NCBI GenBank assembly: GCA_001799395.1 | Contig: MGTJ01000146.1 | Location: 1-35,152, forward strand | DNA: 35,152 nt | Direction of reading: 5' to 3' | Source of the DNA: Desulfobacterales bacterium RIFOXYA12_FULL_46_15 | GTDB lineage: Bacteria > Desulfobacterota > Desulfobacteria > Desulfobacterales > Desulfobacteraceae | Shown here: positions 1-35,152 of the stretch, in pieces | Layout of the letters: every line of letters starts with the position of its first letter | How positions within the stretch are numbered: the stretch's first letter is position 1 | Position numbers and translations under genes: made by a program | The notes under the pieces: generated by a model | The model's input: the letters and a program-made list of their open reading frames with translations, nothing else | The model's database searches: none | Told to the model about the DNA's origin: nothing

Positions 1-656
1 ATCAGATCATAACTCAAAACGTCAAATAATTCCATACTGTGCAGCCGCCATTTGCGTTGCCAGGACAACCGGACTGCCGGTTCATTTTCAAGCTGGTTAT
101 CCCAGCCCTTGGCAGTAGGGATGTCCCTTAAGTCATGAACCGTGTTCTGAGCCGGTTCAGCTTTGGAAGCGGGACCTACAACACCCACTACAATTTCAAG
201 GGTGTCCAGTTTGAGATGGGTTTTGCTGTGCAGGGCCAGTCCGCCATAAAGGAAACCGGCATAAGGCCTGTCGTTTTCAAGCCGTGTGGGTGTCTGGGTA
301 TCCGAAGGCGTATAGATCTGCTGTCCGAATATAACACCGACATTATGAATACTTGCCGGATTGCCGGAAAAGGGAATGACCTTTATAAACGGGATGGACC
401 ATTCCGGCAGGCGGTTGTCATCTTCATATTGGCCCAAATCCTTTGAAAGCCAGGTGAGCTGGAAGGCATTTGTATAGTATTCATCCGTGCCGCCAAATAA
501 ATCATTTTCATAAAACAACTGAAGGGTTTGAAGTTCAGAGGGGTCCATGGGCCATGCCCGGGCCGGAAAAAAAACGGCCCAGGCAATAAGGCATACATAC
601 CAAAAGCGTTGAATGATCGTACAGGCCCTGTCGTGCCCTAAATATTGGAATTTCAT
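1..656 (-). CDS. lpxR-like: LpxR-family outer membrane lipid A 3-O-deacylase (DUF2219), partial at window edge
   Basis: The first 218 residues are visible and the 3' end lies beyond the window. An N-terminal signal peptide (hydrophobic stretch about residues 20-32, likely cleavage after ARA at 34) is followed by family landmarks: YENDLF at 49-54, YYTN at 60-63, GQQIYTPSD at 111-119, DRPYAGFLYG at 129-138, GVVGPAS at 158-164, QNTVH at 170-174 and GWDNQLENEP at 184-193. In LpxR, an outer membrane beta-barrel enzyme, the Asn-Asp pair, the His and the Glu belong to the Ca-dependent active site that removes the 3' acyloxyacyl chain of lipid A. All are present here (N51, D52, H174, E190). The ATG at 656 lies one base after the permease stop, so it is probably translated from the exporter operon. 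The family call is secure; lipid A as substrate is inferred. Confidence 0.8.
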   Translation of the reverse strand, partial: MKFQYLGHDRACTIIQRFWYVCLIAWAVFFPARAWPMDPSELQTLQLFYENDLFGGTDEYYTNAFQLTWLSKDLGQYEDDNRLPEWSIPFIKVIPFSGNPASIHNVGVIFGQQIYTPSDTQTPTRLENDRPYAGFLYGGLALHSKTHLKLDTLEIVVGVVGPASKAEPAQNTVHDLRDIPTAKGWDNQLENEPAVRLSWQRKWRLHSMELFDVLSYDL

Positions 657-657
657 A

Positions 658-1689
658 TTACATCAGCCACCTTTTTTTCATGAGCCGGTACGCCATGAAA
701 AAGGTTAATACTCCGACGAAAAACAAATAGATCCATGCAGGAATCAGGGTTGCTATCCCGTTATGATCCAGCAGGATGGACTTGACGGATTCAAAAAATG
801 GGTATGAGGGTAAAAAGGGCGCCACAGTTGATAATTTTTGTGAAAAATCAGACAAGGCGGAAGGAAGCAGGTGGGGCAAATAGAAAATAACCCCCAGGGT
901 TCGGGCAGAGGCCTGGTTGCGGCATAAAAACCCCAGAAAAATACCGTAGGAACTGAAACAGAAACTGCCGACACCGATGAAGGCGAAATAGGTCAGGGCA
1001 TTTCCAAAATCAAATCCTCCCATGAGATGAAGGAACAGTACTGCGATGGAAATTAAAATCATGCCCAGAAATAATTTGGCCGTGAGCCACTCAATTTCCC
1101 GCATGGGCGTCTGCAAAAGCGCAAGGAGTATTTTTTTTTCTTTTTCTTCGGCAATTTGCGCGGGCATGATAATGAAGCTTACCAGCAAAGCCAGCATGAG
1201 TATCCAGGTCGGCAATGTCTGTTGCTGAATCCCGCCTTCCTGAAGTGGTTGAATATCGGAAATCCAGTTCATATTATGCCCTTCCACTGCTTTTTGCAGG
1301 GCTGAAAAGCCCTCCACGATTGAAAGGGATAAAACGGATTCTTTTTTTAAAACCACCAGGACCAGGCCGGTCTTTTCTTTTTCAGACCTTAACAGTAGGC
1401 CGTCGATTTTTTTTTCCTTTACCTGTTTTTTCCCTTCCTCTTCATCAGGAACCCAAAGAACCGAAAACAGGGTATCGGCCGATTGCACTGCATCAAGAAT
1501 TACAGGCGCATAGGGTTCGGACTGAATCAACCCGATCCTGGTTTTTTGGATATCGACCCCGGCTTCATCCACCAGCATCAAAGAAACATAAACAAAAAAA
1601 GGGATGAAAAGAATCAGAAAGATGGACTTGTTCTTGAATGAAATAGCCAGATCGTTCAAGGTTAATATGATTATGTTTTTTATCATCAC
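658..1689 (-). CDS. ABC-2 type transporter permease
   Basis: A 343-residue inner membrane protein. One transmembrane helix near residues 18-40 is followed by an extracytoplasmic domain of about 120 residues and a C-terminal block of five to six helices (about 160-340). This is the layout of ABC-2 exporter permeases such as NosY or NatB. The charged EEKEKKI segment after the second helix (about residue 181-188) is typical of the family. The gene begins with GTG at 1689 or ATG at 1686 and overlaps the end of the ATPase gene by a few bases, which implies translational coupling. The substrate cannot be read from sequence. The downstream LpxR-family gene suggests an envelope role. Confidence 0.8.
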   Translation of the reverse strand: MMIKNIIILTLNDLAISFKNKSIFLILFIPFFVYVSLMLVDEAGVDIQKTRIGLIQSEPYAPVILDAVQSADTLFSVLWVPDEEEGKKQVKEKKIDGLLLRSEKEKTGLVLVVLKKESVLSLSIVEGFSALQKAVEGHNMNWISDIQPLQEGGIQQQTLPTWILMLALLVSFIIMPAQIAEEKEKKILLALLQTPMREIEWLTAKLFLGMILISIAVLFLHLMGGFDFGNALTYFAFIGVGSFCFSSYGIFLGFLCRNQASARTLGVIFYLPHLLPSALSDFSQKLSTVAPFLPSYPFFESVKSILLDHNGIATLIPAWIYLFFVGVLTFFMAYRLMKKRWLM

Positions 1690-2366
1690 TGGTACAGCTT
1701 TTCATGTATTTCGGATTGAAAATAAGTTTGGGGAGAGCCATCGAAAACAAGGCATCCTTGATGAAGCACAATAATCCGGGTGGCCAGGGTTTTGATCTCT
1801 TCAGGCCGGTGGGAAGTAAAAATGATGGTTTTCCCCGAACGATGAAATTCGGTCAACAGCCTGTAAATCTCTTTTGTCATGTCAAAGTCTATTCCTGACG
1901 TCGGTTCGTCAAAGAGCAACACGGGCGGATCAGCCAGAAGGCTTCGCCCGATACTCACCCTCTGTTTTAACCCTTTTGATAAAACCTGTATCTTATTATT
2001 GCGAAAGGGCAGCAGATTGAAGGCCTTTAAAATTTCTTCAATCCTTTGAAACGGGACTTGAAACAGCCGGGCAAACAGGCGAAGATTATAGCCAACGGTA
2101 AAAAAATCGAAAAGGTTCGGCGTTTCCGGAACAAAACCGATTTTTCTGACAACCGCCAATCTGTTTTTCAGATTGATGCCGTCCACAAAAACCTGGCCCC
2201 TGTCAGGGATGAGCCAGCCGGTCAGGAGTTTTAATAAAGTGGACTTACCTGCGCCGTTGTGACCGATAAGGGCAATCAGCTCCCCTTCTTCCACCTCAAG
2301 ATCGATAGGCAGAAGACCTCTTTTTTCTTTATATATTTTTGTAAGCTGCTGGATCTTGATCTGCAT
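1686..2366 (-). CDS. ABC transporter ATP-binding protein (exporter type)
   Basis: A 226-residue cytoplasmic nucleotide-binding subunit. Walker A is GHNGAGKST at about 35-43, the signature region is LSKGLKQRVSIGRSLL at about 129-144, Walker B is LLFDEPTSGID, and the H-loop is in FTSH. LSKGLKQR replaces the canonical LSGGQ, as in NosF, CcmA and Nat-type export ATPases. It is short, with no fused domain, and pairs with the overlapping ABC-2 permease gene. It is the first gene of a three-gene operon ending in the LpxR-family gene. Substrate unknown. Confidence 0.88.
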   Translation of the reverse strand: MQIKIQQLTKIYKEKRGLLPIDLEVEEGELIALIGHNGAGKSTLLKLLTGWLIPDRGQVFVDGINLKNRLAVVRKIGFVPETPNLFDFFTVGYNLRLFARLFQVPFQRIEEILKAFNLLPFRNNKIQVLSKGLKQRVSIGRSLLADPPVLLFDEPTSGIDFDMTKEIYRLLTEFHRSGKTIIFTSHRPEEIKTLATRIIVLHQGCLVFDGSPQTYFQSEIHEKLYQ

Positions 2367-2396
2367 AAATAATGCTTTTCTTTCCCGGTAAAAACC

Positions 2397-2431
2397 GTGA
2401 TGACTTTGGCCGGATTTGCCAAAGCCATCAC
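2397..2431 (-). terminator. Hairpin between the 24-aa gene and the ABC exporter operon
   Basis: An inverted repeat with a 14-base stem (GTGATGGCTTTGGC against GCCAAAGTCATCAC read on the minus strand) around a 7-base loop. The single imperfection becomes a G-U pair on the minus-strand transcript. It is followed by a short T-run (GGTTTTTACC). It would end the small upstream transcript before the exporter genes, although a plus-strand T-rich tract also follows on the other side. Confidence 0.5.
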
Positions 2432-2465
2432 TTCGGATATAATTTATTTTTTTTAAATCAGGCTT

Positions 2466-2540
2466 TTATGTTCGCTGGCTTAAATAAATAATCCCGAACA
2501 CTAAAGCGACCACTACCAAAACGCCAATGACAAGTTCCAT
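2466..2540 (-). CDS. 24-residue single-helix membrane peptide
   Basis: A very short reading frame whose product starts MELVIGVLVVVALVFG and ends IIYLSQRT. It is almost wholly one transmembrane helix with a polar C-terminus. GGAG lies seven bases before the ATG, a good ribosome binding site, and a hairpin follows the stop codon. Tiny hydrophobic proteins of this kind often modulate larger membrane complexes. I recognise no family. Sequence composition, the binding site and the terminator support expression, but there is no homology evidence. Confidence 0.5.
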   Translation of the reverse strand: MELVIGVLVVVALVFGIIYLSQRT

Positions 2541-2802
2541 TTTTTTCTCCTTAAAAATTAATGTGTTATTTCCACGTCCGGTTAACATTCATAGATCGAC
2601 GACTTAATAGAGTAATTTGCAATTAGCATGCTAACCTTGATTTTTCTTTCCCATATCCTGATACTTATCCGTCCTGCGTAGCCCCTATCAAACCGATCAA
2701 AATTTTTTGCCGGGGATGACTTTATAAAATTTCGTTTGCCGGGCTGATAAAAAAAACTGTATGATTCGGCCATATGCGATCAAATGGTCTTATATGACCT
2801 TA

Positions 2803-3336
2803 TCAATCAAGCTGCCTGCCGATATCCTCAAAGGCATCCACGACCATTCCCGTTCCCATGGAAATTAACAGGATATCCTGGGCCACACGCACGAAACGAT
2901 GCCTCGGCGGTGGATGCCCCAATTGCACAAGTATCCTTGGCGGAAGACTATAGTAAATGACTTCTCTGGGAAGCGGCCGGCCCTTTCTCCACATTTTTGC
3001 ATGGCCGGGGGGTATGCAGCGGTTGCCCCGCTTGACAAGACCCGGCGGGCAACGCCTCTGGCGAAATCGATCGGAATAATATTCGTGGATGAATTTTTGC
3101 TTTTGTTCACTGAAATACTCTCTCCCATTGGTTCCATGCTCATTTCTCCCGTCATATGCACCATGATCGGAATCCCTGTTGTCTTTATGCCTTTCGCTCC
3201 TTGCTTCCTGTCTGTGGGGTTCTCTCTTTTTACCGTCAACCCAGTCCGGCTTTTCTGCGAGTGCCGCGCCGGTTGACCATATCCCAGCAAATATAAGCGC
3301 CAGGGCAAGACCCATCTGAAACATAAACCGCTGCAT
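2803..3336 (-). CDS. CigR/RcnB-like periplasmic or inner-membrane protein
   Basis: A 177-residue protein with an N-terminal signal sequence (hydrophobic core about residues 8-26, ending AALAEK). A long charged, low-complexity linker rich in H, R, E, D and N follows (about 30-90). The conserved C-terminal module has CPPGLVKRGNRCIPPGHAKMW at about 96-116, then PLPREVIYYSLPP and a terminal hydrophobic segment DILLISMGTGMVVDAF. That module matches the family called anti-virulence regulator CigR, related to RcnB. AGGAG lies ahead of the ATG. It sits beside BON and Lmo0937 genes, so an envelope-stress role is likely; the biochemical function is not known. Confidence 0.7.
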   Translation of the reverse strand: MQRFMFQMGLALALIFAGIWSTGAALAEKPDWVDGKKREPHRQEARSERHKDNRDSDHGAYDGRNEHGTNGREYFSEQKQKFIHEYYSDRFRQRRCPPGLVKRGNRCIPPGHAKMWRKGRPLPREVIYYSLPPRILVQLGHPPPRHRFVRVAQDILLISMGTGMVVDAFEDIGRQLD

Positions 3337-3378
3337 GATGTTTACTCCTATTCAAAAAGTTATAAAACAGACTCCTCA

Positions 3379-3645
3379 TCATAAAAGAAAGGCTGCCCAG
3401 AACACATTCTTCCACTGTCCGGTCAAGAGCGGATATTCGCCGATAACAAAAGGTTTCAGGATTGTCTCTTCAACCGTCCGGACCGGAGAACGCACTTTCT
3501 GACGCAGACCCTCCCAGACATGGATTTCACCGTTTATGAGATACCCTTTCTGGATAAAGGGAACATCCTTTCTTTTAACATCCCGAAAAAAAGATAGTAA
3601 ATCGTTGTGGGGGTAAGCTTTTTGAATAATGCCGTAAAAAGAGGG
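3379..3645 (-). pseudogene. Remnant of an aldehyde dehydrogenase (GapN-like) N-terminus
   Basis: An open stretch of about 85 codons on the minus strand reads like the start of long NADP-dependent aldehyde dehydrogenases of the GapN type. It includes GYLINGEIHVWEG, a KVRSPV segment and GEYPLLT, then stops at 3379 after unrelated residues. Family members are about 500 residues, so most of the enzyme, including all catalytic residues, is missing. No convincing start codon or ribosome binding site is present. It lies against other gene fragments at 3656-4265. The family match is from memory of conserved motifs and is moderately sure. Confidence 0.5.
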
Positions 3646-3655
3646 GTGTCCTCAG

Positions 3656-4150
3656 GCTTGACCGAGGGTGTCCGCAGCTATTACGCCCGGCCCTCCGCCG
3701 TTGGTCAGTACGGCCATCCGGGAGCCCCATGGACGTTATTGCTTGGCCATCAACTCTGCGCTGTCAAAGAGTGACTCCACGCGCACGATGCCGGCACGTT
3801 TCAAAGCTGTGTCATATACCGCATCTTCGCCTGCCATGGCACCGGTATGAGAGGCTGCTGCCTTTGCACCGGCAGGACTTCTGCCGGATTTCAACACGAT
3901 GATGGGTTTAATCCGGGACACCGAGCTTGCAGCACTCATGAATTTGCGAACATTGGTCAGATTTCCGGCTAACGGCATCTCCGATGCAAACCCTGCATTC
4001 AGGTTCTTGCCGGGCCGGATAAGCCCCATGCAATTGGGTCCCAGAATACGAAGTCCGCCGGCATAAGCCGTTTTTTGGATCTGGTCTTCTATCTGACGGC
4101 CCTGACACCCACTTCCATTCCTCCTGCTGAAATAATAATAGCCCCGCCCA
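3656..4150 (-). pseudogene. Decayed ADP-forming acetyl/acyl-CoA synthetase gene fragment
   Basis: The fragment matches the CoA-binding and ligase region of NDP-forming acyl-CoA synthetases: GAIIISAG near 4149, LRILGPNCMGLIRPGKNLNA near 4055-4000, then KPIIVLKSGRS, AAASHTGAMAGEDA, and TNGGGPGVIAADTL near 3690. Three kinds of damage are visible. A stop and frameshift sit near 4095. An in-frame deletion of roughly 60 residues joins PLAGN to LTNVRKFMSAA near 3960. A TAA interrupts the frame at about 3736-3738. The ATP-grasp part is absent. It is clearly non-functional and lies between a CsbD remnant and an aldehyde dehydrogenase remnant. Confidence 0.8.
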
Positions 4151-4155
4151 CTTTT

Positions 4156-4265
4156 TTATTCACCCAATACCTTCTTGATCTGGCCGCATTTTTCCTGAAC
4201 CTTTCCCTGAATTTTCTCGATTTTACCTTCGGCTTCCAGATCAGGATTCCCCACTATTTCCCCAT
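4156..4265 (-). pseudogene. 5'-truncated CsbD-family stress protein remnant
   Basis: The minus strand encodes GNPDLEAEGKIEKIQGKVQE followed by a lysine-rich tail ending VLGE and a TAA at 4156. This is the C-terminal half of short CsbD-like stress proteins, which normally begin with a motif like IEGKWKQLKGK. Upstream in the same frame a stop codon near 4277 precludes a full-length start, and the triple-BON gene ends only about 25 bases away. The N-terminal half therefore appears deleted. A very short product from an internal GTG cannot be excluded. Confidence 0.55.
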
Positions 4266-4291
4266 CCGGTCTTCCTGGACCTTAAACGTAT

Positions 4292-5158
4292 TCAGTTCAG
4301 CGCCATGTCGTTGGAAACACTTGTTACGCCATGGACATCGCTCGCCAGTTTGCCGGCCAGATCCTTTTCAGCCGCATTGTTCACGATGCCTTTCAGCTTG
4401 ACCATGCCGTCTTTTGTTGACACGATGATGTTCAGGCTGCTGGTTGAGCGATGATACAACAAGGTTGTCTTGACCAGGGCTGAAATGGATGCATCATCAA
4501 TAGATTCTACGACGGTATCATCCTTTTCAGCTTTTTTCGCCGGATCAGGCGCCATTGACGAAGGCGCAACGGTCATCATATTGTTAACGGTTTTAACCCC
4601 ATCCACATCCAGGGCGTATTCCGTTGCCAGGTCTTTTTGAGCTGTGCCGGAGGCTTCACCACGCAAGGTAATGGTCCCGTTTTCTGCAAAAACCTCAGTC
4701 GCCGTACCACTCACGTTCCGATGAAATAAAAGAGTGGTTTTCACTTTGGTCATAAGCCATGCATCCGAATAAACAGCCGGCGTTTCCTTTTTTAATTCGA
4801 TCTTATTGTCCACGCTTTTAACACCCGGCTGATTCGCCGCTATCCCGTGGGCCAAAGATCTTTGAGAGTCTTCAAAAACACTCCCGGTCAAGGTGACCGC
4901 ACCGTCTTTGGACTGGATGCGGATATTTTCATCCTTTAAATAGCGCTTGAATACATATGATTTTTTTATGGAGGACTCGATCCAGTCATCCGACTCGGAT
5001 GCAAACAGAGCAATGCCGGTTAAACACAAAGAAGCGGCGATGACCACCACGATGTTCAGAATCTGCTTGATCTTTCTGTCCATGGGGATGTAATTGTTCA
5101 CCAACCACAGCAGAAACCCGACAACGATTAAAATTATGACAAACTGTATAATATCCAT
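4292..5158 (-). CDS. Membrane-anchored triple-BON-domain protein
   Basis: A 288-residue protein with two N-terminal transmembrane helices (about 4-20 and 31-52). The leader MDIIQFVIILIVVGFLLW resembles small stand-alone Thivi_2564-type membrane proteins. Three BON domains follow (about 58-122, 130-197 and 222-287), each with the repeated pattern of an alpha helix, a V-x-L-x-G strand and a G-V-x-x-V turn (TLTGSV, TLRGEA, KLKGIV). BON domains bind membranes or periplasmic structures, as in OsmY. AGGGAAG precedes the ATG. It closes an operon with the Lmo0937-type and BON lipoprotein genes. Joining the membrane leader to three BON domains in one chain is unusual. Confidence 0.8.
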   Translation of the reverse strand: MDIIQFVIILIVVGFLLWLVNNYIPMDRKIKQILNIVVVIAASLCLTGIALFASESDDWIESSIKKSYVFKRYLKDENIRIQSKDGAVTLTGSVFEDSQRSLAHGIAANQPGVKSVDNKIELKKETPAVYSDAWLMTKVKTTLLFHRNVSGTATEVFAENGTITLRGEASGTAQKDLATEYALDVDGVKTVNNMMTVAPSSMAPDPAKKAEKDDTVVESIDDASISALVKTTLLYHRSTSSLNIIVSTKDGMVKLKGIVNNAAEKDLAGKLASDVHGVTSVSNDMALN

Positions 5159-5274
5159 GATAGCTTCCCTTTATAAGGTATTTTTTCTTCCTATGACCAG
5201 CAGAGCTATTCCGCTTTCACCTGCTTTATAGAATTCATCCGGTTGGGATGAAGGGTTTAAAAAAAAATTGCTTA

Positions 5275-5424
5275 TTACAGGATTCTCCGGCCCTGAATGA
5301 TCTGAACCAGCAGGGCGATAACCGCCAATACCAGCAGGATATGAATAAATCCGCCCATGGTATAACTGCTGACCAATCCCAGCACCCAAAGTATTAACAT
5401 GACGACGACAACTGTCCACAACAT
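5275..5424 (-). CDS. Lmo0937-family small membrane protein
   Basis: A 49-residue protein made of two hydrophobic helices (about 2-20 and 26-43) joined by SSYTMGGFIH and ending IIQGRRIL. The GG-x-IH turn and the QGRR terminus match the Lmo0937 family of small membrane proteins, often induced by stress and found beside BON and CsbD genes. AGGAG sits seven bases before the ATG at 5424. It is too short for usual gene callers. Function unknown; family assignment is confident. Confidence 0.8.
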   Translation of the reverse strand: MLWTVVVVMLILWVLGLVSSYTMGGFIHILLVLAVIALLVQIIQGRRIL

Positions 5425-5472
5425 GATATTCTCCTCTCATATCTAATAATGTCTATTATCGGACCGGCCGGC

Positions 5473-5535
5473 ACACCCGGGTAAGCCGGCAATCCTTCAG
5501 GGTTCAAACCGTCATCACTGCCGCTTCCCGGGTGT
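5473..5535. repeat. Long imperfect intergenic hairpin between BON lipoprotein and Lmo0937 genes
   Basis: ACACCCGGG at 5473-5481 pairs with CCCGGGTGT at 5527-5535. The inner flanks AAGCCGGCA and TGCCGCTT extend the stem to about 18 base pairs with small bulges, around a loop of roughly 27 bases. It lies in the 127-base gap inside the operon. No clear T-run follows on the minus strand, so an mRNA-stability or attenuation element is as likely as a terminator. Confidence 0.5.
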
Positions 5536-5551
5536 TTCACCCAGTCCAGTC

Positions 5552-5866
5552 CTATTTTACAACCATGCTGTTCTTAACAGATGTAACCCCTTTCACCTTT
5601 CGGGTGATTTCCACGGCTCTGGCAGAAGCCTTGGCAGAATTTACAAAACCGCTCAGTTGCACTTCTCCCTTGAACGTCTCCACATTGATCTGAAACACCT
5701 TCAGCATCGGGTCATCCAGTATCTCCGCCTTAACCTTGGCGGTTATGACGGAATCATCCACATATTCGCCCGTGCTTTCACGTGTTCGTGTTCCAGCACA
5801 CCCTGCAATGAGGGCGGTCAGAAACAGTACGATAACCAATTGTCTGAAAAAATTGACCTTATTCAT
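5552..5866 (-). CDS. BON-domain lipoprotein
   Basis: A 104-residue protein. A lipoprotein signal peptide ends in LIAGC with Cys23 as the probable lipid-modified residue. A single BON domain covers about 38-103: DDSVITAKVKAEILDD, then GEVQLSGFV, and KGVTSVKNSMVV at the end. It is likely anchored in the periplasm, like OsmY-type envelope-stress proteins. It lies 43 bases after the VWA-OmpA gene and before the Lmo0937-type gene, all on the minus strand. Confidence 0.85.
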   Translation of the reverse strand: MNKVNFFRQLVIVLFLTALIAGCAGTRTRESTGEYVDDSVITAKVKAEILDDPMLKVFQINVETFKGEVQLSGFVNSAKASARAVEITRKVKGVTSVKNSMVVK

Positions 5867-5909
5867 AATGGATCCTTTATATATGGTGTTGATGTTGTTT
5901 ATTCTCTAT

Positions 5910-7052
5910 TTATTTTCGATGAAGCTCAACACGCCTGTTCAACGCCCGCCCCTTGGCTGTGTCGTTAAGCGCAACCGGTTTGGAGAATCCGAATCCTTCA
6001 AGGTTCAGGCGCTCTCCTTCAACTCCCTTGTTTATCAGATAAGTCTTTACGGCCTGGGCCCGTCTGATGGACAGAGCGTCATTGTAGGCTTTGGTGCCGA
6101 CGCTGTCTGTATGGCCTTGAACTTGAACATACATATTCGGATAGGCTTTCATGATTTCTGCAATATGATCCAGATAATCAACTGCCGCCGCTTTGATGAG
6201 AGACTTATCAAAATCAAAGAGAGTATCATCCACTACCCAGACGCCCTGAGCATTTAATCCTTTAATTTCAGGAGGGGCCGGGGCGACCGGAGGAGCAACC
6301 GCCTTGGCTGCCGGTGCCATGGGTTTTTTGCTAAGAAAAACGTCTTCGACAAATTGGGCCATACCGGCGTCTGTCAACAGGTTATCTGCATTGGAGACAA
6401 ATCCGCACTTACCGATACGGGCGATTTCATCCATGAGGACGGCCCCTTCTTCATTATTACCGACAAAGATGGGATAATAGCAAAGCCCTGCGCCCAGTTG
6501 ATCTTTCAAGGCCTGGGCTGCTTTCAGGGTGATGGGGGACTCTAAACTGAATTCCGACTGACCGTCACTGATAATAATCACAGCGGTTTTACCGGATACA
6601 GGTTTCAATTCCTCCTGTCCGGAGGCGTCCAGAGCAGTATGCATGGGGCTTGTACCACCCGCTTCAGATATCTTCTTTAATTTTTCACCCAAGGTTTTTG
6701 TGGCATATTTTTCCATGCCGTAAAAAAGAACCGTGCTTTTGTTTGATACTGCTGGGCTGTGCCCAAAGGATCGAAGCGCACCGTTCTGACCCAATTCCGG
6801 CAGGGTCTGATTCATACGGCTGACAATTTCGGTGGCCATATCAAATTTATAATTTCCCTTGTGTATGTCGGCCATGGAACTGGATGCATCCAGAACAATG
6901 ACAAAATTATCAATGGACGAAACATAGTTGTTGGAACTGAATGGGGTCAGGGTAAATGTGGGGATGGGCTGAACCGCCTTCTGGGTGTAACACCCCGATA
7001 GCAAGAAAGCGATGGCCAATACCGTAAAGAGTTTGGCAGTGAAGCATTTCAT
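5910..7052 (-). CDS. Lipoprotein with von Willebrand A and OmpA C-terminal domains
   Basis: A 380-residue lipoprotein with lipobox LLSGC (Cys21). A von Willebrand factor A domain (about 48-245) has an intact metal-ion-dependent adhesion motif: DASSS at 55-59, GGTSP, and SDGQ. An Ala/Pro-rich linker (about 247-265) leads to an OmpA-type peptidoglycan-binding domain (about 275-380) with FDFDKS, GHTDSVGT, DALSIRRAQAV and NRRVEL. It would sit in the outer membrane facing the periplasm, with the OmpA domain gripping peptidoglycan and the VWA domain binding a protein partner. It is first in the BON/Lmo0937 operon. Confidence 0.85.
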   Translation of the reverse strand: MKCFTAKLFTVLAIAFLLSGCYTQKAVQPIPTFTLTPFSSNNYVSSIDNFVIVLDASSSMADIHKGNYKFDMATEIVSRMNQTLPELGQNGALRSFGHSPAVSNKSTVLFYGMEKYATKTLGEKLKKISEAGGTSPMHTALDASGQEELKPVSGKTAVIIISDGQSEFSLESPITLKAAQALKDQLGAGLCYYPIFVGNNEEGAVLMDEIARIGKCGFVSNADNLLTDAGMAQFVEDVFLSKKPMAPAAKAVAPPVAPAPPEIKGLNAQGVWVVDDTLFDFDKSLIKAAAVDYLDHIAEIMKAYPNMYVQVQGHTDSVGTKAYNDALSIRRAQAVKTYLINKGVEGERLNLEGFGFSKPVALNDTAKGRALNRRVELHRK

Positions 7053-7084
7053 GGTGGGTCTCCTTTATAGTTATGTTTTATGGT

Positions 7085-7105
7085 CACGGATGATTTATAT
7101 CCGTG
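7085..7105. promoter_or_regulatory. Perfect inverted repeat upstream of the VWA-OmpA gene
   Basis: CACGGAT at 7085-7091 and ATCCGTG at 7099-7105 form a perfect 7-base inverted repeat around a 7-base spacer. It is 33-53 bases ahead of the ATG at 7052, with AGGAG just before that start. It may be an operator or a 5' leader hairpin. I could not place a convincing promoter around it. Confidence 0.4.
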
Positions 7106-7367
7106 TGATGGATTCGTTCACAGACTGATATAGTTCAATTAACGTGCCGGGATTTCTAAATCTGATTTATTGTTGTCATCCGGTTGACCGGCAGGGGCGG
7201 CGGGCCCTAAAGAGTTTCATACCGGTGGTATTTAAAACTAAGAAATTAGGTCATATTTAGCCCTTGGTCATATATGGTGTTAATGCGCACATAATTTAGA
7301 AGAACTGAGAAGAGAAATTTTCAAAAAGGGTTGACGAACTTCAAAGTTTTGTCAGATTATTTGGGCC
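7106..7367. other. Intergenic stretch without a visible gene
   Basis: Divergent gap between the VWA-OmpA gene and the weak plus-strand frame at 7368. It holds a GC-rich patch near 7190-7210 and AT-rich flanks. I see no convincing gene, RNA or terminator here. Confidence 0.5.
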
Positions 7368-7703
7368 TTGATAAGAGACCTTTTTTTATGCTGGATAGAA
7401 CTTTATGAAGACAGTGGAAGGAAACTTGAATCCCTTTATCCTGAAAGCCGATGTGACCGGGGACAACAGCGGTCTCTTGATAAAGAGACCTGCCTTGACT
7501 TGACGCAGACTAATCATGGTAGCGGTGTCGTAGTTGTTCAATCCCTTAGTGATTTTGAGGCTGAGTCTGATGAACGCGCTTTTATGAGAGGTGTCCTCAA
7601 AGGCATGGTTGATCTGGAAGAAGGAAGGGAACTAAACCTTGAGGATGTAAAAAAATATCCTATTGCAAATTTTTCAGCACTCGGAAGGGAATCATTGCCG
7701 TAG
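7368..7703 (+). CDS. Doubtful small ORF with an antitoxin-like C-terminal motif
   Basis: A 111-codon frame with only a TTG start and no clear ribosome binding site. The N-terminal half looks like no protein I know. The C-terminal half from about residue 45 (GSGVVVVQSLSDFEAESDER, then FMRGVLKGMVDLEEGRE) resembles the helix-plus-EEGRE tail seen in Phd/ParD-like type II antitoxins. An internal TTG near 7500 could be the actual start of a protein of about 67 residues. No toxin partner gene is recognisable next to it. It may be an orphan antitoxin or a remnant. Confidence 0.3.
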   Translation: MIRDLFLCWIELYEDSGRKLESLYPESRCDRGQQRSLDKETCLDLTQTNHGSGVVVVQSLSDFEAESDERAFMRGVLKGMVDLEEGRELNLEDVKKYPIANFSALGRESLP

Positions 7704-7920
7704 GTGCAATTATCGAGATTCTCGCACCCCTGCTTCAGAAGCTGGGCAATTCCGGCAATATGGGAATCTGCGTGGCCTGTGTTGAAAGAGATATCGGAAC
7801 GGCTGCTGGAAGGCTCCAGAATTCATCCGTTGAAGATGGTTCCGGTAACCGGGCACCTTCTGAAAGCTATGGATCTGTTCCAGGTCAAGGAGGGGCTTTG
7901 ATCCAATTGAAAAGGCTTTA
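7704..7920 (+). other. Possible coding remnant downstream of the antitoxin-like ORF
   Basis: A shifted frame from about 7681 to the TAA at 7918-7920 stays open and reads GIIAVGAIIEILAPLLQKLG, then becomes Ser/Gly-rich. It has no start codon or binding site of its own, and I do not recognise the family. It could be a frameshifted end of a lost gene or chance. Confidence 0.2.
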
Positions 7921-7934
7921 AGTAATTATTAACG

Positions 7935-7978
7935 AAGACCGGCCTTCAGCATGTTTTTGCATGCTGAAGGCCGGTCTT
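7935..7978. terminator. Strong bidirectional terminator after the liv operon
   Basis: A perfect 19-base stem runs from AAGACCGGCCTTCAGCATG at 7935-7953 to its complement at 7960-7978, with a 6-base loop. It begins seven bases downstream of the livF stop on the minus strand. It probably ends the livKHMGF transcript and any plus-strand transcript arriving from 7368-7920. Confidence 0.85.
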
Positions 7979-7984
7979 TCCAAT

Positions 7985-8695
7985 TTAATCCCCCATATAG
8001 GCTTTTTTTACCATCTCATTTTCAAGCAGTTTTTTAGCGTCATCCTCCAGGATAACTTTCCCGGTCTGGATAACATACCCCCGGGAGGCAGTTTTAAGGG
8101 CCATCCGGGCGTTCTGTTCCACCAGAAGGATGGTTACGCCCTGTGCGTGAAGGGTTTTAATGGTATCAAACACACTGTCTACCAGAACAGGGGCAAGCCC
8201 CATGGATGGTTCATCCAGGAGAAGGATTTTCGGATCAGCCATTAATGCCCTTCCCATGGCAAGCATCTGCTGCTCTCCTCCGCTCAATGTTCCTGCCAAT
8301 TGTTTTGATCTTTCTGCAAGTCTTGGAAACATTTGAAAAATTTTTTCAATGTTATTTGCATCTCTTTTTTTATCTTTTGAAGTAAATGCGCCAAGATCAA
8401 GGTTTTCCATCACCGTCAACTGACCGAAAACCCTGCGGCCCTCAGGGACCTGAACAATCCCCTTGGTAACAATTTCGTGGGCCGGATATTTCCCCAGATC
8501 TTCACCATTTAGAAAAATCTTTCCTTCCGATGGTCTCAAAGTGCCGCTGATGGTTTTAAGGGTTGTGCTTTTCCCTGCACCATTACCACCGATCAAAGTG
8601 ACGATTTCGCCTTTATTGACGGTAATTGAAATGTCTTTTAAAGCATGTATTTTACCATAATGAGCATGCACGTTTCTTAATTCAAGCATTGCCAT
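7985..8695 (-). CDS. livF: Branched-chain amino acid ABC transporter ATPase LivF
   Basis: A 236-residue cytoplasmic ATPase of the HAAT (hydrophobic amino acid transport) family. Walker A is GGNGAGKST at about 37-45, the signature is LSGGEQQMLAMGRAL, Walker B is LLLDEPSMGLAP, and the His switch sits in the LLVEQN region characteristic of LivF. Length and the AYMGD-type terminus are normal. TTGAGGT lies nine bases before the ATG. It is the last gene of the liv operon, 66 bases after livG, and is followed by a strong terminator. Confidence 0.93.
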   Translation of the reverse strand: MAMLELRNVHAHYGKIHALKDISITVNKGEIVTLIGGNGAGKSTTLKTISGTLRPSEGKIFLNGEDLGKYPAHEIVTKGIVQVPEGRRVFGQLTVMENLDLGAFTSKDKKRDANNIEKIFQMFPRLAERSKQLAGTLSGGEQQMLAMGRALMADPKILLLDEPSMGLAPVLVDSVFDTIKTLHAQGVTILLVEQNARMALKTASRGYVIQTGKVILEDDAKKLLENEMVKKAYMGD

Positions 8696-8761
8696 AATTG
8701 ATTGACCTCAATTAATATTCTATAAATTTTGAATGACTTCCATCATACCCCATACTCATTT

Positions 8762-9541
8762 TTAATGAGAATCCGCAGCATCACCACTTCCAAGATAAGC
8801 TTCAATAACGGTTTTATTGTTCTTTATCTCTTCGGGCAGGCCTTCGGCAATCATTTTCCCATAGTCGAATACGGTTACAATATCGGAAATATTCATTACA
8901 ACCCGCATCTGATGCTCAATAAGAACAATCGTGATACCTATTTCACCCCGCATATGTTCGATGAAATCCATCATATCCTGGGTCTCCCGGGGATTCATGC
9001 CGGCTGTGGGTTCATCCAGAAGCAGCAGCTTGGGCTGAGAAGCCAAGGCTCTGGCCATCTCAAGTCTTCTTTGCTCACCATAGGGAAAATTTTTGGCAAG
9101 GGTATTCTCTTTTCCTTCCATTTTCACATATTTTAAAAGATCCATGGCAATTTGTTTGGCTTTTGCTTCTTCCATTTTTGTGCTTTTAAGACCGAGAATG
9201 GGGCCTATAAAACTGGATTTCAAGTGCACATGATATCCTACCATAACATTTTCAAGGGCTGTGAGATTGGGAAAAAGCCTGATGTTTTGATAGGTCCTGG
9301 CTATGCCTTTATGGACAATCCTGTCCGGGGAAAGCCCGACAATGGAATTGCCGCTTAACAGCACTTCTCCTTCCTCAGGGCGGTAGAAGCCGGTGAGGCA
9401 GTTGAAAAATGTTGTTTTCCCGGCGCCATTGGGTCCGATAATGCTGTGGATGGATTTTTCCTTCACATTGATATTCAATGCATTCAACGCCACCAGCCCG
9501 CCAAACCGTTTTGTCATATTTTGTATACTCAATAACGTCAT
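8762..9541 (-). CDS. livG: Branched-chain amino acid ABC transporter ATPase LivG
   Basis: A 259-residue ATPase. GPNGAGKTT is the Walker A. The signature is PYGEQRRLEMARAL, with Tyr in place of the usual Ser-Gly, as is normal in LivG. Walker B is LLLDEPTAGMNP, followed by LIEHQM. The start is placed at the ATG at 9541 because AAAGGAG lies six bases ahead and the protein then begins MTLLSIQNMTKRFGG, as in the family. A longer reading to 9604 would overlap livM and has no binding site. With LivF it forms the ATPase pair of the importer. Confidence 0.93.
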   Translation of the reverse strand: MTLLSIQNMTKRFGGLVALNALNINVKEKSIHSIIGPNGAGKTTFFNCLTGFYRPEEGEVLLSGNSIVGLSPDRIVHKGIARTYQNIRLFPNLTALENVMVGYHVHLKSSFIGPILGLKSTKMEEAKAKQIAMDLLKYVKMEGKENTLAKNFPYGEQRRLEMARALASQPKLLLLDEPTAGMNPRETQDMMDFIEHMRGEIGITIVLIEHQMRVVMNISDIVTVFDYGKMIAEGLPEEIKNNKTVIEAYLGSGDAADSH

Positions 9542-9551
9542 AAAATCTCCT

Positions 9552-11237
9552 TTAAGGCTGAGCAGCAGTTTGCGTTCCGGTTTCAGTTTCATCGTGAAGC
9601 TCAATTTTATGCCGTACTTCCGGCAGAAGACCTTCCGGTCTTAACAGCATCATGATGACCAGGGCCACACCATAAACAAACATCCGGTAATCTGCAAATT
9701 CCCTTAACAGTTCGGGAAGGCCCATCAAAGCGGCGGCACCGACAACGATACCGGGCAGACTCCCGATACCGCCGATAATAACAATACAGACGACATTAAT
9801 AGAGATGAAAACATTAAAACTATGGGGATAAACAGAACCGATCTTGCTTGCAAATATGGCCCCGCTCAAGGCTGAAAACCCTGCGCCTGTTGCAAAGGCA
9901 AGTAATTTGGTAGCAACCAGATTGATTCCCATGGCCTGGGCCACATCCTCATCTTCCCGCATGGCCATCCAGGCCCGCCCGAGTCTTGAGTTCTTAAGCC
10001 TGAGGGAAATAAACACCACAAGGATACATCCTGCAAGAATCAGATAATAAATATGCTGGGGCTTAACCATTAAAAATCCCATAAAATTCGGGTTTGGAAT
10101 GGAACCAATCCCCTGGGCTCCGCCAAGCCATGGTTTCAGGAAGTCTGAGAGCACCAGGATACGGATAATTTCACCAAAGCCGAGGGTGGCAATAGCCAGA
10201 TAATCCCCGCGCATTTTAAGTACCGGGATACCCAGCATGACACCGGCTAATATACCACAGATTACTGCAATAGGTAGAGCCTGCCAGAAATTGAGCCCTA
10301 TATCGAAAATCTGAGGTGATGTCAAAAGTGCAACCACATAAGACCCAATGGCAAAAAAGGCCACATAGCCAAGATCCAGAAGCCCTGCATATCCGACAAC
10401 GATATTCAGCCCGAGTCCAAGTAGAACATAGAGTCCTACAATGGTCAGCACCTCGCTTAGAAACAGCCCGAGGAACTGGGGAAGAAAAATCAGGATGATT
10501 GCAAGAATCAACAATCCAAAATATTTTGTCTTTTTCTGGGTTGCTTTGGGTAGATTTGAATATTTTGTTTTAATGGTATTTTGATTTGCATGCCATAAAA
10601 GGTACAGGATGCAAAAAATAATGACGGCCAGAATTGCCCCGATAGGTGTCAGGCCGTTCAAGGTATAAAAGAGGCCGGCCAGATAATTGGTTACCCCCAG
10701 ATCCCATGAATTTAATATAGGCAGGATTAATTCCTGCAACAATCCTAAAGCAAAAACTGTTGCAATTGCATTAATGATCAATTTTCTTGGGAGATCGGTT
10801 AATACAATGAGGAGGCCGGAAAATGCACCGCAAAGAAGACCTGCAAAAAGAAGGATAAAAATGCCTCCTGCACCGGAGATGCCGCCGGTCAGTATATTAT
10901 AAAGCACCGGGGATGCTTCGACAAAAACGACCCGGAGCTTAATAGACCGGCCAATAATAACAAATATTGCAAGTAAGCCGGAGGTCACAAAACCGGACAT
11001 CACTGCATTGGCAAATTGAATTGATTTTTCTGGAATCGGCGTTTTTTTTGCTGCAATAAAAGCTGCAAACATGGATATAATTAACGCTATCGTCACACCC
11101 ATCGGCAGATATCCTGCAATAATAAACCGCTTCCCAAAGGATTCAACCATCCCGATCAGGCATATGACGAGAACGCTGACCCCACCAATGGCTCCTATTT
11201 TTACACCATGATTCCATAAAGACTGAGCTTTTGTCAT
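9552..11237 (-). CDS. livM: Branched-chain amino acid ABC transporter permease LivM, N-terminally extended
   Basis: A 561-residue inner membrane permease. The C-terminal part (about 255-545) is standard LivM: GLNIVVGYAGLLDLGYVAFF, RGDYLAIATLGFGEIIRI, NSRLGRAWMAMREDEDVAQ (the ATPase-contacting EAA-like loop), and the GIGSLPGIVVGA segment. The first 250 residues add about seven further hydrophobic helices. LivM proteins are commonly 290-425 residues, so this is a long variant. It lies 26 bases after livH and 10 bases before the livG ATG. The long form could be a lineage feature rather than a fusion. Confidence 0.9.
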   Translation of the reverse strand: MTKAQSLWNHGVKIGAIGGVSVLVICLIGMVESFGKRFIIAGYLPMGVTIALIISMFAAFIAAKKTPIPEKSIQFANAVMSGFVTSGLLAIFVIIGRSIKLRVVFVEASPVLYNILTGGISGAGGIFILLFAGLLCGAFSGLLIVLTDLPRKLIINAIATVFALGLLQELILPILNSWDLGVTNYLAGLFYTLNGLTPIGAILAVIIFCILYLLWHANQNTIKTKYSNLPKATQKKTKYFGLLILAIILIFLPQFLGLFLSEVLTIVGLYVLLGLGLNIVVGYAGLLDLGYVAFFAIGSYVVALLTSPQIFDIGLNFWQALPIAVICGILAGVMLGIPVLKMRGDYLAIATLGFGEIIRILVLSDFLKPWLGGAQGIGSIPNPNFMGFLMVKPQHIYYLILAGCILVVFISLRLKNSRLGRAWMAMREDEDVAQAMGINLVATKLLAFATGAGFSALSGAIFASKIGSVYPHSFNVFISINVVCIVIIGGIGSLPGIVVGAAALMGLPELLREFADYRMFVYGVALVIMMLLRPEGLLPEVRHKIELHDETETGTQTAAQP

Positions 11238-11263
11238 ACCTTCACCCTATATACTGTATTTGT

Positions 11264-12325
11264 TTAGGCCTTTTTCGTGGCTAATCGTTCACCCAGAATA
11301 CCTGTGGGTCTGAAAATCAGGATCATCACCAGCATGGTAAATGCAATCGCATCTTTTAACTGGTATGGGGCAATGATACCGAGACCATCAAGAAATAAAG
11401 CCGGAGCCACGGATTCAATCAACCCTAAAAAGACACCGCCCAGCATTGCACCCGGGATATTCCCGATTCCGCCAAGCACTGCCGCAGTAAAGGCTTTTAA
11501 ACCCGGAATAAATCCCATGAAAAAATGCACCTGCTTATACATCAGGGCATATAAAACACCGGCTGCTCCGGCTGCCATACCCCCGATGACAAAGGTGGTA
11601 GAAATCATGGCATCCACATCAATCCCCATCAAAGCGGCTGCTTCCTTGTCTTCAGACACTGCCCGGATGGCTTTTCCAACCTTTGTGGACATGATAAAGC
11701 CATAAAGCACTATCATCATCAGGATGGCCGCGACAATTACAATCGCCTGAATTTTCAGAACTCTTATGCCCAATATCATCCAGAATCCTTCAAGAACCTT
11801 CACATCAGGATATGCATTGATCCCTGATCCGTATAATCCTCTAAAAAGATATTGGAGAAAAAAGGAGGCCCCGATTGCCGTAATCAAGGGGATAAGTCGT
11901 GGCGCGCCTCTCAATGGTCTATAAGCGATTTTTTCAACCAGATAAGCTATCATCGTAGAAATAAGCATGGCCACTGCAAAAATAGCAATGATCGCTATAA
12001 TTGGGTGGTTATCTAAAAAATCGCTTCGCCACATGGCTGTTGCAACAAAATAACCGGTGAAGGGACCGCTCATGAAAACCTCACCATGAGCGAAATTGAT
12101 CATCTTCAGGACACCGTAAACCATGGTGTAGCCGGTTGCTATCAATGAATAGATACTTCCCTGGGCTAATCCGAAAATTACAAAGTCTATCCAGTGGCTT
12201 TTTGTATACAGACCTGCCCTGATGGTGGAAACCGATCCCCATAAGCACATTAACAAAAGGGTCCCCCCGATCATCCACATGACAATGTCGGTCACCGTTA
12301 CCCTATCTTTCCATTTTTGAAACAT
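11264..12325 (-). CDS. livH: Branched-chain amino acid ABC transporter permease LivH
   Basis: A 353-residue inner membrane permease. Family motifs include GLAQGSIYSLIATGYTMVYG at about 52-71, INFAHGEVFM, VGKAIRAVSEDKEAAALMGI in the coupling loop, and GGIGNIPGAMLGG. A first helix at about 15-35 extends the usual N-terminus by some 45 residues. GGAGG sits five bases before the ATG at 12325. It follows livK on the minus strand after an attenuator-like hairpin and precedes livM. Confidence 0.92.
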   Translation of the reverse strand: MFQKWKDRVTVTDIVMWMIGGTLLLMCLWGSVSTIRAGLYTKSHWIDFVIFGLAQGSIYSLIATGYTMVYGVLKMINFAHGEVFMSGPFTGYFVATAMWRSDFLDNHPIIAIIAIFAVAMLISTMIAYLVEKIAYRPLRGAPRLIPLITAIGASFFLQYLFRGLYGSGINAYPDVKVLEGFWMILGIRVLKIQAIVIVAAILMMIVLYGFIMSTKVGKAIRAVSEDKEAAALMGIDVDAMISTTFVIGGMAAGAAGVLYALMYKQVHFFMGFIPGLKAFTAAVLGGIGNIPGAMLGGVFLGLIESVAPALFLDGLGIIAPYQLKDAIAFTMLVMILIFRPTGILGERLATKKA

Positions 12326-12432
12326 TCATCCTCCATCCCATGATAAAAAACAGTTTGGTTCAGGGCAGGGCAAATAGTTAGACCATTTAATCAACCCTGT
12401 AATAACGCCTGTTTTATTTTTTATCCCAAGAA

Positions 12433-12473
12433 AAAACCACACCCGACAACGTGACCATGCCGGGTGTGGTTTT
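12433..12473 (-). terminator. Hairpin between livK and livH
   Basis: A 13-base stem (CGGGTGTGGTTTT at 12461-12473 with its complement at 12433-12445) and a 15-base loop, followed on the minus strand by a T-rich tract. It begins seven bases after the livK stop. It most likely stops part of the transcription so that the binding protein is made in excess over the membrane complex, as is common in ABC importer operons. Confidence 0.75.
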
Positions 12474-12479
12474 ATTTAA

Positions 12480-13688
12480 TTAATATTGTTTCCAGAAAGG
12501 TACTGTTGACATTTTGTTGGCTTTGAGGTCAGCTTCCGTCAGTTGGTAAACCGCTATTTTAGGATCAGCACAGTCGCCGTATTGATTACAGGTGATGGTA
12601 CCGGTAAGGCCTTTCATCCCTTTTGTCTCATGCAATGCCTTGTTGAAAGCATCTCTGTCGATTTCAAGGGTATCCCCTTTAACAACGGCTACTTTCTCTA
12701 TGGCACCCTTGATCAGGAACATTGCATCATAGGCGTGAGCGTGGAAAGGAGCTTCCGGAGCAGTGCCATATTTTTTCTTGAATTTTTCAAGGAAAGCTGT
12801 ATAGGAGGCATCCAGGGCTGAGAAATCAGGGCTTGAATGATACATGCCAACGGCTGCACTGCCGGCTGCTGCAAGGAAATCAGGAGAGAATGAGCCATCA
12901 GCACTCATGAGAGCTGTTTTTTCCAACCCGGCAACCTGTTTTGCCTGTTTTACACAATGGGCTGTTTCCGGGATAAACATGGGCATGTAGATCATTTCAG
13001 GAGTACCGCTGGCAATTTTTGTCAGAACCGGTCTCATATCAGTGTCACCAGGGGAAACTGCTTCAATGGAAGTAATGGTTCCGCCAAGTTTTTTGAATGT
13101 ATCGGCAAAAACCTGAGCAAGTGACTGGGCATAAACGCTGCCGTCATGGATGGCAGCGGCTTTTTTAAACGCTAATTTTTTAAACGCGAATTCTGCTGCA
13201 ATAGCACCCTGGATATTGTCATTGTGGCAGGTTCTCAGATAACCGGAAAAGTCAGGTCCGCTGGCAGGATCAGTCAGGAAGGGAGCTGTGTTGGATGCGG
13301 AAATAGATGGGATTCCCATCTTCCAAAGTATGGGCACACCAGGTTTTGCTGCACTGGAGCAACTTGAGCCAATAGCCATAAGAACCGTCGGATCTGATGC
13401 AATTTTAGATGCGGCAGTCTGACCGCCTTCTGGGCCGCACCCTTCATCCTGGCTGCTGAGTTTAATGGGATGGCCTTTAATGGATCCGCCCATTTCTTCG
13501 ACAGCTATTTCAAGACCACGGAAGGTATCAATTCCAAGAGAAGAGTTGGGTCCGGTTGTTACAAACCAGGCAGCCAGATGGACAGGCTCCCCTTTTTTTA
13601 TGGTAAGAACATTTCCTGCTGAAGCCGGGCCGGCTATCAAACCGAACAGAAAACAAACAGCAACCAACACTTTTAATAAATGTTTCAT
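12480..13688 (-). CDS. livK: Periplasmic amino-acid binding protein (LivJ/LivK family)
   Basis: A 402-residue periplasmic substrate-binding protein of the type I fold. The signal peptide covers about 1-25 (cleavage after PASA). The mature part has FRGLEIAVEEMGG, KIASDPTVLMAIGSSCSSAA, then PSISASNTAP, DGSVYAQSLAQVF and HAHAYDA motifs, all typical of hydrophobic amino acid binding proteins. Extra cysteines (EGCGPEGG, SSCSSAA) may form a disulfide. GGGGGAG precedes the ATG. A good sigma-70 promoter lies about 140 bases upstream. The exact ligand is not readable; aromatic or branched amino acids fit the neighbourhood. Confidence 0.9.
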   Translation of the reverse strand: MKHLLKVLVAVCFLFGLIAGPASAGNVLTIKKGEPVHLAAWFVTTGPNSSLGIDTFRGLEIAVEEMGGSIKGHPIKLSSQDEGCGPEGGQTAASKIASDPTVLMAIGSSCSSAAKPGVPILWKMGIPSISASNTAPFLTDPASGPDFSGYLRTCHNDNIQGAIAAEFAFKKLAFKKAAAIHDGSVYAQSLAQVFADTFKKLGGTITSIEAVSPGDTDMRPVLTKIASGTPEMIYMPMFIPETAHCVKQAKQVAGLEKTALMSADGSFSPDFLAAAGSAAVGMYHSSPDFSALDASYTAFLEKFKKKYGTAPEAPFHAHAYDAMFLIKGAIEKVAVVKGDTLEIDRDAFNKALHETKGMKGLTGTITCNQYGDCADPKIAVYQLTEADLKANKMSTVPFWKQY

Positions 13689-13825
13689 ACTACACTCCCC
13701 CTTTAACTAAAAAAAATAAATTTATGTTAAAAAAATCTGGGCAAACTGCAGGTAAACTCATATTGTCTGCAATTATACCCGCCTGGTACAGCTTTATGTA
13801 ACACTTACCTTACTTATGTCGTCTG

Positions 13826-13854
13826 TTTATATTCACGGGGCTTCAATTTGTCAA
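13826..13854 (-). promoter_or_regulatory. Sigma-70 type promoter for the liv operon
   Basis: On the minus strand TTGACA (13854-13849) and TATAAA (13831-13826) are separated by 17 bases, a near-consensus housekeeping promoter. Transcription would start near 13818, leaving a leader of about 130 bases before livK. A second TATAAT at about 13776-13781 lacks a good -35 element. Confidence 0.7.
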
Positions 13855-14231
13855 GTCATACTATGATTTTAATACGGAAGAAACCCTTAAAAGGATAGAA
13901 TACCGAATAAAATCATTGCTCTAAGATATTGCCGTAAATATCTTGCCAGACACCCCTGTGTTGTATAGCAAATACCTTGCCATTGATTATAAATATTTTT
14001 CAAAGATAGAACTCATTAAAATCATTAAGTTATTTTTTTTTACAATAAGAATAAATTAATTTACAGAAAACACTATCCTCAAAATATGGAAATTATTTAA
14101 ACCAAATCACACGCGATACCTGTTTTTGAACCTATGGAAGTGGACATATTATAAACCAGTGGTAACACTACGTTCCAGATATTGATTATATCCATTTTTT
14201 CAAACTCTTATCAAATGTTTTTATACACTTC
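13855..14231. other. AT-rich divergent intergenic region
   Basis: Gap between the liv promoter and the promoter of the D-amino-acid transaminase operon. It is very AT-rich, with no coding frame, hairpin or RNA gene that I can support. It may hold regulator binding sites for both directions. Confidence 0.5.
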
Positions 14232-14259
14232 TTGACAAAACCGTTTTTCCTATTCTAAA
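14232..14259 (+). promoter_or_regulatory. Probable sigma-70 promoter for the dat-MCP-kynU operon
   Basis: TTGACA at 14232-14237 and TCTAAA at 14254-14259 with a 16-base spacer. The -35 box is perfect and the -10 box matches 4 of 6 positions. The start site would be near 14266, about 80 bases before the transaminase ATG. Confidence 0.5.
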
Positions 14260-14344
14260 TTCAACTCAAATCCTACCGATAAGGGGGAATAACTGCCGGG
14301 CTTTTATAAAAAGCAGGCCAATCCATATATTCAGGAGCACACCC

Positions 14345-15193
14345 ATGCCGGATCTTGCATGTTTAAATGGTCGAATCATTAGAATTGAAGACGCACTCGT
14401 ACCCATCGAAGACCGGGGCTATCAGTTCGGTGATGCAGTGTATGAGTTCATTGAAAGCTTTGATTTTCATATTTTCTGCCTTGACGAGCATTTGAAAAGG
14501 CTTCAAGATTCCATGAACCTGCTGGATTTTCCGTCTGTTTCAATACCGGTTTTGAAAGATGATATTATCAACTTGTTTACCCTTTCAGAATATGCCAGGG
14601 CCGGATGTTATCTACAGGTATCCAGGGGCGTCGAACCGAGGGCTCACTGCTATACCAACAAAGTGTTACCCCAGATCACCATGACAATCAAAAATCTTGC
14701 CTTTCTTGACCCAAGTGTTAATATAAAAGGCATCCGGATCAGAACCTGCGAAGATTACAGGTGGGGTATGTGCCATATAAAAACCGTTCAGCTTCTACCC
14801 GCAGCTCTGGAACAGCATAAGGCCAGAAAAACAGGTCTGGCAGATACGGTTTTTGTTTCAAAAGAAGGGCATGTTCTGGAAGGAACCTGTGCCAACACAT
14901 TTATCATTAAGGGGCAGTCCCTTATTACCCATCCACTTGACAACCATATCCTTCCGGGTATTACAAGAGACGTCATTATTAATAGAATCTGCCGAAAAGA
15001 GAAAATTACAATTCTGGAACGTCCTTATGACATCCACGAATTTTATCAGGCAGATGAAGCCTTTTTATGTTCTACAGTCATGAAAATACAGCCCATTATC
15101 GAGGCAGACGGAAAAAAAATCGGGGCAGGCATACCAGGACCCCTGACAAATAAAATCCAGGCTTTTTATGACCAACTGGTTTACCACTCATAA
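14345..15193 (+). CDS. dat: D-amino-acid transaminase (fold-type IV PLP enzyme)
   Basis: A 282-residue aminotransferase class IV. LNGRI at 7-11 and DRGYQFGDAVYE at 23-34 open the domain. Lys146 in CHIKTVQLLP is the PLP-binding lysine and Glu179 in VLEGTCAN is the cofactor-nitrogen glutamate. R99 and H101 in SRGVEPRAH match the RAH carboxylate trap (R98, H100) that defines Bacillus D-amino-acid transaminase, which favours D-specificity over branched-chain or ADC-lyase activity. The enzyme moves amino groups between D-amino acids and 2-oxoacids such as pyruvate or 2-oxoglutarate. It is first in an operon, 21 bases before the chemoreceptor gene. Confidence 0.85.
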   Translation: MPDLACLNGRIIRIEDALVPIEDRGYQFGDAVYEFIESFDFHIFCLDEHLKRLQDSMNLLDFPSVSIPVLKDDIINLFTLSEYARAGCYLQVSRGVEPRAHCYTNKVLPQITMTIKNLAFLDPSVNIKGIRIRTCEDYRWGMCHIKTVQLLPAALEQHKARKTGLADTVFVSKEGHVLEGTCANTFIIKGQSLITHPLDNHILPGITRDVIINRICRKEKITILERPYDIHEFYQADEAFLCSTVMKIQPIIEADGKKIGAGIPGPLTNKIQAFYDQLVYHS

Positions 15194-15214
15194 ATTTCTG
15201 AGAAAGGAAAAAAC

Positions 15215-17371
15215 ATGTCACTTAAAAAGAAATTAATCTTTGGCGCCATCGGACTTGTGATTCTTATCATGATTGCTACCCTGTCCTTTGTTTCCATTTT
15301 AGTTACAAAACAGAATAAAACAATTGCCAACAGCCAGGTTTTAAGCGCCATCAATGTTATCCGGCAGGATTTTCTGGACAAACAGGACAAACTTCTTGCA
15401 GATGCATTGCAGATGGCATCGGCAAATAAAATGCCATCCAAAATCGCATACCTAAACGATAACAAACATGAAAAAAATATTCACCTCCTGCATGACCAGT
15501 ACAGGACCATTGTCGATGCCATTTACCAGGTCGGACAAACCAGCGACCTGTGGAAAATGGCCATCTATGATATGGAAGGAGACCTTAAAGCTTTTGCCGT
15601 CAGAGGCAGCTTTTCCGATACCCTGGGGTATGTCCATTATAAGGCAACAACCGCTCAAACTATTGGTAAATCAGAGGAAACAAAGGTAAGTGCGGATAAG
15701 GATTTTTCTTTTTTTGTTGCAAATCTGAATAGAGGAGATGCTGTAACACGGGATGCATTTAAACAGGTGGAAACCTTTCCTGAGGCCGGTATTGATATGA
15801 AATATGACAAACCCGTGGTTACGAACCAATCTGTTGACTTTGATTATTCAGACAACAGTATCCATCTTGTTGCATCTGTCCCTATTATCGGAGATGTGTT
15901 CAATGCAACCAAAGGAAAAACAGAACTCACACAAATCGGGTTTGTCCGGGTCTGTTTCCAGTTTAAAAAAGATTTTGCAGAGAAAATGACCCAGGTGACA
16001 GGCATGAAGATCAATCTGTTTTCAAAAGACAATTTCCTCATAGGAACTTTAGAAGATTATAAAAAACCGGTAATCACCCATATTACCCATAAAGAGACCC
16101 CGGACACTCTTGAAAAGCAAAAAATTTTTGTTAATGATCTCAATCTGGTAAAAGGATCATATATTCAAGGCGCTCTTCCTTTGTATAATGGAAAAACCTT
16201 TGTTGGAATGATAGCTTCTCTTTTATCCGATGACATCATTAAAAACAATTCATGGCAAATTATCAAGCTTATGGCCATTGTCGCCCTTGTGTGTATTCTT
16301 TTTGTCATCCCGGTTACCATTGTTTTTGCAAACTCGTTCATCAACCCTATCCTGAAAATTGTCGCCGGCCTGGACGACCTTGCCAAGGGAGAAGGGGATC
16401 TGACAAAGCGCCTTGAAATCAAATCCAGAGATGAAATCGGAAAACTCGCAGCTTGTTTCAATACCTTCATGGACAAACTCCAGGGAATCATCCGGAATAT
16501 CTCAGGCAATGCTTCGGCATTGAGCCATTCATCAACAGGCCTTTCAGATCTTTCCCATGTGATGTCAAAGGGCTCTGGTGAGATGAGCGCCAAATCAAAC
16601 AGTGTTAATGACGCTTTAAAAAACATGTCTGAAAATATCGGTCACATTACTCTCAAAATGGATGAGGCCTCATCCAACATCCACATGGTTTCTTCAGCAA
16701 CTGAAGAAATGACCAGTACCATCAATGAGATCGCCAGAAATTCGGAAAATGCCCGCTCCATTGCAGAGCAGGCTGTTGTCCAGGCCCGGAATTCATCAGA
16801 CCGGCTGTCGGAATTAAGAAATGCAGCAGTTGAAATCGGTAAAGTGACCGAAGCCATCAACCAGATTTCCGAACAGACCAATCTTCTGGCTTTAAATGCC
16901 ACCATTGAATCTGCCAGGGCTGGAGATGCCGGAAAAGGCTTTGCCGTAGTGGCCAATGAAATTAAGGAACTTGCCCACCAGACGGCAAAAGCCACCCATG
17001 AAATTGAGGACAAGGTAAATGAAATTCAAAAAATGGTGAAGAATTCCACCACCGAAATGAACAGCACTCTTGAAGTGGTTGATAATATCAATGCAATCGT
17101 TGCTCAGATCGCTTCGGCAGTGGAAGAACAATCAGCAACCACCAAGGAAATTGCCATCAATATTTCAAGTGCCTATAACGGAGTCCAGGATGTCAATGTC
17201 AATGTCACAAAAACCAATGATTCCACAGGGCAAATCAGCCAGGATATGGTGGATGTGGATAAGAACTCCAATGATATTTCTGAAAAAAGTGCTCAGGTAG
17301 AAGAAAGCGCAGGTGAATTAATGAAGCTTGCCATTCAGCTTGAAAACCTGGTCAGCCAGTTTAAAATTTAA
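15215..17371 (+). CDS. Methyl-accepting chemotaxis protein with a periplasmic sensing domain
   Basis: A 718-residue transmembrane receptor. TM1 spans about 9-31, a periplasmic sensor domain of about 320 residues follows (35-350, length suggests a double-Cache-like fold), TM2 about 352-376, HAMP about 377-430, and then the cytoplasmic signalling domain. The highly conserved hairpin tip lies near 550-587 ([20 protein letters not shown], then [12 protein letters not shown]). Methylation-site-like EE and QE pairs flank it. GAAAGGA precedes the ATG. It sits between a D-amino-acid transaminase gene and a kynureninase gene with gaps of about 20 bases, so it probably senses an amino acid or kynurenine-like compound handled by those enzymes. 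Confidence 0.9.
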
Positions 17372-17391
17372 ACCGGACAAAGGATTTTTGT

Positions 17392-18687
17392 GTGATGTCT
17401 TATACATTTGAACCACACCGGAATTTTGCAGAACGGCTCGATCGGGAAGATATCCTGAAAAAATACAGGTCTAATTTTCATATACCTGAAAATATCATTT
17501 ATATGGACGGCAATTCCCTTGGCCTTTTTTCGGAAAATGCTGAAAAAAGTATCCATCGGGTTATAAAAGAATGGAAAGAGTCTGCCATTCGCGGCTGGAT
17601 GGCAGGGGAAAAACCCTGGTTTTATCTGCCCGAAGAAATCGGAAAAAAATGTGCTTCCATTGTGGGTGCTGAAAAAGAAGAGGTCATCATGACCGGTTCA
17701 ACCACCGTGAATATCCATTCTTTGATCAGCACCTTTTATCAGCCCAAAGGGAACCGGACAAAAATAATTGCCGATGAACTTAATTTTCCATCAGATATCT
17801 ATGCCCTCAAAGGGCAGATCAGAATAAAGGGGCTTGATCCTGAAAAAGAGCTGATCCTTATCAAAAGCCATGACGGCCGATACCTGGATGAAGAGATCAT
17901 AGCCGCAGCAATGACCGATGAGGTGGCGCTGGTTTTTCTGCCCTCGGTCCTTTTCAGAAGCGGTCAGTTGCTGGATATGGCGTTTCTTACCCGGGAAGCC
18001 AGTAAAAAAGATATTTTCATCGGCTTTGACTGCTGTCATTCAGCAGGAAATATCCCCCACCGGTTTTCCGAATGGGGCCTTGATTTTGCCGTCTGGTGCA
18101 GTTATAAATATATGAATGGCGGCCCTGGAAGTCCTGCTTTTTTATATATCAATAAAAAACATTTTCATAAAACGCCTGTCCTGGCCGGTTGGTATGGCTG
18201 TGAAAAAACGCGCCAGTTTGATATGAGCATTGACTTTGGCCATTCACGGAGTGCCGGAGGCTGGCAGATTTCTACCCAGGGGATGCTGAGTGCTGCCCCC
18301 GTTGAAAGCGCGCTTGACATCATCCTGGAAGCCGGTATGGACAATATACGGGAAAAATCTAAAAAAATTACTTCTTATCTGGCTTATCTTGTGGAAATGG
18401 TTTTATCAAAAAAACCCTATAATTTTAAAATCGGAACACCCCTTGATCCTGAAAAGAGGAGCGGGCATATTGCCCTTGAGCATGAAACCGAAGCTGTTCG
18501 AATCGGTAAGGCATTGCTGGATAACCATGTTATTCCGGATTTCCGGCCTCCCAATGTTATTCGGATAGCCCCGGCACCGCTTTACAATACCTATCTTGAA
18601 GTCTATGAAATGGTTCAGATACTCAAAAAGATAATGGATACAAAAGAGTATGAGCATTATTCAAAGGAAAGGGGAACCGTTTCCTGA
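17392..18687 (+). CDS. kynU: Kynureninase
   Basis: A 431-residue fold-type I PLP enzyme that cleaves L-kynurenine to anthranilate and alanine. Conserved blocks are YMDGNSLG near 41-48, RGWM in WKESAIRGWM, TGSTTVNIH, DELNFPSD, FDCCHSAGNIPH, and the PLP lysine K239 in CSYKYMNGGPGSPAF, all typical of KynU. Length fits the family. The start is either GTG at 17392 or ATG at 17395; AGGA lies seven or ten bases upstream. It is the last gene of the dat-chemoreceptor operon, 20 bases after the receptor. No tryptophan dioxygenase or formamidase gene is visible, so kynurenine may be imported. Confidence 0.9.
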   Translation: MMSYTFEPHRNFAERLDREDILKKYRSNFHIPENIIYMDGNSLGLFSENAEKSIHRVIKEWKESAIRGWMAGEKPWFYLPEEIGKKCASIVGAEKEEVIMTGSTTVNIHSLISTFYQPKGNRTKIIADELNFPSDIYALKGQIRIKGLDPEKELILIKSHDGRYLDEEIIAAAMTDEVALVFLPSVLFRSGQLLDMAFLTREASKKDIFIGFDCCHSAGNIPHRFSEWGLDFAVWCSYKYMNGGPGSPAFLYINKKHFHKTPVLAGWYGCEKTRQFDMSIDFGHSRSAGGWQISTQGMLSAAPVESALDIILEAGMDNIREKSKKITSYLAYLVEMVLSKKPYNFKIGTPLDPEKRSGHIALEHETEAVRIGKALLDNHVIPDFRPPNVIRIAPAPLYNTYLEVYEMVQILKKIMDTKEYEHYSKERGTVS

Positions 18688-18734
18688 GATTCATGGTTCT
18701 TTTGCTGCCGGAAAGCCTGCCTGAAATTGTGTTT

Positions 18735-19139
18735 TTATTTCAGGAGTTCATACAAGAGAATGCATCCACACAGGGTAAATCCGATATTATATATCCATCT
18801 GGATTGTTGATATTCTTTGATATAGCCAGCCGGAAAACCAAATGCCTTCATTTTACGAATTACTCGAATTGAGATAAAAAAAAGAAAAAAAAGAAAAAAT
18901 AAAATTAATATGACAAAGGCTGCATTGGAAAAAGCAGGTTTTAGATAAGTTATGGTGATATAGCCTGTAAAGCCAATAATGACCGGTATCAGATAAAATC
19001 TGCCGGACCCGGAAAATTGTTTATATAGAAGAAGTTTCTCCTGCTCTGAAAGCAGTTCCAGGGCTTCCTTTGAAATCGATCTGCTGAAATAGATACATAC
19101 CATCAGAATTATCAGTCCGACACTGAGAAGATTCGACAT
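18735..19139 (-). CDS. Hypothetical four-helix membrane protein
   Basis: A 134-residue protein with hydrophobic segments at about 4-20, 47-65, 72-92 and 114-131, and a charged loop between helices 1 and 2 (SKEALELLSEQEKLLLYKQF). I recognise no family. A hairpin (CCTGAAAT and ATTTCAGG at 18720-18744) overlaps its 3' end and may mark the convergent end with kynU. It follows the GNAT gene on the minus strand with a 43-base gap. Confidence 0.6.
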   Translation of the reverse strand: MSNLLSVGLIILMVCIYFSRSISKEALELLSEQEKLLLYKQFSGSGRFYLIPVIIGFTGYITITYLKPAFSNAAFVILILFFLFFLFFISIRVIRKMKAFGFPAGYIKEYQQSRWIYNIGFTLCGCILLYELLK

Positions 19140-19182
19140 TCATACTCCTTCTGAATAAAAAATTCGGGAACCAACAGACAGG

Positions 19183-19623
19183 TTACAATCTCTTTTTCAG
19201 ATTGATGAATTCGCTTCTCTCAAACCCCAGTTTTTTAAAAAAGGACAGTACATCCGTTGAATCCCAGAGAACTGAAGAATATATATTTTCGACCCCTTTT
19301 TCTTTATAGATATCACAGATCTTCCGGGCAAGGGTCAGTCCAATGCCCTGGCCCATATATTCAGGGTGTACACCGATGGCCATGATCCAGGCACTTTTTT
19401 TAATTCCAAACCCGGCATACAAGGTTGTACTGATCATATACCCCACAACCCTTCCGTTGATTTCAGCCACAAGGTTCAGTTTGCCTCTGTTTTCAGATAT
19501 CTGCTGTTTTACGAATTTTTCAAAATCAATTGAGCCGTCTTCCTCTGAGATTGCCCTTCTTATCTGTTGAATGGCCGATGCATCTTTAAGCGTGATTTCT
19601 CTTATGTTAACTGTATGTTCCAC
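19183..19623 (-). CDS. GNAT-family N-acetyltransferase
   Basis: A 146-residue GCN5-related acetyltransferase. NIREITLKDASAIQQIRR opens the fold. The acetyl-CoA pyrophosphate loop is the HPEYMGQGIGLTLA region (about 89-102, Q/G-x-G-x-G/A pattern), and the C-terminal SFFKKLGFERSEF is the family's usual ending. The acceptor substrate is unknown. AGGGAGGA precedes the ATG. It lies between a DUF2080 gene (14-base gap) and a membrane protein gene on the minus strand, which suggests co-transcription. Confidence 0.85.
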   Translation of the reverse strand: MEHTVNIREITLKDASAIQQIRRAISEEDGSIDFEKFVKQQISENRGKLNLVAEINGRVVGYMISTTLYAGFGIKKSAWIMAIGVHPEYMGQGIGLTLARKICDIYKEKGVENIYSSVLWDSTDVLSFFKKLGFERSEFINLKKRL

Positions 19624-19637
19624 AAGATCCTCCCTTG

Positions 19638-19823
19638 TTATTCGACTTTAATGATCTTTACGGTATGCCCGACCCAGTTTGGCGGAAGGTAAATTCTACC
19701 GCTGTTGCCACTGGATTTAACTTCTTTCTCGATCATTTCTTCACCATAAACTTCAAATTTTACTTTTGTTTGAGGTAAAGATTTTTTTTCCGTATCTTTT
19801 TCCAGTTTTTCTTTATCTGCCAT
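19638..19823 (-). CDS. DUF2080-family small protein (AbrB/SpoVT-like)
   Basis: A 61-residue protein. The C-terminal block VKSSGNSGRIYLPPNWVGHT followed by VKIIKV is the hallmark of DUF2080, often labelled transposon-encoded protein in databases and related to swapped-hairpin AbrB DNA-binding domains. The N-terminus is Lys/Glu-rich. It heads a three-gene minus-strand cluster with the GNAT gene. It may regulate this small cluster. No transposase or inverted terminal repeat is visible beside it. Confidence 0.7.
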   Translation of the reverse strand: MADKEKLEKDTEKKSLPQTKVKFEVYGEEMIEKEVKSSGNSGRIYLPPNWVGHTVKIIKVE

Positions 19824-19971
19824 ATGGCGCCCTTTTTTACCCTAAACTGCTTTTTAACAAATATTGGATTATAGCTTAATTTTATCTGTTATATAGCTAT
19901 AATTATATTTTTTTGCCTATATTTACAATCTTTAATTTTAATTTTCCTCAAATTGCCTGTATTAATAAAAA

Positions 19972-20006
19972 CAGGCGGGCAAGGATTAATCATCCCTGCC
20001 CGCCCG
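19972..20006 (-). terminator. Rho-independent terminator of the pad-like operon
   Basis: A 15-base stem on the minus strand (including two G-U pairs) around a 5-base loop, followed immediately by TTTTT. It lies 16 bases after the stop of the NrfD-type gene. Confidence 0.85.
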
Positions 20007-20022
20007 TTATCAGAACATTTGC

Positions 20023-20937
20023 TTATTGTCTTGTTAAGAGCGGTTTATATACCGCACTTTTCATAATCACATATCTTACTGCAAGATCCCCGGCAAAAAC
20101 AGATGCCAGCCTTAAAAAGATCCAGAAGGCATTTGTGTCTCCGCCCCACATGATCAGGGTCAAAATCAGCGGAAGTGCTACACCGAGACCTCCGACGCCG
20201 ATGAGAGATATCCTCTTTAGTTCCCCTGTTCCCTGCATGATGATGGATTCTTTCCCGATCTCACTGCTGTGATAGGTTCCCCAGGCATAGAGAATGATGC
20301 AAAGAACATAGGCAAAGAAAAATACTTCAGCCCATACTTCCATTCCGGAAGCTATTTCTGCAGGTTTTGAAACGACAAACATGAATTGCAGGAGCTGGTA
20401 CCCGACCCATACGCCGGAAATAACGGACAAGGGCAGGACCATGGTTGAACTCCAGGCAGGAAGCGCCCTGATAACATTCATGGTGGCAAAACCGTGGGAG
20501 ATGATGAGAAGACACAGGATTCCCATAATTATATTAAATACAACATTAAAGCTGCTGCCGCTTATAATCTGTAAAAATCCCATGACGGCAAAAACCCCGA
20601 TAATCCATATACCGCGGGATAACTCAGATGTTTTGGGTTTCATGATCATACGCCAGGCCCTGAGCGGATTTCCCAGATACAAGATATGAATGGCTCCCCC
20701 AAGGATCAGGGTAATGAGCCAGCCCAGGATCAATCCGGCCTTAAACTCATAAAACAGTGAAACAAAATACAGACCTGCCCCGATTTCAGAAAAAAAGAAG
20801 GCCAGCCAGAGAAAAATTCCCTGGTTATCAATCCATTGCTGCTGACGGGTAGGGTTAACCATCCACTCATAGGGTTTAAGCCCGCTGCCGTCAGGAGGAA
20901 ACATGGTCTGTACAAGATGATGAATTTTATTACTCAT
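20023..20937 (-). CDS. padD-like: NrfD/PsrC-type membrane anchor subunit (PadD-like)
   Basis: A 304-residue polytopic inner membrane protein with about eight to nine helices from residue 35 onward. FLWLAFFFSEIGAGLYF at about 42-58 and the GGAIHILYLGNPLRAWRM region at about 80-97 are typical of NrfD/PsrC quinone-interacting subunits. In complexes of this kind the subunit passes electrons from the Fe-S subunit to the quinone pool. It starts 14 bases after the catalytic-subunit stop and ends the seven-gene operon. The PadD comparison rests on neighbouring genes, not on sequence recall. Confidence 0.75.
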   Translation of the reverse strand: MSNKIHHLVQTMFPPDGSGLKPYEWMVNPTRQQQWIDNQGIFLWLAFFFSEIGAGLYFVSLFYEFKAGLILGWLITLILGGAIHILYLGNPLRAWRMIMKPKTSELSRGIWIIGVFAVMGFLQIISGSSFNVVFNIIMGILCLLIISHGFATMNVIRALPAWSSTMVLPLSVISGVWVGYQLLQFMFVVSKPAEIASGMEVWAEVFFFAYVLCIILYAWGTYHSSEIGKESIIMQGTGELKRISLIGVGGLGVALPLILTLIMWGGDTNAFWIFLRLASVFAGDLAVRYVIMKSAVYKPLLTRQ

Positions 20938-20951
20938 TTTATATCCCTCCT

Positions 20952-23558
20952 TTAATCTTTATAAATTTTAACTGCAACAGCGGTTTCCATATTACCGGCA
21001 ACCGGGTCAAAATACCTGAATTTAGCAGGCAACAGCTTACAGAAGTTAGCGCCTTTACCTTTGGCTATGGGCCGCCCGTCAGCCCACAATCCGCCCTGGC
21101 CGGCTATACCGACAACTTTGGGGCTCTGGGCTTCCATGGTCTTCACAATACCGTTTTCTTTAACACCATATTTGTTTTCAATCCAGATGATATCCCCGTC
21201 TTTCAAACCTCTTTGTTTTGCCATGGTCGTGTTCAAGGTAATGGTAAACGTGTAGGGGCACATCTTGGATACTTCATCAATATACGGATTCTGGAACGTG
21301 GTATTGTTGGTGTGCAAAATATCCCTGTATGAAAATGCTATCAGATCAAATTCATTGTCCAGATCCTTGTGGGATTCTGGCCAAAACCAGGTCGGCAGCG
21401 GTGTATACTGATCCCAATCCATCCACAGATCAAATCCGACCTCATCAAATATCTTTTTCATGCCCCGTTTGTCATGAATCAGGTATTCCATGTAAACCGG
21501 GCACCGGGTATCAATATTCCATCTCCAGTAGACATCATCAATGGCCTTATTCCAGGTCGCATATCCCTGTTTCTGAACCTTATCCGCATCCTTACCATAA
21601 ACCCATTTCAGGAATCTTTCACCGATCTGTTTCCAGGTCAACACTTCACCGGGTTTGATTTGCAGTTCCGGATCCTGGACCCCATAGTACGAGTTGAGCT
21701 TGGCATTAAATTTATCCAGAACGCCAACGCGGTTGGCAATATCGATATAAACATCCATGAAGAACCTGGACTCACCAACCGGTTTGGCCACAGGCTGCTG
21801 CATGTGCACATACCAGTCTTCATGGGAGGGTGATCCGGAAAAAAAGAACGCATCTATTTCAGAGGACCAGCAGTCTTTTTCAAGATAGGACACATCCGGC
21901 AGAATAATATCACCAATGGCCTGGTCGGTTTCATTGACCCACAGATCCAACTGAACGACAAAGCAGTCTTTGAAATTTTTGACGGCTGTGGCCCAGTCGG
22001 AATTACTGATAACAAAATTCGCTGAAATTCCGAAAATCATTTCCGGTTTTGACTTCATGCCGAGTTTCTCATGGATATACTCCATTTCCTCAACATAAGG
22101 AATATGGGAAAGGGTGCAGTGGGTCCATAGATCAACACAGCCCATGTTGGTGGCCGGATAGCTGGGTGCATGGACCGGCCAGGGATCATGGGAATAGAAT
22201 ACAGAAGGTACAATAACGCCGTCCGTGCCCACAGTGCAAGTCTGCTCATAATTACCGCCCGGATAGGCTCTTCGGATGGCAGGCCATCCCAGAGTACCGC
22301 CAGGTACGTCTTCCGCACCCACCAACTGGCTCATCAAATCAATGGCAGCCACCTGATGGATACCGTTTGAATGGCCCTGCGAACCGCGGAAAGTCACTGA
22401 GGAAACCGGTCTGTAGGGATAGGTCTTTCCCTCAAGGGTGATGGTGGAACCAATCTGGGCATTGTCCAACCAGCCCTTGGCCACTTCCAGGATCTTGGCT
22501 GCCGGAACAGTGGACACATCAGCTGCCCATTCGATGGTATACTGTTTTAAATGCTCTTTAAACGGAACAAAGCAGGGTCTTACCTTTTCCCCTTCATATT
22601 CGTATTCGCCATCAAGGGCACAATCTTCAAAGGCAAGAGACTTGTCATCATATTCCTTGACTTTGCCTTCCCTGCTGTCAAATATTAACGGCTTTTTACT
22701 TTCTACATGACGCATGTATGTACCGTCGTCTTTAATCAGATATGGGAAATTGGTTTTGGCTTTAAGGTAAATCTCATCCATCTCACCGCGGATGTTCACA
22801 ATATAGTTGGCAATGGCAAGCCCCACGGCTGTATCCGTACCCGGAAGAATGGCCACCCATTCGGTGGCCTTACCGCCTGCAAAATTCCCCATGGGATCAA
22901 ATACGATTTCCTTGATACCGCGCCGGACCGCATCCGCTCTCAGGCGGGCATTGGTCATGGCGGAGTGTCCGGAACCAGTGCCTTTACTGGAACCCCATTT
23001 CAATACATATTTGGTATAACGCCAGTCCGGTGCAATGGACCAGGCACCATGGATCAGACCACCCAGCATGTGACAGGCATTTCCGCAGTGAAGACTTCCG
23101 CCGCCGATGATGAAATTACCATTGTTCTTTACGCCAAAGGCCTGGGCATAAAAATAGGGGTGGTTGTGGGGGCCGTCAGACGCTCTCATGGTCTGGTTCG
23201 TGAAAAGAATCTTGTTGGGGTCGTCTTCCATGATTTTTTTCATCCTGGTGGCAATGATGTCCAGGGCTTCATCCCATTCAATCTCTTTCCATTTCGGGTC
23301 TACCCCGATCCCTTTTTCCGGATTGGTTCTTAACAGAGGTTTTTTAATCCGGTTGGGATCATGATAATACATCAGCCCTGCGGTTCCTTTACCGCAAAGC
23401 CCTGCATTGGCTCCACCCATTGTGCTTTCTTTGATTCCCTCAATTTTGACGGGAACACCGTTGACCACCCTGACTTTTGCGCCGCAACCGCAGTAACATA
23501 CGCCACAGGTGGTATTTACCCATTTGTCTTCCCAAATTTCATCTGTTTTATAGGTCAT
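20952..23558 (-). CDS. padB-like: Molybdopterin oxidoreductase catalytic subunit, probable arylacetyl-CoA oxidizing (PadB-like)
   Basis: An 868-residue DMSO-reductase-family enzyme. The N-terminal [4Fe-4S] site uses C18, C21, C25 and C55 (TCGVCYCGCG, then GLCGKG). WDEALDIIATRM at about 95-106 starts the molybdopterin fold, and C158 or C162 in GGSLHCGNACH is a candidate metal ligand. The dinucleotide-binding C-terminal domain has TITLNTTMAKQRGLKDGDII. There is no Tat signal, so the enzyme acts in the cytoplasm, as expected for a CoA-ester substrate. It is encoded between the Fe-S and membrane subunit genes. Together with the adjacent 2-oxoacid oxidoreductase genes this resembles phenylacetyl-CoA:acceptor oxidoreductase. 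Mo versus W and the substrate are inferred. Confidence 0.7.
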   Translation of the reverse strand: MTYKTDEIWEDKWVNTTCGVCYCGCGAKVRVVNGVPVKIEGIKESTMGGANAGLCGKGTAGLMYYHDPNRIKKPLLRTNPEKGIGVDPKWKEIEWDEALDIIATRMKKIMEDDPNKILFTNQTMRASDGPHNHPYFYAQAFGVKNNGNFIIGGGSLHCGNACHMLGGLIHGAWSIAPDWRYTKYVLKWGSSKGTGSGHSAMTNARLRADAVRRGIKEIVFDPMGNFAGGKATEWVAILPGTDTAVGLAIANYIVNIRGEMDEIYLKAKTNFPYLIKDDGTYMRHVESKKPLIFDSREGKVKEYDDKSLAFEDCALDGEYEYEGEKVRPCFVPFKEHLKQYTIEWAADVSTVPAAKILEVAKGWLDNAQIGSTITLEGKTYPYRPVSSVTFRGSQGHSNGIHQVAAIDLMSQLVGAEDVPGGTLGWPAIRRAYPGGNYEQTCTVGTDGVIVPSVFYSHDPWPVHAPSYPATNMGCVDLWTHCTLSHIPYVEEMEYIHEKLGMKSKPEMIFGISANFVISNSDWATAVKNFKDCFVVQLDLWVNETDQAIGDIILPDVSYLEKDCWSSEIDAFFFSGSPSHEDWYVHMQQPVAKPVGESRFFMDVYIDIANRVGVLDKFNAKLNSYYGVQDPELQIKPGEVLTWKQIGERFLKWVYGKDADKVQKQGYATWNKAIDDVYWRWNIDTRCPVYMEYLIHDKRGMKKIFDEVGFDLWMDWDQYTPLPTWFWPESHKDLDNEFDLIAFSYRDILHTNNTTFQNPYIDEVSKMCPYTFTITLNTTMAKQRGLKDGDIIWIENKYGVKENGIVKTMEAQSPKVVGIAGQGGLWADGRPIAKGKGANFCKLLPAKFRYFDPVAGNMETAVAVKIYKD

Positions 23559-23573
23559 GTTTCCCCCTGTAAA

Positions 23574-24230
23574 TTAATCGATATAATAAACCGCCGGTTC
23601 AGTACCAAATTCTTTCCGGAGCTGTTTACCCTTTTTCTCCATGATCATTCGGTTGATTTCACTGTTAGGATCATCCAAGTCACCGAAAACCCTTGCATTG
23701 ACCGGACAGATATTCACGCATGCAGGAGATGCATCCTCATCCTTACCCGGCGTAAGACCCTTTTTCAAACCGTCTTCTATTCTTTCCGAGCAGAAATTAC
23801 ATTTGATGACTGTTCCCAATTTAAAGGGGTAAAGCTTTTCGCCGATCAATTCCATTTCAGTTTTACCCTGGCCCGGAAAATATTCCTTATCTTTGACTTT
23901 CTGATCATAATAGGTTCTCTGCTGGTACGGACAACTGACAAGGCAGGCCCTGCAACCCACACATTTTGTATCATCAATGGCTACGATCCCGTCTTCTCTC
24001 ACATAGGTCGCTCCGGTGGGGCAAGCTTCCACGCAAGCGGCATCAGAACAATGATTGCAGAGAATCGGATAAATCAGTTTGCTGGATGATGGAAATTTTC
24101 CGGTCTCCCCGATGAGTACCCTGTTAAAGAATACCCCAGGAGGAAGAAAATGCTCCTCTTTACATGCAATGGTGCAGCCCCAGCAGGCAATACACCTTTT
24201 AACGTCAATTACCATTCCCCATCTAGGCAT
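23574..24230 (-). CDS. padC-like: Four-cluster ferredoxin-like subunit of the Mo oxidoreductase (PadC-like)
   Basis: A 218-residue electron-transfer subunit of the DmsB/PsrB/PhsB type. Cysteine groups for four [4Fe-4S] clusters are visible: CIACWGCTIAC near 13-23, CNHCSDAACVEACP near 58-71, CVGCRACLVSCP near 90-101, and CNFCSE with CVNICP near 142-176. It lacks a signal peptide, matching the cytoplasmic catalytic subunit. It starts 57 bases after the gamma-subunit gene and ends 15 bases before the catalytic-subunit gene. It relays electrons to the NrfD anchor. Confidence 0.85.
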   Translation of the reverse strand: MPRWGMVIDVKRCIACWGCTIACKEEHFLPPGVFFNRVLIGETGKFPSSSKLIYPILCNHCSDAACVEACPTGATYVREDGIVAIDDTKCVGCRACLVSCPYQQRTYYDQKVKDKEYFPGQGKTEMELIGEKLYPFKLGTVIKCNFCSERIEDGLKKGLTPGKDEDASPACVNICPVNARVFGDLDDPNSEINRMIMEKKGKQLRKEFGTEPAVYYID

Positions 24231-24287
24231 AATAACTCCTTATTAAAATTAAAGTTATACCCTTATTGATCTTTATTATCCCTGGTT

Positions 24288-24836
24288 TTAAAGATCAAAT
24301 AATTGAACTTCTTCAAATCCCCGTTTTGCACATATGATATTGGCAGCAAGCTTTTTCCCGGAAAAATAATCCTGAAGTGCATCGCAGCAAGGTTCAATAT
24401 CCAATAACCCCGACAATCTGGCAAATGCGCCGACAACTACTGTGTTGGGTATGACAAGGCCGATTTCTTCCTGTGCAATTTTATTGGCATTAATGATCCC
24501 GAGCTTTCTTAAATTCTCATGGGAAACATTAATCGTATTGTCTGAGTCATTGAGCAGCATCATACCGCCCGGCAACAGTCCCTGGAATACGGCAGGAGAA
24601 TTTCTCTGGCTCGGATCAAGGACTACGATAATATCCGGATTATAGATCTGTGTTTTCTCTCTGACCGGCTTATCGGAAAACCGGCCGAATGCAGTAACTG
24701 GTGCGCCTCTCCTTTCAAACCCGAACATGGGAAAACTGGCGCCGAACTGACCGGTTCTGGCAAACGCATTGGCAAGAATCTTAGATGTGGTGACAACCCC
24801 CTGCCCCCCTCTTCCATGAAATCTGACTTCACTCAT
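24288..24836 (-). CDS. 2-oxoacid:ferredoxin oxidoreductase gamma subunit
   Basis: A 182-residue subunit. HGRGGQGVVTTSKILANA at about 7-24 is the diagnostic gamma-domain motif for 2-oxoacid oxidoreductases, and IVVLDPS follows near 70. The gene begins 15 bases after the beta-subunit stop. AGGAGG precedes the ATG. In phenylglyoxylate oxidoreductase the matching subunit is PadE. The substrate class (pyruvate, 2-oxoisovalerate or aryl glyoxylate) cannot be told from this subunit. Confidence 0.88.
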   Translation of the reverse strand: MSEVRFHGRGGQGVVTTSKILANAFARTGQFGASFPMFGFERRGAPVTAFGRFSDKPVREKTQIYNPDIIVVLDPSQRNSPAVFQGLLPGGMMLLNDSDNTINVSHENLRKLGIINANKIAQEEIGLVIPNTVVVGAFARLSGLLDIEPCCDALQDYFSGKKLAANIICAKRGFEEVQLFDL

Positions 24837-24851
24837 TTTGCATTTCCTCCT

Positions 24852-25811
24852 TTAATCTTCTGAAGATACCGGAAGCTGACATTCTCCTTCCAGTACACTC
24901 AACCCGCCCAGCATGCAGTATTCATAATCCACGTCATCCTGAAGAATCTGAAGGTCCTCTTCACTCAAATGAGCGAATTTTTTAATCAGCTCGGTATAGG
25001 TTGTTACAGGCTTGGGTTTTTTAACGGTTTTGGTCATCCTGATTTTTCCATTGACTGCTTCCCAAAGCGGGAAATAGTTTGTTTTTACAGCTCTTCGGCA
25101 TACCTCAATGGTGTTTTCAGGTGCAAACCCCCAACCGGTGGTGCAGGGAGCAAAAACATGAAGAAATGCAAAACCTCTTTTTTTGGCTTCTTTGGCTTTT
25201 AACAGTTTTTTAGCCAGATCGTCAAGATCACTTAAGGTTGCCGTTGCAGCATAGGGGATCTTGTGCATGGCCATTTTCAGTGCCAGGTTCATTCTACGAA
25301 GATTTTTCCCTTTGGAAGCAGATCCAAGAGGGGTGGTGGTGGTGGTTGCACCAAAAGGAGTGGTCCCGCTTTTCTGGATACCGGTATTCATGTATCCTTC
25401 ATTGTCATAGCAGATATAAATAAAAGGCTCATTTCTTTCGGCTGCTCCGGACAGGTTGCCGAACCCGATATCGGCTGCCGTTCCGTCGCCGTTAAAACAA
25501 ACGACCGTATTCTCAATGCCTGCTTTCCTGTAATATCTGGCAAGCCCTGTGGCATTGGCCGCAGCACCGGTCATCAAGGTTCCGAAATAAGACAGTTTAT
25601 GCCAGGTTTGGTTGTTCTGTCCAAGGAGTACCGGAGCTGAACAGGATGGAGTTCCGGTTATGACGATATCATTGCCCAATACCTGGGGAATGAATCGGAT
25701 TAACAGCTCAAGACCGCATCCGGGACAGAATGCCACACCTTTTGAAAACGGGTCCTCATGTTTGAGATAATCCATTACTTTAGTCAGATTGTCTTTCTTT
25801 TTTTGTGTCAT
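24852..25811 (-). CDS. 2-oxoacid:ferredoxin oxidoreductase beta subunit (thiamine diphosphate-binding)
   Basis: A 319-residue subunit. FCPGCGLELLIR near 27-38 supplies cluster ligands. The thiamine-diphosphate and Mg site is GDGTAADIGFGNLSGAAERN, followed by YDNEGYMNTGIQKSGTTPFG, as in PorB-type proteins. The start is set at the ATG at 25811, one base after the alpha-subunit stop with GAGGGAGGG ahead. An upstream frame to 25892 would overlap the alpha gene. It catalyses oxidative decarboxylation of a 2-oxoacid to the acyl-CoA together with the alpha subunit. Confidence 0.88.
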   Translation of the reverse strand: MTQKKKDNLTKVMDYLKHEDPFSKGVAFCPGCGLELLIRFIPQVLGNDIVITGTPSCSAPVLLGQNNQTWHKLSYFGTLMTGAAANATGLARYYRKAGIENTVVCFNGDGTAADIGFGNLSGAAERNEPFIYICYDNEGYMNTGIQKSGTTPFGATTTTTPLGSASKGKNLRRMNLALKMAMHKIPYAATATLSDLDDLAKKLLKAKEAKKRGFAFLHVFAPCTTGWGFAPENTIEVCRRAVKTNYFPLWEAVNGKIRMTKTVKKPKPVTTYTELIKKFAHLSEEDLQILQDDVDYEYCMLGGLSVLEGECQLPVSSED

Positions 25812-25812
25812 G

Positions 25813-27039
25813 TTAAAGCCCTCCCTCTTCCTGGGCTTCAGGATATGAAACCCATGTGACTTCACGAACATCTTTGCCTGCGGCAAGATCACAAGTCATA
25901 TCAATCATTGTTGCAACATTGATCTTTGTGATGTCGGTATTTGCAATACCATCGATAAAACTGATCATTTTCGAACCGCCAAGCTGAGTTTCAAAGGCTT
26001 TAAGTTCCGTATAAATCGGACCGCCCTTAAACCCGAAGCAAAGGCTTCTGTCCACCACACCGATGGCTTTTTTACCCTTAAGGGCTTTGATCATTGCTTC
26101 GCTGGGGAAGGGTCTGTACATTCTCAATTTTAAAAGACCGATCTTAACGCCGGCAGCCCGTTTTTCATCAATCACCGCTTTAATGGTTCCGCACATGGAG
26201 CCTGATCCTACCAGTACCGCATCTGCGTCATCCATTCGATATTCTTCAACCAGGCCGCCGTAGCTGCGGCCGAAAATCTCTTCATATTCTTTGTCAATCC
26301 GTTCAAATTTAGCCTTGGCTCTTTCCATGGCAGACATATGTTTGTGCCGAAGTTCCAGGTATCCCAAAAGGATTCCATGGGACCCACAACCCAGTTTGCC
26401 GCCCGGGACCAGTTTTGTTCTTTCAGGCTGGGTCTTTAAAACAGATAAAAATTTATCAACATCCTCCTGAAAAGGTACATTTACTCCTTCAGACAGGTAA
26501 GACAGGTAGAAGCCATCATAATGAACCATGACCGGAACCTGGATGTCGTAATCCTCAGCCAGGCGATAGGCCTGGAGAACCAGGTCAAGAACTTCCTGGC
26601 AATCTTCGGCAATAAGGAAAATCCATCCGGCATCCCGTGTGGAAATCATATCCTGCTGGCCGGAAGATACAGCAATGATACCCGGAGTCTCACGATTAAC
26701 ATTCACCATGACAACAGGCGCTCTGGCCCCCGCAGCAGCAAGAATTGCGTCATACATGAAAACAAGCCCCCAGGAAGAAGTGGCGGTAAAGACTCTTCCG
26801 CCTGCAATAGAGGCTGCCATAACCGCATTCATGGCGGAATTCTCACCTTCAACCGTAATCAGCTCGCAATCCATTTCCCCGTTTGCATGAAATTGGGAAA
26901 TCTGTTCAATAATTTCGGTTTGAGGGGTAATCGGGTAAGCTGCCACCACATCCGGCCGGGCAAGCTTTGCAGCAATGGCGGCAGCTGCGTTTCCTGTGAT
27001 AACCTTAATCTGTGATTTTTTTTGTGCTTTTGTAATCAT
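25813..27039 (-). CDS. 2-oxoacid:ferredoxin oxidoreductase alpha subunit
   Basis: A 408-residue subunit with the pyrimidine-binding and transketolase-C-like domains of the PorA family. YPITPQTEI at about 35-43, VEGENSAMNAVMAASIAGGR at about 63-82, TSSWGL, and SSGQQDMISTRDAGW at about 125-139 are conserved blocks. It overlaps the delta-subunit gene by four bases (ATGA), giving translational coupling. In the pad scheme it corresponds to PadG. The CoA-binding part is not separately identifiable here. Confidence 0.88.
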   Translation of the reverse strand: MITKAQKKSQIKVITGNAAAAIAAKLARPDVVAAYPITPQTEIIEQISQFHANGEMDCELITVEGENSAMNAVMAASIAGGRVFTATSSWGLVFMYDAILAAAGARAPVVMVNVNRETPGIIAVSSGQQDMISTRDAGWIFLIAEDCQEVLDLVLQAYRLAEDYDIQVPVMVHYDGFYLSYLSEGVNVPFQEDVDKFLSVLKTQPERTKLVPGGKLGCGSHGILLGYLELRHKHMSAMERAKAKFERIDKEYEEIFGRSYGGLVEEYRMDDADAVLVGSGSMCGTIKAVIDEKRAAGVKIGLLKLRMYRPFPSEAMIKALKGKKAIGVVDRSLCFGFKGGPIYTELKAFETQLGGSKMISFIDGIANTDITKINVATMIDMTCDLAAGKDVREVTWVSYPEAQEEGGL

Positions 27040-27323
27040 TTTTTAAAATCCCCCTCCGGCATCATGGAAATTGCATTTTTGGGACATTCCTTGGCACAGA
27101 TCCCGCACCCTTTACAAAAGCCCAGGTCTGGAGAAAAATATGACTCTTCAATCATCTCCATTACCTGGATCGGACAGTAGATCGCACAAAACCCGCAGAA
27201 TATGCATTTGTCCTTGTCGACGATCGGCCGTTTGGTTCGCCAGTCCCCTGTATCGGAACACATCAGGGGATCATTCGCATCTGACCACGGTCCTTCATGC
27301 TTAAAATACTTGTTTGATGACAT
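27036..27323 (-). CDS. 2-oxoacid:ferredoxin oxidoreductase delta subunit (2[4Fe-4S])
   Basis: A 95-residue ferredoxin-like subunit. Two full cluster motifs are present: CIFCGFCAIYCP at about 41-52 and CKGCGICAKECP at about 70-81. The N-terminus DWRTKRPIVDKDKC is standard for PorD/VorD. It is first in the seven-gene operon, with AGGAGA ahead of the ATG. It would hand electrons to soluble ferredoxin. No NAD-reducing flavoprotein subunit like PadH is encoded nearby. Confidence 0.9.
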   Translation of the reverse strand: MSSNKYFKHEGPWSDANDPLMCSDTGDWRTKRPIVDKDKCIFCGFCAIYCPIQVMEMIEESYFSPDLGFCKGCGICAKECPKNAISMMPEGDFKK

Positions 27324-27391
27324 ACAACCCTCTCCTTCTTAGAAAATAAGATAACCCTTCATGAAATATGGCCCTGCTAGTATATCTATTT

Positions 27392-27430
27392 CATAGCTAC
27401 TACATAGCGACTATGTGATTGCATTGTCAA
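27392..27430 (-). promoter_or_regulatory. Promoter with overlapping operator for the pad-like operon
   Basis: On the minus strand TTGACA (27430-27425) is followed after 18 bases by TATGTA, a plausible sigma-70 promoter with a weak -10. Across the -10 lie two tandem 11-base repeats, CATAGCTACTA at 27392-27402 and CATAGCGACTA at 27403-27413, and a perfect inverted repeat ACATAG-CGA-CTATGT at 27402-27416. That arrangement looks like a binding site for a dimeric regulator. About 70 bases of leader separate it from the delta-subunit ATG. Confidence 0.5.
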
Positions 27431-27705
27431 GTAAAAAATATTTTTTCCATCAAAAAAAAAGCCCAAATTGAATAATAAGGAGTGATAGTTATAGAATATG
27501 TCCTGCATTTTAAATATTGCATATGGTTGATTGATCAACTAAAAAATATCGTAATTCTGGGTTAAATTTCCACTCACACTCATTCGTTTTAGTTACAAGA
27601 TAGGGGCATATTTTATTATACTGATGATCCGGTACCGGCTGCTTGATATGGACTGCAGGGCGGCATTTTTTTTAAAACCTATCACAGTGGTTGTTCCGCC
27701 CTGAG
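27431..27705. other. Intergenic region between the histidine kinase and the pad-like operon
   Basis: No coding frame or RNA is supported. An inverted repeat CAGGGCGG/CCGCCCTG (about 27656-27702) with a loop of about 30 bases lies just past the kinase stop and could be a weak transcription end. Confidence 0.4.
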
Positions 27706-30291
27706 TCAATCCCGTTTTTGAATGGGTAGCTTAATGGTAAAAACGGTTCCCTGGCCGGGTATTGACTTGACAGTTAAAACGCCGTTATGATTTTCCGTAA
27801 TAATGAAATATGAGACAGACAATCCCAGGCCTGTCCCGGAACCCACTTCCTTTGTGGTAAAAAAAGGCTCAAAGATGCGCTTTAGAATATCATTGGATAT
27901 CCCCGGCCCATTGTCTTCTATTTCCATAACCACATCATCCCTTTCCCTGAAGCACCGGATGACAAATCCGGGAGATGGCGTATCCGATCCTGACATGGCT
28001 TCAGCTCCATTTTTCAGGATATTCAGAAATACCTGCTGGATCTGAGTCTTCTCACAGGAAACCGGCGGAACCTCCTTCCGGTATTGCCTGATAATATCGA
28101 TGGAACGGAAATTGTATTTTTTTTTCATACTGTAATCATTTGCAATCAGCTCTATGGTGGATTCCATTATGTCATGAAGATAATAACTGGATTTACGGTG
28201 ATCGCTCTTCCTGCTGAAACTCAGCATATTTTCAACAATCTGGGCTGCCCGGAAGCCTGATGAAGTCACAAGGTCCATCATAAAAAAAATATTTCTTTTT
28301 TCCATATAGGCCTTTATTGCTTCAAGGCTGACCCCACATTCCGATGCAGCCTGGATATTGGCAGGAAGATTCTTCTCGAGACGGTTCCGGATAACCTGGA
28401 TATTCTGAAGCATACCGGCGAGGGGATTATTGATTTCATGGGCCATACCTGCCGCAAGGCCGCCGACGGACAGCATTTTCTCAGACTGTATCATCATTTC
28501 TTCAATCCTGACCCGATCACTGATATCATCCACACGGATAACAGCTCCCTTCACAGTGTCCGACAGGATCGGGTAAATGGTGACATCGGTCAAAACGGTT
28601 TTCCCGCCCATAGCCAGCATTATCTTTGTTTCTTTTTTAACTTTCTGCTCTTCTATGGTTTGCCGGACGTTAATGATATGCCTGGAAAGCTTAGGAAAAA
28701 TATTTTTGAGGAGACGTCCCTCGGCCTGATCTGATATAAGACCCGTCAATCGCTCTGCTTCGGTGTTCCATTGGGTGACGACCCCTTCCTGATCCAAACC
28801 GATCAGCATGGAAGGCATGGAATTGACAATACTTCTGATAAAATCTTTTGTATTTCGAAGTTCACGTTCCGTCTTTTTTATTTTGGTTATATCCGTAAAA
28901 TTGACCACCAGGCTTTTTTTGCTCCCGTCTTTTGTACGGTAAAAGGCCGAATTAATACTGACATCAAGGAGATCCCCTGTTTTTGTGACCCTTCTTGTAA
29001 AAAAATCATAATTACCTTCCGGATTATCAAATGTTTTTTTCAGGGCCTCTTTTGTTTCCTCCATGTTTTCTTCAGGTATAAACTCTATTCTTTTCCCTAC
29101 GAGTTCCTCAGGATGCCATCCGAAAATCCTTGTAAAAGCAGGATTTAGATAAGTCACCTCCCCTGTTTCGTTATAGAACACAATCGGATTGGGGGAAGCT
29201 TCGAGAATAATCCTGTGGATTCTTTCACTTTCTTTTAGCGCTGTCTCTGTATTTTTACTGTCTGTAATGTCTCTTAAAATGATCAGCCGGCCAATCTGCT
29301 TTTCTTTTTTGTTGCGCAAAGGAAAAATCCTCAAATTCCATTGCTTTAAACTCTCTTGCACACAAAATTGTATTTCCGTTTCAACCGGATCTGTCTGTCT
29401 ATAGCTTTCAATCTGTTCAAATAAAACAGGCACACTTTTCCATATTTCCATATTTGCATTGACAAGCCTGTCAACCTGAAAGAGATTCTGGGCAGCTTTA
29501 TTGAGATCAAGTATCCGGTCATTCATATCCAGGGCAAGAACCGGGTCTCCCATGCTTTCTATCAACATTTCACGGGCCAGTGGGATCAAACCCGGCATCT
29601 GATATTTCAGCAACGCCCATGAAAAGGCAATTCCGCTGATGGTAAATGCAGCCGGGGTCAAATCAAAATGTTTTAATGCGTCAAAACCAAACAGGTAAAG
29701 AATATTTGACAGCCACGGGCATATCACTCCCACCAGCAGCATGAACATCTGTTTTTTAAAAATTCCCTTTGAAGAGATCAGGGTTCTTATCAAGATAAAA
29801 GTTGCCAGAAGGATTAAGAGATAGGAAAACACAACATACGCCCAAAAGCCTGCACCTCGAAAGTATGCAAGGGCAGGCACCTTGCCTCCCGGATCCAGCC
29901 AGACATTTTGCCATATTAAATGGTGCCGGTCATTTGTTAAAACCAGGATAATGACAAGAAGGGGCATTATGCTAAGCAATAGATAACCGGTACCGCCTAT
30001 TTGAGGTTTACCCGTTACAATGGCTGAAATAAAACAGAAAAGCAGCATACCGATCCAGGAAGCGCCGAAATATTCAGTTTTCATCCACCAGAGCTTCAGA
30101 TCCATGGCCGGGCTGATCAGCTCCATTCCATAGGTCAGAGACCACATAGAAACAGCCGCCATGAGCAGCATCAGAATTCCGGCACTTTTATTCTTCCAAT
30201 AAGGGGATAGGTATATGACCATGCCCAGGGATACAAATCCTGAGGCAAAAGAGAAAAAGCCGTATATCCATACCCAGTTCAGTGCTGTCAT
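27706..30291 (-). CDS. Orphan membrane histidine kinase with 7TM sensor and PAS domains
   Basis: An 861-residue sensor kinase. Seven to eight hydrophobic helices fill residues 1-230 (7TM-type histidine kinase N-terminus). Three PAS-like domains follow at about 240-345, 355-475 and 480-595, with IILRDITDSKNTE, VVNFTDITKIKKTE and VIRVDDISDRVRIE at their ends. The HisKA phospho-acceptor is H618 in GMAHEINNPL. The ATPase domain has NILKNGAEAM (N box), DNGPGIS (G1), and FFTTKEVGSGTGLGLS (F and G2). It lacks a receiver domain, and no response regulator gene is nearby. Its stop lies about 380 bases upstream of the pad-like operon, so it might control aromatic catabolism. Confidence 0.9.
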   Translation of the reverse strand: MTALNWVWIYGFFSFASGFVSLGMVIYLSPYWKNKSAGILMLLMAAVSMWSLTYGMELISPAMDLKLWWMKTEYFGASWIGMLLFCFISAIVTGKPQIGGTGYLLLSIMPLLVIILVLTNDRHHLIWQNVWLDPGGKVPALAYFRGAGFWAYVVFSYLLILLATFILIRTLISSKGIFKKQMFMLLVGVICPWLSNILYLFGFDALKHFDLTPAAFTISGIAFSWALLKYQMPGLIPLAREMLIESMGDPVLALDMNDRILDLNKAAQNLFQVDRLVNANMEIWKSVPVLFEQIESYRQTDPVETEIQFCVQESLKQWNLRIFPLRNKKEKQIGRLIILRDITDSKNTETALKESERIHRIILEASPNPIVFYNETGEVTYLNPAFTRIFGWHPEELVGKRIEFIPEENMEETKEALKKTFDNPEGNYDFFTRRVTKTGDLLDVSINSAFYRTKDGSKKSLVVNFTDITKIKKTERELRNTKDFIRSIVNSMPSMLIGLDQEGVVTQWNTEAERLTGLISDQAEGRLLKNIFPKLSRHIINVRQTIEEQKVKKETKIMLAMGGKTVLTDVTIYPILSDTVKGAVIRVDDISDRVRIEEMMIQSEKMLSVGGLAAGMAHEINNPLAGMLQNIQVIRNRLEKNLPANIQAASECGVSLEAIKAYMEKRNIFFMMDLVTSSGFRAAQIVENMLSFSRKSDHRKSSYYLHDIMESTIELIANDYSMKKKYNFRSIDIIRQYRKEVPPVSCEKTQIQQVFLNILKNGAEAMSGSDTPSPGFVIRCFRERDDVVMEIEDNGPGISNDILKRIFEPFFTTKEVGSGTGLGLSVSYFIITENHNGVLTVKSIPGQGTVFTIKLPIQKRD

Positions 30292-30393
30292 GATTGATTC
30301 CTTAGCAACTAAAATGATTACACTATATCAGATGTTTAAGACTTTTTCCGCATAGAATTTTTTATCAATCCTTTTTTGTTACCAACAGCCATG

Positions 30394-30540
30394 GACCGGT
30401 CCTATAATTTAGGGGATGAGGAATTCAATATCGCCTTTAGGACCAATGAGTATGATGCAGCCCATAAACATTACAAAGAAATGGACTGCATCTGTTTTGA
30501 GAATCCGGCCATGGGGATTGATTTTTTTAAAGACCCTGAC
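30394..30540 (+). pseudogene. VOC/glyoxalase-family gene remnant
   Basis: About 50 codons on the plus strand match the C-terminal half of a lactoylglutathione lyase-like VOC protein: DRSYNLGDEEFNIAF, then EYDAAHKHYKEM, and GIDFFKDPDGY. The N-terminal half is absent. After DPDGY the frame runs into unrelated sequence antisense to the gene at 30580-31101, instead of the expected family ending. It is a truncated relic. Confidence 0.6.
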
Positions 30541-30579
30541 GGCTATTTAGCTGGAAATAGCCCCGACACGTTAGCCCTG

Positions 30580-31101
30580 CTATTCTTCATTGCTCAAAGA
30601 GGCATGATGGAGAATTTCATCGGTCCGGAAGGGTATTTCATGATAGTGTCCGGTAAGGCAAACCCGTTCGGCAGTGCGATTGTACATGATTTTAAAATCA
30701 AAATCATCCAACCGGGAATAAAAACTATGAAATATCGCTCTTTCAGTTTCCAGGTTGACACAGCAGTTATCTGAAAGATGAAATATTTTTACGGCATGGT
30801 GGGCTATCAGATAAAAACAGGCAGCAGATAAATACCTGCAATTCATTTCCCTGGAAATTTCAGGATAGAATTTGGAGATATATAAGCTGCCTGAAAATAA
30901 ATCATGCGAAACAATCAGATTTCTTGAAATCTGCTTCATTTTTTCTTTACTGTATAAAAAATATTCAAGACATGAACAATCCTGTTCATATAAGAGTGAA
31001 TATCTTTTCAGCAGCAAGGGCAGGTAGGTCATTAAAAACAGTGACTCAACCTGCCCGGAATATGTAATACCCTGATCAGGATATTCTGGATGTAAATTCA
31101 A
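30580..31101 (-). CDS. Hypothetical protein following the FAD oxidoreductase
   Basis: A 173-residue frame starting at TTG, five bases after the FAD oxidoreductase stop, with AAGGCGG upstream as a usable binding site. It has no signal peptide or strong transmembrane helix. It is rich in Tyr, Leu, His and Cys (LFLMTYLPLLLKRYSLLY, then CSCLEYFLYSKEKM). I do not recognise a family. Coupling to the FAD gene favours a real gene, but the TTG start and lack of homology leave doubt. Confidence 0.4.
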   Translation of the reverse strand: MNLHPEYPDQGITYSGQVESLFLMTYLPLLLKRYSLLYEQDCSCLEYFLYSKEKMKQISRNLIVSHDLFSGSLYISKFYPEISREMNCRYLSAACFYLIAHHAVKIFHLSDNCCVNLETERAIFHSFYSRLDDFDFKIMYNRTAERVCLTGHYHEIPFRTDEILHHASLSNEE

Positions 31102-31106
31102 AAGAT

Positions 31107-32384
31107 TTAAATCCGCCTTTGAACAAAGTGATATAACCTGGCTCCGGCTTCATAAAAAAGTCCCCTGAGATTTCGAAACCCGACCGGATCTATTTTGGTG
31201 ACCGGCAAAGGGATATCCTTTTGCGAACCACCCGCCATATATTCGGCCAGGAGTTTTCCAAATACGGTTCCAGGGCCGATTCCCCTGCCGTTATAGCTTG
31301 TGACTATGGCAACCGACGGCTCTATCAGGTGAAATCGCGGGATATGATTGGTGGTCATGGCAATTCTCCCATACCAGCCATAATCAAGGGGGGTCTCTCC
31401 CACCTGGGGAAATGTTTTTTCAATGGTTCTTTTTACCCAGTTTTCGTGGATATCCCAGGCAAATCCGTCGACCATGCCCACACTTCCGACGATGAGCCTT
31501 CCAGCAGCATCCAGGCGATAGGAAGACAGGATCAGATTGGTATCCCAGGCGCCCTGCCGCTCCGGCAAAATAGTTTTCAATATTTTTTCAGGAAGGGGCG
31601 GGGTGGCAAACTGGAAAAAATTGAACGGCACCAGGTTTTTCTGATACTCCTTAAATGCATATTCGGCATAGCCCTGGACAGCAATAATGACGGATTTTGC
31701 TGTCAGCGTTCCTCTTGGAGTAGTTAATCTCCATCCATCGCTTATTTTATCAAATTCAGTAACCGGGGAGTGATTATATAATTTTGCTCCTTCTTTTAAA
31801 GCTGCCTTTGCAAGACCATAGGCATAGGCCAGGGGTTGAACCGTTCCGGCACGTTTGTCCAGGAGTGCACCAAAAAATGAAGTACTTCCGGTCTTGACGG
31901 CTGCTTCTTCCCTTTCAAGAAGCCTTACCGGCGCTCCTCGTTTCAACCATTGCTCCTCTCTTTGCCGAAGTGCCTTATAACCGCTTTTTGAATCTGCACA
32001 GTGAAGGGTTCCGTTCCGGAGCGCTTCACATTCAATGCCGTATTCCTTAATCAATCCGAAAACAAGATCCGGAGATGCCCCCAGAATTCTGATGAGTTTT
32101 TCTCCGTATTCAGATCCCACAAGCTGAAGGACGTCTTCAGGCATGAGCCAGAGTCCGGCGTTCACAAGCCCCACATTACGGCCTGCACCACCGTACCCGA
32201 TATCCTCGGCTTCAAGAAGGATGCTTTCCCTTCCCATTTTTGAAAGATGAAGGGCAGCCGAAAGTCCGGTATAGCCTCCACCAATGATGGCAACATCTGT
32301 TTTATGGGCTCCCTGCAGGGAATCCAGTTGAGGTCTGGCCGGAGCCGTAGCTTCCCAAAGGCCGTGAGTAATATTTTTTCCCAT
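31107..32384 (-). CDS. FAD-dependent amino acid/amine oxidoreductase (DAO/DadA/PuuB family)
   Basis: A 425-residue flavoenzyme. The FAD-binding Rossmann motif is IIGGGYTGLSAALHL near residues 33-47, followed by LLEAEDIGYGGAGRNVGLV (flavin-contacting GRN loop). The C-terminal part has RLIVGSVG and TSYNGRGIGPGTVFGKLLA, the usual second FAD contact. The best start is the ATG at 32384: AGGAGG lies seven bases ahead, while ATG 32390 is too close and a frame to 32441 has no site. Members oxidise D-amino acids, glycine or gamma-glutamylputrescine; the substrate is not defined. Confidence 0.82.
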   Translation of the reverse strand: MGKNITHGLWEATAPARPQLDSLQGAHKTDVAIIGGGYTGLSAALHLSKMGRESILLEAEDIGYGGAGRNVGLVNAGLWLMPEDVLQLVGSEYGEKLIRILGASPDLVFGLIKEYGIECEALRNGTLHCADSKSGYKALRQREEQWLKRGAPVRLLEREEAAVKTGSTSFFGALLDKRAGTVQPLAYAYGLAKAALKEGAKLYNHSPVTEFDKISDGWRLTTPRGTLTAKSVIIAVQGYAEYAFKEYQKNLVPFNFFQFATPPLPEKILKTILPERQGAWDTNLILSSYRLDAAGRLIVGSVGMVDGFAWDIHENWVKRTIEKTFPQVGETPLDYGWYGRIAMTTNHIPRFHLIEPSVAIVTSYNGRGIGPGTVFGKLLAEYMAGGSQKDIPLPVTKIDPVGFRNLRGLFYEAGARLYHFVQRRI

Positions 32385-32431
32385 CTTCATTCCTCCTGGT
32401 ATTTTATTTAAAATTTTTTTGATGTTTTTAT

Positions 32432-32459
32432 GGTATACCAAAAAAAATATTTAAGTCAA
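32432..32459 (-). promoter_or_regulatory. Probable promoter of the FAD oxidoreductase gene
   Basis: On the minus strand TTGACT (32459-32454) and TATACC (32437-32432) are 16 bases apart. The TATACC lies in the palindrome GGTATACC. The start site would be near 32425, giving a leader of about 40 bases. Confidence 0.45.
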
Positions 32460-32474
32460 TCTTTTCTTCAAAAA

Positions 32475-32720
32475 ATATCCGATTCATCAACAATACAGCC
32501 ATTCATTGAAATTCTGATTCAGGAATTTACAAAAAATACCGGAATAGCCTTACATATTTCAGGTGGCGGCAGCGGAGCAGGTATTCGTAATGCAAAATCT
32601 GGTGAGTCGGATGTGGGCATGGTTTCCAGGGCACTCAAGGATGATGAAAAAGCAGCACTTTAATTTGTCACACTGGGATTGGATACACTGGTATTTATCG
32701 TTAATGAGGCCAATTACCGA
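32475..32720 (+). pseudogene. PstS-like phosphate-binding protein gene fragment
   Basis: The plus strand reads SSTIQPFIEILIQEF, then HISGGGSGAGIRNAKSGESD and VGMVSRALKDDEKAAL, the conserved N-terminal core of PstS-type phosphate-binding proteins. A TAA at 32661-32663 breaks the frame, yet coding resumes in frame as VTLGLDTLVFIVNEAN, as in the family. The signal peptide and the remaining two thirds of the protein are missing. Downstream bases do not continue the family. A dead fragment. Confidence 0.7.
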
Positions 32721-32959
32721 AGCCTCTGCCGGCGTGGATACGGTTATCATTGATATTCATTCCGGCGGGGCGAACCGCAGGGCCGCATTGGATTCCAGAG
32801 TGGCCTTGGCGCAGGCTGGTTTAAAGATATCATCCGAAACCTTTTGTGGCGGATCATGGTTCCGGATGTCCCAAAGATCCAAATGACGTAATATTTTTTC
32901 GATAATGTCAAGTTTTTCGATAAAGCTGATAAAATCTGGATGTGGAAGACCATAAGGGT

Positions 32960-33025
32960 GAGATGGCGGTGGGCTCCTTTCCCGGCAAAGGCACCACTTT
33001 TACCATAAAACTGTCTTCCTGCTGA
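32960..33025 (+). pseudogene. Histidine kinase C-terminal fragment
   Basis: The plus strand ends a frame with GEMAVGSFPGKGTTFTIKL followed by a stop at 33023-33025. This is the typical last strand and ending of a histidine kinase ATPase domain. Upstream the frame is broken and no kinase body is seen. It ends about 18 bases before the TetR promoter. Confidence 0.45.
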
Positions 33026-33042
33026 ATTTTTTAACAATGCTG

Positions 33043-33093
33043 TTGACAAAGGATATTTTCTTGTCATATATATTGGTCATACGTCCGATCAAT
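33043..33093 (+). promoter_or_regulatory. Promoter and probable TetR operator
   Basis: TTGACA at 33043-33048 and TATATA at 33067-33072 with an 18-base spacer form a good sigma-70 promoter. A quasi-palindrome of 22 bases at 33072-33093, ATTGgTCatACGTccGAtCAAT, centred on ACGT, covers the expected start site. Sixteen of 22 positions match its own reverse complement. This is the expected position for an autorepressing TetR-family operator. Confidence 0.65.
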
Positions 33094-33124
33094 TTATATG
33101 ACGGATCATGTGGCGGAGGACTCA

Positions 33125-33748
33125 ATGGGCCGAAAAAGCATTGCCAATGAACGCCGGGACCAGATTGTTGAAGCCTTTTACCGGTGCACGGTGAGTCAGG
33201 GACTGGCTGCTTCATCCATTCGTAAGATCGCAGAAGAGGCAAGGGTCCAGCCCAGCACCCTGCACCATTATTTTAACAACCGGGATGAAATCATAGAAGA
33301 GGCCGTGGTCTATTTCACGGACATGATATTCAAGGATTTCAACAATCAGATGAAATCCCTGAACAAGCCCGGGGACACGTTGTCCAAGGGTATTGAATTT
33401 ATCTTTTCCAAGGGCATGATCAATTCAGACTATACCGGTTTTTTTCTTGAATGCTGTGTGGCTGCAAGAAATAATGAGAATATCAGGAAAACGCTTGCCC
33501 TTCTGTTTAACCGGTTCCGGGAGGCCATCCAGGACCACCTGGAACAGATGGACGGGTTTTCAAAACTCTCCAGCAATGACAAGCATATGCTCTCTGCCCT
33601 GATTGTGGCCCTTCATGAAGGCATAGAGCTTCAATGGTTTGCCGATGAAACTGCAATCCGGCCGGATCAGGCTCTGGAAACTACTTTTCAGTTGATCCGG
33701 TTTTTTGTCCATGAGAAAACAAAAAAATTACAGGGAGAATCACTGTGA
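33125..33748 (+). CDS. TetR-family transcriptional repressor
   Basis: A 207-residue regulator. The N-terminal helix-turn-helix is at about 10-55: RRDQIVEAFYRCTVSQGLAA, then SIRKIAEEARVQPSTLHHYF, with the typical L-HHYF turn of BetI-like repressors. The rest is an all-helical ligand-binding domain. The ATG at 33125 is chosen because GGAGG lies five bases ahead; an upstream ATG at 33098 has no site. It overlaps the next gene by four bases, so the repressor and the PLP enzyme are co-expressed. It likely represses its own operon through the palindrome at 33072-33093. Confidence 0.88.
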   Translation: MGRKSIANERRDQIVEAFYRCTVSQGLAASSIRKIAEEARVQPSTLHHYFNNRDEIIEEAVVYFTDMIFKDFNNQMKSLNKPGDTLSKGIEFIFSKGMINSDYTGFFLECCVAARNNENIRKTLALLFNRFREAIQDHLEQMDGFSKLSSNDKHMLSALIVALHEGIELQWFADETAIRPDQALETTFQLIRFFVHEKTKKLQGESL

Positions 33749-34977
33749 AAAAAGAATCAGAAGCCCTCTACGACCGGTATAAGGCCCTGTTCAAGGACGA
33801 GCGGTTTCCCCTGGCCTTTGTGGATCTGGATTGTTTTGACCGGAACGTGGCCTATGTGGCCAGAACACAGGAGAAAACCGGGAAAACCATCCGGGTGGCG
33901 TCCAAATCCATCCGAAGCCCTGATTTGATTAAGCGGGTGTTTGACCAGGGCAAAGACGCCTACAAAGGCATCCTTGCCTTTACCATGGAAGAAGCAGGGT
34001 TTTTATCTGACAACGGGTTTGACGATATTGTCGTGGCCTATCCGTCAGTTCAGAAAAGCGATCTTGCCCTGTTTGTTGAAAATGTCCGGAAAGGGGCTAA
34101 TATCTGTTTGATGGCAGACTCGCTTGATCATTTGTCCGTGATTTCAAAAAAGGCGGAAAAAGAGGGGCTTTTCTTGAATGTGGGCCTGGACATGGACATG
34201 TCCTTCCGGCCCCTGGGCAACCTGTTGCATCTCGGGGTGAGACGAAGTCCGCTTCACACCCCAAAAGAAGTCCTGGACCTGGCAAAGGCGACCATGGACC
34301 TGCCGGGCATCAGGATCAAAGGGCTCATGGGGTATGAAGCCCAGATTGCATCGGCCAACGATGATTTCCCTTCCCACAGGCTGTCCAACCGGGTAAAGAA
34401 CAGGATTTTCCGGGCCGTGAAAAAAGCCAGTGTCAATGAACTGACCCGGCGGCGGGGCAGGATCGTCAGAGCGCTCAGGGATCTTGGCATCAGTCTTGAG
34501 TTTGTTAATGGCGGTGGCAGCGGCAGTCTTGTCTCTACCGGACAAGATGAGAGTGTGACCGAAGTTACGGCCGGGTCAGCCTTTTTTGCCCCAGGCCTGT
34601 TCCGGTATTTTCATGAGGTGTCTTTTGAACCGTCTGCTTTTTTCGCCCTCCAGGTCACAAGAATTCCGAAAAACGGTATCGTGACCTGCCAGGGCGGCGG
34701 TTATACCGGCTCAGGCGAAGTCAACAAAAATCGCCTGCCCTGGCCTTTTCTGCCAGAAGGCCTGTCCTATCTTCCCATGGAAGGGGCAGGAGAGGTCCAG
34801 ACTCCCTTAAAACTCCCTAAAAATTGCAGGCCCCTTGCCATTGGTGACCCTGTCTTTTTCCAGCATGCCAAGGCCGGAGAGCTGTGCGAACGGTTTAATC
34901 ATCTGTATCTTGTCAAGGACAACAGGATAATCGGCACGGCAGCCACCTACCGGGGGCTGGGACACGCATTTCTATAA
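33745..34977 (+). CDS. PLP fold-type III amino acid deaminase/aldolase
   Basis: A 410-residue protein of the alanine-racemase-N / D-threonine aldolase-like group. PLAFVDLDCFDRNV at 22-35 opens the barrel, and K54 in VASKSIRSP is the expected PLP lysine. GLMGYEAQIA near 193-202 and FVNGGGSGS near 252-260 line the cofactor site. HAKAGELCERFNHLYLV near the C-terminus supplies the metal-binding His/Cys motif of D-serine dehydratase-like enzymes. It starts with GTG at 33745, overlapping the TetR stop. A D-amino acid or a beta-hydroxy amino acid is the likely substrate. It is followed 17 bases later by a flavin oxidoreductase gene. Confidence 0.82.
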   Translation: MKKESEALYDRYKALFKDERFPLAFVDLDCFDRNVAYVARTQEKTGKTIRVASKSIRSPDLIKRVFDQGKDAYKGILAFTMEEAGFLSDNGFDDIVVAYPSVQKSDLALFVENVRKGANICLMADSLDHLSVISKKAEKEGLFLNVGLDMDMSFRPLGNLLHLGVRRSPLHTPKEVLDLAKATMDLPGIRIKGLMGYEAQIASANDDFPSHRLSNRVKNRIFRAVKKASVNELTRRRGRIVRALRDLGISLEFVNGGGSGSLVSTGQDESVTEVTAGSAFFAPGLFRYFHEVSFEPSAFFALQVTRIPKNGIVTCQGGGYTGSGEVNKNRLPWPFLPEGLSYLPMEGAGEVQTPLKLPKNCRPLAIGDPVFFQHAKAGELCERFNHLYLVKDNRIIGTAATYRGLGHAFL

Positions 34978-34993
34978 ATAAAAGGAGGCTCTT

Positions 34994-35152
34994 ATGGCTG
35001 AACACCCGACACCGATTTATGATTTTATCATTGCAGGCGCAGGTATTTCCGGTTCTTTTATAGCAAGCGACCTCTGCCGGGCCGGATGCCGCTGCCTCAT
35101 GCTGGAAGCAGGCAAACAGTTTACCCGGCGGACTTATCCCGCCAACGGCATG
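34994..35152 (+). CDS. GMC-type FAD oxidoreductase, partial at window edge
   Basis: The first 53 residues are visible. YDFIIAGAGISGSFIASDL at about 9-27 is the FAD-binding GxGxxG motif, followed by LMLEAGKQF and TYPANGM, consistent with glucose-methanol-choline type oxidoreductases. AAAGGAGG lies six bases before the ATG. It belongs to the TetR-deaminase operon and may oxidise the alcohol or oxoacid made or used by its neighbour. Confidence 0.65.
   Translation, partial: MAEHPTPIYDFIIAGAGISGSFIASDLCRAGCRCLMLEAGKQFTRRTYPANGM

Follow-up and report, generated by a model that had tools for sequence, protein, structure and literature searches.

The window (the whole 35,152-nucleotide stretch analyzed here) contains a seven-gene operon whose products probably form an alpha-oxidation module of two enzymes, acting on an aryl-acetyl-CoA and feeding the anaerobic benzoyl-CoA pathway. 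We favor this reading because each of the two enzymes has its homologue in the Pad pair and because a single unit holds both, in the window as well as in a Chloroflexi locus (L062). Judged from sequence, the operon appears to be a lineage separate from the known Pad set. A first-pass annotation had placed seven minus-strand genes at 20023-27323 and paired a molybdopterin complex with a 2-oxoacid oxidoreductase. All seven were found in the ORF list, in the order delta-alpha-beta-gamma and then Fe-S, Mo, and membrane subunits; NCBIfam and Pfam models back both enzymes, and their pairing is supported. The gene set is beyond chance because its order is kept in related loci, being identical in those read. 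The unit and its flanking features are as follows.

27036..27323, minus strand: delta subunit of a 2-oxoacid:ferredoxin oxidoreductase, with two [4Fe-4S] motifs (TIGR02179 PorD_KorD, 89.7 bits; cutoff, 60.05)
25813..27039, minus strand: alpha subunit, TPP dependent (PF01855, PF17147)
24852..25811, minus strand: beta subunit with TPP_enzyme_C, 319 aa, without an N-terminal Fe-S extension (PF02775)
24288..24836, minus strand: gamma subunit (TIGR02175, 189.8 bits; cutoff, 81.1)
23574..24230, minus strand: PadC-like Fe-S subunit with four clusters (PF13247 and relatives; 4x4 Cys by direct reading)
20952..23558, minus strand: PadB-like molybdopterin catalytic subunit, 868 aa, presumed cytoplasmic (PF00384)
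20023..20937, minus strand: PadD-like, NrfD-like membrane subunit with eight predicted helices (AlphaFold model, PsrC/ActC folds)
19970..20008, minus strand: intrinsic terminator closing the seven-gene unit (17-pair stem, 10 G-C, T tail)
27396..27430, minus strand: promoter-like TTGACA box and palindrome GCTATnTAnTAGC over a presumed -10 element (upstream conservation)
19638..19823, minus strand: DUF2080 protein, 61 aa, conserved companion (PF09853, 24.1 bits; cutoff, 21.5)
19183..19623, minus strand: GNAT acetyltransferase, conserved companion (PF00583)

The 2-oxoacid oxidoreductase is of the four-subunit type: alpha, beta, and gamma are there together with a two-cluster delta, TPP domains are present, and TIGR02175, TIGR02179, PF01855, PF02775, and PF01558 scored over their cutoffs. 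The listed beta ORF (346 aa, from 25892) runs into alpha; translation likely starts at an internal ATG that gives 319 aa, and in L035 and L040 the orthologous ORFs have 318 aa. All four subunits draw matches from Pad models, and none of the Pad models matching window proteins reaches its cutoff: PadE gives 167 bits on gamma (NCBIfam equivalog cutoff, 300), PadF 84.0 on delta (150), PadG 359 on alpha (700), and PadI 289.5 on beta (700), where it is the best match. The best-scoring model for alpha is PorA_Arch (413 of 550 bits), and deep branches of the alpha-subunit tree are poorly resolved. Beta aligns to PadI only from model position 145 onward and does not have the fused N-terminal Fe-S region of PadI (about 440 aa). 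No PadH ORF lies within 20023-27323, as the first-pass annotation had noted. Since PadH is missing and beta is unfused, the sequence fits ferredoxin rather than NAD as the electron acceptor, in line with the PadH-free electron route proposed earlier. The accompanying claim that a CoA ligase gene is absent stands for the operon genes, but a candidate PaaK-like ligase is located elsewhere in the genome.

The remaining three genes have the PadBCD-type makeup of Mo, Fe-S, and NrfD-like subunits without an export signal. Direct reading found no twin-arginine motif at the N termini of the Mo and Fe-S subunits, which agrees with the reported lack of a Tat signal, and no signal peptide was seen on the Fe-S subunit. 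The AlphaFold model of the Mo subunit (pLDDT 88.1) has PcrA, ArrA, and PsrA as its best PDB folds. Cysteines 18/21/25/55 form a [4Fe-4S] motif, and Cys158, present in 35/36 aligned rows, is a candidate Mo ligand. For the membrane subunit, there was no Pfam or NCBIfam match at an E value of ≤0.001 and no PDB sequence relative at an E value of ≤10. Its AlphaFold model (pLDDT 86.7) matches PsrC (2vpw_C, E 1.5e-4) and ActC (6lod_C, E 2.1e-4); thus, the predicted structure identifies it as NrfD-like. The side holding the N and C termini carries 14 K/R residues, versus 2 on the opposite side, and the subunit is presumed to provide the menaquinone site.

Among 16 upstream regions, including two from one organism (L042 and L053), the TTGACA box occurs in 15 (exception, L036), whereas no more than 7 contain the whole operator-like palindrome. 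The 17-pair terminator stem right after the membrane subunit gene is the longest in the region (next, 11 pairs); neither it nor the downstream DUF2080 and GNAT genes figured in the first-pass annotation. Terminator-like sites in the region show no excess (9 versus 9.1 in shuffles), promoter-like sites are no commoner than in shuffles, and no Rfam family was found in the window at gathering scores.

The Mo subunit recurs at 73 to 100% identity in 24/58 related genomes, and the operon occurs in 21/26 sampled genomes of the genus Desulfobacula (own genome included in both counts). Because only the best 80 of 593 stretches were kept (79 named loci), the scan of relatives is no census. Across the phylum, the operon is rare (8/395 sampled genomes at an E value of ≤1e-120, own included), and the seven other matches share 34 to 47% identity. 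In Chloroflexi, L062 holds both enzymes in one unit (order g-d-a-b-B-C-D; 29 to 62% identity), L064 and L087 carry Pad-like gene sets, and so does L109, which breaks off before a full Mo gene. A plasmid search retrieved one distant relative only, from Sporomusa (28.5%). LIV-type ABC transporters adjoin the operon in several congeners. Two sets of neighbors were rejected as members of the system: kynureninase is absent beside the operon in all related loci (L028-L045), and MCP and D-amino-acid transaminase genes lie beside it only in L034.

Genomic context supports an aryl-CoA role and bears out the anticipated link to benzoyl-CoA metabolism. OAH, the ring-opening hydrolase of that pathway (TIGR03200 over cutoff), was present/absent in 19/5 operon genomes versus 9/25 others among 58 genomes (Fisher p 1.4e-4) and in 19/5 versus 2/9 among 35 family members (p 0.002), statistics that ignore phylogeny and come from a sample dominated by Desulfobacula. 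Counting OAH fragments, including that of the window's own genome, the figures become 22/2 versus 11/23. In the own genome, OAH falls below the cutoff because the contig ends inside the gene; 60 codons at 92% identity remain, and loss of the pathway was rejected on this basis. Two operon genomes (G007 and G029, 77% and 78% complete) have neither OAH nor a fragment of it. Downstream of the membrane subunit gene (D), DUF2080 and GNAT genes follow in 16/18 and 17/18 distinct loci, respectively, and the pair lies near benzoyl-CoA-type genes in 5/7 operon-free genomes sampled from the 13 having GNAT. GNAT and OAH co-occur across the 34 operon-free genomes (8/5 versus 3/18, p 0.008), with no significance within the genus (p 1.0).

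In the proposed mechanism, the cytoplasmic Mo/Fe-S complex, anchored via the NrfD-like subunit, would oxidize Ar-CH2-CO-SCoA to an aryl-glyoxylate and pass electrons to menaquinone. The 2-oxoacid:ferredoxin oxidoreductase would then decarboxylate the aryl-glyoxylate, yielding Ar-CO-SCoA and CO2 along with reduced ferredoxin, and the aroyl-CoA would enter the class II (Bam) benzoyl-CoA pathway, whose genes lie elsewhere in the genome. The aryl-acetyl-CoA could come from the PaaK-like ligase in trans or from arylpyruvate via indolepyruvate-type oxidoreductases. The PaaK-like ligase beside the Chloroflexi operon in L062, the one locus where a ligase was seen adjoining the operon, is 67% identical to that of the window's genome; this ligase type occurs in 19/24 operon genomes (missing in 5/24) versus 7/34 others. 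The genome also holds three IOR-alpha homologues at an E value of ≤1e-80, none of which reaches the IOR cutoff. In L143, a gene that is CoA-transferase-like by eye lies ~2 kb from an IOR-alpha gene, resembling the iorAB/atoAD neighborhood described in excerpts of PMC5109826.

If one substrate is to be named, phenylacetyl-CoA is the likeliest, a tentative assignment, and 4-hydroxyphenylacetyl-CoA or indoleacetyl-CoA come next. That the same chemistry serves another aryl-acetyl-CoA, such as one of the latter two (derived from tyrosine and tryptophan, respectively), is somewhat unlikely. Such a substrate would account for a congener (G008) keeping both this operon and a canonical pad cluster, and the adjoining transporters belong to a class known for amino and aromatic acids. 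However, the conserved set has no gene for a hydroxyl- or indole-specific step, and none of the further loci that were read showed the window's kynureninase gene next to the operon.

It is improbable that the operon merely joins two unrelated enzymes, a pyruvate or branched-chain 2-oxoacid oxidoreductase and a Psr/Arr/Pcr-type anion reductase. The nearest solved folds of the Mo subunit and the PorA_Arch score of alpha are what such a pair would give, but the seven-gene order is kept across the genus, with a similar set in Chloroflexi, and pyruvate could be covered by a PFOR-like single-chain frame (1186 aa) in the same genome. Solved Psr/Arr/Pcr enzymes are periplasmic, whereas this complex has no Tat signal. 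The first-pass annotation would have been contradicted by a catalytic subunit of a thiosulfate/polysulfide or other non-Pad family; the Mo subunit instead falls far short of the PhsA (162.9 of 694 bits) and ArrA (112.7 of 1600 bits) equivalog cutoffs. Five other molybdopterin paralogues of the genome branch outside (support 93, on long branches, in trees that do not contain PsrA or ArrA).

An ordinary Pad system for phenylacetate, with orthologous PadBCD and PadEFGI and PadH lost, is very unlikely. It would involve the same two enzyme classes, and Pad models match all four subunits, with PadI on top for beta; yet the scores are 84 to 359 bits against cutoffs of 150 to 700, and the gene order differs. 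Congener G008 carries the window-type operon plus a canonical pad cluster over the PadE, G, and H cutoffs, with PadH present (482 bits in L029; cutoff, 475) and PadI fused; therefore, a sulfate reducer can carry the canonical form. Mo subunits of the two types are 32 to 33% identical. Both Mo-subunit trees (ORFs of ≥800 aa matching at >250 bits, with shorter or broken ones of the 79 loci dropped) place the window clade apart from the PadEFGHI-linked L029 and L033, which act as PadB proxies, the 79 named loci lacking any named PadB from Thauera, Azoarcus, or Aromatoleum. Among the matches listed, the nearest nonfamily relatives of the window subunit are Chloroflexi, Desulfatiglandales, and Myxococcota sequences; row L181 of the second tree, whose ORF was chosen automatically and whose branch is very long, is probably in the wrong frame. 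The canonical-type PadB of G008 was also searched against the 12 genomes behind 14 proteobacterial loci. Homologues in G459, G454, and G448 are 56 to 58% identical to L029 and join the Pad rows in the second tree (support 100), away from the window clade. Within 15.6 to 17 kb around them (ORF/blastp), B is present in 3/3 and C and D in 2/3, and no PadE-I genes were found; thus, not all members of that clade are linked to PadE-I. Orthology to canonical Pad was rejected on the missed cutoffs, the coexistence in G008, and the trees. The description of the operon as simply the pad set in sulfate-reducer form is likewise not supported, since a same-genus genome holds canonical pad too and the trees separate the lineages. 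A "Pad-like" annotation alone lumps these two apparent lineages together.

Alpha-oxidation of a nonaromatic acyl-CoA with blocked beta-oxidation (e.g., 3-methyl-branched) is hardly probable: in principle, any acyl-CoA whose alpha carbon is activated could be shortened by such a pair, and LIV-type transporters lie nearby, but neighborhood and co-occurrence point to benzoyl-CoA genes.

Returning to the aryl-acetyl-CoA module, we consider it possible, but put it forward tentatively, that the operon is a second, separately evolved alpha-oxidation pair, linked to ferredoxin rather than NAD, widespread in the Desulfobacula group and with relatives in Chloroflexi. If so, it would supply low-potential ferredoxin usable for class II benzoyl-CoA reduction and could be the phenylacetate-to-benzoyl-CoA route in those sulfate reducers of the group in which canonical Pad is missing or unused. 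According to excerpts of PMC5109826, D. multivorans degrades phenylacetate without PadB/PadEFGHI, forming beta-oxidation-type enzymes on this substrate, and Pad-independent degradation was likewise demonstrated for D. toluolica, for which an AtoAD step was suggested. We counted these statements, as far as the excerpts go, against the aryl-acetyl-CoA module. For the conversion of phenylacetate to benzoyl-CoA in sulfate reducers, the operon is a concrete candidate: its presence in most of the Desulfobacula group, apt enzyme types, and benzoyl-CoA context offer a testable electron route.

The closest known system, per the sections available of PMC5109826 and PMC9765128, is PadBCD phenylacetyl-CoA:acceptor oxidoreductase with PadEFGHI phenylglyoxylate:NAD oxidoreductase of Thauera aromatica, Azoarcus evansii, and Aromatoleum aromaticum. 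Like it, the window operon combines Mo, Fe-S, and membrane subunits with a multisubunit 2-oxoacid oxidoreductase in one cluster, and its Mo subunit has no export signal. Unlike it, the operon is without PadH, has a beta subunit unfused to a ferredoxin domain and another gene order, scores below Pad cutoffs, is separate in trees (PadB by proxies), and has the extra DUF2080 and GNAT genes. Pad-like genes were reported in Dehalococcoidia DEH-C11 (PMC4959651, in part), which the Chloroflexi sets of L062, L064, L087, and L109 resemble, with shared lineage not implied. PsrABC, ArrAB, and PcrAB share the Mo-subunit fold, and Psr also the NrfD-like membrane-subunit fold, at 13 to 19% identity in the named matches. 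To our knowledge, these reductases are not linked to 2-oxoacid oxidoreductases. PorABDG and VorABDG (pyruvate and 2-ketoisovalerate) resemble the window set in subunit makeup and Fe-S delta, with electrons presumably passing to ferredoxin; in contrast to them, the window set falls below PorA/PorB equivalog cutoffs and is joined to a PadB-like Mo enzyme.

The first-pass annotation had described a Pad-like operon; its seven genes stand at the positions claimed, and the assigned functions agree with NCBIfam and Pfam matches. The window features considered here are as follows:
7985-13688: LIV-type ABC transporter gene set
17392-18687: kynureninase gene
19183-19823: gene pair, DUF2080 (61 aa) and GNAT (acetyltransferase)
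20023-27323, minus strand: operon of 2-oxoacid oxidoreductase delta, alpha, beta, and gamma, then Fe-S, Mo (868 aa), and NrfD-like membrane subunits

The Mo subunit has a predicted fold (model pLDDT 88.1) like those of PcrA, ArrA, and PsrA. Cys 18, 25, and 55 are invariant and Cys 21 occurs in 35/36 aligned rows, a pattern that fits the one expected for a [4Fe-4S] cluster; Cys 158, also conserved in 35/36 rows, is a candidate Mo ligand. On direct reading of the sequence, neither the Mo nor the Fe-S subunit carries an export signal. The membrane subunit has no match in Pfam or NCBIfam, and its predicted structure (pLDDT 86.7) resembles polysulfide reductase PsrC and alternative complex III ActC. 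Because Lys and Arg number 14 on the side of its termini versus 2 on the opposite side, the termini are predicted by the positive-inside rule to be cytoplasmic. A 17-pair terminator closes the seven-gene unit, and a TTGACA box precedes the operon in 15/16 upstream regions, accompanied in 7/16 by a complete GCTATnTAnTAGC palindrome.

The Mo subunit was found at 73 to 100% identity in 24 of the 58 genomes compared (own genome included; some are fragments at contig ends), comprising 21/26 within the genus and 3/9 among other family members. Two carriers, G008 and G009, hold an additional distant copy (33 to 35% identity); beyond the 24, G040 and G048 have distant homologues only (32 to 34%). Gene order was constant in the loci read, except for genes cut at contig ends or missed by the simple ORF finder; tblastn recovered delta in four loci where it had not been called. 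Across the wider phylum the subunit is rare (8/395 sampled genomes at E ≤ 1e-120), with matches outside the own genome at 34 to 47% identity. A scan of named genomes for relatives gave at least 79 loci. Among the matches listed, Desulfotignum, Desulfobacula, and related MAGs were closest (73 to 91%), followed by Chloroflexi, Desulfatiglandales, and "Deltaproteobacteria" MAGs (41 to 44%) and then others (32 to 40%). Mo genes are also linked to a 2-oxoacid oxidoreductase in Chloroflexi (L062, L064, L087, and L109) and on one "Deltaproteobacteria" contig (L058/L104); most other distant relatives among the matches listed showed no such link within the DNA stretches read. The operon is real and conserved and probably functional.

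OAH, the ring-opening hydrolase diagnostic of benzoyl-CoA ring opening (scored as TIGR03200 over cut-off), occurs in 28/58 genomes. It was present/absent in 19/5 operon carriers versus 9/25 other genomes (p = 1.4e-4) and, within the family, in 19/5 versus 2/9 (p = 0.002), by a test that ignores phylogeny. Absence of OAH from the window genome was considered and rejected, as the gene only seemed missing because contig C12 ends inside it. The fragment there (60 codons) is 92% identical to the gene of G017, and contig C200 aligns (83%) with the opposite side of this region in G017.

Among 18 distinct loci with >1 kb of DNA downstream of the operon (four duplicate records excluded), DUF2080 follows in 16 and GNAT in 17; L037 lacks both and L036 lacks DUF2080. 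GNAT is also present in 13 operon-free genomes, and neighborhoods were taken from seven of these (Bam, i.e., class II benzoyl-CoA pathway, names beyond Pfam matches were assigned by eye). The pair adjoins BamB/BamC-like genes (G044), BamB-F-like genes (G050), BamF-I-like genes plus HGD-D subunits (G037), or HGD-D-like genes only (G036), or lies 3 kb from OAH (G042). No benzoyl-CoA-type genes were found near the pair in G034; in G031 it sits on a 6-kb contig. The layout resembles a toxin-antitoxin pair, and PMC10440598 mentions a DUF2080 antitoxin. The last 42 DUF2080 residues are 81 to 98% identical to those of the window in all seven genomes, which suggests a regulatory role rather than a toxin-antitoxin one; speculatively, a regulatory pair could act by acetylating CoA ligases. 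This C-terminal conservation spans families of the order, with the pair often beside benzoyl-CoA-type genes (L150, L151, L154, L155, and L156). A second DUF2080 copy heads a dehydrogenase-OAH-BamB gene run (L139:1431-1604, L144:13075-13203, and L148), and in L144 another GNAT gene lies between OAH and BamB.

In Chloroflexi L062, a PaaK-like ligase gene is divergent from the operon (TIGR02155, 230.7 bits, under the cut-off of 646.3). It shares 67% identity with a ligase in the own genome (G000:C8:54163) and 65% with a G008 ligase, compared with 32 to 33% for the PaaK-type ligases in G054 and G008. Ligases of the L062 type occur in 19/24 operon genomes versus 7/34 others.

Several congeners carry LIV-type ABC transporter genes convergent to the operon (L028, L031, L039, L042, and L044); the related window set lies ∼5 kb beyond GNAT. 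In G030, the stretch between GNAT and a LIV-type ABC transporter (L036:4503-7867) encodes a UbiX-type flavin prenyltransferase, an aldehyde:ferredoxin-oxidoreductase (AOR)-type protein, and, by eye, a ferredoxin. The window kynureninase gene (TIGR01814 over cut-off) adjoins chemoreceptor and D-amino-acid-transaminase-like genes and had no counterpart next to the operon in the remaining loci read.

Because both enzyme types are paired as in the Pad route, a two-step arylacetyl-CoA route is suggested, as first proposed: Ar-CH2-CO-SCoA would be oxidized to an aryl-glyoxylate and then to Ar-CO-SCoA plus CO2. PMC5109826 and PMC9765128 give the same scheme for Pad, and the latter describes phenylglyoxylyl-CoA as an intermediate that is hydrolyzed. 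The first step would pass electrons to menaquinone via the NrfD-like subunit. Unlike canonical Pad, the window operon has neither PadH nor a ferredoxin domain fused to beta; thus, ferredoxin is the expected acceptor of the second enzyme. Class II benzoyl-CoA reduction requires low-potential electrons, a need that ferredoxin reduction would suit.

The operon was also considered as canonical Pad (PadBCD plus PadEFGHI), a reading rejected because a Pad cluster coexists with it in G008, with Mo subunits 32 to 33% identical and in separate clades. This complete genome of the same genus carries the window operon (six proteins 88 to 95% identical, membrane subunit 82%) and, at 4.92 Mb, PadE-type (312.7 bits; cut-off, 300), PadG-type (748.9; 700), PadH-type (482; 475), and PadI-type (695.7, just short of 700) genes, then B, C, and D. 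G040 has a similar set (PadI alone scanned, 743 bits; cut-off, 700), with an equally distant Mo subunit. In a quick IQ-TREE tree of Mo subunits (83 rows, SH-aLRT), the two Pad rows grouped together (100) at the end of a long stem, and 14 genus-group rows formed a second clade (100) nested with Chloroflexi, Desulfatiglandales, and Myxococcota rows (97). In a second tree (80 rows), three proteobacterial homologues, which share 56 to 58% identity with the Pad-type Mo subunit of G008, clustered with the Pad rows (100), and the grouping of the window rows with Chloroflexi and delta rows recurred (96). The Pad side of both trees consists of proxy rows, with no named denitrifier PadB among them. No PadE-I genes were found in the DNA read around these three homologues.

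Downstream of the G008 pad cluster (L029:12988-16769), three genes resemble, by eye, a xanthine-dehydrogenase/4-hydroxybenzoyl-CoA-reductase-type enzyme. Mo paralogues resembling PadB are numerous in the proteobacterial genomes behind L066 to L121, reaching 14 matches at E ≤ 1e-60 in G452 and 12 each in G448 and G454; they form a large family, mostly 30 to 36% identical to the Pad-type query. The distant Mo/Fe-S/NrfD set of G009 (L030:7063-16714, 34% identity) neighbors, by eye, UbiD, an ADP-forming acyl-CoA synthetase, and an AOR-type protein; no 2-oxoacid oxidoreductase match was found in that stretch.

Pad-like genes are annotated in the sulfate reducer D. gibsoniae (PMC4148979) and in Dehalococcoidia DEH-C11 (PMC4959651), and D. 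multivorans reportedly lacks padB and padEFGHI, its last step being unclear (PMC5109826). The open-access literature searched, as far as its text was accessible (these three, PMC13416013, PMC11887813, and PMC9765128 included), does not separate two Pad-like lineages. The operon is a probable variant of the known Pad-type system, with a presumed aryl-acetyl-CoA as its substrate.
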